From the IMG/VR virus record IMGVR_UViG_3300032401_000033, positions 1-36,111 of that record: 36,111 nucleotides of DNA. The stretch is one strand, 5' to 3'. Positions 1-36,111 of this stretch are shown here, piece after piece; position 1 is the stretch's first letter; each line of letters begins with the position of its first letter. Source of the DNA: a virus. A program made the translations under genes and the position numbers. The notes under the pieces were generated by a model. That model searched no databases, was not told where the DNA came from, and saw nothing but the letters and a program-made list of their open reading frames with translations.

Positions 1-568
1 TCACACCTGTTCCAGAAGACTGTTCTGCGGGAATCCACGCCGTATCTGAAACCATGTTAGCGTCAGGAATCGTGGTTGTGGTCGTAGTAGTGGTGGTGGT
101 AGTGGTAGTGACCGTAATGTTCCAACACGACCCGCCTCGCTGCTCACCATAATCATCAAACCCAAACAACAGATTTGTTCCACCAGTAGGGGGTTCATAG
201 GGACCACCACTCGTATCCCAAACTTCCGTGTTGGTGTAAACACCTTGAAATCGTTCATTCCCATATACGGTGGGACCACCAACACTTGTTTGACCAAACC
301 ACACACGAATCAGACCATCGGACGTCCTCTCGCTTGCGTTAATTATCCAATCGAACCGGATACGATAAGTGGCACCATTAGTAATAGTGCCATTTCCTTT
401 CCCGCCAATTCCCTGATAGACTTCATTGTCATCAAAACCTTCACCACCCCAAATCAAACCTGTTCCAGAAGACTGTTCTGCGGGAATCCACGCCGTATCT
501 GAAACCATGTTAGCGTCAGGAATCGTGGTTGTGGTCGTAGTAGTGGTGGTGGTAGTGGTAGTGACCGT
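1..568. repeat. Perfect in-frame 111-bp direct repeat, period 453 bp
   Basis: Bases 5-115 and 458-568 are identical. The 453-base offset equals 151 codons, so both copies are read in the same frame and encode the poly-Thr linker plus the next ~20 residues. Identity runs through the synonymous positions of the Thr codons, which implies recent duplication or gene conversion. The match stops at base 4 close to the window edge, so the true extent is unknown. Confidence 0.9.
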
Positions 569-679
569 GCCGGTCTTCGACACAGTTCCCCTCCCGTGCT
601 GCACAACCGTCACCCCGGCGAGTGCGGCCCACCAAGCGAGGCATAAACCTAGAAAAACGAGCGGCAGCTTCCTATTCAC
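1..679 (-). CDS. Secreted modular protein with poly-Thr linkers (3' part cut by window edge)
   Basis: I choose a GTG start at 679 because AGGAG sits four bases upstream, 7 bases after the stop of the preceding fibre gene. The frame is open to base 1, so the C terminus lies outside the window. Residues 1-22 form a signal-peptide-like segment (VNRKLPLVFLGLCLAWW...). A run of 13 threonines follows (residues 40-52), then a ~138-residue Gly/Trp/Asn-rich module that looks like a beta-sandwich (DTAWIPAEQ, GLIRVWFG, LLFGFDDYGE). The Thr run and the start of the module then recur 151 residues later, so the protein is probably a chain of such units. I infer a surface adhesin or fibre accessory exported by a Sec-like signal. 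The fold and any ligand are unknown. Base composition is much less GC-rich than the fibre gene just upstream. Confidence 0.75.
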   Translation of the reverse strand, partial: MNRKLPLVFLGLCLAWWAALAGVTVVQHGRGTVSKTGTVTTTTTTTTTTTTTIPDANMVSDTAWIPAEQSSGTGLIWGGEGFDDNEVYQGIGGKGNGTITNGATYRIRFDWIINASERTSDGLIRVWFGQTSVGGPTVYGNERFQGVYTNTEVWDTSGGPYEPPTGGTNLLFGFDDYGEQRGGSCWNITVTTTTTTTTTTTTTIPDANMVSDTAWIPAEQSSGTGV

Positions 680-686
680 GATTCTC

Positions 687-3065
687 CTATGGGCACCGGA
701 TGGTGAAGTCGACCCGAAGCATGTTCGTCGCCGCGAAAGCCGACAAGTTCTGAGGGACGAACCCGACCATCATCCCGTTCGTCACCGCCGCCGGGCCCGC
801 GAAGCTGGTCTGCGCCGTCCCGGTAGAGTTGGCCGCCACGCCGTTCGTGACGGAGGCGTAGGTGTACCAAGCCTGCGTCCGGTGCTGCGACACGAGGTCG
901 ACCGTCCCGGTCATCCCGTGGGACTTCACGAACGCCTCGGTTATCGTGCAGCTCCTCGTCCCGAACGGGTTCGCCATCCAGTAGGCGATTCCGTTCGTCG
1001 GGTCCTGGACCAGCAGCGTGAAGCCCTGGACGTTGTTGGTCAGCACGACGTGGTCGGCCTGGGTCAGGTGGTAGTACTCGCTCGACGTCCCGCCTTGCAG
1101 GCCGCTCAGGGAGTTGTGGTCGCCCGTCCCCGACGCCGAAGGGATGCTCATGTAGGACGAGAACGTGCCGCCCCCGTAGATGGCCAGCCCCGCCGCCGAC
1201 CCCGTCGGCGTCCCGGACTTCAGCCTCCCGACGTACCTCACCGCCCCGGTGACGGCCGGCTCTGAGAAGGCGATTGTCCACATGAAGAGGGTCGGGGTGG
1301 TGGAGTTCACGTTCTGGCTCGGGACCTCCCAGTCGCCCAGCAAATTGGTCGTCCCTTCGTACACGTAGTACATCTCCGGATGCACCGGGATGACGCTGGA
1401 GGAGTTCCCGCCGACCCGGGCCAGGTACATGCTGAACGTGACGGGGGACTTCACCGCCGTGTAGGTGTTGGTCGACATCCCCGCCGCGAGGTAGGTGCTC
1501 GCCGGGACGGGCGAGGGGATGTTGTTCGTGAACGGCGACGCCGGCTGCGCGGCCGACAGCAGCACCGTCCCGTTCGTCGGCTGGAACCACACGTTCGTCA
1601 GGGTCGCGGTGTAGTACCACGCCGCGCCCTGCACGGCGAGCCCGCGGACCCATCCCGCCGTCGCGTACTCGTTCGCGGCCGGAGCCTGCGACGCGGGGTC
1701 AATCGTCGTGTAGATTCTCCCGTCCGCCCCTATGTACCCGAACGAGACGTTGTTCGTGCTCCACTGGAAGATGTTTCCCGTGGCGGTCGGCGTGCGGTTC
1801 AGGACGACCAGCGGCTTGTTCGTGTAGTACCCCGCCTCGCCCGTCACGTACAGCTTGGCCTGCGTCGCATCGGCCGAGCCGAGCGACATGTTCGCCGACG
1901 TCAGAGCCACCGGGCCGGCGCCGGCCAGGCCGGAGAAGTTCGTGACGGACTTCCCGCCCGCGTTCTGGTTGCCGGTCCAGACGACCGAGCCGTCGGCCTT
2001 GAGGTAGGCTGTCCCGGTCGAGTCGGCCACGGGGAGCCCCACGACCGCCTGCCCGTTGGAAATCGTCAGCATCCTGACGCCCGCCATCCAGAGGGAGTTC
2101 GAGCCGATGTACAGGTCGCGGAACGGAAACGCCGCCGAGCCGAGGTCCACCGCGTTGCTCGCCGTCGGCATGAACGCCTGGGTCGCGTAGAAGACGCGGG
2201 CGACGGCGGAGTTGGTGTCGAAGGAGTTGACGCCATACCCGAACACCGCCGAATAGTCGTGGCTGTTGACGTTCTTGGAACCGAAGTTGAAGGCGGCAGT
2301 GGCGGTGTTGGTCTGGTACTCGCCCGCCCCCGTGTCGCCGAAGTTGGCCGACCCGTCGCCGGTGATGTACTGTATCCCGCCATGGACGCTCCCGAAGTTC
2401 AGCGACCCGCGCCCGCCGTTGGTCTGCACGCCCGACTGGGTGACGACCCCGTGGTTCTCCGAGCCGCTGCCGGTGACTATCTGGGAACCGGAGTTGTACA
2501 CCCTGCCGTGGTTCTCCGAGCCGCTGCCGCTGGCGTATTGCAGGCCCGGACTCACGACGACCCCGGAGTTGATTGCCCCGGTCCCTATGTTCGTCCTCGC
2601 CCCGGTGTTGTATCCCAGGTTGAGCCCGGCCGTGACGCCGGTCCAGGTCTCCGTCCCGTCGCTGATGCCTATCCTGGTCCAGTATCCCGCCAACACCACG
2701 TTGGCCGTCGTGTTGCTGCCTCGAGCAGTAACGGTTTGCAGAGTTTGGGTCGAGGAAAATCCGATGTTGTCAATCTGCGTTTGAAGATTACTACGAGCAC
2801 CATTCAGTGACCCAAACTCAGTCGAATCCACAGTGTTTGGAAGAATGTCTCGGGGATCGATCTTCACCGAAGCAGCAAGGATGTTGTCAATCTGCGTTTG
2901 AAGATTACTACGAGCACCATTCAGTGACCCAAACTCAGTCGAATCCACAGTGTTTGGAAGAATGTCTCGGGGATCGATCTTCACCGAAGCAGCAAGGACG
3001 GGGATGGAAGAAAGAAGAGAAAGTAGAACTAGAGCATATCTAAAGTGCATTTTGATTTTCCTCAT
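687..3065 (-). CDS. Large secreted/tail-fibre-like protein, GC-rich mosaic
   Basis: About 792 residues from ATG 3065. An ATG at 3050 with GAGGA upstream is an equally good start. Either gives a basic N terminus followed by YALVLLSLLSSIPVLA, a signal peptide. Residues ~25-102 hold a perfect 39-residue tandem repeat (VKIDPRDILPNT...). Next come Gly/Ser/Asn-rich repeats of about 20 residues (GSGSENHG type), a phage-fibre-like segment (DLGSAAFPFRDLYIG), and near residue 649 DHNSLSGLQGG...EYYHLT, a motif common in tail fibres. Function as a fibre or receptor-binding protein is inferred from these signatures; a signal peptide on a phage fibre is odd. Codons change sharply to GC-rich at about base 2725, so the N terminus resembles the rest of the phage and the remainder looks acquired. 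A terminator and a GTATTAC element precede it, so it may be its own transcription unit. Confidence 0.75.
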   Translation of the reverse strand: MRKIKMHFRYALVLLSLLSSIPVLAASVKIDPRDILPNTVDSTEFGSLNGARSNLQTQIDNILAASVKIDPRDILPNTVDSTEFGSLNGARSNLQTQIDNIGFSSTQTLQTVTARGSNTTANVVLAGYWTRIGISDGTETWTGVTAGLNLGYNTGARTNIGTGAINSGVVVSPGLQYASGSGSENHGRVYNSGSQIVTGSGSENHGVVTQSGVQTNGGRGSLNFGSVHGGIQYITGDGSANFGDTGAGEYQTNTATAAFNFGSKNVNSHDYSAVFGYGVNSFDTNSAVARVFYATQAFMPTASNAVDLGSAAFPFRDLYIGSNSLWMAGVRMLTISNGQAVVGLPVADSTGTAYLKADGSVVWTGNQNAGGKSVTNFSGLAGAGPVALTSANMSLGSADATQAKLYVTGEAGYYTNKPLVVLNRTPTATGNIFQWSTNNVSFGYIGADGRIYTTIDPASQAPAANEYATAGWVRGLAVQGAAWYYTATLTNVWFQPTNGTVLLSAAQPASPFTNNIPSPVPASTYLAAGMSTNTYTAVKSPVTFSMYLARVGGNSSSVIPVHPEMYYVYEGTTNLLGDWEVPSQNVNSTTPTLFMWTIAFSEPAVTGAVRYVGRLKSGTPTGSAAGLAIYGGGTFSSYMSIPSASGTGDHNSLSGLQGGTSSEYYHLTQADHVVLTNNVQGFTLLVQDPTNGIAYWMANPFGTRSCTITEAFVKSHGMTGTVDLVSQHRTQAWYTYASVTNGVAANSTGTAQTSFAGPAAVTNGMMVGFVPQNLSAFAATNMLRVDFTIRCP
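2763..2996. repeat. Perfect 117-bp tandem duplication in fibre gene
   Basis: Bases 2763-2879 and 2880-2996 are identical head-to-tail copies. 117 bp is 39 codons, so the frame is kept and the fibre protein carries the same 39 residues (SVKIDPRDILPNTVDSTEFG...) twice. With no synonymous drift the duplication is very recent, or could be an assembly artefact. Confidence 0.9.
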
Positions 3066-3127
3066 TGATTCCCGTTGTCTTTCACACCTTGTAATACGAA
3101 AACAAACTGCTGCAAAATGCTGGTTAA

Positions 3128-3172
3128 CAGAAAACAAAAGAGCCTTGCCAATGTTACTTGACAAGGCTCTAA
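3128..3172 (-). terminator. Rho-independent terminator
   Basis: A 9-bp perfect stem (AGAGCCTTG at 3139-3147 and CAAGGCTCT at 3162-3170) with a 14-base loop. Read on the minus strand it is followed by TTTGTTTT. It lies 18 bases past the stop of the gene at 3190-3609 and before the fibre gene, so it should end the upstream transcript. Confidence 0.8.
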
Positions 3173-3189
3173 GGGCAAGCAACGAAAGT

Positions 3190-3609
3190 CTAGCTTTCGT
3201 TACTGACTTCACAGTAGGACGCACAGGTGAGCGGGCCGACATTGGGCCACAATCCCGGAATAACCTGGTCTTCCGGAGTGCCCAGTGTAACATCCACGCG
3301 ACCGATACCGCTGGAGAACAGCATCACTCGCACCCAGCGGCCCCTGTGATGAACACTGACGCCAACTTCGCCACCCGGAACGATCGGAGCCGGAAGAATG
3401 TAGCGGTTGACCCATGTGGTACCGTCCACACTGTCCTGAACGATCAGCTCCGTGTTGGCCTGGTTGAGGTGATCGGCCGCCAGATAGAGGTCAATCGCCC
3501 TGTAATTGAACACTGGGTCTTCCGTCGGGTCTTCCTTCTGGAAGAGACACACCCATGAGTTCGGTTTCAGACCTGCGAACAGACTCGCACGACTCATCTT
3601 ACCCTGCAT
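3190..3609 (-). CDS. Hypothetical protein, probable beta-sandwich virion protein
   Basis: 139 residues. Start ATG 3609 has GGAGGA four bases upstream, and a terminator follows the stop. No family recognised. The sequence is beta-rich with alternating hydrophobics (RAIDLYLAADHLNQANTELIVQDS, GRWVRVMLFSSG, RVDVTLG) and no transmembrane segment or charged coiled coil. That pattern fits a small jelly-roll or galactose-binding-like fold of the kind used in virion decoration or fibre accessory proteins, but this is inference. Its leader (3610-3696) is one of the longer gaps in the area and holds a GTATTAC element, so it may be transcribed separately from the portal group. Confidence 0.7.
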   Translation of the reverse strand: MQGKMSRASLFAGLKPNSWVCLFQKEDPTEDPVFNYRAIDLYLAADHLNQANTELIVQDSVDGTTWVNRYILPAPIVPGGEVGVSVHHRGRWVRVMLFSSGIGRVDVTLGTPEDQVIPGLWPNVGPLTCASYCEVSNES

Positions 3610-3696
3610 ACGGTCCTCCTTGTTGTGTTGGGTAATGACCTTTCATTCAAGTCATACTTCAACTACCTAAAACATGCGGATAGGTAATACTTGGAA

Positions 3697-4050
3697 TTAT
3701 TCGGCTGAGGCAACTGATACTTGCTCTGTGGCCAGTCGTACTACCTTGATGTGGTAGTGCGCAGTCTGTATTGAAGAAGGAACAAAGCTAAATCGTTCTC
3801 CATACAGTTTAGACGCAATCTGTTTCAGAACGACAAAGGCTTGAATTGGAATCACGTTGGCATTGTGATCACGGGCGACGAGGAAAGGAGAAGAGGTATT
3901 GAGATTCTCAAAAACTAAAAAATACTCATCTTGATAGTAGAGACGCCTACTCTCAAGACCATCAAACAATCTACATGTCGGGCACCTACTACTTGCCCCG
4001 CGAAGTATTTCGTTCAATACTCTTGAGAGTTGAGGCTGTATCACTAACAT
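3697..4050 (-). CDS. HIT-like protein (divergent)
   Basis: About 117 residues from ATG 4050. No good ribosome site marks this start, and TTG at 4017 or an upstream ATG at 4122 are alternatives. CPTC (residues 23-26), then YYQDEYFLVFEN and later TAHYHIKVV (His98, His100) follow the order of HIT-family proteins, where a zinc-binding CxxC is followed by Y-x-D-x-x-hydrophobic-x-F and a final H-x-H-x-H nucleotide-binding motif. Here the third His is Lys, so hydrolase activity is doubtful. HIT enzymes act on nucleoside phosphates; any role in this phage is unknown. It overlaps the 3' end of the gene at 3989-4261 by about 60 bases. Confidence 0.5.
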   Translation of the reverse strand: MLVIQPQLSRVLNEILRGASSRCPTCRLFDGLESRRLYYQDEYFLVFENLNTSSPFLVARDHNANVIPIQAFVVLKQIASKLYGERFSFVPSSIQTAHYHIKVVRLATEQVSVASAE

Positions 4051-4261
4051 ACTTGATGAGAGTATCAAGCTTGTACCAGAGAAGGCCTGCAAGTACACCG
4101 ATCCGCCCCCAATCCTCTCCACTGATTGCTTCGTTCAACTTCTTAAACTGACGTAGAATGCCTGCTTTCTCCATTGCCACATGCAGATCTTGGTGCTTGT
4201 CGATCAGAGCTCGGATATCCCGAACCTGCGACTCGACAACAATTTTGTCTACGCGCTTCAT
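3989..4261 (-). CDS. Small helical hypothetical protein
   Basis: 90 residues. ATG at 4261 lies two bases after the TAA of the upstream gene, consistent with translational coupling. The sequence is mainly helical with a coiled-coil-like first half (VESQVRDIRALIDKHQDLHVAMEKAGIL) and a modestly hydrophobic stretch (IGVLAGLLWYKLDTLIKYV) that could be one membrane-associated helix. No family recognised. It belongs to the short operon running from the portal to the HIT-like gene. Confidence 0.6.
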   Translation of the reverse strand: MKRVDKIVVESQVRDIRALIDKHQDLHVAMEKAGILRQFKKLNEAISGEDWGRIGVLAGLLWYKLDTLIKYVSDTASTLKSIERNTSRGK

Positions 4262-4263
4262 GA

Positions 4264-4464
4264 TTATCCAAGAAGCAAGGGCTTTTCACTCTTGCTCTCA
4301 TGAACCTTGGGCTTGTCCACCAACTTGGCAGCACTGCACCCTTCGTGCACACAGATATACAGATCCTTGTCAGGATGCTTACTCTCTCCGGGCACGCGCT
4401 GCCACTTATGCTCATGGACGATCTTTGCACCTGAGCTCGGCAACTCTTCAGTTATCGTCTTCAT
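4264..4464 (-). CDS. Small hypothetical protein with possible zinc site
   Basis: 66 residues from ATG 4464, chosen because GGAGG lies six bases upstream. The start overlaps the end of the portal gene by 17 bases. Histidines (HEHKW) and a C-x4-C pair (YICVHEGC) could form one zinc site. The C terminus is Lys/Ser-rich. No known family. Its position directly after the portal suggests a head or connector accessory role, but nothing in the sequence proves it. Confidence 0.6.
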   Translation of the reverse strand: MKTITEELPSSGAKIVHEHKWQRVPGESKHPDKDLYICVHEGCSAAKLVDKPKVHESKSEKPLLLG

Positions 4465-7444
4465 CTTCGACCTCCACTTCATTGCCTTCTGCCAGAACTT
4501 TCTCGGCAGCCTCAGCTGCCCTCAGTCTTTCATCTTCGGCGCCCTTCAGCTTCGCGATTGTCTCGGTCATGAGGTTCTTGATTCCTTTGATCTCTGCCTT
4601 CTTCGCCTCTGAACGCCACTCTGTAATCATCGAACCGAGTAGGACCCGCTTTCCCGTAGCTTTCTGTTCAGCCTCGTTCAAGAGTTTGACCTCAGGAGTT
4701 TGCTTCTCACCGAACATGTTGTGATTCCAGGCTGAGGAGTACGTGTTAGGCCCTTGCGTGTTAAAGATCTGAGGAAGCCGGCGGATGATAATAAAGAAGT
4801 TCTCTTTGAGTGCACCTTCGAGAGCGGTGCTTTCCCGAATCCTCTTCTCGAAGTCGTTGACTCTCGACTCTTCAAGAGGTGTAACTTTCGATCTGGAGGC
4901 GCTCTGTACGACCACTTTCCCTTTCAAGAGGTCGTTCTTCGACTTTGCACTGGTACGAAGAAGGTGAGTAGGAATGCCGCTACGCTGGAGAAGATAGGCA
5001 TACCACTGATCAGTGTCAATACCTACCGTCTTTCCAATCCTCTGAAGGATGTCAAGGGTTTCAGCCCGAGTCTTTTCCAACTCAAGCCGGTTCTTTTCAT
5101 CCAGCGACGAGACGGGATTCATGTGAATGGTAAACTTGGCACGAGCACTACGAGGATCGATTCCCACCCATGCCAAATTGATCTGACACAAGAGTGCGTA
5201 CCCTTGCATCGTTGACTGCTGAAGACGATTGATCACCCTGGCAAAATTGATGTCCTGATATGCCAACGGAGATTCGGCAATGAAGCCACTCTTGGCATCA
5301 GAGAAGCCCATGTAGTCAGCCGGAATCTTCAGTGCTCCAAGGAACCGCTTGCGGAAGTACTCGACATCGAACACTTGGTTGACCTGCATACTGCCCTGAA
5401 GCCTGTTGACCGTAATGGCTTCGTCGTCAACGATGATGTCCTCGTTTCCCCCAAGGGGCTCCATCTCTGATCGGACATTGCCGGTTTCAGGATTGATCAG
5501 GTGCTTCTTGTTGAGCTCCTGCCTGATCTTCCTCATTGTCCGGCTTCGATCCTCAGCACTCATACCAGACAGGCCTTTGATCTGAAACACAAACCGGTCC
5601 GGAGATCGCCGAAGACGATAGATCAGCAGGGCGTCTTCACTCATGCGCAATCGACGATAGGCATGACGTGCCGCCCACAGGTATGAGGTCCCGTATGCTT
5701 CAACTCGTTCTTTCCCGAGCAGACGCCAGTGGACAAAACTCCAGGGCGGATCTGTAGGCTTTCCTTGAGACAGATCAGCGGGCTGGGCAAGGGTGAGCGC
5801 TGATCCAAGTTGCTCAATCGGGGCCACACAGAAACCAATGAGTCGACCTTCGTCGTCTTCGATTCGACTCAACGCATACACAGGAGCAGCAACGACGTTG
5901 ACGATCTCACCAGGAGTTCCATCCTCGCGTTCTTTCTGAACAACGGCGCCGAACGAGTTGCCATACTTTGCGAGTTCACGAGCGATGGAAAAGACCTGTT
6001 CATCGGCATTCACGCGTTCGAGGAGATCGTTACACAGCTTTTCTACCTCTTCGTCATCGGCTTCAACCCAAATTCGCTTGCCCGTTGTGGGGTCAATTTG
6101 AGTGTTATGTGTAAAAACCCCGGCGGTCAGCGCAAAGTTGTGATACTTATCAACCGTCAAATCATAGGTAGGATGAACTCCAGGAAGAAAAACAACAGAA
6201 AGAACCTTGTGATTTACACACACTTCAATTTGAGCAGCTCTCTTCGCCTCCGAAATATGACGACCGCGTTCTTGAAGCTTTTCGGGTGTATTGGTTGCTC
6301 GAAGTTGTGCAAGGTACTGCTGATATCTTTCGACCGACCATCGGGATTTCTTGCTAATGCCCCGAAGAGAAAGCCCTCCCTTTGAACAGGTGCCACCAAC
6401 AAACGTCATTTTGCGTCGATAGTCCGGATCAGCCCAGCTTTTCTTGCCAACAGAAGACATAGTTTCTCTAAAGTCTTCGTTTCTTTCGGGCGGCCAATTC
6501 TGTCTTGCCTCACTGGCTGCTGCAGCAGCTTGTCTTCCAAGAAGCAACGCAACTTCAGGATGTTCGACATAGAATTTCTTCTTTGCCTCTCGCATTTTCT
6601 GCCGAACATCCTCACGTTTCATTGGGTTCAAATCACCAAGTTTTGAAAGTCTAGCTTTCTGTTTTGCTTCATCTGACCAAACATGACCTGTTGAGTGCAG
6701 TGAAGAATGATCTGCCTTAGACATCCACCGAAGATTGTCTGGGGAATTATCTTTGCTGTTGAAGTTTCTATGATGGACAAGTGTACAACCATAAGGTTTC
6801 GGAGCTGCAAAGTAACGATGAGTATAATGCCACTTTTTCTCGTCGGGCTCAAGAAGCATCTCGTACCCAACACAACCTTCGTCAGAAGTAAACCGATAAA
6901 ACGGCATTAACGAGTCGCCTGGCTGAAGGTGTTGTGCCTCGTGGTAGGTACCATCACGCATCAGGAAAGGGTGGTCAGGTGTACAACGAATCTTTTCATT
7001 GTTGTCAAGCATTACTTCAACTAGTTCGCGTGTACTAGCTAAAGAAACAATTGCTTTTCCTGGTACAATCTTTTTGGATTCCAGATCATACGAGTAGACC
7101 CAGAAGGGCGGATTTCCTACAAGATCCTGAATTGGAACTTCAGTCCCGTTTACCAAAGAAATCTTAACATCTCCAGCGAGACAGCAGTCCTCCGCGTAGA
7201 GGTCAAGAGCAGCTACGACAAGATCATCCGTGTCCATGTCGTCGAACTCTTTGTAAGCCTGTAGACGATCTTGTGTGAGGTGAATCTTCCGACTGTACCA
7301 TGTGGAGATTGGATCTTTACCGTACGCATACAGCGTCGTCGTCAGGTTGGTCAAACCCCTCGGTCGAATCGTAGGAGTACCTTGACCCCCGGGAGAAAAT
7401 CCGAAAAGGACCTTCAGGGCCTTCCCGGGCTGTAACTTGATCAT
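4448..7444 (-). CDS. Portal protein containing an intein
   Basis: 998 residues as translated, 638 after intein removal. ATG 7444 is preceded by GAGG with six-base spacing. The N extein (1-87) ends LDLYAEDC and the C extein resumes TQIDPTTGKRIWVEADDEEV, a join typical of phage portal proteins. Downstream are conserved-looking portal segments (RELAKYGNSF, WSFVHWRLLGKERVEAYGTS, FRKRFLGALKIPADYMGF, FIAESPLAYQDINFARVINR), the helical clip/wing region of T4-gp20-like portals, and an acidic tail (EVEVEDEDD). The protein forms the dodecameric ring at one capsid vertex through which TerL pumps DNA. Residues 88-447 are the intein, annotated separately. Small genes follow with overlapping starts. Portal identity is by family resemblance from memory; I am fairly sure because TerL is encoded a few genes upstream. 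Confidence 0.88.
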   Translation of the reverse strand: MIKLQPGKALKVLFGFSPGGQGTPTIRPRGLTNLTTTLYAYGKDPISTWYSRKIHLTQDRLQAYKEFDDMDTDDLVVAALDLYAEDCCLAGDVKISLVNGTEVPIQDLVGNPPFWVYSYDLESKKIVPGKAIVSLASTRELVEVMLDNNEKIRCTPDHPFLMRDGTYHEAQHLQPGDSLMPFYRFTSDEGCVGYEMLLEPDEKKWHYTHRYFAAPKPYGCTLVHHRNFNSKDNSPDNLRWMSKADHSSLHSTGHVWSDEAKQKARLSKLGDLNPMKREDVRQKMREAKKKFYVEHPEVALLLGRQAAAAASEARQNWPPERNEDFRETMSSVGKKSWADPDYRRKMTFVGGTCSKGGLSLRGISKKSRWSVERYQQYLAQLRATNTPEKLQERGRHISEAKRAAQIEVCVNHKVLSVVFLPGVHPTYDLTVDKYHNFALTAGVFTHNTQIDPTTGKRIWVEADDEEVEKLCNDLLERVNADEQVFSIARELAKYGNSFGAVVQKEREDGTPGEIVNVVAAPVYALSRIEDDEGRLIGFCVAPIEQLGSALTLAQPADLSQGKPTDPPWSFVHWRLLGKERVEAYGTSYLWAARHAYRRLRMSEDALLIYRLRRSPDRFVFQIKGLSGMSAEDRSRTMRKIRQELNKKHLINPETGNVRSEMEPLGGNEDIIVDDEAITVNRLQGSMQVNQVFDVEYFRKRFLGALKIPADYMGFSDAKSGFIAESPLAYQDINFARVINRLQQSTMQGYALLCQINLAWVGIDPRSARAKFTIHMNPVSSLDEKNRLELEKTRAETLDILQRIGKTVGIDTDQWYAYLLQRSGIPTHLLRTSAKSKNDLLKGKVVVQSASRSKVTPLEESRVNDFEKRIRESTALEGALKENFFIIIRRLPQIFNTQGPNTYSSAWNHNMFGEKQTPEVKLLNEAEQKATGKRVLLGSMITEWRSEAKKAEIKGIKNLMTETIAKLKGAEDERLRAAEAAEKVLAEGNEVEVEDEDDN
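6104..7183 (-). other. Intein with HNH homing endonuclease domain
   Basis: 360 residues inside the portal. It begins Cys88 (CLAGDVKISLVNG, block A), continues with block-B-like KIRCTPDHPF, and ends with YDLTVDKYHNFALTAGVFTHN, with the terminal His-Asn followed by Thr448 as the nucleophile of the C extein. The centre holds an HNH-type nuclease signature (LVHHRNFNSKDNSPDNLRW...HSSLH) followed by NUMOD3-like helical repeats rich in Lys/Arg/Ala. All splicing residues (Cys1, block-B Thr/His, penultimate His, Asn, +1 Thr) are present, so splicing and homing both look functional. A neighbouring cysteine (Cys87) precedes the intein. Confidence 0.9.
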
Positions 7445-7496
7445 GTCAAACCTCGTCGTTTCGTTTTACAGGCTTGAAAGCAATCTCTCTCACTGA

Positions 7497-7760
7497 TCAT
7501 TGCACTACTACTGGAAAAGATTTCTGCCGTCCAAAAGTTCTGCGGTTACCTTTTCGCTTGATCCTTGGACGCCACTGCTCACCTTCGCCGTCAACGTAAT
7601 CATGCTCGACTAAGAGATCGATTGCTCGTTCAATCCTTGACTCCATGTCAAAGTTGAACTGCTGTGCCAAGGAATTGATCTCCTTGTGCAGTGCAGGTTT
7701 GTTTGTCAAATCAAGCTTCCGCTTCCACTGACGTCTCAAAAGTTTTCGTAGAGGTTTCAT
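7497..7760 (-). CDS. Small basic hypothetical protein
   Basis: 87 residues from ATG 7760, two bases after the stop of the preceding gene. Very basic N terminus (MKPLRKLLRRQWKRKLDL) and C terminus (RPRIKRKGNRRTFGRQK), with a central helical segment (LHKEINSLAQQFNFDMESRIERAIDLLVEHDYV) that could be a winged-helix. Nucleic-acid binding is a reasonable inference. The IERAIDLLVEHD stretch weakly matches the tag motif shared by many proteins in this window, but here it may simply be part of the fold. Confidence 0.6.
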   Translation of the reverse strand: MKPLRKLLRRQWKRKLDLTNKPALHKEINSLAQQFNFDMESRIERAIDLLVEHDYVDGEGEQWRPRIKRKGNRRTFGRQKSFPVVVQ

Positions 7761-7762
7761 TT

Positions 7763-8704
7763 CTAGTCTAGCATTTTCATTGCACCCAAAATCTTCTCCC
7801 AATCCCAGCCTTTTCTTAGACCCAGCTCGACCATCCGTAGATTTCGTACTTGGGTTCGACTGACAGATCCAACTGTTGCTTCAGGATCATTAGGCTTTCC
7901 TCTCAGTCGAAATCCTTGTCGCCGTTTCAACGCAGCTGTAAAAAATTCAAATGCTTTTTCAAGAATTGCCCCCAAGTCCTTCCGCTCGTCTTCCAAGCTG
8001 GAATCTGTTGCTCCTTTTTCTCGAATTTGATCTACCGCCGCATCATATATTTCCCTGAACTTCAGATCCACCATGTGAATAATTCTGTCTGCGAGAATGC
8101 GAAGATCTTCATCTGACCGCCTTCCAGAAATGATCGCGAGATAACGAGCAATGTTCTGTTCTTGGAATTCCCAAGGTGATAGCAACGCGGCGGCACCCTT
8201 TTTGGCTTTTTCTCGTTCCCTGCTTTTTGCGGCTGCCTGAGGAAGCCTCCTCTCTGCATTGGCTAGATCAAGCTTGTACACAACTGATGCCTGTCCTGCA
8301 ATACGAAACTCTGGGAAAGAAGTTACATCCCCACCCAAGCCGATCCTGGTAGGATATTCTTGCCGGGGTTTTCGTGTTGGAAGAGAGTGTGTGCCCTTGT
8401 AACTCACTGACAGCAAAGTATCTCCCTTCATCCAAAATAGCAACACCGGCTCATTGCTGGCAAAAACTTTCACGGCCTCGAAAGGAGTAAGTATTTCAAA
8501 ATCCCAGTCCTCTAACTCCTGCCAGTTGGTTCGGGGTACCGCAACTTCCCTGTTTAGCATACTTAACGCATTCATTCCTGAAAAAATAGTACCCGTAGTC
8601 TTGTCCCTCCACCCCGCAGCGATCTTCCGCACGATGTTTGACCGAAGAGTCTCAGTCAGCATCAGGTCAATTGCACTCTCGATCTGTTCAGATGTGATTA
8701 CCAT
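7763..8704 (-). CDS. Tag-bearing paralogue of the tandem-domain protein (single-domain copy)
   Basis: 313 residues. N terminus EQIESAIDLMLTETLRSNIVRKI carries the shared motif ending in Leu-Thr-Glu. The rest matches, region by region, the three domains of the adjacent 976-residue protein: WxxLxDxDFEIL(T/A)P(F/E)(E/D)AVK, LLFWM, AxVVYKLD, a Lys/Arg-rich stretch, KKGAAALLSPWEF, NIARYLAIISGR, and IIHMVDLKFREIYD. No enzyme motif is recognised. It starts inside the 3' end of that neighbour (7-base overlap), so the pair arose by tandem duplication. I infer a head-internal protein whose N terminus is trimmed after the LTE; the function of the domain is unknown. Confidence 0.75.
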   Translation of the reverse strand: MVITSEQIESAIDLMLTETLRSNIVRKIAAGWRDKTTGTIFSGMNALSMLNREVAVPRTNWQELEDWDFEILTPFEAVKVFASNEPVLLFWMKGDTLLSVSYKGTHSLPTRKPRQEYPTRIGLGGDVTSFPEFRIAGQASVVYKLDLANAERRLPQAAAKSREREKAKKGAAALLSPWEFQEQNIARYLAIISGRRSDEDLRILADRIIHMVDLKFREIYDAAVDQIREKGATDSSLEDERKDLGAILEKAFEFFTAALKRRQGFRLRGKPNDPEATVGSVSRTQVRNLRMVELGLRKGWDWEKILGAMKMLD

Positions 8705-11628
8705 GAGCTTTTGTACTCTGGATCACGTGCTTTGCGTAAAAAGTCCTTTAATTTTACCAGCTCTTCAGTCCAACTCGTGAAAGAAAAATAACCGGGATCC
8801 TCTTTTGCTCGAGCTTTTCGTCGTTTCCACTCCTCTGGATCTTCCTTCTTAAGTACTTCATCACGAATGTTTTTCTGAACGATTTCGACGTAAGTTTTCC
8901 ACGCGTCTTTCTGAAGTTCAATCATCCCCTCACCTTCTCGGCGAAGTGCTTGCAACTCGGCTTCGGCGGTTGAAGCATCCATCTGATCCAGGCAAGCCAA
9001 ATACCGACGACTAGACAGATGGAGAATCTTCTGAACCAAGAGCTTTACCCCTTCAGGAGTGGTTCGATCCTTAATCATTGACTGATATCGCCCCTGGTTC
9101 GTAGCTTTGACATCCGCGGGGCTCAGCAAAGCCGTGGCACCAGAACGGGCAAGGTCGCGCCTGGCACGCTTCTCGTATGAGGTCTTGGTGCCTCCCGAAA
9201 CCGCTGGCCTTGCGCCGAAAGGAAACTCCCATTTACGAACAAGGGCGAGAGGAAGGACGTAGGCCACGTCACTGTACTGCGCCATAGTCTTGATCTTCTC
9301 TCCGTGTGCGACGCCTATTTCAGGATAACCTACCTCTACTGGCTTCCCCTGCATCGTCACACCAGCAAGGGTGTTTGGAGGAACTGTGATTTTGTGCTTC
9401 CACGAATGCCTGTATCCTCCGCTTTCTTTCTCAAACTCTTTGCCCTTCTCGCAGTACCAGAAGATAAAACCCTTCTTATACTTGTCTTTCAACGCTTCTT
9501 CGGGTTTGAGTACCAGAAAATCTTCGTCGGTGATTTCACTCCACAGAAGCGGATTGAAAAGCTGTTCAGAAGCACGCCTCCCGGCTGGCCCTCGGTACAA
9601 ACGGTGTAGCAGAGAAGGCTCTTTCTTTACTGGACCTTCATGGTTGGCGAATCCCGGCCTGACCGAAACCGATGTTGCCTTCATGAGCTTACGGAGTATC
9701 TCGGATTTCACTGCTTCAAGCAGCACGTGATCAATTGCTTCTTCGATCGGATCATTCATAGTCTGCTTTCCTTCATTTCGATGCCGTCCCTGCAGTTCGT
9801 ACAAAACCTCTTTCATCGTCTGAAGATCATGTGCAAATGAATTAGACAAGCCTGGGTTTTTTCTTGCTTGGTCCATTTTGTTTGCAATTCTCTCAAAAGC
9901 GTCAAAAGCATAATCGAGATTCGTAGAGACAAACATCTTACTTTCTATGTGCGCTGGATCATTCATGATCTCGTCACAAATCTCTCTGTACTTCAAGTTT
10001 GCCAAGTGAATAATCCGGGACATCAGCGCCTTTACTGACTCAGGTGTTGCTCGACCGGCCATGATACTCTGATAACGGGTAAGATTGTATACTAAGAACT
10101 CACCGGGGCCCAGCAAAGCTGCGGCACCAGAACGGGCTTTCTCTCTTTTCTTCTTCAGCTCAAGACGGGTGTTCCTGTACTTTGCTGCAATTTTCTCTGG
10201 ATCGACAACATAGGCCGTGTCAGCCAACTTCGCGGCCAGGCTCGGGTCATCGGCTCCAGCGTTTAACCCCCGAGGTGTTCCTGCCCACCCGAAGTAATGC
10301 CCGCCGAAATCACTAAAAGCTTCATCATCATCTGTGATAGAGATCAATCCGACTGGAACAGTATCAATATCAGAGGAAGGCTTTGTCTTCACCCAGAAGA
10401 CTATAACATCTCTGTAGTTGTTGTGGGCATCCTCTGCGCTCATCTTCAGTACATCGTCATCTGTTAACTGACTCCAGGAAATAAAAGGATCTACTCGAAG
10501 CAAAAGCGCTTTGAAGCTTTGCTTGTATGAAATTGGAGGGTAAATCTTGGCAAGCTCTGCCAAGTGCTTGGACTTGAAAGTTTCAGTGAGCATTCGATCA
10601 ATCATTGTCTCAATAAAAGTGTGCGGGCTCACCCCATAATCCCTTTTGCCTGTGACCTTCAACCAGTACCCTCGCAAACTTCTTAAAAACGAGGAGCTTT
10701 CTCGTTCATAGCTCTGTCTGAAAACTTCTTTTTCTTCTTCATCACCACCCCACTGAGACAACATTCTGGCGTACTGCTCAGCCGAGTCAAGCATATTTGA
10801 GTAAGTCTCCCACGTGTTGCCTATCAGCTTGTCCATTTTAGTGACTTCACTGAAATCAATGTCACCAGGAGATTGCTGCAACATCGTGACCATATTTGTT
10901 GAAGCTGCACGAAGGATCTTTGAAATTAGTTCCTTGATCCGATCTGGTGTATACTTATCCCTCATCAGAGCCCATTTGTGTTCAAAGTACTCAGCTTTCA
11001 CCTTCTTTGGATTCCACAAACTTTCGGCGCCCTTTTGGGCTTTTCTGCGGGCCGCTCTCTGCTGTGTAGTTCGAGGTGGATTTCGCAAAACGTAGGCAAG
11101 GTCGCACATTGAATGCGCTGCCTTTTCAAATACCTTCATTTCAAGCGTGGTATAAGCACGAGTATACCATCCAGGTGAATCGAATCCTTGGCCCACCCAA
11201 GTTCTTCCTTGAGTGATTAGAACCAATGTGTTGGCAGGAATAACTACATACTCTGGTTGTGGTTTGTGGCCTTTCCAGTTTGGATCCCGTCGTCGATCAA
11301 TGTTGTACCAGAAGATAAGCGGTTCTTTTTGTATTGCACTAGAACCTGTGAAAGGAAGATTTCGTTGTCGCGCGTCAGCAAGAATCTTTACGGCATCTTC
11401 CGGGGCCAAGACCTCAAAGTCACTGTCTTTTACAAGGTTCCAATCAATACCTTGCGCACGAAAAGCATCCCACTGTGGAATTGAAACACCATACTCTGTG
11501 GTTGTATGAGCCTCCCTTGCCTTTGCATAGTTGGCTCTCATCAGCTTTTGGAGTATCTTCGACTGGAAGGCTTCGGAAAGCACTCTATCAATCTCACGCT
11601 CGATGAAGTCGTTAATCTTTTGCTTCAT
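8698..11628 (-). CDS. Triple-domain protein, candidate processed internal head polyprotein
   Basis: 976 residues in three homologous units, each opening with the same tag: IEREIDRVLSEAFQSKIL (9-26), IETMIDRMLTETFKSKHL (339-356) and IEEAIDHVLLEAVKSEIL (628-645). After each tag come the shared blocks: DxDFEVLxPEDA, IFWY, PxNTLxxIT, AYVL, KKGA/RSGAxALLxP, RYQSIM, TPExxKxLxxKIL. A fourth copy is the next gene. Each hydrophobic-x-Glu fits the T4-type prohead protease consensus, so cleavage could yield three separate proteins. That is inference; the unit fold is unknown and no catalytic signature is visible. A methionine at 624 (MNDPIEEAID) shows the third unit could once have been a free gene. Its start overlaps the upstream gene by 17 bases. 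Confidence 0.75.
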   Translation of the reverse strand: MKQKINDFIEREIDRVLSEAFQSKILQKLMRANYAKAREAHTTTEYGVSIPQWDAFRAQGIDWNLVKDSDFEVLAPEDAVKILADARQRNLPFTGSSAIQKEPLIFWYNIDRRRDPNWKGHKPQPEYVVIPANTLVLITQGRTWVGQGFDSPGWYTRAYTTLEMKVFEKAAHSMCDLAYVLRNPPRTTQQRAARRKAQKGAESLWNPKKVKAEYFEHKWALMRDKYTPDRIKELISKILRAASTNMVTMLQQSPGDIDFSEVTKMDKLIGNTWETYSNMLDSAEQYARMLSQWGGDEEEKEVFRQSYERESSSFLRSLRGYWLKVTGKRDYGVSPHTFIETMIDRMLTETFKSKHLAELAKIYPPISYKQSFKALLLRVDPFISWSQLTDDDVLKMSAEDAHNNYRDVIVFWVKTKPSSDIDTVPVGLISITDDDEAFSDFGGHYFGWAGTPRGLNAGADDPSLAAKLADTAYVVDPEKIAAKYRNTRLELKKKREKARSGAAALLGPGEFLVYNLTRYQSIMAGRATPESVKALMSRIIHLANLKYREICDEIMNDPAHIESKMFVSTNLDYAFDAFERIANKMDQARKNPGLSNSFAHDLQTMKEVLYELQGRHRNEGKQTMNDPIEEAIDHVLLEAVKSEILRKLMKATSVSVRPGFANHEGPVKKEPSLLHRLYRGPAGRRASEQLFNPLLWSEITDEDFLVLKPEEALKDKYKKGFIFWYCEKGKEFEKESGGYRHSWKHKITVPPNTLAGVTMQGKPVEVGYPEIGVAHGEKIKTMAQYSDVAYVLPLALVRKWEFPFGARPAVSGGTKTSYEKRARRDLARSGATALLSPADVKATNQGRYQSMIKDRTTPEGVKLLVQKILHLSSRRYLACLDQMDASTAEAELQALRREGEGMIELQKDAWKTYVEIVQKNIRDEVLKKEDPEEWKRRKARAKEDPGYFSFTSWTEELVKLKDFLRKARDPEYKSSW

Positions 11629-11953
11629 AACCAGGCCGAGAAATCTTTCGGTACTGTACGTTGATTCGAGAAAGCTGACTGCGAAGAGTCACAATATCTT
11701 CATGATATCGAGCTGAGACTACTTTGGCAAAAAGAAGAAGGGCACTAACAGCTCTCATCAGCGGTTCCTCCAATTCTTGCGTAGAGACAAACTCACCCGA
11801 AGCAATCTTTTCAATCCCAATCGAATAGTGCCTGGCCATTGCGTGCTGTATCTTCTCCATCACCTGTTTGATCTCGATAAAAAGTTCCTCAGCAGTTGCC
11901 CCCTCAGGACTATCTGCCTCAATCACGACGGTGATGGCCTTTTCGATGTCCAC
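11612..11953 (-). CDS. Small tag-bearing hypothetical protein
   Basis: 113 residues with a GTG start at 11953 that shares one base with the TAG of the AAA+ gene (TAGTG). The N terminus MDIEKAITVVIEADSPEG matches the shared motif, ending Val-Ile-Glu-Ala. The body is helical (ELFIEIKQVMEKIQHAMARHYSIG; ALLLFAKVVSARYHEDIVTLRSQL), with no recognised domain. The tight coupling with the AAA+ gene suggests the two products act together or are packaged together; this is inference from position. Confidence 0.65.
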   Translation of the reverse strand: MDIEKAITVVIEADSPEGATAEELFIEIKQVMEKIQHAMARHYSIGIEKIASGEFVSTQELEEPLMRAVSALLLFAKVVSARYHEDIVTLRSQLSRINVQYRKISRPGYEAKD

Positions 11954-12900
11954 TACTTTCTCCGGATGCTCTCGAGGACCTTCTCGTCTCGCCTGGGCAG
12001 ATCAGTGTAATCGGCCGAACGAAGGCGCTCGATCACGTCACCGACATTCTCCTTGAAGGCATACCCGGCAATGATCAGCTCTCGGAGATGGCCGAAGGAG
12101 AAGCCCCTGGTCTTCTCGGCGATCTGTTGAATACGTTCGGGGGTCTCGATTCCGTTGAGCTTGTGCTTCAGATAAATCAGTCGGCCTTCTACAGGCGGGT
12201 AGTCGATCTTGACCTTCTTGTCAAACCGGCCCGGACGGAGAAGCCTAGGCGGGAACTTCTCGATGTAGTTGGTCGTGCCCAAGAACAGGACGTTGTCGAC
12301 AGAATTGTTGCCGTCAAGCAACTGGAGCATGTTCCGCTCCGAGTAACCGATATACTCATCCATATCCTCAAAGACGACAACAACTCTGCGATCCGGTTCG
12401 ACTTCTCGGAAAGCCGGGAGGCCTTCAAGCACCTCACCAAGGGCACGGGCGATGATTATCAGGTCGCCCTGCTTTGTCATGCTTTCAGCAACCTGTTTGA
12501 TCAGGCAGGTCTTGCCCGTTCCTGGGGGACCGTAAAGAAGAAGACCTCTGTTGTGGAGGAACCCAAGCTTGTCGAAGTTACCTTTTAACGTCCAGAAGCG
12601 CTCGATCTCCTCCAAGACTGAGTACATCTTCGACCCCTCAAAGAGGTAAAGGTCATCAGTACGGAACTCTTTCTTGACGAAGTAAAGTGTACCGCCTCTG
12701 TACTCCAAGATGTAGGCGTGAGGGTCAAGTTTCGGGACGAGTTCAATATGGCCGCACGGACGGAAGGCATCAGCTTCCTTTACATACTGAATCAAATGCT
12801 TGACTACATCTGCCTTCTTGTCCTTGCTAATCACAGCAGCAACACCCGGGCATACCATGGCATCAATGGCTTCTTCGATCTTCCGCTCAGTCAGGTTCAT
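11953..12900 (-). CDS. AAA+ ATPase with N-terminal tag
   Basis: 315 residues. Walker A GPPGTGKT (124-131), Walker B VVVVFEDMDE (173-182), sensor-1 GTTN (208-211) and arginine-finger region LLRPGRFDK (220-228) give a complete single AAA+ module of the FtsH/Bcs1/proteasomal-ATPase type. A C-terminal helical lid follows (GFSFGHLRELIIAGYAF). The first 110 residues are not a known domain and open with ERKIEEAIDAMVCPG, the same tag that marks its neighbours, but with Cys-Pro where others have x-Glu. It starts at an ATGA overlap with the upstream gene. It should hydrolyse ATP to remodel a protein; the substrate is unknown. Location next to TerL and tagged proteins suggests a role in head assembly or as an injected protein. 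Confidence 0.88.
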   Translation of the reverse strand: MNLTERKIEEAIDAMVCPGVAAVISKDKKADVVKHLIQYVKEADAFRPCGHIELVPKLDPHAYILEYRGGTLYFVKKEFRTDDLYLFEGSKMYSVLEEIERFWTLKGNFDKLGFLHNRGLLLYGPPGTGKTCLIKQVAESMTKQGDLIIIARALGEVLEGLPAFREVEPDRRVVVVFEDMDEYIGYSERNMLQLLDGNNSVDNVLFLGTTNYIEKFPPRLLRPGRFDKKVKIDYPPVEGRLIYLKHKLNGIETPERIQQIAEKTRGFSFGHLRELIIAGYAFKENVGDVIERLRSADYTDLPRRDEKVLESIRRK

Positions 12901-13262
12901 ATGTCGATCAACCTTTCTATCTCGTCTAGTGCATGTTGTGCATTCAATCTGTGCTTTGCCATTTGTGGAGGCAGTGAGTCCCTGCTTGCAAAGTAGGCGG
13001 CCAATGCTTCGAACAGAGAGGCTTGCTGCTCGGCCATCTCTTTGCTGTAGGCCATAACTCCGGCCAGAGTAAGATCGTCTTCTTCATCTTGCAGGGCCAA
13101 GAGATTCTCACTGATTTTCCTCGATACCATCTGACAATCAGATGAGATTCGCTTCATCAGCGCGTGCCTTTCAGGTGATAAAGAAAACATTGCTGTAAGG
13201 TCCGGTCCTGTCGTCTCTACTAAAGCGCTGATCTTCTGTTCAATCTGTTCGTCAGTTGTCAT
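12897..13262 (-). CDS. Small tag-bearing helical protein
   Basis: 121 residues from ATG 13262, four bases after AGGGG; an in-frame TTG one codon earlier is ignored. N terminus TDEQIEQKISALVETTG matches the shared motif. The remainder is a long helical array (ERHALMKRISSDCQMVSRKISENLLALQ; EQQASLFEALAAYFASRD; LNAQHALDEIERLIDI). No domain recognised. It ends in an ATGA overlap with the AAA+ gene, and a hairpin with a GTATTAC element lies just upstream, so it likely leads the operon that runs through the AAA+ and tandem-domain genes. Confidence 0.65.
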   Translation of the reverse strand: MTTDEQIEQKISALVETTGPDLTAMFSLSPERHALMKRISSDCQMVSRKISENLLALQDEEDDLTLAGVMAYSKEMAEQQASLFEALAAYFASRDSLPPQMAKHRLNAQHALDEIERLIDI

Positions 13263-13281
13263 CAAACCCCTAGACCTACAC

Positions 13282-13302
13282 TACGAGGTCAACTCGTAAT
13301 AC
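13282..13302 (-). promoter_or_regulatory. GTATTAC element plus small hairpin after terL
   Basis: On the minus strand GTATTAC (13302-13296) leads directly into a 6-bp hairpin (TACGAG at 13298-13293, loop TTGAC, CTCGTA at 13287-13282). It sits in the 45-base gap between the TerL stop and the next start. It is one of several GTATTAC sites in gaps; possible promoter or processing site. Confidence 0.35.
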
Positions 13303-13307
13303 TAGTT

Positions 13308-15170
13308 CTAGGGCTTGGGTCGGAATTCTTCTTGACGATGGGATTCGTTGACGGACATCACAATCGGGCCATCATCAACGCGAGGGAGAACGACTTTGTC
13401 CTTCTTGACCGTACCTACTCTCGCCCGGGAAGAGGAGATGTTGTAACAGCGGCTCACAGCCCCTGCCAAGGCATCTAGTATGTCATCAAAGGAGCCGGGC
13501 TTGTGGTTAGGCCTGCCACCTTCAGGATTTTTCCTAAGGCCGTCAACTTCCTCAAGCAGAGGTGCATACTCATACATGTTGATTCTCCGCTCGGTAAAAC
13601 AGGTTTTCAAATGCGTGTAGTGGATGAGATCAATACTAAGGAGCTCGGCCTCAAACCCGGCTTGTAGAAGAAGCTGAATGGGCATCCGTGACTGATACTG
13701 GTCAAAGGTTACTTTCTTGATTCTAAACCGGTAGGTGTTTCGAAGTTGATTCACGAAAGCAATGATCTCCGCGAAAGGAATCTGTCCTTTTACAGGAGGG
13801 CTGATTCGAAGCATGAAGTCAACGTAGACACCAAACTTCGCATCTCTCATGATGTATGGATGACCCATCGCAATCCCGACGTTCTCCTCCGAGTAAGCCA
13901 AGTCAATATGGAGATGACGGGGCGCTTCTGGATGGACCAATGGGCACCAAACCGAACGCTCAATCTTACACAACTTCCGTTCTTGAAAGAAATCATCAAT
14001 CCGAGTGTCTGATCCAAGCGCCAGAGTGAGCACCGGTCGACTGAATGGATGAGTACGGTCGTTTTCGATGCAGTTCAAGATCTTCTGCTTTACCGGGAAG
14101 AACGCTGTCGACCCCGCGGTACTGATTCCCGCAATGTCTCTCAGGGCCAGGTCAGCGTCTGTAAAGAACTGCTCTCTGTACTCAACCGGTACACTAACTA
14201 TTTCCGATCCTTCCGGAGGAATTTCCTCAAACTCAAGTACTCTCGATGCATAGTGCTCTGTTCCGATTACAACATCAAAGTGCTCGCCACTGAAGTCATC
14301 CGGATTCTTTATCTCCCACAACGCAAACTGGATGATTCGAACGGTCTGTTGCAGATCAGGATCAACTGCAACTTTCTCGATCAACTCATCCAGCATTGAA
14401 CTCTGAAACTTTCTTGAAGAGAGCAGCATTGTCAATCCAGGCAATCGACCGCGTCGGAGAAAGCGAGATACCTGCCTACTACGCGCTTCATTGAACAACT
14501 GGTGTGCTCGTGTCTTCTCAGTCTGAGCATCGGGATTCTGTACCTTCTTATGGAAGTTTGCTTCGTCCAGGATAAACCCAAGCACATTGTCTCCAAGTGC
14601 ATGGGACGCTAGACTGCCTGAGGCCACCTCAAGTCGCTTCTCCGGAAAGTAGAGAGGATAATGTGGCCGTGGCCGGATTGCGCATTTCTCTTGAAAGTAC
14701 GGAGAGTCATTTACATACTGCTCGACGAGTACTGATACGTCATCTGCTTTGTCCAAGGTGATGTTGTAGACGCCGAAGATGATCTTGCTCTTTGGTAGCA
14801 GGCCGAAGAAGTGAGATGGATCACGAAGGCAGGACAACTCGTAGAGTTTTCTCGTAAGGCAGATCGCCGCAAAGGTGGTCTTGCCTATCCCGATGGCACC
14901 CGTGATGATGATAGTACCGATTGTGCTGTCGGGATCAAAGACGATCTCAAGTTCTTGCTTCCAAGCCTCAGACAAGTTCTTGACGTTCTTGCCCAAAAAG
15001 TAATCATCTTCAACAAACTGACGAGGGGGGACGATTTCGCGCTCGTAGTCAACTGCTCGAAGACTCTCGATGACACTCGTGTCACCTGTTTTCTGGATGG
15101 TCGCTAGGATTTTCTCCAGCGCCCGCCGCGTCTTCGGCTTCAACCGTGTGAGTTCCTCCGCCAGATTCAT
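13308..15170 (-). CDS. terL: Terminase large subunit
   Basis: 620 residues from ATG 15170, chosen over an in-frame GTG four codons upstream because GGAG lies six bases before it. The N-terminal ATPase half has Walker A GAIGIGKTT (about 91-99) and Walker B LGFILDEAN (about 197-205). The C-terminal RNase H-like nuclease has the expected acidic residues in HLHIDLAYS (about 423), VTFDQYQS (about 490) and SFDDILDALAG (about 562-566). The enzyme cuts concatemeric DNA and translocates it through the portal, which is encoded several genes downstream. The 5' end overlaps the zinc-finger gene by 89 bases. Length is normal for the family. Confidence 0.92.
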   Translation of the reverse strand: MNLAEELTRLKPKTRRALEKILATIQKTGDTSVIESLRAVDYEREIVPPRQFVEDDYFLGKNVKNLSEAWKQELEIVFDPDSTIGTIIITGAIGIGKTTFAAICLTRKLYELSCLRDPSHFFGLLPKSKIIFGVYNITLDKADDVSVLVEQYVNDSPYFQEKCAIRPRPHYPLYFPEKRLEVASGSLASHALGDNVLGFILDEANFHKKVQNPDAQTEKTRAHQLFNEARSRQVSRFLRRGRLPGLTMLLSSRKFQSSMLDELIEKVAVDPDLQQTVRIIQFALWEIKNPDDFSGEHFDVVIGTEHYASRVLEFEEIPPEGSEIVSVPVEYREQFFTDADLALRDIAGISTAGSTAFFPVKQKILNCIENDRTHPFSRPVLTLALGSDTRIDDFFQERKLCKIERSVWCPLVHPEAPRHLHIDLAYSEENVGIAMGHPYIMRDAKFGVYVDFMLRISPPVKGQIPFAEIIAFVNQLRNTYRFRIKKVTFDQYQSRMPIQLLLQAGFEAELLSIDLIHYTHLKTCFTERRINMYEYAPLLEEVDGLRKNPEGGRPNHKPGSFDDILDALAGAVSRCYNISSSRARVGTVKKDKVVLPRVDDGPIVMSVNESHRQEEFRPKP

Positions 15171-15858
15171 CTTCTTCTCCACGGATCAGGTGTGTAAGAA
15201 CCCGTCGCATGCCTTCTCTTTCAGCCGGATCGTCTGGCAAGACTACTTCGGTAAGCTCGAGTTTTCGAACTCCTCCGGTCCTCTTACTCCCGAGTTTTGC
15301 CGAACCAAATGCAAGTACGAGCTTGTCAATCACATCCTTCAAGTTCACTTCGCCGAGCTGGGACAGCTCTTTGAGGAAGTTAAGTTCACGTGCTTGCATC
15401 CCCGAGATGCTTTCCATGAGCATCAACGCCCCTCCCGGACTGATACGACCTTTCCAATTCGCATCCTTCATCTTGTCCTTGAACAAGATTTGTAGGTTTT
15501 TCATCTCATCATCCAACTCGAGAGCCCGTTGGATCTTTCCAATGGCGATCACGCGCAGGATCAACTGAACCTTGGCATCCTCTCTCTTGAGAAACTCCAC
15601 AACATCATCTGGCAGATGCTGATCAAAGTTTGAGGCTTTGTCGATAAAGTCTGCCACGGCTACGAGCATGTCACTCACCTTTTCCTTGCCCTGCAAAACA
15701 GTGAGTAACTTCATCGGTGTCTTGGCTTTGAGCTCGGGATGATGATGGTTGATATGGCGAGACAGAAGAGAGGCTACCTTCGCACGGTAGTCGCAGAACG
15801 GACACTTGTGGGGCCGTTCAACTTCTTCAGGAGTTGGTGCCTTCTGTTCTTCGGCCAT
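15082..15858 (-). CDS. C2H2 zinc-finger protein, candidate small terminase or packaging factor
   Basis: 258 residues. ATG 15858 shares a base with the TGA of the nuclease gene (TGATG). Residues 17-40 form a classical C2H2 finger, HKCPFCDYRAKVASLLSRHINHHH (Cys19, Cys22, His35, His39). The middle is helical (VSDMLVAVADFIDK; DDVVEFLKREDAKVQLILRVIAIGKIQRALEL) and the C terminus is acidic and Gly-rich (RGEEDESGGGTHTVEAEDAAGAG). The position directly before TerL with a long overlap is where a small terminase is expected. A C2H2 finger is unusual there, so the packaging role is an inference from context; a transcription regulator is the main alternative. Confidence 0.7.
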   Translation of the reverse strand: MAEEQKAPTPEEVERPHKCPFCDYRAKVASLLSRHINHHHPELKAKTPMKLLTVLQGKEKVSDMLVAVADFIDKASNFDQHLPDDVVEFLKREDAKVQLILRVIAIGKIQRALELDDEMKNLQILFKDKMKDANWKGRISPGGALMLMESISGMQARELNFLKELSQLGEVNLKDVIDKLVLAFGSAKLGSKRTGGVRKLELTEVVLPDDPAEREGMRRVLTHLIRGEEDESGGGTHTVEAEDAAGAGENPSDHPENR

Positions 15859-16526
15859 CAAACCCTCTTCTTGTAACTTGAGACGAAGTCCTCAAGTCTC
15901 ATCACATTGAAAACACCGGACTTGCAAGATAAAGTCACCTCCCTAAAATCCTCAGGAGGAGTCTTTTCGGTTGAATCTAGAAGCTCGATCGACGCAAAGA
16001 TGTAAGCGGCGTATTCACGATTCCCGCATCGCATGATCAGCAGTGGACGCTTTTTTGCTCTTAAAGCGTCATCAATACATTGCTCCCACCAGTCAACGAT
16101 GATGTCACTAGTTTCACTGTAAGGTGCAAAGAAGTCCAAGGGCTCTTTCCGTCGCTTGCACTCGACACAGAAAGGAAAGTTCGCTTCCGGAGGGCTCCAG
16201 ATATCCCCGGCGGCCTGAACTTGACCATCTGAACTTAGCTTATCCCACCCGCCAGATGATGGAGTACGACGGAATTCCGCACCCCACCACTGGCTAAGTG
16301 TGTGAACTACCTTTCGCTCAAAGTCCGACCCTACGTCCTTTGAGTGACGGCCTCCGAGTGCTTTCTTGGTAAAAGTGAGCGATTTTTCGTTGTACGTAGG
16401 ATAAATCGTACCCAGCACAGCGAGACGCGGCGGGACTTCTGTTTTCAATCCTCCGCGAGAAGGAAAGTCCTTACCACCCACCTTCTCTACCCCAATTCTG
16501 AACGTGATTTCCCAATCTACTTTCAT
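15858..16526 (-). CDS. PD-(D/E)XK nuclease, Holliday-junction-resolvase-like
   Basis: 222 residues. GGAGG sits four bases before ATG 16526, only 14 bases after the 3' end of the tmRNA gene. The catalytic pattern is clear: Glu70 in GSDFERKV, RRTPSSGGW, Asp108 in AAGDIW, and Glu122-x-Lys124 in FPFCVECKRRK. The order Glu / (R)RTPxSGG / GD / ExK is that of Hjc-like archaeal resolvases and related phage resolvases or VRR-type nucleases. A 60-residue N-terminal extension is unassigned. The likely job is resolving branched DNA before packaging, consistent with its place upstream of terL. It could instead be a recombination or restriction nuclease. Confidence 0.72.
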   Translation of the reverse strand: MKVDWEITFRIGVEKVGGKDFPSRGGLKTEVPPRLAVLGTIYPTYNEKSLTFTKKALGGRHSKDVGSDFERKVVHTLSQWWGAEFRRTPSSGGWDKLSSDGQVQAAGDIWSPPEANFPFCVECKRRKEPLDFFAPYSETSDIIVDWWEQCIDDALRAKKRPLLIMRCGNREYAAYIFASIELLDSTEKTPPEDFREVTLSCKSGVFNVMRLEDFVSSYKKRV

Positions 16527-16540
16527 TTCACCTCCACGAA

Positions 16541-16896
16541 TGGTGGACGCGGCGGGAATCGAACCCGCGTCCGAATAAGAGCAACTGGTAGATCTACGTG
16601 CGTAGTCGATTTAACGATTCGACAATCGAGGGATGACAGATTTCTCCGTCGTCCTCCACCAGTAGGCTCTTTCAGCTCGACCTACTCAAGCACCTGAACC
16701 ACAGGCTTTGGCTCTGTGAATAGTCGTACTCCCGATTACCAGAGCACTCATCGGTTTCCTATCACTGCTGGTTAAGCAGCGAGTTTCATAGGTTCAGCAC
16801 CTATAAGTGCACAGAATAGTTTCTACGTGACCAACTGTGCATTTCACGGCACGCACTCACCAGCTCCTTCCTACTCGTCGATACCTTTTCGCGCCC
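16541..16896 (-). ncRNA. ssrA: Transfer-messenger RNA (tmRNA), tag AEPMKLAA
   Basis: 356 nt. The 5' end GGGCGCG (16896-16890) pairs with CGCGTCC before the encoded ACCA (3' end 16541), giving a 7-bp acceptor stem with a G3-U70 wobble, the alanine identity element. GGTATCGACG follows the 5' acceptor strand, as in known tmRNAs. The T arm is GCGGG TTCGATT CCCGC. The tag frame GCT GAA CCT ATG AAA CTC GCT GCT TAA (16798-16772) encodes AEPMKLAA-stop, ending in the usual Leu-Ala-Ala. It is preceded by TATAGGT, resembling the bases before the E. coli resume codon. The stop lies in a CTGCT/AGCAG hairpin. An earlier GCA at 16810 would give a longer tag (ALIGAEPMKLAA). It should release ribosomes stalled on broken mRNAs and tag the products. 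CCA is encoded. No promoter of its own is obvious. Confidence 0.93.
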
Positions 16897-16913
16897 ACAG
16901 CCTTCAAACCTCA

Positions 16914-16943
16914 GGCGCAGGACCCTTATCCCTTTCCTGCGCC
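16914..16943 (-). other. Strong hairpin upstream of tmRNA
   Basis: A perfect 9-bp GC-rich stem (GGCGCAGGA / TCCTGCGCC, 12-base loop) lies 17 bases before the tmRNA 5' end and after the DUF932 stop. A smaller GTTG-CCG-CAAC hairpin precedes it. No T tract follows, so it is not a standard terminator. It may guide 5' processing of tmRNA from a DUF932 co-transcript. Confidence 0.6.
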
Positions 16944-16966
16944 CTCGTTGCGGCAACCTCCAACCC

Positions 16967-17989
16967 CTAATTGATGACAACCCCTTTGACCTGGGGCAGA
17001 TGGACCACCCCAATCTTCTTCAAGGCGATGTTCAGCGCGGACTCCTTGATCTTCGCCCCGCTGCCCATCCACACCGACTGAAGCCGGCGGGAAACATCCT
17101 GGTCCACCTTTGGGATGCTTCTAATGTGATCTACATACTCCGTCACGGAGTTGTAGGCAGCCCAGGCCGTTCCCTTGATTCCAGGCAGGCTGTTCGCCGG
17201 TGACTCGAACCGAGCAACCATCCCGTCGCGGATGTTTTCCAAGCGCGTGCTCACCTCGCCCTCCTTGGCGGAGGGCATGATCTCACACACGTACTCAGAT
17301 AGCCACTCGGCATCGATCTCAACGCGGGCCAGGGCGTTGAAAGCCTCACTCAGGTCCTTGTAGTAGTCAGTGGCGATACTCAGGGCCTTCTTGGCCTGCT
17401 CGACCTTCTTCAGGATGTCCGGGAAGTGGCGGATGACAATACCTTCACCAGCTTTCCGAACTGACAGTGCCGCCGACAGCGTGTTCTGACACACCACTCG
17501 GATGGGCGTGAAGAACATCCTCAACGACCTCGACCCGTCATGGGTGTTGGTCAAAAGCAGAAACTTGTTGATGATGTCGTCCGTTCCAATGATACGAATG
17601 CCCTCAGGCAGCTTGGCGAGAATCCAGACTGTCTCGCCCTTGCCCAGCGCCCCGGCGACGTGATACATCGCCGCCTTCTGCCCCACCACAGAATCAAAGA
17701 AGCTGAACGCATCCTTATTCTGGACTGGAGTGTAGAGGCGTCCGACGATTCCGAGCGGAATCTTGTGATCCATCCGCACCGTGGCGAAGTGTCCGCTGAT
17801 GCCGATTGGATCACCAAGCCCGATAGCTTGGATCTTGGCAACCGCCACCTCCCAGTTCAGACTGGCGGCAACGATTGCCTCCTCCGCTGTCGCGGGATTG
17901 CTGAGTTCGGTTCCAAGCCCGTGCCACGGAACTTCCCCAAAGTAGGCAATCTCCGGCTTACCGCTAACTGTACTGATGTTTGCGGGCAT
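16967..17989 (-). CDS. DUF932 (phage/plasmid-like TIGR03299-type) protein
   Basis: 340 residues. GGAGG precedes ATG 17989 by nine bases. The N terminus (GKPEIAYFGEVPWHGLGTEL, then AIVAASLNWEVAVAKIQ), the central RVVCQNTLSAAL and the later GTAWAAYNSVTEYVDH are hallmarks of DUF932, found widely in phages and plasmids. The biochemical role is not established; members are often linked to DNA replication or recombination regions. Here it lies between two structured RNAs, the candidate at 18097-18314 and the tmRNA, which is an unusual context. A possible sigma70-like promoter is 50-80 bases upstream. Confidence 0.88.
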   Translation of the reverse strand: MPANISTVSGKPEIAYFGEVPWHGLGTELSNPATAEEAIVAASLNWEVAVAKIQAIGLGDPIGISGHFATVRMDHKIPLGIVGRLYTPVQNKDAFSFFDSVVGQKAAMYHVAGALGKGETVWILAKLPEGIRIIGTDDIINKFLLLTNTHDGSRSLRMFFTPIRVVCQNTLSAALSVRKAGEGIVIRHFPDILKKVEQAKKALSIATDYYKDLSEAFNALARVEIDAEWLSEYVCEIMPSAKEGEVSTRLENIRDGMVARFESPANSLPGIKGTAWAAYNSVTEYVDHIRSIPKVDQDVSRRLQSVWMGSGAKIKESALNIALKKIGVVHLPQVKGVVIN

Positions 17990-18040
17990 GACTCTGTACC
18001 TCCTTCTTTGAGTAGTTTAGAATTTTGCCTCGCATGTAGT

Positions 18041-18069
18041 GTTATACAACTCTCAGTTGGAGGTGTGCA
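18041..18069 (-). promoter_or_regulatory. Possible sigma70-like promoter for DUF932 gene
   Basis: On the minus strand TGCACA (18069-18064), 17-base spacer, TATAAC (18046-18041). TATAAC is close to the consensus -10 and lies about 50 bases before the DUF932 start. The -35 match is only fair. Confidence 0.35.
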
Positions 18070-18096
18070 TAAGTAAAAGAAACTGATTTAGAGGAA

Positions 18097-18314
18097 GGGA
18101 CCTGGTCGGACTTTCACCGCATCTCTCAGAAGAAGGTTAAGATCGGACATGGGACTTCCGACCGCCCCTTAACATCTGAGTGCTCTATTCGGTCCCGGTA
18201 CCGGACCGCCTGGTAGCGATTTCGCCAGGGTTGGCTACGTACCCATGAGCTGCTGTGTATGTACAATTCAAGCAACGGGTGGATACGATCACGCATTTGA
18301 GCTACTCAGGTCCC
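18097..18314 (-). ncRNA. Unidentified structured RNA candidate (~218 nt)
   Basis: This gap holds no protein frame with a ribosome site. On the minus strand its ends pair perfectly: GGGACCTG (18314-18307) with CAGGTCCC (18104-18097). Inside are several further stems: GTTGCT/AGCAGC (one wobble), CCTG-GCGAAATCGC-TACCAGG, CGGTCC/GGACCG, CTCAGA/TCTGAG enclosing GTTAAG/CTTAAC and GTCGGA/TCCGAT, and a CGG-TGAAAGT-CCG hairpin whose 7-base loop resembles a T-loop. The layout (8-bp terminal stem, then a T-loop-like hairpin near the 3' side) recalls a tRNA- or tmRNA-like end, but there is no CCA, anticodon arm or tag frame. It may be a free ncRNA or a leader of the DUF932 mRNA. I could not place it in a known class. 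Confidence 0.5.
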
Positions 18315-18315
18315 A

Positions 18316-18615
18316 TTAACTCGTACTGAAACCCATCTTCGCTGTAAAAGCGATTACAAAGGTCACATCGGAAGCATCATCTCCATACTGGTTGAGTTTC
18401 CATCTCTGAGAAGGATCAATCGGGTTAAGGTATTCATACATCGGCGGCAATGGTGTAACATCCTCCCCTGTATGAACATCCCTTAGGAAGAGCGCTTCCG
18501 GCGTGCAGGCCATGATAAGGCAGATGCGGGTCGTCTCACTCAGAGGTACGTCATCAATTGACACATACCTCACGTGAAGGAGTAGCTTCTTCCCTTCTAT
18601 GGATTTGGGATTCAT
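18316..18615 (-). CDS. Hypothetical protein
   Basis: 99 residues, ATG 18615. No family recognised. The sequence appears beta-rich (KLLLHVRYVSIDDV, TRICLIMACTPEALFLRD, DVTFVIAFTAKMGF) with a Pro-rich centre (VTPLPPMYEYLNPIDPSQRW). The start has no close Shine-Dalgarno (GAGGA is about 15 bases away, at the end of the upstream gene), and an AGTACAAC sequence lies just before it. Expression may depend on reinitiation from the TOPRIM gene, whose stop is 11 bases upstream. Soluble by appearance. Confidence 0.6.
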   Translation of the reverse strand: MNPKSIEGKKLLLHVRYVSIDDVPLSETTRICLIMACTPEALFLRDVHTGEDVTPLPPMYEYLNPIDPSQRWKLNQYGDDASDVTFVIAFTAKMGFSTS

Positions 18616-18626
18616 ACAATGTTGTA

Positions 18627-19541
18627 CTATTCCTCAACTTCGGGATTCGAATCTTCTTCATTGAATCTTTCGGTAAGCTCCTCAGCAGCCCACTTCAGTG
18701 CGGCCTTTTCCTTCTTCTCCTGCTCGACCTCCTTCTCCCACTTCTCCTGATCAATCAACGGCGTGACATTCGAGCGGATCAGTTCTGCCAGTACCGGCGG
18801 ATCAAGAGCATCCAACTCCCAGGACTCCGTTCCGTACTCCTTGATATACCCCTCGCATCGGGAATCAGACAGCTTCGCCGGGTTGGGAGGAGGGTTGTAC
18901 TGCCGAATCTGGTCCATGGTCAAGGCAATACGACGAACATCTACGTCTGACCGGAACAGAGCCAACCGGTCCGCGATGTCCCTTGTCATATCAATCCCAG
19001 ATGGGTCATGATCTCCAAGATGGAACAAGACACACTCCTTCCCTTTCTGCTCCTGAGTAATCAACCGCGTGGACGCTTCCCACATCGCCGTCTGGGAGAC
19101 ATACCCACGGCAGCTGAAGCAGGTCACGCCCAAGGCCTGACTGGCCTGCTCGATTACGTCAATGAGTGCGTCCTTCTCGACCCAGACTTCAACATAACAA
19201 GGCTGAGTCTTCCACTTGTTTCTTCTGTACTGCCTGACGGCGACCTCGACGATCTCCGAAGGGCTGTTCCAGTGGGAAAGACTGCGGGAGAAACGAGTCC
19301 GGTCTTTAATTGCATCCCAATCAATGAGCCCGGCAAGTCGGGCGTCACTGATGGTACACGAAAGTTTGTCGTAGGACTTGTCCGTGTTGGGAAGAATATC
19401 TCTGGCGACGAACTGATAGTACAGCTGCCGGATGGTCAGCTGATAGCCCATCTCTTCGTACTCGGCGATGATTTCATTTGCCTTGTCGATGATGGCCCGA
19501 GTCTCAGCTCTGAACGTCTGGTCCTGATACTTGATTTTCAC
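18627..19541 (-). CDS. Topoisomerase VI subunit A / Spo11-like TOPRIM protein
   Basis: 304 residues with GTG start 19541 after AAGGAG (seven-base spacing). The N-terminal half has TIRQLYYQFVARDILPN (37-53), resembling the winged-helix 5Y-CAP region of Topo VI-A relatives with Tyr41/Tyr42. The second half has TOPRIM signatures: Glu122 in VEVWVEKDAL and the Asp-x-Asp of HLGDHDPSGID (177-179). The C terminus is a charged helix (QEKWEKEVEQEKKEKAALKW). Such stand-alone proteins occur in phages and mobile elements without a B subunit; their reaction is not settled, with DNA cleavage or topological activity likely. The gene overlaps the peptidase gene by 38 bases. Confidence 0.75.
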   Translation of the reverse strand: MKIKYQDQTFRAETRAIIDKANEIIAEYEEMGYQLTIRQLYYQFVARDILPNTDKSYDKLSCTISDARLAGLIDWDAIKDRTRFSRSLSHWNSPSEIVEVAVRQYRRNKWKTQPCYVEVWVEKDALIDVIEQASQALGVTCFSCRGYVSQTAMWEASTRLITQEQKGKECVLFHLGDHDPSGIDMTRDIADRLALFRSDVDVRRIALTMDQIRQYNPPPNPAKLSDSRCEGYIKEYGTESWELDALDPPVLAELIRSNVTPLIDQEKWEKEVEQEKKEKAALKWAAEELTERFNEEDSNPEVEE

Positions 19542-20082
19542 TGGAAGTCTCCTTCGGTGTACTTACAGTACTAAGTTTCTTCTCGTAGTACTTGACTCGC
19601 TCTCTGTACTTTACGACCTTGTTGCGAGCCTCCTTCAGCTTGGTAAGCCATTGCTTGAGAAGGGCCTGAGAACCGGCTAGCTCTACGCGATCTTTGTTAG
19701 TTCCAGTAAGAGGGGTAGGTGGAGGGGTCTTAAGCCGAAACTCAAGTGTCTCGGCCCACTCCCACTGCTTTCGCCACTCGGGATGGCGGAAATCATATCG
19801 GGCATCATGCATGTTCCGATGATGAACTCCTTGACAATGGGCGAGTTCGTGGGCAATGAGTTTTGCCAGCGTCGGCTTATCAAAGGGGTCAGGAGGAAGG
19901 TAGAGAGTCACGTACTTCGAACTGTAACAAGCCTCACCATGAACTCTGCCAGAACCAGAGTATCGGACGAAAACTCGAAGTGCTGCGGTCCAGCGGGCAT
20001 CCAGCATTTCCTTCTCGGCAACGCGGACGATGAAGGTCTTTAGGTTACGCGTGCACCAGTGGGTGTGGTTGTTGATCTGCAT
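19504..20082 (-). CDS. Zinc metallopeptidase-like protein (HExxHxxGxxH)
   Basis: 192 residues. ATG 20082 is chosen because AAGGAG sits six bases upstream; a longer open frame to 20235 overlaps the SEC-C gene. Residues 78-88 are [11 protein letters not shown], which fits the metzincin zinc motif HExxHxxGxxH exactly (His78, Glu79, His82, His88). A beta-rich stretch precedes it ([28 protein letters not shown]), and a basic coiled-coil tail follows ([30 protein letters not shown]). The family could be SprT-like or a small phage metzincin. No signal peptide, so it would act in the cytoplasm or in the virion. Target unknown. Confidence 0.68.
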
Positions 20083-20239
20083 TTCGAACTCCTTTTTCCA
20101 TCTCGGCCAGGTTTCGAGCGCCTCGTTCGAGATCGGCCTTGAACCACTCCTGCCACTCTCGGTCTTCCCTGCCCAAGCAGCATCTCTTGTACTTGAGGCC
20201 ACTTCCACACGGACACGGGGCATTGCGTCCAACACTCAT
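20045..20239 (-). CDS. SEC-C motif zinc-binding protein
   Basis: 64 residues from ATG 20239 with GAGGAG just upstream; a longer ATG at 20257 lacks a ribosome site. Residues 5-21, [17 protein letters not shown], are a textbook SEC-C zinc motif (Cys9, Cys11, Cys20, Cys21), the same module found at the C terminus of SecA, where it binds SecB and ribosomes. The rest is a short charged helix ([24 protein letters not shown]). In phages such mini-proteins are of unknown role. Its start overlaps the stop of a small upstream ORF (TAATG), and its end overlaps the peptidase gene by 38 bases. Confidence 0.8.
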
Positions 20240-20367
20240 TAGGCTCCTCTCACGCATCGCCTGTACCCTTTCTCAACCATACCTGTACGATCCACTATGG
20301 AGATGTAACTGCTCCGCGGCCTGCACGCCGCGCGCTTCAACTCACCTCTGAACTTCGATCGTTTCAC
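20239..20367 (-). CDS. Small basic ORF upstream of SEC-C gene
   Basis: 42 residues. GTG 20367 follows GGAGG by six bases, and the TAA overlaps the ATG of the SEC-C gene (TAATG), both typical of a translated, coupled leader gene. The product is very basic ([20 protein letters not shown]). The region also folds into a GC-rich hairpin (CGCGGC-GTGCAG-GCCGCG), so it may instead be a structured leader that controls the downstream genes. No family recognised. Confidence 0.4.
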
Positions 20368-20403
20368 CTGCTGCCTCCAATCCACTGTTGTTTGTTATTA
20401 CAG

Positions 20404-20451
20404 TATATAGGTTAGAAGTGGTGAGATGGCAATAGGAAAGTTAAAACTTTC
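20404..20451 (-). promoter_or_regulatory. Sigma70-like promoter with adjacent palindrome
   Basis: Minus strand: TTGCCA (20432-20427), 17-base spacer, TATATA (20409-20404), a good sigma70-like pair about 40 bases before the small ORF. Directly upstream is a palindrome, GAAAGTT-TT-AACTTTC (20451-20436), placed where an operator or UP-like element would be. It should drive the SEC-C, peptidase and TOPRIM genes. Confidence 0.5.
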
Positions 20452-20505
20452 TTTTGGGGTTGAGCCTAGAGAACTGGGCCGCCGGAAATCGCGTTACCAA
20501 AAAAC

Positions 20506-22353
20506 TTACATATACCAACCAACGCGGGGGCCTTCAACGTGAATGATCTTCCAACCAGGCTTATAATCTCTTTCGAGCTCAACAGCGGCGAGTTTCTTCG
20601 CATGAATTTCATCTTCAGCGTCAACGTCAACTTCCTCTTTCATACCGTTGGGCCACTGAGCAAGTACGGTATAGCGATCAAGCCTCTTCTCGCCCACCAA
20701 CCTGTCGATCACTGACTCTTCAGGCACCGGCTTGACAGGTTTTTGAGCTGGTGCAACTTTCTCTTTCGCCACTGCTGTGATCGGATTGCCTATAAGATCG
20801 ACTTTCATGCCCCCTGGAAGGCCTTTCGTTGACGTAATCTTGTTCCTTCGAGCAATGAAATCCTCACCAACCTTCTGTGGGCATCCCACCAGATTGGTCA
20901 GCTGATTGTTAGACACATCAAAGTCGCGGGCAACTTCTTCAGGTCCGCCTTCAAGCGTAGTAAGATGATTGTGAACGGCTACCATGTACCCAACCTTCCC
21001 GGGGCATCCCTTGAGTGACTGAAGAGAGTTGAAACCCACATCAATTTCTCCTGGAACTACTGCGGGCATACCTTCGAGAGACACAAGTTGATTCATAGAC
21101 GCGAAGACGCCCCCAACCTTCTGTGGGCATCCCTGCATCGTCGTCAGCTCGTTGTTGTAGATACTAAACAGCCCACCAACTTCGAGCGGGGCCCCTTCTA
21201 AGGACTTCAACCTGTTGTGACAGACAGTAAACATCTTCAGGCATTTCTCAGGCCCACCTTTGAGAGAAAAAAGGTGACAACCAGATGCGTCAAACGATGA
21301 AACCACTCGTGGCATGCCCTCAAGGTCGGTAATTGACGTCTGCCTCACGGTGTACGATCCACCAACTTCGACAGGACCGCCCTTGAGCGTCTTTAGCTGT
21401 CGACAACCATCTAACTCAAATCTACCGCCGACCTTCTGTGGTGCCCCCTCAAGCGAGGTAAACTCGTTGTCGCCAAGCAGACAATCTCCAGTGATCTCCC
21501 TCGGACAGCCAACCAGTGACTTTAGATGGGTGGATGAGAAATTACATAAGCCATCAACTTTGCCGAACTTGATCGGTATTTTGCTCAGCTCCAAGCCGCG
21601 GAAGTTTACTTCTCCTTTGACGTCAATTGATCCATCAGGATTCTTATTCCAATTAGTGCCGAACTTGTTGGTCAACCACTCCTCATCAAAGGTCATTCGA
21701 TTATGAATGAGATTGACCGGAACACCTTCACCTTTTAGGAACCGCTGGGCCTCCGCCTGATTCATTGATCGGTCAGTTGAGTCATAGGCATGCAGTTCCT
21801 TCGGCAGAGTACCGCCATGGGGCAGGGCATAGATCGCCACTTTGTTGTACTTGTCTCTGTCAGGATAGTGCTTGGAAAGAAAATAGTAGAAGACAGTGCC
21901 TTGACTACGATAACTATCCCAGTGAGATTTTGTAGATTCCGAAGCTACACACCAACGAGACCCTTTGCCGTACTTCTTGGAAGCTTCCCAGGTGTGGGGA
22001 GAAACGACCAGAACTTTGTCGTTCTCGAAGACCTTTGTGGCGTCCTTCTCGGTCTTCTTCACGACATCCACTTGGGCAATCTTTGCCTCCTGAGCGTCTA
22101 CGAACTCCTTGAACTCACTCCAGAGGCCTTTGCCCCACTTCAAGATGTCGTTCTCCTCACCGCGGAGGACCTGACGTTGCTTGAGAGTCTTGAACTTATC
22201 AATGTACATTTCGACATCATCAGCAGTAGGCTTCTGCTCACCTTCTTGATACTTAGCTGCAAGCCACTTCTGTGTCACCTCATCCCAGATACTCTCAGAA
22301 AGCCTTTGTCTAGGTCGAAGGATAGACTTGATGCTCTCTCGGATATCAGACAT
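20506..22353 (-). CDS. Leucine-rich-repeat protein with N-terminal WC-motif domain
   Basis: 615 residues, ATG 22353. The N terminus RESIKSILRPRQRLSE is similar to the shared tag. Residues ~115-200 contain KYGKGSRWCVASESTKSHWDSYRSQGTVFYYFL, a module known from many phage proteins but without assigned function. From ~245 to ~540 are about twelve repeats of 20-23 residues with the pattern L-x-SLEG-x-P-x-x-VGG-x-F-x-x-x-x-N-x-L, a leucine-rich repeat solenoid. A second tag-like motif, EESVIDRLVGEKR, precedes a ~60-residue C-terminal domain. LRRs bind proteins; the partner is unknown. A close paralogue is encoded immediately upstream. A GTATTAC element lies 19 bases before the start. Confidence 0.8.
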   Translation of the reverse strand: MSDIRESIKSILRPRQRLSESIWDEVTQKWLAAKYQEGEQKPTADDVEMYIDKFKTLKQRQVLRGEENDILKWGKGLWSEFKEFVDAQEAKIAQVDVVKKTEKDATKVFENDKVLVVSPHTWEASKKYGKGSRWCVASESTKSHWDSYRSQGTVFYYFLSKHYPDRDKYNKVAIYALPHGGTLPKELHAYDSTDRSMNQAEAQRFLKGEGVPVNLIHNRMTFDEEWLTNKFGTNWNKNPDGSIDVKGEVNFRGLELSKIPIKFGKVDGLCNFSSTHLKSLVGCPREITGDCLLGDNEFTSLEGAPQKVGGRFELDGCRQLKTLKGGPVEVGGSYTVRQTSITDLEGMPRVVSSFDASGCHLFSLKGGPEKCLKMFTVCHNRLKSLEGAPLEVGGLFSIYNNELTTMQGCPQKVGGVFASMNQLVSLEGMPAVVPGEIDVGFNSLQSLKGCPGKVGYMVAVHNHLTTLEGGPEEVARDFDVSNNQLTNLVGCPQKVGEDFIARRNKITSTKGLPGGMKVDLIGNPITAVAKEKVAPAQKPVKPVPEESVIDRLVGEKRLDRYTVLAQWPNGMKEEVDVDAEDEIHAKKLAAVELERDYKPGWKIIHVEGPRVGWYM

Positions 22354-22372
22354 AGTAGTTGCCTCTCATGGT

Positions 22373-22379
22373 GTAATAC
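22373..22379 (-). promoter_or_regulatory. GTATTAC element before LRR gene
   Basis: Minus-strand GTATTACACCA begins 26 bases before ATG 22353, with 19 bases between the 7-mer and the start. The element at 24493-24499 has the same spacing and the same following bases (ACxxA). No -35 box is visible. Confidence 0.35.
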
Positions 22380-22381
22380 AA

Positions 22382-23152
22382 TCAGAGGGGACGAGCGCCG
22401 ACAAGTTTGTCGATTACACTGTCAACCACACCCCACCTTGCCTTCATGTACTTCCGGACGTCTCTAACGCTCAGCTTCACCGGATTGTGGCCGAGGAAAA
22501 TCTGGCCACCAATATCCGCCGGAATACCCTTGATCGATGTCAATAAACAACTTGCAGCACTGAAGTAGCCTTTCACGTGAGCCGGAGCGCCTCTAAGGGA
22601 AGTCAGTGGATTTCGCGCACAACTAAAGTGGCCTTCGACAATGTGAGGACCACCTTCAAGTGTTTCCAGCTTGTTGCTACTGCAGTGAAAGGAACCATGG
22701 ACGATCGAAGGACATCCCTCAAGAGAGATCAACCTGTTGTAAGGAATAAAGATATCTCCGCCAACCTGTTCAGGCATACCCTCGAGTGTTTTTATCTCGG
22801 TATGCTCGACTTCGAACGAACCACGAACTATTTTCGGGCAATGTGTAAGAGAAGAAAGCTTTGTCCTTCCACCTTTCCAGCCTGGCCCAACTTGAAAGCG
22901 CCCTCCTACTTCATAAGGACAACCTTCTAGCGAAGCAAGGTTGTTCCCTCGAAGATAAAAAGACTCAGACACAATTCCAAACCTCACAGGAAGCCGAGAC
23001 AGTGGATCAAGCTCGATTTGTACTCCACCATATGCATATGCACCAAGGTAAGACGGGAAGACATCAATCACCCCTGAAGGACGCACTTTGAAGACGAGAT
23101 TTTGGTGACGAAGTTGCTGGAGGATGAACTCTCGGTTTGCGGAGTCGCTCAT
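22382..23152 (-). CDS. Leucine-rich-repeat protein, paralogue, C-terminal tag
   Basis: 256 residues. ATG 23152 overlaps the TAA of the upstream gene (TAATG). About seven LRR units of the same type as the neighbour (NNLASLEGCPYEVGGRF, NRLISLEGCPSIVHGSF, NPLTSLRGAPAHVKGYF). It lacks the WC-motif domain. The last residues, VVDSVIDKLVGARPL, are a near copy of the SVIDRLVGEKRL segment in the neighbour, so both share an LRR array plus this tail. The two genes look like a duplication with domain loss. Likely a protein-binding solenoid; target unknown. Confidence 0.78.
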   Translation of the reverse strand: MSDSANREFILQQLRHQNLVFKVRPSGVIDVFPSYLGAYAYGGVQIELDPLSRLPVRFGIVSESFYLRGNNLASLEGCPYEVGGRFQVGPGWKGGRTKLSSLTHCPKIVRGSFEVEHTEIKTLEGMPEQVGGDIFIPYNRLISLEGCPSIVHGSFHCSSNKLETLEGGPHIVEGHFSCARNPLTSLRGAPAHVKGYFSAASCLLTSIKGIPADIGGQIFLGHNPVKLSVRDVRKYMKARWGVVDSVIDKLVGARPL

Positions 23153-23604
23153 TAGAGGGTTTCCGCTTCGTGTGAGGCTTGGTCCTTTGGGAGGCAGATA
23201 AAGCCCCTCACCACTTCGTCTGGAGCATAGTCTCTAAGTGCTTGGGCATCCCATTTCTCTGCCCACATAAAGATCTCAAGGAAATCATGTACCTTCAATT
23301 CACTGCCATCACTCGCTCGCCAACGACGAAGCGACCCTTTGATTGGCCAGTAGCGATATGACCCAAAATTAAGCGCTTTGGTACCTTCTCCATGTTGAAG
23401 TTCGTGGGCGAGTGCTTCCAAGTTTTGCTTGATATCCCAACCGAGCATCTCCAACTCACGTTTACTGAGATTCTGCTTCTGAAAAGCCCAGCGGGCGTAG
23501 GCCCGCAAAGACTCATCACTCATGAGGTTGCTCATGCCCTCACTGAGGAGAGAGTCAATCACTTGTTCAACAAGATCAGGCCTAATCGGCTTCAAGCATT
23601 TCAT
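23152..23604 (-). CDS. Tag-bearing protein with HExxH motif
   Basis: 150 residues from ATG 23604, with GAGG six bases upstream; it overlaps the end of the preceding gene by 23 bases. The N terminus PDLVEQVIDSLLSEGMSNL fits the shared motif, ending Leu-Ser-Glu-Gly. HELQH (67-71) in NLEALAHELQHGEG is an HExxH zinc-peptidase signature. A third zinc ligand is not obvious. It could be a small metallopeptidase with a trimmed N terminus, but a fortuitous HExxH cannot be excluded. It begins a three-gene coupled run with the two LRR genes. Confidence 0.6.
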   Translation of the reverse strand: MKCLKPIRPDLVEQVIDSLLSEGMSNLMSDESLRAYARWAFQKQNLSKRELEMLGWDIKQNLEALAHELQHGEGTKALNFGSYRYWPIKGSLRRWRASDGSELKVHDFLEIFMWAEKWDAQALRDYAPDEVVRGFICLPKDQASHEAETL

Positions 23605-24169
23605 CAATGGCCTCTTCGATCGGATCACCCGATTCAATCTGATGGATGATCCGTCGGGCCACATCCCACGCCCGCGTAGGATGACTGGTGATTGATAGAG
23701 TCTTGCGCGAGTCAATCGGCAGTGTCTTGGCCAGACTGGAAGGCATTGGAGGTTGCTTCTTCACAGGAACTTTGACCACCGCTCCTGAAGGCATCACGTT
23801 GACTTTGTGGGTAGGCCGTCTCATCTCCGGAGGAAGCTCAATCATCTGCCGCAACTTCCACTCACCTTTGCCTTTCGTAGAAAGTCTGCAACGAGGGCAC
23901 CTCTCTGTTTGTGGCCCCCAAAGTTCAAAACCACAGTGAGGACACTCGTAGTAGAACTCTTCCCTGCCCGCACTCCGCGCCGGCTTCTTTGCTAGCGACT
24001 TAGCAAGGGGCTCGGTTCGGATTCCCGCCCCTTTTACACTTATAGGAGTTGGAGCGGGGAGGGGCACATACCCGCCAAAAGGCTTTCTTCCCCCAGAAAC
24101 AGGTGCAACGTGAATGACTTCTGTACCAGCTTCTGTGATCAACTGATCAACGATAGTACGAATGCTCAT
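23582..24169 (-). CDS. Zinc-ribbon protein with tags at both ends
   Basis: 195 residues, ATG 24169. The N terminus MSIRTIVDQLITEAGTEV and the C terminus DPIEEAIDEMLEAD both match the shared motif, the clearest case of one protein with two copies. Between them is a zinc ribbon (ECPHCGFELWG...RCPRC) flanked by long Pro/Lys-rich, probably disordered regions (PLPAPTPISVKG, VPVKKQPPMPSS). No enzyme domain is recognised. Upstream of the start is GTAGTACATGGCATC, with no clear Shine-Dalgarno. Inferred internal head or scaffold-like protein. Confidence 0.65.
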   Translation of the reverse strand: MSIRTIVDQLITEAGTEVIHVAPVSGGRKPFGGYVPLPAPTPISVKGAGIRTEPLAKSLAKKPARSAGREEFYYECPHCGFELWGPQTERCPRCRLSTKGKGEWKLRQMIELPPEMRRPTHKVNVMPSGAVVKVPVKKQPPMPSSLAKTLPIDSRKTLSITSHPTRAWDVARRIIHQIESGDPIEEAIDEMLEAD

Positions 24170-24212
24170 GATGCCATGTACTACATTGATCCGAGCATGA
24201 GGAGGAAATGTT

Positions 24213-24473
24213 TTACGACGCTACTCTGGGAACCGGGGTGCCGTTGTCGACGTACTTCCACCCCTTCTTCTGCAGAGCGTCGTGTTTTACCGCCACCACA
24301 AGGAGCTCGCCGGCTTCCGGAAGAAGCACAAATAAGGGCGTTTCGCCCGGCTTGAAACGCTCCTTGGTGAGGTGACACTCGACGCACTTGATCTGCTTGA
24401 TCGACGATTCCGTCAGCGGTTTCGCCAGTGCCAACTGCTTCCTGAAGGCTTGCTCGAAGGTGACTGTTTTCAT
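24213..24473 (-). CDS. Small hypothetical protein
   Basis: 86 residues from ATG 24473, chosen for AGGAGG upstream; an in-frame ATG 20 codons earlier lies beyond the leader element. One C-x2-C pair (KCVECHL) could be half of a zinc site. The C-terminal half (PLFVLLPEAGELLVVAVKHDALQKKGWKYVDNGTPVP) is compact and beta-like. No family recognised. The leader carries a GTATTAC element at the same distance as in the LRR gene. Confidence 0.62.
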   Translation of the reverse strand: MKTVTFEQAFRKQLALAKPLTESSIKQIKCVECHLTKERFKPGETPLFVLLPEAGELLVVAVKHDALQKKGWKYVDNGTPVPRVAS

Positions 24474-24492
24474 GTCTTTGTCCTCCTGTTGT

Positions 24493-24499
24493 GTAATAC
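24493..24499 (-). promoter_or_regulatory. GTATTAC element before small gene
   Basis: Minus strand CTGTATTACACAACAGGAGG runs straight into the ribosome site of the gene at 24473. The 7-mer is 19 bases from the start codon, as at 22373-22379. Confidence 0.35.
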
Positions 24500-24529
24500 A
24501 GAACTCAATGAAGTGTTGTTTCGAGAGGC

Positions 24530-24874
24530 TCATTGCCGGGTCAAAAGAGCTTGTATCGCTTTCTCAATTCCTTCTGTCTTTCCCGCAGAAGCGACCGGCC
24601 GCTGTACCTTCTCGAAAGGAAGGTTGAAATCCGTAATTGCAAGTTCGTACCAGGGCTTCTTAGCACAAATGGAACAGACGTGCTCATGGAGAGTAACCTC
24701 TTTTCCTCTCACACGAACCATCAAAGAAAAACAAGGCGTAAGGCTTTCCCCTCCCCTCCCCTCTTCGGGTGTGTGCTGCTCGGCGGGATAGCTGAAGATA
24801 AGTTCTCCGTCGTCAACAGGAATAGTTCTGTGGGTACTTTCATCACCCACAATCAGTGCCTGAAGCTTCATCAT
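24530..24874 (-). CDS. Hypothetical protein with C-terminal tag
   Basis: 114 residues, ATG 24874 (a second ATG follows immediately); AAGG lies six bases upstream. The C terminus EGIEKAIQALLTRQ matches the shared motif at the very end of the protein. A C-x2-C pair with nearby histidine (LHEHVCSICAKKPW) could bind zinc. The N-terminal part (MKLQALIVGDESTHRTIPV) is beta-like. No family recognised. It starts two bases after the stop of the upstream gene, so the pair is coupled. Confidence 0.6.
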   Translation of the reverse strand: MMKLQALIVGDESTHRTIPVDDGELIFSYPAEQHTPEEGRGGESLTPCFSLMVRVRGKEVTLHEHVCSICAKKPWYELAITDFNLPFEKVQRPVASAGKTEGIEKAIQALLTRQ

Positions 24875-24876
24875 AC

Positions 24877-25122
24877 TCAGCCTTGCCTGTTCAAGGTTTC
24901 CTCATCAAGAGTTCGGGCGGTCTCCCTCAGCCGATCAGCGACAGTACGGGCAGGATCGGTAACACCGAACTCGCAGTAGACACGAAACAAACCGTCAGCG
25001 TGATGAATCTCTTCGACAGGCGGAGTGGGATACGGTGGGCCGGGGATCTCTTTGAACACGAATGTCAGTTTCGGCCTACCACCGTGGAACTCAGAGTCAA
25101 TGTGATCAAGGATGTATTCCAT
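24877..25122 (-). CDS. Small hypothetical protein
   Basis: 81 residues. ATG 25122 comes two bases after the TAG of the upstream gene. The centre is Pro-rich (FKEIPGPPYPTPPVEEIHH) and the C terminus is an amphipathic helix (ARTVADRLRETARTLDEETL). No family or motif recognised, and no tag. It is part of the short-spaced gene run 25930-24530. Confidence 0.55.
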   Translation of the reverse strand: MEYILDHIDSEFHGGRPKLTFVFKEIPGPPYPTPPVEEIHHADGLFRVYCEFGVTDPARTVADRLRETARTLDEETLNRQG

Positions 25123-25124
25123 GG

Positions 25125-25493
25125 CTAATGTCGATGGATACTGCCAAATCGAACATCGCCTTTCTCAATCCTTTGAATCTGCACTCTCGCGGCGTTCAAA
25201 TGCTTCCAGAACGCAAGTCCGGAAACAAGTTCCGGAATAGCCTTCCATCGATTGAACTCCCATGCTGCCGCGGCTGTCTCAGCCATGGCATAGTGAACTG
25301 GTTCAGCCCAAGCGTTAAAGAGATATTCGTAATCATGCACGGGAAGCTGTTCCACCTGAATGCGAAGGTCAACGCTGAAGCGATAGAGCGCCCTCTTCAT
25401 CTCCATGACCAAAGCATCGAGTCTCTCCTGGGTAGGCTCTTGATAATCTTCTGCCTCACCTAGCAACTTCTCTATGGCGTTGTCGATGCTCAT
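25125..25493 (-). CDS. Small tag-bearing helical protein
   Basis: 122 residues, starting at an ATGA overlap with the upstream gene. N terminus MSIDNAIEKLLGEAEDYQ is one of the best matches to the shared motif, with Leu-Gly-Glu-Ala as the putative cleavage site. The remainder is helical and aromatic-rich (RLDALVMEMKRALYRFSVDLRIQVEQL; EYLFNAWAEPVHYAMAETAAAAWEFNRWK). No domain recognised. Together with its upstream neighbour it forms a coupled pair that both begin with the motif. Candidate internal head protein by inference. Confidence 0.65.
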   Translation of the reverse strand: MSIDNAIEKLLGEAEDYQEPTQERLDALVMEMKRALYRFSVDLRIQVEQLPVHDYEYLFNAWAEPVHYAMAETAAAAWEFNRWKAIPELVSGLAFWKHLNAARVQIQRIEKGDVRFGSIHRH

Positions 25494-25930
25494 TCTTGAG
25501 TCTTGAGATCTCTGGCAAGATCGTTCATCTGATCGAGATAGTAGTCCAGGAAAACTATGATTTTCTTCTCTACCTCTTCGTCATCCAGAAGATTTACACC
25601 GCTATTACTCAGCGCGTCGTAAAGGTCATCAGATACGTTTCCCCTTTCCCACTCCTGTACAGCCAATATACCAGAACGAAGTAAATCTACTGCCTTGCCG
25701 ATGTCTACATCCGCTGAGAGCAACCCGTTCCCGAGAGAAAGAAGTTTACCAGTGTCGCCAACACTCGTTCCACTGATGTTGTATAGAAGGCCTTTGACAA
25801 CTCGGTAGACATAGTGAAGATAGACTTTCTTCAACTCTGCCAGCTTCTCCTTCATCTGCTGCAGGGCCACAGATGGCTGTCTTTCCTCATTAAGCAGGGT
25901 TTCGATGGCAATGTTGATTTTTGCACCCAT
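25490..25930 (-). CDS. Small tag-bearing helical protein
   Basis: 146 residues, ATG 25930 preceded by AGGAG. N terminus GAKINIAIETLLNEERQPS fits the shared motif (Leu-Asn-Glu-Glu). The body is helical (LQQMKEKLAELKKVYLHYVYRVVKGLL; EEVEKKIIVFLDYYLDQMNDLARDL), with a Gly/Ser-rich turn in the middle. No family recognised. Its leader has GTAGTAC repeats, so it probably heads the transcript that continues with the gene at 25125-25493. Confidence 0.65.
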   Translation of the reverse strand: MGAKINIAIETLLNEERQPSVALQQMKEKLAELKKVYLHYVYRVVKGLLYNISGTSVGDTGKLLSLGNGLLSADVDIGKAVDLLRSGILAVQEWERGNVSDDLYDALSNSGVNLLDDEEVEKKIIVFLDYYLDQMNDLARDLKTQE

Positions 25931-25997
25931 GAACTGCTCCTATGACTACACAGTGATGTACTACTACGATTGGTTGTGTGATAACCGTTCTGCTGGG

Positions 25998-26303
25998 TTA
26001 GGCGTCAGAGAGGATTCGAACGTACTGGCTCTTAATCATCACATCAATGGTAGGGATCGCCTTCGCATCCACGGCAGTGTCATCAGGAGTGACCTTGACG
26101 ATCTCCAAGTAGAAGACAGCCCCCATACTCAGAACAGTCCTGCTGATGTTGGCGAGTTGTACTTCCAGCTTGAGATCTTCTCGGGGCTCGCGTTTGTCAC
26201 CAACGTTTACGAAGTGGTTGAAGTCGTCAAACCTGGCGATTTGTGACAGAAAGTGGTCTAGGAGTTCCTTCTTGGTCCCAACTAAGATGGTTTCAGTCTG
26301 CAT
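25998..26303 (-). CDS. Hypothetical protein
   Basis: 101 residues, ATG 26303, overlapping the end of the upstream gene by 22 bases. Mixed alpha/beta appearance: helical start (GTKKELLDHFLSQIARFDDFNHF) then strands (DLKLEVQLANISRTVLSMGAVFYLEIVKV, IPTIDVMIKSQYVRIL). No family, tag or metal motif recognised. It is the last gene of the overlapping run from 27.9 to 26.0 kb. Confidence 0.55.
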   Translation of the reverse strand: MQTETILVGTKKELLDHFLSQIARFDDFNHFVNVGDKREPREDLKLEVQLANISRTVLSMGAVFYLEIVKVTPDDTAVDAKAIPTIDVMIKSQYVRILSDA

Positions 26304-26569
26304 GAGCGCACCTTCTTCCTTCTGTACCAGAGCATCATCCCCCGGCCTCCGATGTCAACAGCTGCTTTGCAATCACCGTCTATCGATCCTCTCCCGGAAA
26401 AGATAAACTCGGCATCATTGTAGATCTCATTACAGAGCTTAGCAGTCGAGTAGTCCCCATCCCAACCACGATACCCTTCTTTGTACTTCTGGACAAGGCG
26501 CTTCTTAATCGTCTTCGCATACCCGTCCACTGCGGAGGAAATGCGCTGAAGTTCGGTTTTCACCCTCAT
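26282..26569 (-). CDS. MazG/KGGW-like small protein
   Basis: 95 residues from ATG 26569, which overlaps the TGA of the upstream gene (ATGA), with GGAGG upstream. KRLVQKYKEGYRGWDGDYSTAKLCNEIYNDAEFI followed by CKAAVDIGGRGMMLWYR follows the pattern of a small phage/bacterial family (L-x-x-K-x-x-x-G-x-x-GW ... AxDxANFxMM) related to all-alpha NTP pyrophosphatases. The family's metal-binding acidic residues are only partly visible, so catalysis is uncertain. The function, possibly nucleotide-pool housekeeping, is inferred. Confidence 0.5.
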   Translation of the reverse strand: MRVKTELQRISSAVDGYAKTIKKRLVQKYKEGYRGWDGDYSTAKLCNEIYNDAEFIFSGRGSIDGDCKAAVDIGGRGMMLWYRRKKVRSCRLKPS

Positions 26570-26916
26570 CCCAACACCATCCTCCTCCACACATCCCAGT
26601 TATCACAGACGATGTCCTTGGAATCTTTGAGACCGAGATTGGTTATTGCCCGAATGCACTTGATGGCACTAATCTTAAGGTCGCGCTTGATTAACTCTTC
26701 AAGCGTAAACTCTCCTTCAAAAGAACTCGATTGCCATGTCCTCAAGATCGGATCTTTGCACAGAGTGGCGTGGACGTTAGGAAGGATGATCTCCTGTTGT
26801 CTCTCCTCCAAATAGACGTACCTCTTCGTGATGCCTGCGACGAAGAGGCCTTTCTCCTTGCACATGCGCGTGAATTCATCAAGGGTCACCTTCTTGGAGT
26901 AGATCTGAGGTATCAT
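26566..26916 (-). CDS. Protein with ribosomal L7/L12 C-terminal-like domain
   Basis: 116 residues, ATG 26916 after GGAGG. The C-terminal ~45 residues, TLEELIKRDLKISAIKCIRAITNLGLKDSKDIVCDNWD, match the helix-loop-helix of the L7/L12 C-terminal domain (compare [23 protein letters not shown] in bacterial L7/L12). In ribosomes this surface recruits translation GTPases. The N-terminal ~65 residues are unassigned and basic/aromatic. A phage protein with this element could bind translation factors or mimic stalk recruitment; this is inference. It is coupled at both ends to neighbours. Confidence 0.65.
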   Translation of the reverse strand: MIPQIYSKKVTLDEFTRMCKEKGLFVAGITKRYVYLEERQQEIILPNVHATLCKDPILRTWQSSSFEGEFTLEELIKRDLKISAIKCIRAITNLGLKDSKDIVCDNWDVWRRMVLG

Positions 26917-27131
26917 AGCTTCACCTCCGGCCAGATTCTCTGCGTGTACTCAGTCACTCGTACGACGTGCCAGTCCTCAGTGGTCCCGTTCACAACCGTT
27001 GAGTTCTGCCGGCATAACTCAACGGCGTCCTTCTCGTCAGTGTGTTGTGACGACACCTGATCTTTCCTTGTAGAGTCACCCTTATACTTGAAATGGACTC
27101 TGTAAAAGATTCGTCCGATCTCTTCGCTCAT
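26913..27131 (-). CDS. Small hypothetical protein
   Basis: 72 residues from ATG 27131, chosen for GAGG five bases upstream and the ATGA overlap with the preceding gene; a longer frame to 27224 would run through that gene. Sequence FYRVHFKYKGDSTRKDQVSSQHTDEKDAVELCRQNSTVV...DWHVVRVTEYTQRIW reads as a compact alpha/beta fold. No family recognised. Confidence 0.58.
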   Translation of the reverse strand: MSEEIGRIFYRVHFKYKGDSTRKDQVSSQHTDEKDAVELCRQNSTVVNGTTEDWHVVRVTEYTQRIWPEVKL

Positions 27132-27340
27132 TGCTTCCTCTTCTTTCTCGATACCGAATTTGCTGAGATTAAAATACTTGGCCAACAAAACCCTTCCTGG
27201 TTGGGAATTATTGCCTCTACCCACTCAACTTCAAAGCGCTTTCGTCCTACTCTGATTATGTCTCCTTCGACAGGTAAACGCTTTGTCGCATTGTTGGGTT
27301 GAAAGGCAAAAAAGATGGCTATGCAAGACAAGTCATTCAT
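27128..27340 (-). CDS. Small hypothetical protein
   Basis: 70 residues, ATG 27340 with GAGGAG upstream. The sequence (AIFFAFQPNNATKRLPVEGDIIRVGRKRFEVEWVEAIIPNQ) looks like a small beta-barrel, with a basic tail SRKKRKQ. No family recognised; an SH3- or KOW-like fold is possible but unproven. It overlaps both neighbours by a few bases. Confidence 0.55.
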   Translation of the reverse strand: MNDLSCIAIFFAFQPNNATKRLPVEGDIIRVGRKRFEVEWVEAIIPNQEGFCWPSILISANSVSRKKRKQ

Positions 27341-27530
27341 GCTTTCTCCTCAGAGGTAAAAACGCCCCCATATCCTTGATCCACTCTTGAACCTCAGGGT
27401 CATCGATCATGTTCAAAATCGTTACTCGGTCAATATCATGGCCATCCGGACTGAAGAATTCGTCAGTGTGGACGACGATGCTGCCGAGCTTCATCAGCAG
27501 TTGCAAGGAGGGCTTGGTGGGCTCGCTCAT
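27333..27530 (-). CDS. Small hypothetical protein
   Basis: 65 residues, with the start at an ATGA overlap with the lipoprotein gene. Acidic/aromatic centre (VHTDEFFSPDGHDIDRVTILNMIDDPEVQEWIKDMGAFLPL). No family, tag or metal site recognised. Kept because of its coupling on both sides. Confidence 0.55.
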   Translation of the reverse strand: MSEPTKPSLQLLMKLGSIVVHTDEFFSPDGHDIDRVTILNMIDDPEVQEWIKDMGAFLPLRRKHE

Positions 27531-27862
27531 GATTTGCCATTCTCCTTCAATCGTTTTACATGGTCGTGACTCTTTTTCAGGTCAATGCCAAGCTTGCCCG
27601 CGATCAGGGTCACAAGAATAGAAAGGGCAATCGGAGCGACATCCTTCATGAGCTTGGAGATACCCTCTGACACAGCCCCTCCCACACGACGCTCTAAGGC
27701 CTGGTCCACTTTGGAGTCAATGATTCTGTCAATAGTAGCCTCAGTAGCAGCAGTTGAGGTCTTTGCCGCCTGATCCTTCACGGCATCTTTCACCAAACCG
27801 CAGCCGGCACAGACGATAACGAGTGCAAATACGAGTGTTCTCATAGGCAAGGTTTCTTTCAT
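27527..27862 (-). CDS. Small lipoprotein, possible lysis accessory
   Basis: 111 residues; ATG 27862 overlaps the TGA of the upstream gene (TGATG). An ATG at 27844 is an alternative. The N terminus MRTLVFALVIVCAGCGLVKD is a lipoprotein signal with lipobox CAGC. The middle is a charged helix (ATEATIDRIIDSKVDQALERRVGGAVSEGISKLM), and near the C terminus is a hydrophobic helix (APIALSILVTLIAGKLGI) that could span the membrane. An envelope lipoprotein close to an endolysin gene suggests a spanin or lysis-regulator role, but the topology is not that of a standard o-spanin. Confidence 0.6.
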   Translation of the reverse strand: MKETLPMRTLVFALVIVCAGCGLVKDAVKDQAAKTSTAATEATIDRIIDSKVDQALERRVGGAVSEGISKLMKDVAPIALSILVTLIAGKLGIDLKKSHDHVKRLKENGKS

Positions 27863-28176
27863 CACCTCAGCAGTAGAAGGTTGCGCCGTAAGATCCAGGG
27901 CATGTGATAACCAGGCATTTCTTCGAGTTTGAAGTAACCAGAAGAATCATTCATCATCAGGCCCAACTCCAGTGTCCGCCCGTAGGACGTATACGCCCTG
28001 GCTTGCTCCGTCCACAAGAGCATGTTCGTGGAATAGGAGAGAACGTAAGTGCAGTTACCTTGCCCGGTCCAGAACAGCTCTGCGGCGAAAGTATCATATT
28101 GATGTACCCGTATGCCGTCAATGGCTCCTGATGCCCCGGCCAAGAATAAGAGGAAGATGAGGACGAGGGTTTTCAT
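27862..28176 (-). CDS. Secreted protein with signal peptide
   Basis: 104 residues from ATG 28176. MKTLVLIFLLFLAGASGA is a clear signal peptide with a likely cut after Ala-Ser-Gly-Ala. The mature part (FWTGQGNCTYVLSYSTNMLLWTEQARAY...SGYFKLEEMPG) recalls the short beta-domain repeats (YSTNLxxW ... FYRV) common in exported Verrucomicrobia proteins. That resemblance is from memory and weak. The role may be envelope modification or superinfection exclusion, but this is speculative. It sits between the conserved 28.2-kb gene and the lipoprotein. Confidence 0.58.
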   Translation of the reverse strand: MKTLVLIFLLFLAGASGAIDGIRVHQYDTFAAELFWTGQGNCTYVLSYSTNMLLWTEQARAYTSYGRTLELGLMMNDSSGYFKLEEMPGYHMPWILRRNLLLLR

Positions 28177-28186
28177 GCTATCTTCT

Positions 28187-28786
28187 TCAGACAAGGACCT
28201 TACTGGCCCTCATAGGTGTAGCCTTGGATCTCTGGAGGACTTCATCGCGTTTCTCCTCGACAAGCTCGGTCACCCGGTCGTCAATCAGCTGTTTGAACTC
28301 CTCATCAGTGACGGGCTTCTCCAACTGATCCCGTTTGATTTCATCCTCGGCAGTCTCTTTCGCATCGGATTCGACCTCAGAATCATCAGGAATATCAACA
28401 CCCTCAAGGTTGTCGGCGAGTTCGTTGCAAGAGTCTGCTCGTTCCTGAAGCAGTTCTCCGGTCATACTTTCTTGCAGTTGATCGGGCATATTGGATTTCT
28501 TCTCCTCGCACTCCTCCGCCCGTGAGCGGAACTCCTCAGCGATTCCTTCCACTTCTGATCGTATGTCCTCGAGTGACATCGAGTTGTCCATGGCAGAAAT
28601 GCGATCGTTCAGATCGTACACAGCACTAAGGAACTCCGACTGGGTAAGTTGCGACGGCTTCGGGTAATTCTTTGACCGATGGAGCCCGCCAAAGCGGAAC
28701 TCCCACCAGTAGTAGGTGTCACCCTTCTTTATCCCCGCGTCGGGATAATCCTTACGCGCATGCTGAACTGTATGGACTTTTGGCAT
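28187..28786 (-). CDS. Conserved phage hypothetical protein (YYWWEFRFGG family)
   Basis: 199 residues from ATG 28786, with GGAGG five bases upstream. The N terminus (MPKVHTVQHARKDYPDAGIK then GDTYYWWEFRFGGLHRSKNYPKPSQLTQSEFL) belongs to a family I recognise from many phages; its function is unknown. The rest is a long acidic coiled coil (MSLEDIRSEVEGIAEEFRSRAEECEEKKSN, ERADSCNELADNLEGVDIPDDSEVESD). It would be cytoplasmic or virion-associated. The basic YWW head and acidic tail suggest nucleic-acid or protein binding, but this is open. Confidence 0.7.
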   Translation of the reverse strand: MPKVHTVQHARKDYPDAGIKKGDTYYWWEFRFGGLHRSKNYPKPSQLTQSEFLSAVYDLNDRISAMDNSMSLEDIRSEVEGIAEEFRSRAEECEEKKSNMPDQLQESMTGELLQERADSCNELADNLEGVDIPDDSEVESDAKETAEDEIKRDQLEKPVTDEEFKQLIDDRVTELVEEKRDEVLQRSKATPMRASKVLV

Positions 28787-28808
28787 AAGTTCCTCCACAT
28801 GTGCGTAT

Positions 28809-29222
28809 TTACAACTTCAGCGGAAGATCTTGTAACCCATAGCGGATGTCACGGCAATGATCTTGCGCAGCTTTTTCTTCCTTCACTTTTCCCCAGTAAA
28901 CTGTAGCACGACCAAGTCTCCGACCTGTCGGCCCTGCCGCCCATGTGCGGGCGAGATCTTCCATTCTGGCCTGGCGGCCTAGTCGCCCCTTGGAGCAGTA
29001 GTACAAAAGGTATCGCTGACAGATCTCAATGGATCTCAGCCTGTTAAAGCACTGGTCATGAGTATAAGACGTCCCGTAGATTCTGTTGACATCTTCAACA
29101 AGCACTGGTCGAATCTGAAGGCATCCGTTGCAGTCCTTGTTTCGCGCGAGATCGTCTCCACCGCTCTCGACTGCAATCAGTAACGGGATCACTACTTGTA
29201 TGAGCTGAATCAGGTTTGTCAT
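28809..29222 (-). CDS. SLT-like lytic transglycosylase, probable endolysin
   Basis: 137 residues, ATG 29222. LLIAVESGGDDLARNKDCNGCLQIRPVLVEDVNRIYG follows the soluble lytic transglycosylase / goose-lysozyme pattern: catalytic Glu19 in ESGG, then G-(C)LQI. The hydrophobic N terminus (LIQLIQVVIPLLIAV) may act as a signal or anchor as well as the first helix of the fold. The domain is short for the family. The enzyme would cleave peptidoglycan glycan strands. No Shine-Dalgarno precedes the start; instead TTGTAGTACAATAC abuts it, and the 5' end overlaps another frame by 128 bases, so translation may be coupled and held back. Confidence 0.72.
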   Translation of the reverse strand: MTNLIQLIQVVIPLLIAVESGGDDLARNKDCNGCLQIRPVLVEDVNRIYGTSYTHDQCFNRLRSIEICQRYLLYYCSKGRLGRQARMEDLARTWAAGPTGRRLGRATVYWGKVKEEKAAQDHCRDIRYGLQDLPLKL

Positions 29223-29406
29223 GTATTGTACTACAACTCTGAGGCAAAGCGTTTACACTTCCCTCTCGGCTTTCCACCCAAGAGGTAATGTGAGTGATAG
29301 TCTTGCCCACCATCCACTTGGCGATCGGCGCTGCGTCTATCACCACTCCGCCGTCGCTCACCTCGATGCCGTAACAAGCGTATGGAAGTATTACTTGGTA
29401 GAGCAT
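29095..29406 (-). CDS. Small conserved phage protein (IAKWMVGK family)
   Basis: 103 residues from ATG 29406, just after the stop of the RyR gene. MLYQVILPYACYGIEVSDGG then VVIDAAPIAKWMVGKTITHITSWVESREGSV matches a short family seen in many phages, where the usual length is about 60 residues. Here the frame continues for some 40 more, Ser/Arg-rich residues that overlap the endolysin gene out of frame. The extra tail has no conserved look, so loss of the original stop codon is likely. Function of the family is unknown. Confidence 0.6.
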   Translation of the reverse strand: MLYQVILPYACYGIEVSDGGVVIDAAPIAKWMVGKTITHITSWVESREGSVNALPQSCSTIHDKPDSAHTSSDPVTDCSRERWRRSRAKQGLQRMPSDSTSAC

Positions 29407-29407
29407 T

Positions 29408-29761
29408 TCACGCCAGCAGGCCGCGGAGGGCGTGGACAATACCGATGAACAGCACATCCTTAGCTTGCTGTGTGGGTGGCAGATCCTTGTAGGGAACCAT
29501 ACAAGGATGCTCCTTCTTGCTCTCATCCTTTGCCGGTCCATACTTCCAACCCGCAGTACGCTTTTCTGCCAACCACCTCTCGTGGCTATCCTTCGGCTTG
29601 GCGGTAGGGTTAGCAAGGTGGAACCAAACCCCGTCAACGACGCTATCTTGCATCAATTCCGGAGTCGAAACCCACGGTCCCTGGCTCTTGTCTCCCAATG
29701 TCGCACAGTACGCGCGGTTGGCTTCGTGACACACTTCTGCAATCTGTTCGACTGTTATCAT
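29408..29761 (-). CDS. RyR-domain protein
   Basis: 117 residues; purine-rich AAGGGAAAGGGA lies just before ATG 29761. IAEVCHEANRAYCATLGD...WVSTPELMQ followed by HERWLAEKRTAGWKYGPAKDESKKEHPCMVPYKDLPPTQQAKDVLF is a full RyR domain, first named from ryanodine receptors and common as single-domain proteins in phages and bacteria. The aromatic W/GW/YG and HP-x-x-VPY positions are all present. In other systems the domain can bind small ligands or nucleotides. Its phage role is unknown. Confidence 0.82.
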   Translation of the reverse strand: MITVEQIAEVCHEANRAYCATLGDKSQGPWVSTPELMQDSVVDGVWFHLANPTAKPKDSHERWLAEKRTAGWKYGPAKDESKKEHPCMVPYKDLPPTQQAKDVLFIGIVHALRGLLA

Positions 29762-29794
29762 CTGTCTTTTCCCTTTCCCTTGTCCTTGTTGTAG

Positions 29795-30337
29795 TTACTT
29801 TGCGAATACGAGACCGTGCCGCCCGTAAGAAAAGCGTTCAGCGCAGACAATCACAGTTTCTCTGAAGTACGGGCAGAAGGTGTCAAGGTCATCAATATCC
29901 TCGATGACGTAGTACCCGCCCTTCTTTAGCCATGGCCAGAAGTTGATGAAAGTCTCGACCTGTGCAGCGGGCTTGTGGCAACCATCATCGATGATGACGT
30001 CAAAGAAAATATGAAGACCTCCCATCAAAGTCATCACCCTCGATCTGTCAGTTGAATCACATATAAAGGTCGTTATCCGCTCTCCTTCAATCAGTGTGTT
30101 GTTAGGCTGGATGTCTACACCAGTGATTGTAGCAAACTCGAACCAATCCCGCCATGCGAGCAGTGATGCTCCAGGCTTCTGCCCAGGAGTAGCGGGCGAG
30201 GGCGGGCCAATACCAATCTCCAACACACCCCTGGCAGTCAAGCGAATGTGCTTGAAGAGAACTTCGTACAGGTCAGCAAACCCGCCCTTGGTCTTGTCAC
30301 TGCCATACTCGGTGAAAAGTTCTGATAACGACTTCAT
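29795..30337 (-). CDS. Class I SAM-dependent methyltransferase
   Basis: 180 residues, ATG 30337 with AGGA upstream. SELFTEYGSDKTKGG...YEVLFKHIRLTARGVLEIGIG (motif I at 39-44), then ITGVDI (motif II), CDSTD and FDVIIDDGCHKPAAQVETFINFWPWLKKGGYYVIEDI match the sugar/macrolide O-methyltransferase type (MycE/CmcI-like), in which Asp-Asp and His of DDGCH help bind a metal. The substrate is unknown: a surface glycan, modified base or metabolite are possible. The length is short but the SAM fold seems complete. A perfect palindrome precedes the gene. Confidence 0.78.
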   Translation of the reverse strand: MKSLSELFTEYGSDKTKGGFADLYEVLFKHIRLTARGVLEIGIGPPSPATPGQKPGASLLAWRDWFEFATITGVDIQPNNTLIEGERITTFICDSTDRSRVMTLMGGLHIFFDVIIDDGCHKPAAQVETFINFWPWLKKGGYYVIEDIDDLDTFCPYFRETVIVCAERFSYGRHGLVFAK

Positions 30338-30359
30338 TGTGCGTGTCCTGTTCGATGCT

Positions 30360-30382
30360 TCACACGTACGTAGTACGTGTGA
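30360..30382. promoter_or_regulatory. Perfect 10-bp palindrome upstream of methyltransferase
   Basis: TCACACGTAC-GTA-GTACGTGTGA, 10-bp arms around a 3-base centre, 23-45 bases before the methyltransferase start. No T tract follows on the minus strand; on the plus strand CTTTATTTT follows. Candidate operator or bidirectional hairpin. Confidence 0.55.
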
Positions 30383-30384
30383 CT

Positions 30385-30582
30385 TTATTTTAAGTGTTGT
30401 TTAACTCCGTACAGGCCTTTCCCGGGATGCTTCTTCGCGGCCTTCTCTGCACGGGCGAGTGCTTTAAACACTCGTTCGGAACCCTCTCTGACTAACTTCT
30501 GTATTTGCTTGAGAGTAAGTTGGCGTGCACACTTTGCCCCAAGTGGGTGACAGGCAAGGCAGTGTTCACAGAGTCTGGGCAT
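30385..30582 (-). CDS. Small basic protein with Cys/His N terminus
   Basis: 65 residues; AAGGA precedes ATG 30582. The N terminus CEHCLACHPLGAKCARQLT has four Cys and two His that could bind zinc. The rest is a basic helix (QIQKLVREGSERVFKALARAEKAAKKHPGKGL), suggesting nucleic-acid binding. No family recognised. Confidence 0.6.
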   Translation of the reverse strand: MPRLCEHCLACHPLGAKCARQLTLKQIQKLVREGSERVFKALARAEKAAKKHPGKGLYGVKQHLK

Positions 30583-30592
30583 CTATTCCTTC

Positions 30593-30793
30593 TTAACGGC
30601 GTCGCGCCTTGAAGAGCTTTGTAAAGAGCTTCTCCCAAAGAAGAAAACGGTCACGGATAACGAGGGTCTCGACTTCTCCGGAGAAGTCTTTCTCCAAATA
30701 CTGTTTTCCAATTTCATCGCGTACCCGTTTGGTTTCACGTCGCATCTCAACGATTTCTTCATGGGAGAAAACCACGGGAAACTTGTCAGCCAT
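30593..30793 (-). CDS. Small coiled-coil hypothetical protein
   Basis: 66 residues from ATG 30793 with AGGAG upstream; an earlier in-frame ATG at 30817 has no ribosome site. A long charged helix (HEEIVEMRRETKRVRDEIGKQYLEKDFSGEVETL) and a basic C terminus (LFTKLFKARRR). No family recognised. It starts a small group with the Cys/His-rich gene. Confidence 0.58.
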   Translation of the reverse strand: MADKFPVVFSHEEIVEMRRETKRVRDEIGKQYLEKDFSGEVETLVIRDRFLLWEKLFTKLFKARRR

Positions 30794-30867
30794 CGTCTGT
30801 CTCCTAACCTCTGCCATGTATGATTACAGATGGCAAGACAGTAATTTGAAAGGAGAAAACGTCTTCC

Positions 30868-31401
30868 TTAGGCCATCTGGTCGATGATCTTTTCGATGGG
30901 GTCAGAATGGTCGACCAAGTAAGGCTTTGCCTTTGGTCTAAGAGGAACAGGCCTCTCAACAACAGGCATTTTCTTCTCAGGAGGAGCGGGAGCCTTCTCC
31001 ACCTTTGCCTTTGCTACCGGCACGGGAGGAGGGGAAGAAGTAGCAGCCACGACAGTAACAGGAGACACTTTGACCGTCATCCCCTTTTCTGATTCGCCCC
31101 CAACGATTGCTTCGGAAACTCGTACAACTGGCGTGCGGTCGATCTCAAAACGACCTTCCCATACTGAAAGCAGCTTTTCCCGCACAACAACTTCCACGCG
31201 GGCTTCGAGTACTGCTGACGTAGAGCGCTTCTCCAGAGGTGGTGTGAGAAAGATAAACTTCGAGTTCTCCACCTTGCCTTCAATCAGGAAGGAAAGGTCA
31301 CCGTCTTTCAAGACCAGGCGCGGACTGAGCTCGTTCTGATCGGCTCCTTCGACTTCGATGTTGAATTCCAACTTCTGCTGGCGCTTGTTGTCGAGCTTCA
31401 T
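30868..31401 (-). CDS. Structural-type protein with Pro-rich linker and C-terminal tag
   Basis: 177 residues, starting at an ATGA overlap with the upstream gene. The N-terminal ~110 residues are beta-rich (LEFNIEVEGADQ, LVLKDGDLSFLIEGKVENSKF, ARVEVVVREKLLSVWEGRFEI). A Pro/Ala/Lys-rich linker follows (SSPPPVPVAKAKVEKAPAPPEKK). The protein ends SDPIEKIIDQMA, a truncated copy of the shared tag, similar to the DPIEEAIDEMLEAD end of the zinc-ribbon protein. A domain joined by a flexible linker to a C-terminal tag suggests a tethered virion protein. No family recognised. Confidence 0.65.
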   Translation of the reverse strand: MKLDNKRQQKLEFNIEVEGADQNELSPRLVLKDGDLSFLIEGKVENSKFIFLTPPLEKRSTSAVLEARVEVVVREKLLSVWEGRFEIDRTPVVRVSEAIVGGESEKGMTVKVSPVTVVAATSSPPPVPVAKAKVEKAPAPPEKKMPVVERPVPLRPKAKPYLVDHSDPIEKIIDQMA

Positions 31402-31724
31402 ATCAACCTTACTCGAATGTCAGGCTTCTGTTCAGGTGTTATACGCACTCTTGGGGAGGCTTCAACTACGTTTCCTTTGGCAACCCTAATACTGAAATTC
31501 CAATCCTCAACGCCTACGGTAATGATTCTTGTAGAGATCAACTTCGACCAAGAGGGCCTGATTCGAAGAATGATTGCTCGGCGCTTCTCCTCTTCGCCGG
31601 GTAGTCGCTCTCCTGAGAATCCAAGAATCGGGATGACGATCTCAACACCGATGAAGCCATCAGTGGCGATGGTCAAAGCATTCTGAGACAAGACCCCAAG
31701 TGTGGCAACATTGAAGGGAGTCAT
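31398..31724 (-). CDS. Hypothetical virion-associated protein
   Basis: 108 residues at an ATGA overlap with the beta-helix gene. Beta-rich sequence (ALTIATDGFIGVEIVIPILGF, RAIILRIRPSWSKLISTRIITVGVEDWNFSIRVAKGNVVEASPRVRI) typical of small phage structural proteins. No family recognised. It is coupled between the C-terminally tagged protein and the beta-helix protein, which argues for a structural role. Confidence 0.62.
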   Translation of the reverse strand: MTPFNVATLGVLSQNALTIATDGFIGVEIVIPILGFSGERLPGEEEKRRAIILRIRPSWSKLISTRIITVGVEDWNFSIRVAKGNVVEASPRVRITPEQKPDIRVRLI

Positions 31725-33061
31725 ATGCGCTGTACCGTAACTTCGTTTGCGTCGCCGGTAATGGTCTGATTGATACCGCCGGCAACGCGCTTCGTCTTGT
31801 TGACTAGCAGAGGAATAGCAGGATCAAGGCCCATCAGCTCGTAGATCTCTGTGATCTTCGTTTGCAGAGCTGCTGATAGTACACTATCAGTTCCAACCTT
31901 ACTTAAGATGTTGCCTGCCGATCCTGCAATGAAGACCCCTGGCAGAAGTGTTGACCAAACTACTGCAGCTACCGAAGCGGGACTAACTAAGCCTGAACTA
32001 TTAACAATTGTCCCATCAGGACTACCTTGAAGTGTTCCCACGCCCCGTACAATGATATCTCCATTCTTACACGTATTATCGAGAATCAACCTACCCGAAG
32101 CAAAATTAACACTGATCTGGCTGTCCAGAAGCACATTCGACAATGCAAGCCCGCCGCTGTAGTTCCAAAAACCAACAGCCAAAGCATTGTTGATGTTGAC
32201 AGCAGGTGTGCCCGGACCGGGCAGGCCGTCCGTACAGTTATAGAAGTTGCAGTCATCCCCACCCTGTTTCAATATGATCGTCCCGGAAAGCTCGCAGTCA
32301 AAAGCTGATATACAGACGTTGCTGATTGTACCTATGTTGCTTTCATGCACTTCAAAGCTACTGCCGTCAGCAAACACCCCAAGAAGATAGCAGGCTTTGA
32401 ATGAACAATTGTGAAACAGTGCGTTGGCAATTGTGATTGTACTAACCACTCGCCCTTGCCCGGAGAATAGGTAACTGTCAAAAGACCAGCCGGGGACGTT
32501 GACTAAGGTGATGTTCCCAATCACGTAGATAGTCTTAAAACCTCTTTGTATAGCAATGTCTCGGGCATTCAACAAGGTTTTGCAGGGCTGCAGCGGGGTG
32601 CCGGCCGGATACGCAACTGAATCAGTACCATTCGCAACGTCAATTGTGACTCCACCATTGAACGCCGCGTACTGGATAGATGTCTCGCTGAGCTCAGTCA
32701 TCGTTGCAGAAGATGATTGTGTCAGCGTAGCCAGCACATTATCAGAATAGGCCAGAGGAAAAATACTCTGGCCAAGCTCATCTTGGGCCACAAGATTGCC
32801 GCCTGAAACGTTGCAAATAGTAGGAACGAGCCTTGGCTCGAATCGCACTCTCCATCCGTCTAGCAAGGTAAGTGTGACACCGACATACAAATCCCCGCCA
32901 AGGAAGTCCTTACCAGCAGCCATTGCAACTCTTGGTAGGTCCATGTTGATCTGCTCATCCTGAAAGTCACAGATTGCATTGTAAAGGAATTGAATGGTAA
33001 GTTCTGTGTCCGGCGCTTCGACCTCAATTATCTTGTTGACTCGGTCGAATAGGATTAGCAT
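31721..33061 (-). CDS. Beta-helix virion structural protein
   Basis: 446 residues, ATG 33061. Residues ~180-350 are repeating short strands with Cys/Asn/Phe ladders (NALFHNCSFKACYLLGVFADG, NVCISAFDCELSGTIILKQ, NFYNCTDG), the pattern of a right-handed parallel beta-helix. The C terminus (ITEIYELMGLDPAIPLLVNKTKRVAGGINQTITGDANEVTVQRI) matches an ending I recognise in many phage structural proteins. Together they suggest a tail- or capsid-associated protein, perhaps a spike or decoration. It overlaps the small coiled-coil gene by 38 bases. A related beta-helix occurs in the gene at the right edge. Confidence 0.78.
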   Translation of the reverse strand: MLILFDRVNKIIEVEAPDTELTIQFLYNAICDFQDEQINMDLPRVAMAAGKDFLGGDLYVGVTLTLLDGWRVRFEPRLVPTICNVSGGNLVAQDELGQSIFPLAYSDNVLATLTQSSSATMTELSETSIQYAAFNGGVTIDVANGTDSVAYPAGTPLQPCKTLLNARDIAIQRGFKTIYVIGNITLVNVPGWSFDSYLFSGQGRVVSTITIANALFHNCSFKACYLLGVFADGSSFEVHESNIGTISNVCISAFDCELSGTIILKQGGDDCNFYNCTDGLPGPGTPAVNINNALAVGFWNYSGGLALSNVLLDSQISVNFASGRLILDNTCKNGDIIVRGVGTLQGSPDGTIVNSSGLVSPASVAAVVWSTLLPGVFIAGSAGNILSKVGTDSVLSAALQTKITEIYELMGLDPAIPLLVNKTKRVAGGINQTITGDANEVTVQRI

Positions 33062-33227
33062 CGGCGCTCAGCTCTTTGTTGTAGGCTTCCCACCGCTGAA
33101 TGTAGCCCTGATACTCGATGATCTTCTGGTTCTCGACATCAATTGCCCGCTGGAAATTGTCGATGTTAATTCGGCACTGGGTCACCCCCGCGCGGAGGGG
33201 TCCGAGCTCATACGGAGGCTTTTGCAT
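33024..33227 (-). CDS. Small coiled-coil protein
   Basis: 67 residues; ATG 33227 lies four bases after the TAA of the large structural gene. CRINIDNFQRAIDVENQKIIEYQGYIQRWEAYNKELSADA is a probable coiled coil. No family recognised. Its position between two structural genes and overlap with the next start suggest an adaptor or assembly helper. Confidence 0.6.
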   Translation of the reverse strand: MQKPPYELGPLRAGVTQCRINIDNFQRAIDVENQKIIEYQGYIQRWEAYNKELSADANPIRPSQQDN

Positions 33228-33231
33228 CGAG

Positions 33232-34983
33232 TTATGTTACAATTCCATCAATGGTTCTGATGGCGGGCACGCTCAACCCGTTGGTTCCGATTTCTCCGTC
33301 AATCTCGAACGGGATGATTGAGTTTGGAGCCGCCCCTCCATACTTCCTCACCCTCGTTCTGACGTAGCAGACAACCGTTTGAACCAAGGTGTTTTGAATA
33401 CTCGAACCTGCGCTTGCCTCATCGATGACCGGAACGTACACGCCGTCTCCGTCTTCGCATTGCGTGCCCAATGTGCCATCCAGGGTAAAGACCTTCCCGG
33501 TCCAGGAAGTATACTTCACCAGGACCTCACTGCCATCTGCAGCACGTACCACCCGAAGGTAGCCCTCTGTACCCTCATCACTTCCAGGAGGCGGATCCTG
33601 CGTTCCCCACCCGCCGGCGATGTTCTCCTTGACAGTGACAGTCGTGGCATTCGCCAGATGCTGGCCGTCAAGCGTGTACGTGTCTTTCTCGATGTCACCA
33701 GTTTCACCCGTCTTGAGAAACATCGCCACGGAGTCACCTGCTACCAAACTGGTAACAGCACAGATGACCGTGTTTGGCGGATAGACGGTCGTACCGTCTG
33801 AGCTGATGAGCTGGAAGTTCTTGGCGTCAAGGTCGTTGTAATCCTTCAACCATACACCTCTGGCACCGAAGAACTTACCGCCTGCAAATGTGCCGAAAGG
33901 CGACTGCTTCGACGGAGTGTAGACAGGATTTGCAGAAATGTACTGCTCGCCGTCCATAGCGTCCAGCGGTGTCGTGCTGCCTTCACGGCAGACGTACTTG
34001 AAGGCTTCGTACGCCTCTGACAACCGAGCATTGTCACAGTCGATCTCGACATCGTAGTTCTTCGTTACACCACCAAGCGTTCTGCTGTAAGGCCCGGCAA
34101 AGGAAAACGTGATGGTATAAGTGACGCCGTTGATGTACTTGATCACATCCGCCTGTGCAGACGTGTTGTTCAAGTCGAGACCGGTGCTCAGAGGCACAGC
34201 CTGTCGGCCGCCGGTAAGCGTAATCGGGAAATGATCGAACAAAGCTGCGTTGCCGGCAGACGGATAGTAACGACAGTAAACGACAACGTTGCCACTGTCA
34301 ATCGTTACACCGAGTTCCTTGACCTTGACCAGAACGTCGCAACCAGTGATGCCCGTATCCCACCACGCCGGGATCTTCGCCCCATCCTGGATGATGTAAA
34401 TGGTGTCATCAACGCTGGTCAGCGTACCCAGCGTATAAAGATTGACGTAGAGGTTTTCGCCTGTGATCGAAACGCCGGTCATGTTCCCAACGGCATGAAC
34501 ATCGACAGTGATGGCCTCATCAGCATCTTGGAAGGTGTCCCCGGCAGCGTCGCATCTTACCCAAAGGGTCTTCCGAGCAGCATCATATGCCAGAAGTGTA
34601 CCAGTGTCACCCGTCACCCCGCCGGTCACTGCCAAGCCGATATCCGACGCCTGCAAAGCAGCCAATGAACCATCCACAGTGATGAGACGAATTCCCGTCG
34701 GGTTGGTGGGGTGGGTCCAGCCCGAAGTGCCAATCGAACCATCTTTGAACCACTTGATTGTCTCATCGTCGATGAACCAGCCGTTGATCATCGTAAACGC
34801 ATTTGGCGTCTGGGCCGAGATGGGCACTGTGTCATCCATCTTCGCCTGCGCGTCAAACTCATCCATCAAGTACGTGTACAATGCCTGGGCCGAATACGCC
34901 GTATCAGCATCCTTGTCATAGGCGTGGTCCATGTAGATTCGCTTGTTGACGGTGTCGATGAGAATGTCAGCGCTGATACCCAT
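33232..34983 (-). CDS. Large virion structural protein
   Basis: 583 residues, ATG 34983 with AAAGGAG upstream. Soluble and beta-rich throughout, with no signal peptide. The N terminus (ISADILIDTVNKRIYMDHAY...YSAQALYTYLMDEFD) and segments FTMINGWFIDDETIKWFKDGSIGT and TLWVRCDAAGDTF resemble structural proteins seen in metagenomic tailed phages. Short Asp/Gly-Thr-rich repeats (GVTGDTGTLLAYDAARK) look like tail-knob or tail-needle type modules. No enzyme motif is seen. Virion role is inferred from composition and neighbours. A hairpin and GTATTAC element lie in the leader. Confidence 0.68.
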   Translation of the reverse strand: MGISADILIDTVNKRIYMDHAYDKDADTAYSAQALYTYLMDEFDAQAKMDDTVPISAQTPNAFTMINGWFIDDETIKWFKDGSIGTSGWTHPTNPTGIRLITVDGSLAALQASDIGLAVTGGVTGDTGTLLAYDAARKTLWVRCDAAGDTFQDADEAITVDVHAVGNMTGVSITGENLYVNLYTLGTLTSVDDTIYIIQDGAKIPAWWDTGITGCDVLVKVKELGVTIDSGNVVVYCRYYPSAGNAALFDHFPITLTGGRQAVPLSTGLDLNNTSAQADVIKYINGVTYTITFSFAGPYSRTLGGVTKNYDVEIDCDNARLSEAYEAFKYVCREGSTTPLDAMDGEQYISANPVYTPSKQSPFGTFAGGKFFGARGVWLKDYNDLDAKNFQLISSDGTTVYPPNTVICAVTSLVAGDSVAMFLKTGETGDIEKDTYTLDGQHLANATTVTVKENIAGGWGTQDPPPGSDEGTEGYLRVVRAADGSEVLVKYTSWTGKVFTLDGTLGTQCEDGDGVYVPVIDEASAGSSIQNTLVQTVVCYVRTRVRKYGGAAPNSIIPFEIDGEIGTNGLSVPAIRTIDGIVT

Positions 34984-35002
34984 ATGTCAGTCTCCTTTGA
35001 TT

Positions 35003-35028
35003 AACGACCCCAAGTGTCGTTGTAATAC
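35003..35028 (-). promoter_or_regulatory. GTATTAC element plus hairpin before structural gene
   Basis: Minus strand GTATTAC (35028-35022) is followed at once by a 6-bp hairpin (AACGAC at 35021-35016, GTCGTT at 35008-35003), then AAAGGAG and ATG 34983. The same element-plus-hairpin arrangement is seen after terL at 13282-13302. Confidence 0.38.
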
Positions 35029-35070
35029 GCTTTTCTGTCATCTTCTTCACACCTGTTCAAAGGTTTCCGC

Positions 35071-36111
35071 TTACCCTTCAGCGATCAAGTCCTCAATCAT
35101 AACTGCCGTAAGCGAAAAGCCTGAAGCCAGAATGGTTCCACTAGTTTGGATCGGGTAATACCTTGGGTTAGAGCTGCTGTGGCGAATATGAATACCAATA
35201 CTAGCAGGAATACTATCAGTGTAGCCAGTCTGCACCTCTCCTGACCCGTCCGTTGCGTCGTCGAGCAGCATCGTCCCATCAGCAGACAGGAAGATGTAGA
35301 CTCTTACTCCAACAATCGCATCGTTGTTTTCGTCGACAACTTTGACGTAGAGATTAACAGAGTTTTCAATCGCTGTACTCCCGCCTCCGGTCTCAGTGTG
35401 TGTGTCTGTATTGGAACCCGAAGCGTTATCATTCAGGATTGTGACTAGACCAGCGCTGGAGTTCTCCAGATCAACAGTGCAGTTCGTGAAAATCATTCCG
35501 TAGAAGTCGTATGTGTCAATCGTGGCGATTCTCACGCCAACCGGACAACCGATGAAGTTGCAATAGGAAAGGTAGTTAGGCGACGGGAGCAAGACACCGT
35601 GGTCATCTGCGTTAATGAAGTTGCAGTACTTAACAATGCATGAACTTGCTACGACTTCATTGCAGGCTTCAAAGTTACAGTTCAGTACTTCCTTGTTGGC
35701 ATTGTACGCCTGTAGAGTGACGACATCTGCATCAAGAAACGAACAGCCGTAAAGACCGAACTTAGTGATGTTTGTGTTCGAAGCAGTGACGTCGAACTTC
35801 TTCGTACCCTCTGACTTGAACACACATCCGGAGATTCCCGCCGTCCCTGATTTGGCTCCAAAATAGATTTCTGTATCTGCCGAAGCATTGCCTTGCAGAA
35901 TTACATCGTACAAAGTAGCACTCACCCATGACCGATCTTCGAAAATCACAATCTTTGATGTGTCTTTGAAGTAAGTGATTTCTCCTCCAACCGTACTTCC
36001 GATTCGGAGCTTCCCACGAGAAATCACAGCGCCGCCTTCAATTCGGCAGACGCCATACGCTTTCCCGCTGGCAATACTCAACTCATCAGTTTCAATGAGT
36101 GCCAGTGTTGC
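35071..36111 (-). CDS. Beta-helix structural protein (5' end outside window)
   Basis: The frame is open to the right edge (ATLALIETDELSIASGKAYG), so the start is missing; 346 codons are visible. Residues from about 60 to 230 are a parallel beta-helix with regular Cys/Asn/Phe rungs (YGCSFLDADVVTLQAYN, LNCNFEACNEVVASSCIVKYCNF). The C-terminal ~100 residues (NLYVKVVDENNDAIVGVRVYIFLSADG...GSGEVQTGYT) resemble a carboxypeptidase-regulatory-like / Ig-like domain. A virion surface or tail-spike-like role is likely. The same type of beta-helix is in the gene at 31721-33061. Confidence 0.75.
   Translation of the reverse strand, partial: ATLALIETDELSIASGKAYGVCRIEGGAVISRGKLRIGSTVGGEITYFKDTSKIVIFEDRSWVSATLYDVILQGNASADTEIYFGAKSGTAGISGCVFKSEGTKKFDVTASNTNITKFGLYGCSFLDADVVTLQAYNANKEVLNCNFEACNEVVASSCIVKYCNFINADDHGVLLPSPNYLSYCNFIGCPVGVRIATIDTYDFYGMIFTNCTVDLENSSAGLVTILNDNASGSNTDTHTETGGGSTAIENSVNLYVKVVDENNDAIVGVRVYIFLSADGTMLLDDATDGSGEVQTGYTDSIPASIGIHIRHSSSNPRYYPIQTSGTILASGFSLTAVMIEDLIAEG

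Follow-up and report, generated by a model that had tools for sequence, protein, structure and literature searches.

A repeated tag with putative cleavage sites in a three-unit phage protein and in its neighbours between terminase and portal

Why would a phage string three copies of one domain together in a single reading frame, each introduced by a short tag that ends in a possible protease site? The window analysed here, the whole 36,111-nucleotide stretch of the IMG/VR virus record IMGVR_UViG_3300032401_000033, belongs to a tailed phage with kinship to T4 and contains an open and intact reading frame of 976 codons (8698..11628, minus strand) that comprises three homologous units of tag plus cargo. 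These are unit 1 (residues 1-333; 10630..11628, minus strand), unit 2 (residues 334-623; 9760..10629, minus strand) and unit 3 (residues 624-976 plus the stop codon; 8698..9759, minus strand). The adjoining gene encodes a separate protein of 313 residues (7763..8704, minus strand) that represents a fourth copy, and 7 bases (ATGGTAA) are shared between its start and the stop of the 976-residue ORF. All six pairs among units 1-3 and copy 4 are homologous by BLASTP (E 1.5e-8 to 6e-19) and reach z-scores of 16-29 in pairwise Smith-Waterman alignments (1,000 shuffles), with an identity among the four of only 20-31%. The alignments bear out a preliminary description of this locus, which had read the ORF as three tandem copies of a domain, each beginning with a tag, and the next gene as a fourth copy: tags are present at the start of all three units, and the 313-residue protein is homologous to each of them. 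The ORF thus holds three copies of one domain rather than a set of different effector domains. Conservation within the unit is highest in the tag, with 7 of its 15 columns invariant versus 15 of the 220 other gap-free columns (Fisher test on the four copies, 9e-5).

We found the same intact frame in a second contig, IMGVR_UViG_3300037011_000700, which shares 18.9 kb with the window at 99.95% identity. An assembly error as the origin of the fused ORF was ruled out on this basis: two assemblies agree on the frame, which is therefore real and not an accident of assembly. None of the 10 substitutions in the shared 18.9 kb falls within the 976-residue ORF, so that the comparison of the contigs is uninformative on selection.

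Judged by sequence searches, the unit appears to be an orphan domain in four copies. No family match was found in Pfam, PHROGs, NCBIfam or PADLOC, and no relative among GenBank phages or plasmids, or among viral contigs except for the near-identical IMGVR_UViG_3300037011_000700; a scan of bacterial genomes with the terminase detected no relative. A profile of the unit retrieved from PDB only weak matches, designed proteins among them (E of 0.077 at best), and gave chance matches only against the genomes of the phage's relatives. One candidate from a profile search over all loci (L131, E 0.03) was rejected because the match is broken and spans a third of the profile, and because the protein looks, in our reading, like a glycosyltransferase. 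As to whether relatives carry the units as separate genes, none with the unit was detected beyond the near-identical contig, and only the fourth copy of the window itself is separate.

The tag has the consensus IEEAIDxxLxE, and close variants start, end or interrupt many proteins of the window. Within the 976-residue ORF it reads IEREIDRVLSE/AF in unit 1 (residues 9-19; 11572..11604, minus strand; the slash marks the putative cut), IETMIDRMLTE/TF in unit 2 (residues 339-349; 10582..10614, minus strand) and IEEAIDHVLLE/AV in unit 3 (residues 628-638; 9715..9747, minus strand), the last with an in-frame ATG four codons ahead of it. Copy 4 has IESAIDLMLTE/TL (residues 8-18; 8651..8683, minus strand). 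Residues 19, 349 and 638, which had been singled out beforehand as candidate cleavage positions, turn out to be exactly the Glu of LxE in the three tags.

The ORF lies in an interval bordered upstream by the large terminase (13308..15182, minus strand) and downstream by a T4 gp20-type portal with an intein (splicing domain plus HNH; 4448..7444, minus strand). All genes lying between terminase and portal are tagged, and they encode proteins of 122, 315, 113, 976 (three tags), 313 and 101 residues. The 122-residue protein carries its tag N-terminally (IEQKISALVETT; 12897..13265, minus strand). The 315-residue protein is an AAA ATPase whose N-terminal tag, IEEAIDAMVCP, is without LxE (11953..12900, minus strand). 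In the 113-residue protein (MDIEKAITVVIEAD; 11612..11953, minus strand) the cargo is unrelated, and the tag scores 13.7 bits with a matrix trained on the related phage G003 described below. The 101-residue ORF has the tag IERAIDLLVEH at residue 57 (7497..7802, minus strand); an in-frame ATG is present at its residue 53, and a start there would place the tag N-terminally. Elsewhere in the window, a 195-residue protein has tags at both ends (IRTIVDQLITEA... and ...DPIEEAIDEMLEAD; 23582..24169, minus strand), and two leucine-rich-repeat-like proteins contain a tag-like sequence (20506..23152, minus strand). This sequence is the protein end in one of the two (22382-23152) and in its G003 homologue, and it is followed by a short extra module in the other (20506-22353).

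Using the portal, we detected three relatives of the phage, G002 (43 kb), G003 (135 kb) and G004 (33 kb), with a best-segment identity of 45-57%. G003 is 67% identical to the window in the terminase and 58% in the portal, and the orthologues that the two share are terminase, portal, the AAA ATPase and three upstream genes (46-69%). The terminase-portal interval of G003 contains five genes, all tagged, for proteins of 219, 355 (two tags), 113, 301 (AAA ATPase) and 233 residues. The AAA ATPase (65% identical between window and G003) is the sole homologous gene inside both tagged intervals, the other interval genes showing no detectable relation. Since these genes are unrelated but all tagged, the cargo has been replaced and the tag kept. 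Terminase adjoins portal in G002, and only a short gap separates them in G004; the tagged gene set is present in neither, and the AAA ATPase was not found in these two genomes, both of which are fragments.

Chains with several modules are present in G003 too. A 433-residue protein combines a GNAT acetyltransferase (residues 100-149), a tag at residue 183 and a ParB-like stretch (residues 266-319), and thus does unite different effector domains in a single chain. The 355- and 297-residue proteins each contain a pair of internal tags that lack a methionine immediately in front. The modules of the multi-tag chains in G003 are not copies of one another. A DNA scan of viral contigs for DPIE[EQ]AID yielded 11 stretches, of which those outside the two tagged lineages are isolated and mostly within unrelated proteins. 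The domain that the preliminary description called novel is indeed without relatives in the libraries, but its focus on triplication was too narrow: the general feature is the reusable tag.

The tag was scored with a nine-column matrix at an 11-bit threshold, the LxE positions beyond column 9 being excluded. Trained only on G003, the matrix found 9 sites in the window versus 0.18 in shuffles and recovered all three tags of the 976-residue ORF. The reverse test, with a matrix trained on the window, gave 12 sites in G003 versus 1.8. The relatives that lack the tagged set showed no clear tag enrichment, with no site in G004 and 2-4 scattered low matches versus 0.3-0.5 in G002. We listed 34 tags, 13 of them N-terminal (on unrelated proteins), 14 internal and 7 C-terminal; two of the internal tags (7497 and 23152) are possibly N-terminal, given a later start. 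[LIMV]xE stands directly at the tag end in 27 of the 34, versus 10% of random windows, but this figure and its p-value are somewhat generous because the tag list was partly chosen by eye, and the matrix result is stronger.

Protease and capsid protein were taken from the relatives, the window being a fragment without those genes. A PF03420 (T4 gp21-type) protease was detected above the curated cut-off in G003 (4.4e-17; part of a 720-residue ORF at 65238-67400) and G002 (1.5e-11), in both cases joined to a long, charged tail of scaffold-like character and encoded just ahead of the capsid protein gene. The T4 gp21 motifs GELNHP and GVSSRG appear as GELEHP and G[IV]SSRG, with the His and Ser motifs kept. 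In T4, maturation removes 65 residues of gp23 and 10 of gp24 (PMC9958956). The gp23 and gp24 cuts follow FLTE and LLRE, and the aligned positions in the capsid proteins of G003 and G002 read NGLDE/STR and NRLNE/STR; the expected cleavage site is therefore LxE before a small residue. Across the 1,289 residues of units 1-4, [LI]xE[ASTG] is found inside tags only, as LSE/AF (residue 19), LTE/TF (349), LLE/AV (638) and LTE/TL (18 of copy 4), with an extra in-tag site, IEE/AI, at residue 630 in the unit 3 tag. Shuffles expect 3.85 such sites anywhere, and none lies outside the tags (P(0)=0.02). When all tagged proteins are considered, the depletion of LxE[ASTG] beyond the tags does not reach significance (4 in 2,532 versus 26 in 8,421 residues, p=0.28). 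Some tags lack LxE, such as that of the AAA ATPase and several C-terminal ones. No peptidase domain was matched in the 976-residue ORF or its units by Pfam, PHROGs or NCBIfam.

Our preferred reading, with a probability of roughly 0.57, is that the 976-residue ORF encodes a tag-linked head-cargo polyprotein that is targeted by its tags, cut at LxE in the prohead and injected. An internal polyprotein cut at LxE, the possibility raised in the preliminary description, fits all the findings, namely the protease of the relatives, the LxE/ST of their capsid proteins, the restriction of LxE[ASTG] to the tags and the tagged neighbours. The short helical tag would act like the capsid-targeting sequence of the T4 internal proteins and dock the chain in the prohead core, three tags serving to dock the 976-residue chain, and the phage's presumed gp21-type prohead protease would cut LxE in the tags at head maturation. 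Cuts after residues 19, 349 and 638 would yield cargo proteins of ~330, 289 and 338 residues in equal numbers, the first two fragments keeping the tag of the following unit at their C-terminus, and the released cargo would be injected along with the DNA. For tagged cargo as such, we infer head targeting, cleavage and injection; by analogy with the T-even internal proteins, we would guess at a role in early counter-defence. More tentatively, at somewhat less than even odds, the tags may form a modular head-loading code, in which one tag would be targeting signal, processing site and linker at once, cargo could be strung together or swapped, the protease would yield equal amounts of separate injected proteins, and the tagged AAA ATPase may aid loading.

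Besides the lack of protease and capsid genes in the window fragment, the tags without LxE and the non-significant depletion across all tagged proteins, further points count against the polyprotein reading. Start codons are present just ahead of units 2 and 3, which makes internal initiation possible, and the known cuts in SPN3US, the protease itself aside, remove N-terminal propeptides only (PMC10052503).

The tag might be a docking helix only, with scaffold, portal or some other protein of the head as its partner, and stay uncut, in which case the 976-residue protein would enter the head whole on three anchors. Packaging of this kind agrees with the 42 head proteins of SPN3US that are uncleaved (PMC10052503) and with P1 DarB, which is packaged by an N-terminal signal (PMC9024508), and not every one of the C-terminal tags and of those lacking LxE (AAA ATPase, 22382, 24530, 30868) can be a signal that is cut off. 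We nevertheless consider it unlikely, given that LxE is invariant in four units of such low identity (20-31%) and that LxE[ASTG] occurs nowhere else in them. A different account, in our view quite improbable, would make the ORF a recent fusion of three overlapping genes, with units 2 and 3 also made from internal starts (GTG codon 333 and ATG codon 624) and the chain functionless as a polyprotein. The two starts sit 4-6 codons ahead of the tag, and the Shine-Dalgarno-like sequence at the start of the ORF itself is weaker (-3.3 kcal/mol) than the internal ones (-5.1 and -5.7 kcal/mol); the 7-base overlap of the fourth copy with the ORF stop and the annotated internal start in T4 gene 21 are consistent with such an origin as well. 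However, codons 333 and 624 rank merely 11th and 8th of 57 in-frame candidates, and fused starts do not account for the internal tags, because the 355- and 297-residue proteins of G003 have no methionine just before theirs.

Instead of being a head signal, the tag could serve the tagged AAA ATPase to recognise proteins that this enzyme would gather, remodel or unfold. The ATPase is the sole homologous gene that the two tagged intervals share (65%), and no copy of it was detected in G002 or G004, but its absence there is weak evidence, both being fragments, and LxE is given no evident role, so that we regard this as highly improbable as the whole explanation. Recognition by the ATPase and a head signal are compatible, and both could hold.

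The polyprotein reading has its model in phage T4. As in T4 IPI-IPIII, a short tag is common to divergent cargo and ends near a hydrophobic-x-E site; T4 also has a gp21-type protease, like the relatives, and a gp20-type portal, like the window. The capsid-targeting sequence directs the T4 internal proteins to the prohead core, with residues 4 and 7 important for targeting and 8 and 10 for processing (PMC9026906), and the internal proteins of T-even phages serve in counter-defence and, divergent as they are, have chiefly this sequence in common (PMC3012670). It differs in sequence from the tag described here, IPII and IPIII sharing the N-terminus MKTYQEFIAEA. Each T4 internal protein comes from its own gene and has a single tag at the N-terminus, whereas in the present system the tag additionally links units to one another and forms C-terminal tails: the 976-residue ORF has three tags, and both phages have internal and C-terminal ones. 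We propose that the logic is the same as in the T4 internal-protein system and that what has been added is the recurrence of the tag within chains.

Paralogous head proteins are likewise known from the ejection proteins of giant phages (phiKZ gp93/94/95/162/163, SPN3US gp53/gp54), the propeptides of which are cut by a gp21-like protease (PMC5694885). These are, in contrast, encoded by separate genes and cut at AxE and SxE motifs, and the unit has no sequence match to them in Pfam or PHROGs. Polyvalent proteins (Iyer et al. 2017) bring several domains together in one phage polypeptide that is presumed to undergo packaging, injection and processing (PMC5512222); like the tagged 433-residue chain of G003, they contain GNAT and ParB-like domains. 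Their release has been ascribed to embedded metallopeptidase domains (PMC5512222), whereas for the present chain we propose protease sites that recur at the joints. For P1 DarB, a short N-terminal peptide suffices to bring a reporter into the head (PMC9024508); this is a single N-terminal packaging signal, while the tag of the window is repeated between units. Among open-access papers, with subscription journals mostly outside the scope, searches for polyproteins of phages in connection with a prohead protease or with internal proteins of the virion turned up no description of this layout.

In T4 and its giant relatives, each protein loaded into the head has a gene and a signal of its own. Here the signal recurs within chains and, at a fixed location flanked by terminase and portal, passes from one cargo to another that is unrelated. 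If the proposed cleavage is true, this would be a polyprotein strategy run by the capsid-maturation protease and not by a peptidase within the chain. The tag would then offer a simple search handle for injected proteins of uncultured phages, and a ready design to package several proteins at a fixed ratio.

The AAA ATPase gene (11953-12900, minus strand) lies between those encoding the terminase and the portal, and is the only gene of this interval conserved in the tagged 135-kb relative, G003. In the window its product carries the tag (IEEAIDxxLxE or a near variant) without the LxE.

The terminase (13308-15182, minus strand) has its closest counterparts, at about 30%, in Maribacter, Vibrio, Rhodobacter and Thermus phiLo phages, an affinity different from that of the portal, which is T4-like. 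In Thermus phage phiLo, the terminase is followed by a prohead core-protease gene. The T4-type portal (4448-7444, minus strand) contains an intein with an HNH endonuclease. Among the portals of the relatives compared, that of G002 (43 kb) has an intein in approximately the same place, that of G004 (33 kb) has one elsewhere and that of G003 has none. The start of the terminase fragment L060 also looks intein-borne.

The proteins encoded at 20506-23152 (minus strand), and at 72102-73343 in G003, have a KYGxGTxWC domain (PHROG 28193, unknown function), leucine-rich-like repeats, or both; tag-like sequence in these proteins lies at their end or precedes an extra module.

A tail-fibre-like ORF (687-3293, minus strand) includes a 119-base tandem duplication (2763-2998) common to the window and the near-identical IMGVR_UViG_3300037011_000700. 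At the contig end, the sequence at 2-679 (minus strand) encodes long runs of threonine, along with a IPDANMVSDTAWIPAEQSSGTG segment that is repeated.

Follow-up and report, generated by a model that had tools for sequence, protein, structure and literature searches.

We identified a genuine and complete phage tmRNA gene (ssrA), of a kind already known and ordinary apart from a hairpin around its resume codon, in the 36,111-base stretch of a virus record analysed here (the window, a 36-kb contig fragment). tmRNA rescues stalled ribosomes and marks the unfinished proteins for destruction. The gene, a one-piece tmRNA of 356 nt at positions 16541-16896 of the minus strand, was the sole gene called by ARAGORN in the window. 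It matched the Rfam model RF00023 over its full length (model positions 1-374) with 119.9 bits against a gathering score of 47 (E = 1.6e-46), and its G+C content is 52%, as compared to 51% for the window. Since a second contig (L002, IMGVR 3300037011_000700) holds the same gene with identical sequence, a one-off assembly error is ruled out.

A first-pass annotation of this DNA had already proposed a complete phage tmRNA with the tag AEPMKLAA, and ARAGORN, RF00023 and a stem search all bear it out. The coordinates, G3-U70 pair, T arm, encoded CCA and stop-codon hairpin that it described are correct when read on the RNA; the strand was absent from it, and the covariance-model search that it recommended is the full-length match given above. 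It also called phage tmRNAs known but uncommon, in agreement with the 402 of 18,146 phage genomes (2.3%) reported to carry one (PMC9004378).

Anatomy of the tmRNA

The tRNA-like domain has everything required of it according to sequence and alignment: a 7-bp acceptor stem in which G3-U350 is the equivalent of G3-U70, a T arm and a CCA end, with A as the discriminator base. Helix 2 and four pseudoknots are present, as found by stem search except for pseudoknot 3, which was read by eye, the stem search having returned an overlapping variant in its place (Table 1). The tag frame is equally complete, with an Ala-type resume codon, a hydrophobic-Ala-Ala end and a stop in helix 5. The resume codon GCU is preceded by UAGGU, placing UAG at −5 to −3 and A at −4, so that the bases corresponding to E. 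coli U85, A86 and G87 are retained; A86 is the main determinant of the frame in E. coli tmRNA (PMC2481249). The window RNA thus shares with bacterial one-piece tmRNAs (RF00023) the G3-U70/CCA tRNA-like domain, helix 2, the four pseudoknots, A at −4, the LAA end and helix 5, but differs from them in being phage-encoded and in its tag of 8 residues, the most frequent tag length being 10 (PMC11915505).

Table 1. Features of the tmRNA gene and its neighbours. Nucleotide n of the RNA corresponds to window position 16897-n.
Feature	Window position	Strand	RNA nt	Basis and remarks
Acceptor stem, 5' strand GGGCGCG	16890..16896	(-)	1-7	Sequence; pairs with nt 346-352, G3-U350 wobble
Pseudoknot 1, CGUGA/UCACG + UGCACAG/CUGUGCA	16808..16848	(-)	49-89	Stem search
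Resume-codon hairpin (extended helix m), UUAUAGGU-GCUGA-ACCUAUGA	16786..16806	(-)	91-111	Fold, shuffles
Tag frame GCU GAA CCU AUG AAA CUC GCU GCU UAA (AEPMKLAA*)	16772..16798	(-)	99-125	ARAGORN, sequence
Helix 5, CUGCU-UAACC-AGCAG, UAA stop in loop	16765..16779	(-)	118-132	Sequence; counterpart GGCGG/CCGCC in L003
Pseudoknot 2, CCGAU/AUCGG + GCUCUG/CAGAGC	16711..16754	(-)	143-186	Stem search
Pseudoknot 3, GCUUGA/UCGAGC + GUAGG/CCUAC	16662..16691	(-)	206-235	Read by eye
Pseudoknot 4, GAGG/CCUC + CGAC/GUCG	16620..16656	(-)	241-277	Stem search
T arm, GCGGG-UUCGAUU-CCCGC	16552..16568	(-)	329-345	Rfam alignment
Acceptor stem, 3' strand CGCGUCC	16545..16551	(-)	346-352	Sequence and Rfam alignment
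Encoded CCA end	16541..16543	(-)	354-356	Sequence
10-bp hairpin just upstream of tmRNA, after DUF932 gene	16910..16945	(-)		Fold of 70-nt gap, -24.7 kcal/mol
DUF932 gene, upstream of tmRNA	16967..17989	(-)		PF06067, 4e-56
PDDEXK endonuclease gene, downstream of tmRNA	15858..16526	(-)		PF24608, 8.6e-29
Terminase large subunit, query for phage relatives	13308..15182	(-)		Weak PHROG match; tblastn to annotated phage terminases

Genomic surroundings

On the minus strand, the gene order is T4-type portal with intein, AAA ATPase, terminase, PDDEXK nuclease, tmRNA, DUF932 and topoisomerase-like protein. The ATG of the PDDEXK gene lies 14 nt past the CCA end, and the intervening stretch contains a ribosome-binding site (GGAGGTGAA). 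Between the DUF932 gene and the start of the tmRNA there are 70 nt. This upstream gap holds a 10-bp hairpin with neither a T run behind it nor a terminator-like match, which may be a processing site; a scan for promoters and terminators around the tmRNA gene found no match on the gene's strand that was better than chance. The tight spacing to the PDDEXK gene, the ribosome-binding site and the hairpin-containing gap together suggest that the tmRNA is likely co-transcribed with its neighbours and then processed.

Two further observations concern the neighbouring genes. An HNH-domain intein interrupts the portal gene (4448-7444); the L003 portal has no intein at this site, and that of L004 has an insert. 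In two other phage contigs (L283 and L284, 7014-7083 in both) a type II hammerhead ribozyme lies directly downstream of a DUF932 gene, on the same side of it as the tmRNA of the window.

A recurrent gene in a diverged phage clade

Using the terminase as query we collected six phage relatives, with terminase identities to the window of 68% (L003), 57% (L004), 55% (L278), 54% (L276), 50% (L277) and 44% (L279); a search of the sequence portal for further clade members returned only contigs already known. A tmRNA was found in two of the six, L003 and L278. In L003, a 135-kb contig, the tmRNA (tag ADAPMKMAA) is located within a cluster of eight tRNA genes and occupies the same slot, with DUF932 and PDDEXK genes on either side. 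It is about 55% identical to the window tmRNA over alignable columns, and the two have in common the acceptor stem with G3-U70, the T arm, a pseudoknot 1 and A at −4; helix 5 is kept with different bases. The L278 tmRNA (98.1 bits, tag AELEQIAA) is located after the terminase gene. No tmRNA was found within the sequenced stretches of L004, L276, L277 and L279, which points to the tmRNA being dispensable in the clade, and in L004, where a search for a degenerate copy also found none, the slot is filled by small ORFs. Judged from these contigs, the tmRNA appears to be a recurrent but optional cargo of this phage clade. These results add one more phage lineage, probably of uncultured bacteria, that carries its own ribosome-rescue RNA, with the gene present in at least three diverged members.

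Since ssrA is a common integration site whose fragments occur in prophages (PMC9004378), the gene might instead be a non-functional remnant of host ssrA DNA, acquired by imprecise excision from such a site. However, the gene is complete and not a 3' fragment, there is no integrase among the approximately 30 proteins scanned, and the sampled bacterial tmRNAs are all distant from that of the window (about 50-58% identity). This divergence, together with the same gene neighbourhood in L003, indicates that the tmRNA has long been resident and is still intact, and makes a remnant extremely improbable.

Complete tmRNAs have been described in Bacillus phage G and in mycobacteriophages such as Bxz1 (PMC4131195), in Streptomyces BE1/BE2 phages (PMC12509530, PMC11237712) and in huge phages (PMC7162821), where they are likewise cargo and often lie amid tRNA genes, as in L003; the window represents a different phage lineage. 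In Methylophilales phage Melnitz (PMC9004378) the tmRNA is also found amid ordinary phage genes, and its origin likewise does not look like a straightforward, recent acquisition of a host gene, but that tmRNA is two-piece, whereas ours is one-piece and not permuted, and no riboswitch was found.

We also noted two phage tmRNAs that are missing from the deposited annotations, one in phage Phass-1 (L050, 4597-5035) and a permuted one in Xanthomonas phage XacN1 (L051, 1919-2363), the latter with a GOLLD RNA nearby. In L016, an unrelated 84-kb phage contig, the tmRNA frame reads AVDFGARAGSMKLAA, which puts a base other than A at −4 and leaves the tag start uncertain.

Proposed function

We consider it probable that the gene encodes a one-piece tmRNA that is functional and travels with the phage as cargo. 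This reading is based on the complete anatomy, the identical second copy, two diverged relatives whose tmRNA genes share the architecture, and the conserved hydrophobic-Ala-Ala end; that the RNA is expressed, charged and used for tagging, that tagged proteins are degraded and that the phage benefits is our inference. The tmRNA would be transcribed with its neighbour genes and excised from the transcript, and host alanyl-tRNA synthetase, recognising G3-U70, would charge it with alanine. In complex with SmpB and EF-Tu of the host, the charged tmRNA would enter ribosomes stalled on broken mRNAs during infection, where translation would switch to GCU and add A-AEPMKLAA. The LAA end would then direct the tagged fragment to a host protease, and the freed ribosome could return to phage translation, presumably to the benefit of the phage.

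The SmpB partner is presumed to be that of the host, since no PF01668 match was found in five virus records of incomplete contigs, in a search with positive controls. In this respect these virus records differ from the huge-phage set, which as a whole had SmpB genes (PMC7162821). The same result would fit a decoy, whose main effect would be to block host trans-translation by titrating SmpB or by competition with the host's own tmRNA. A precedent exists in mycobacteriophage DS6A, for whose phage-encoded tmRNA relative such a role has been proposed; a truncated form strongly inhibits tmRNA (PMC4131195; PMC11915505). The DS6A molecule, however, consists of the tRNA-like domain only, without a tag frame, while the window tmRNA and those of two relatives retain the mRNA-like part in full: the tag frame with its hydrophobic-Ala-Ala end, helix 5 and the pseudoknots. 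A decoy could do without these elements, and we regard this explanation as very unlikely.

The tag resembles planctomycete tags

The first-pass annotation had suggested that a short tag with Met-Lys, in place of a usual Asn/Asp-rich sequence, might change how tagged proteins are degraded. To place the tag we compared it with 88 tags from Planctomycetota (65 from the GTDB class of a planctomycete MAG from Lac Pavin and 23 from the class of a Planctomycetaceae MAG) and 89 from three other groups (29 from Verrucomicrobiota, 30 from Bacteroidota and 30 from the phylum of a deltaproteobacterial MAG). All were called by ARAGORN, in samples that favour high Rfam scores and include a few wrong frames. 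Tags ending in [K/R][L/M/I]AA made up 39/88 in Planctomycetota vs 3/89 in the other groups, and tags starting with AEP 9/88 vs 0/89. AEPMKLAA therefore appears planctomycete-like in both halves, and neither its short length nor its lack of Asn/Asp seems exotic; an Asn/Asp-rich tag is no general rule, as planctomycete tags of the AEPQYALAA type likewise start with AEP.

A scan of 84,980 species genomes for MKxAA with a T arm at fixed spacing gave 33 matches, and only one of these, L047 (Planctomycetota, Lac Pavin; 205-559), had an ARAGORN tmRNA, a rarity that is approximate because the pattern left out TAG stops and other spacings. By hand reading, the L047 tag is ADTGMKMAA, which fits its close relatives, whose tags follow A-N-x-x-M-[A/R/L]-[M/L]-A-A and in one case read ANTGMRMAA; the frame given for L047 by ARAGORN (AGKTKMPIQA) is wrong.

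An unusual tag could give the phage an advantage by changing what happens to tagged proteins, for example through escape from SspB-like adaptors or use of another protease. The single MKxAA-tagged tmRNA retrieved by this limited pattern would be in line with such a role, as would the tag middle, which differs between the relatives (PMK, LEQ) with the end staying hydrophobic-Ala-Ala. But varied tag middles are normal among bacteria and part of the variation here may follow RNA pairing (see below). The Leu-Ala-Ala end is intact and the relatives end in Met-Ala-Ala or Ile-Ala-Ala, and 8-9-residue tags in which Lys or Arg precedes the final three positions are ordinary in the sampled Planctomycetota. 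The suggestion of changed degradation is thus unsupported, and we give an altered fate a very slim chance. Lys or Met in a tag should not by itself be taken as a sign of altered degradation.

A strong hairpin around the resume codon

The resume codon of the window tmRNA lies in an 8-bp hairpin of −8.6 kcal/mol (z −4.1; 1/200 shuffles as good). A hairpin enclosing the resume codon, helix m, is known from E. coli and other tmRNAs (PMC1168896, PMC8363625), where it has 3-4 bp (about 4 bp and −3.9 kcal/mol in E. coli) and had been predicted from energy calculation only (PMC1168896). In L278 the hairpin UUCAAGU-GCUGA-ACUUGAG has 7 bp in the same register and with the same loop (−6.2, z −2.1), and in L003 it is a broken 4+4 hairpin (−7.1). 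Between the window and L278 both sides change at −3 (G-C/A-U), −5 (U-A/C-G) and −6 (A-U/U-A), and the outermost window pair is lost in L278; these compensatory changes were counted after the hairpin had been noticed, in two sequences, too few for a formal test. Helix m thus gains a measure of comparative support that was absent from earlier work, and a hairpin of this kind is a mildly new point, as a weak helix m was already known. Because the hairpin is kept with three double compensatory changes, the Pro-Met of the tag may partly reflect RNA pairing, which suggests a reason why tag middles vary while tag ends stay.

Long stems at the resume codon are not restricted to these phages. Stems of at least 5 bp were found in 35/86 planctomycete, 2/28 verrucomicrobial, 6/30 Bacteroidota and 8/29 deltaproteobacterial tmRNAs, and hairpins of 8-10 bp occur in planctomycete tmRNA loci such as L081, L066 and L064. 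In planctomycetes with 9-residue tags, one register was paired in 63% vs 59% of shuffled rows (1 of 300), with relatedness uncontrolled, and we treat the hairpin observations as a lead rather than a result. In IMG/VR tmRNAs with AE-starting 8-9-residue tags (among L305-L322, fetched by tag pattern) the long hairpin is mostly missing.

Such a hairpin has been suggested to protect the resume codon, with a hint from cryo-EM (PMC8363625), and in E. coli a stabilised helix at this position is thought to be inhibitory (PMC2481249); by analogy, the strong hairpin could slow tagging. It is possible, though rather unlikely, that in the window/L278 pair and in many planctomycete tmRNAs an extended helix m locks the resume codon and has to open before tagging, serving as a gate or timing device, with the tag middle (Pro-Met here, Leu-Glu in L278) set by RNA pairing and not by the protease.

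Host and origin of the gene

A planctomycete is our leading guess for the host, offered tentatively and with the chances somewhat against it. A host assignment through L047-like tags looked like a match, but the tmRNA tree places the phage RNA elsewhere: among its 185 tmRNAs, that of the window pairs with that of L278 (support 0.97), and the two fall among weakly supported Verrucomicrobiota and deltaproteobacterial branches. The window RNA thus has a planctomycete-style tag and does not group with planctomycete tmRNAs, so that a planctomycete host is unconfirmed by the tmRNA itself. The mean identity of the window tmRNA is about 50% to every sampled bacterial group. A search for the phage terminase in 397 genomes of the class of the Lac Pavin MAG gave one distant match and no host link.

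Other features of the window

At the contig end, an ORF (1-680) has two Thr-rich runs along with repeats of a IPDANMVSDTAWIPAEQSSGTG segment, which possibly broke the assembly. The products of 20506-22353 and 22382-23152 have leucine-rich-like repeats (LxSLEGxPxxVGG) with no Pfam match, and 26566-26916 encodes a small protein matching the ribosomal L7/L12 C-terminal domain (28.1 bits vs a cut-off of 25.9). A short IExAIDxLL-like motif recurs in otherwise unlike proteins of the window, often near the N- or C-terminus (7763-8704, 8698-11628, 11953-12900, 12897-13265, 22382-23152, 23152-23715, 23582-24169, 25125-25493 and 25490-25930, among others). With a pattern chosen after the motif had been seen, it was counted in 12/44 proteins vs 1.7 expected in shuffles (maximum 5), and it is not enriched in the relatives L003, L004, L276 and L277. 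The motif could be a targeting or packaging signal.
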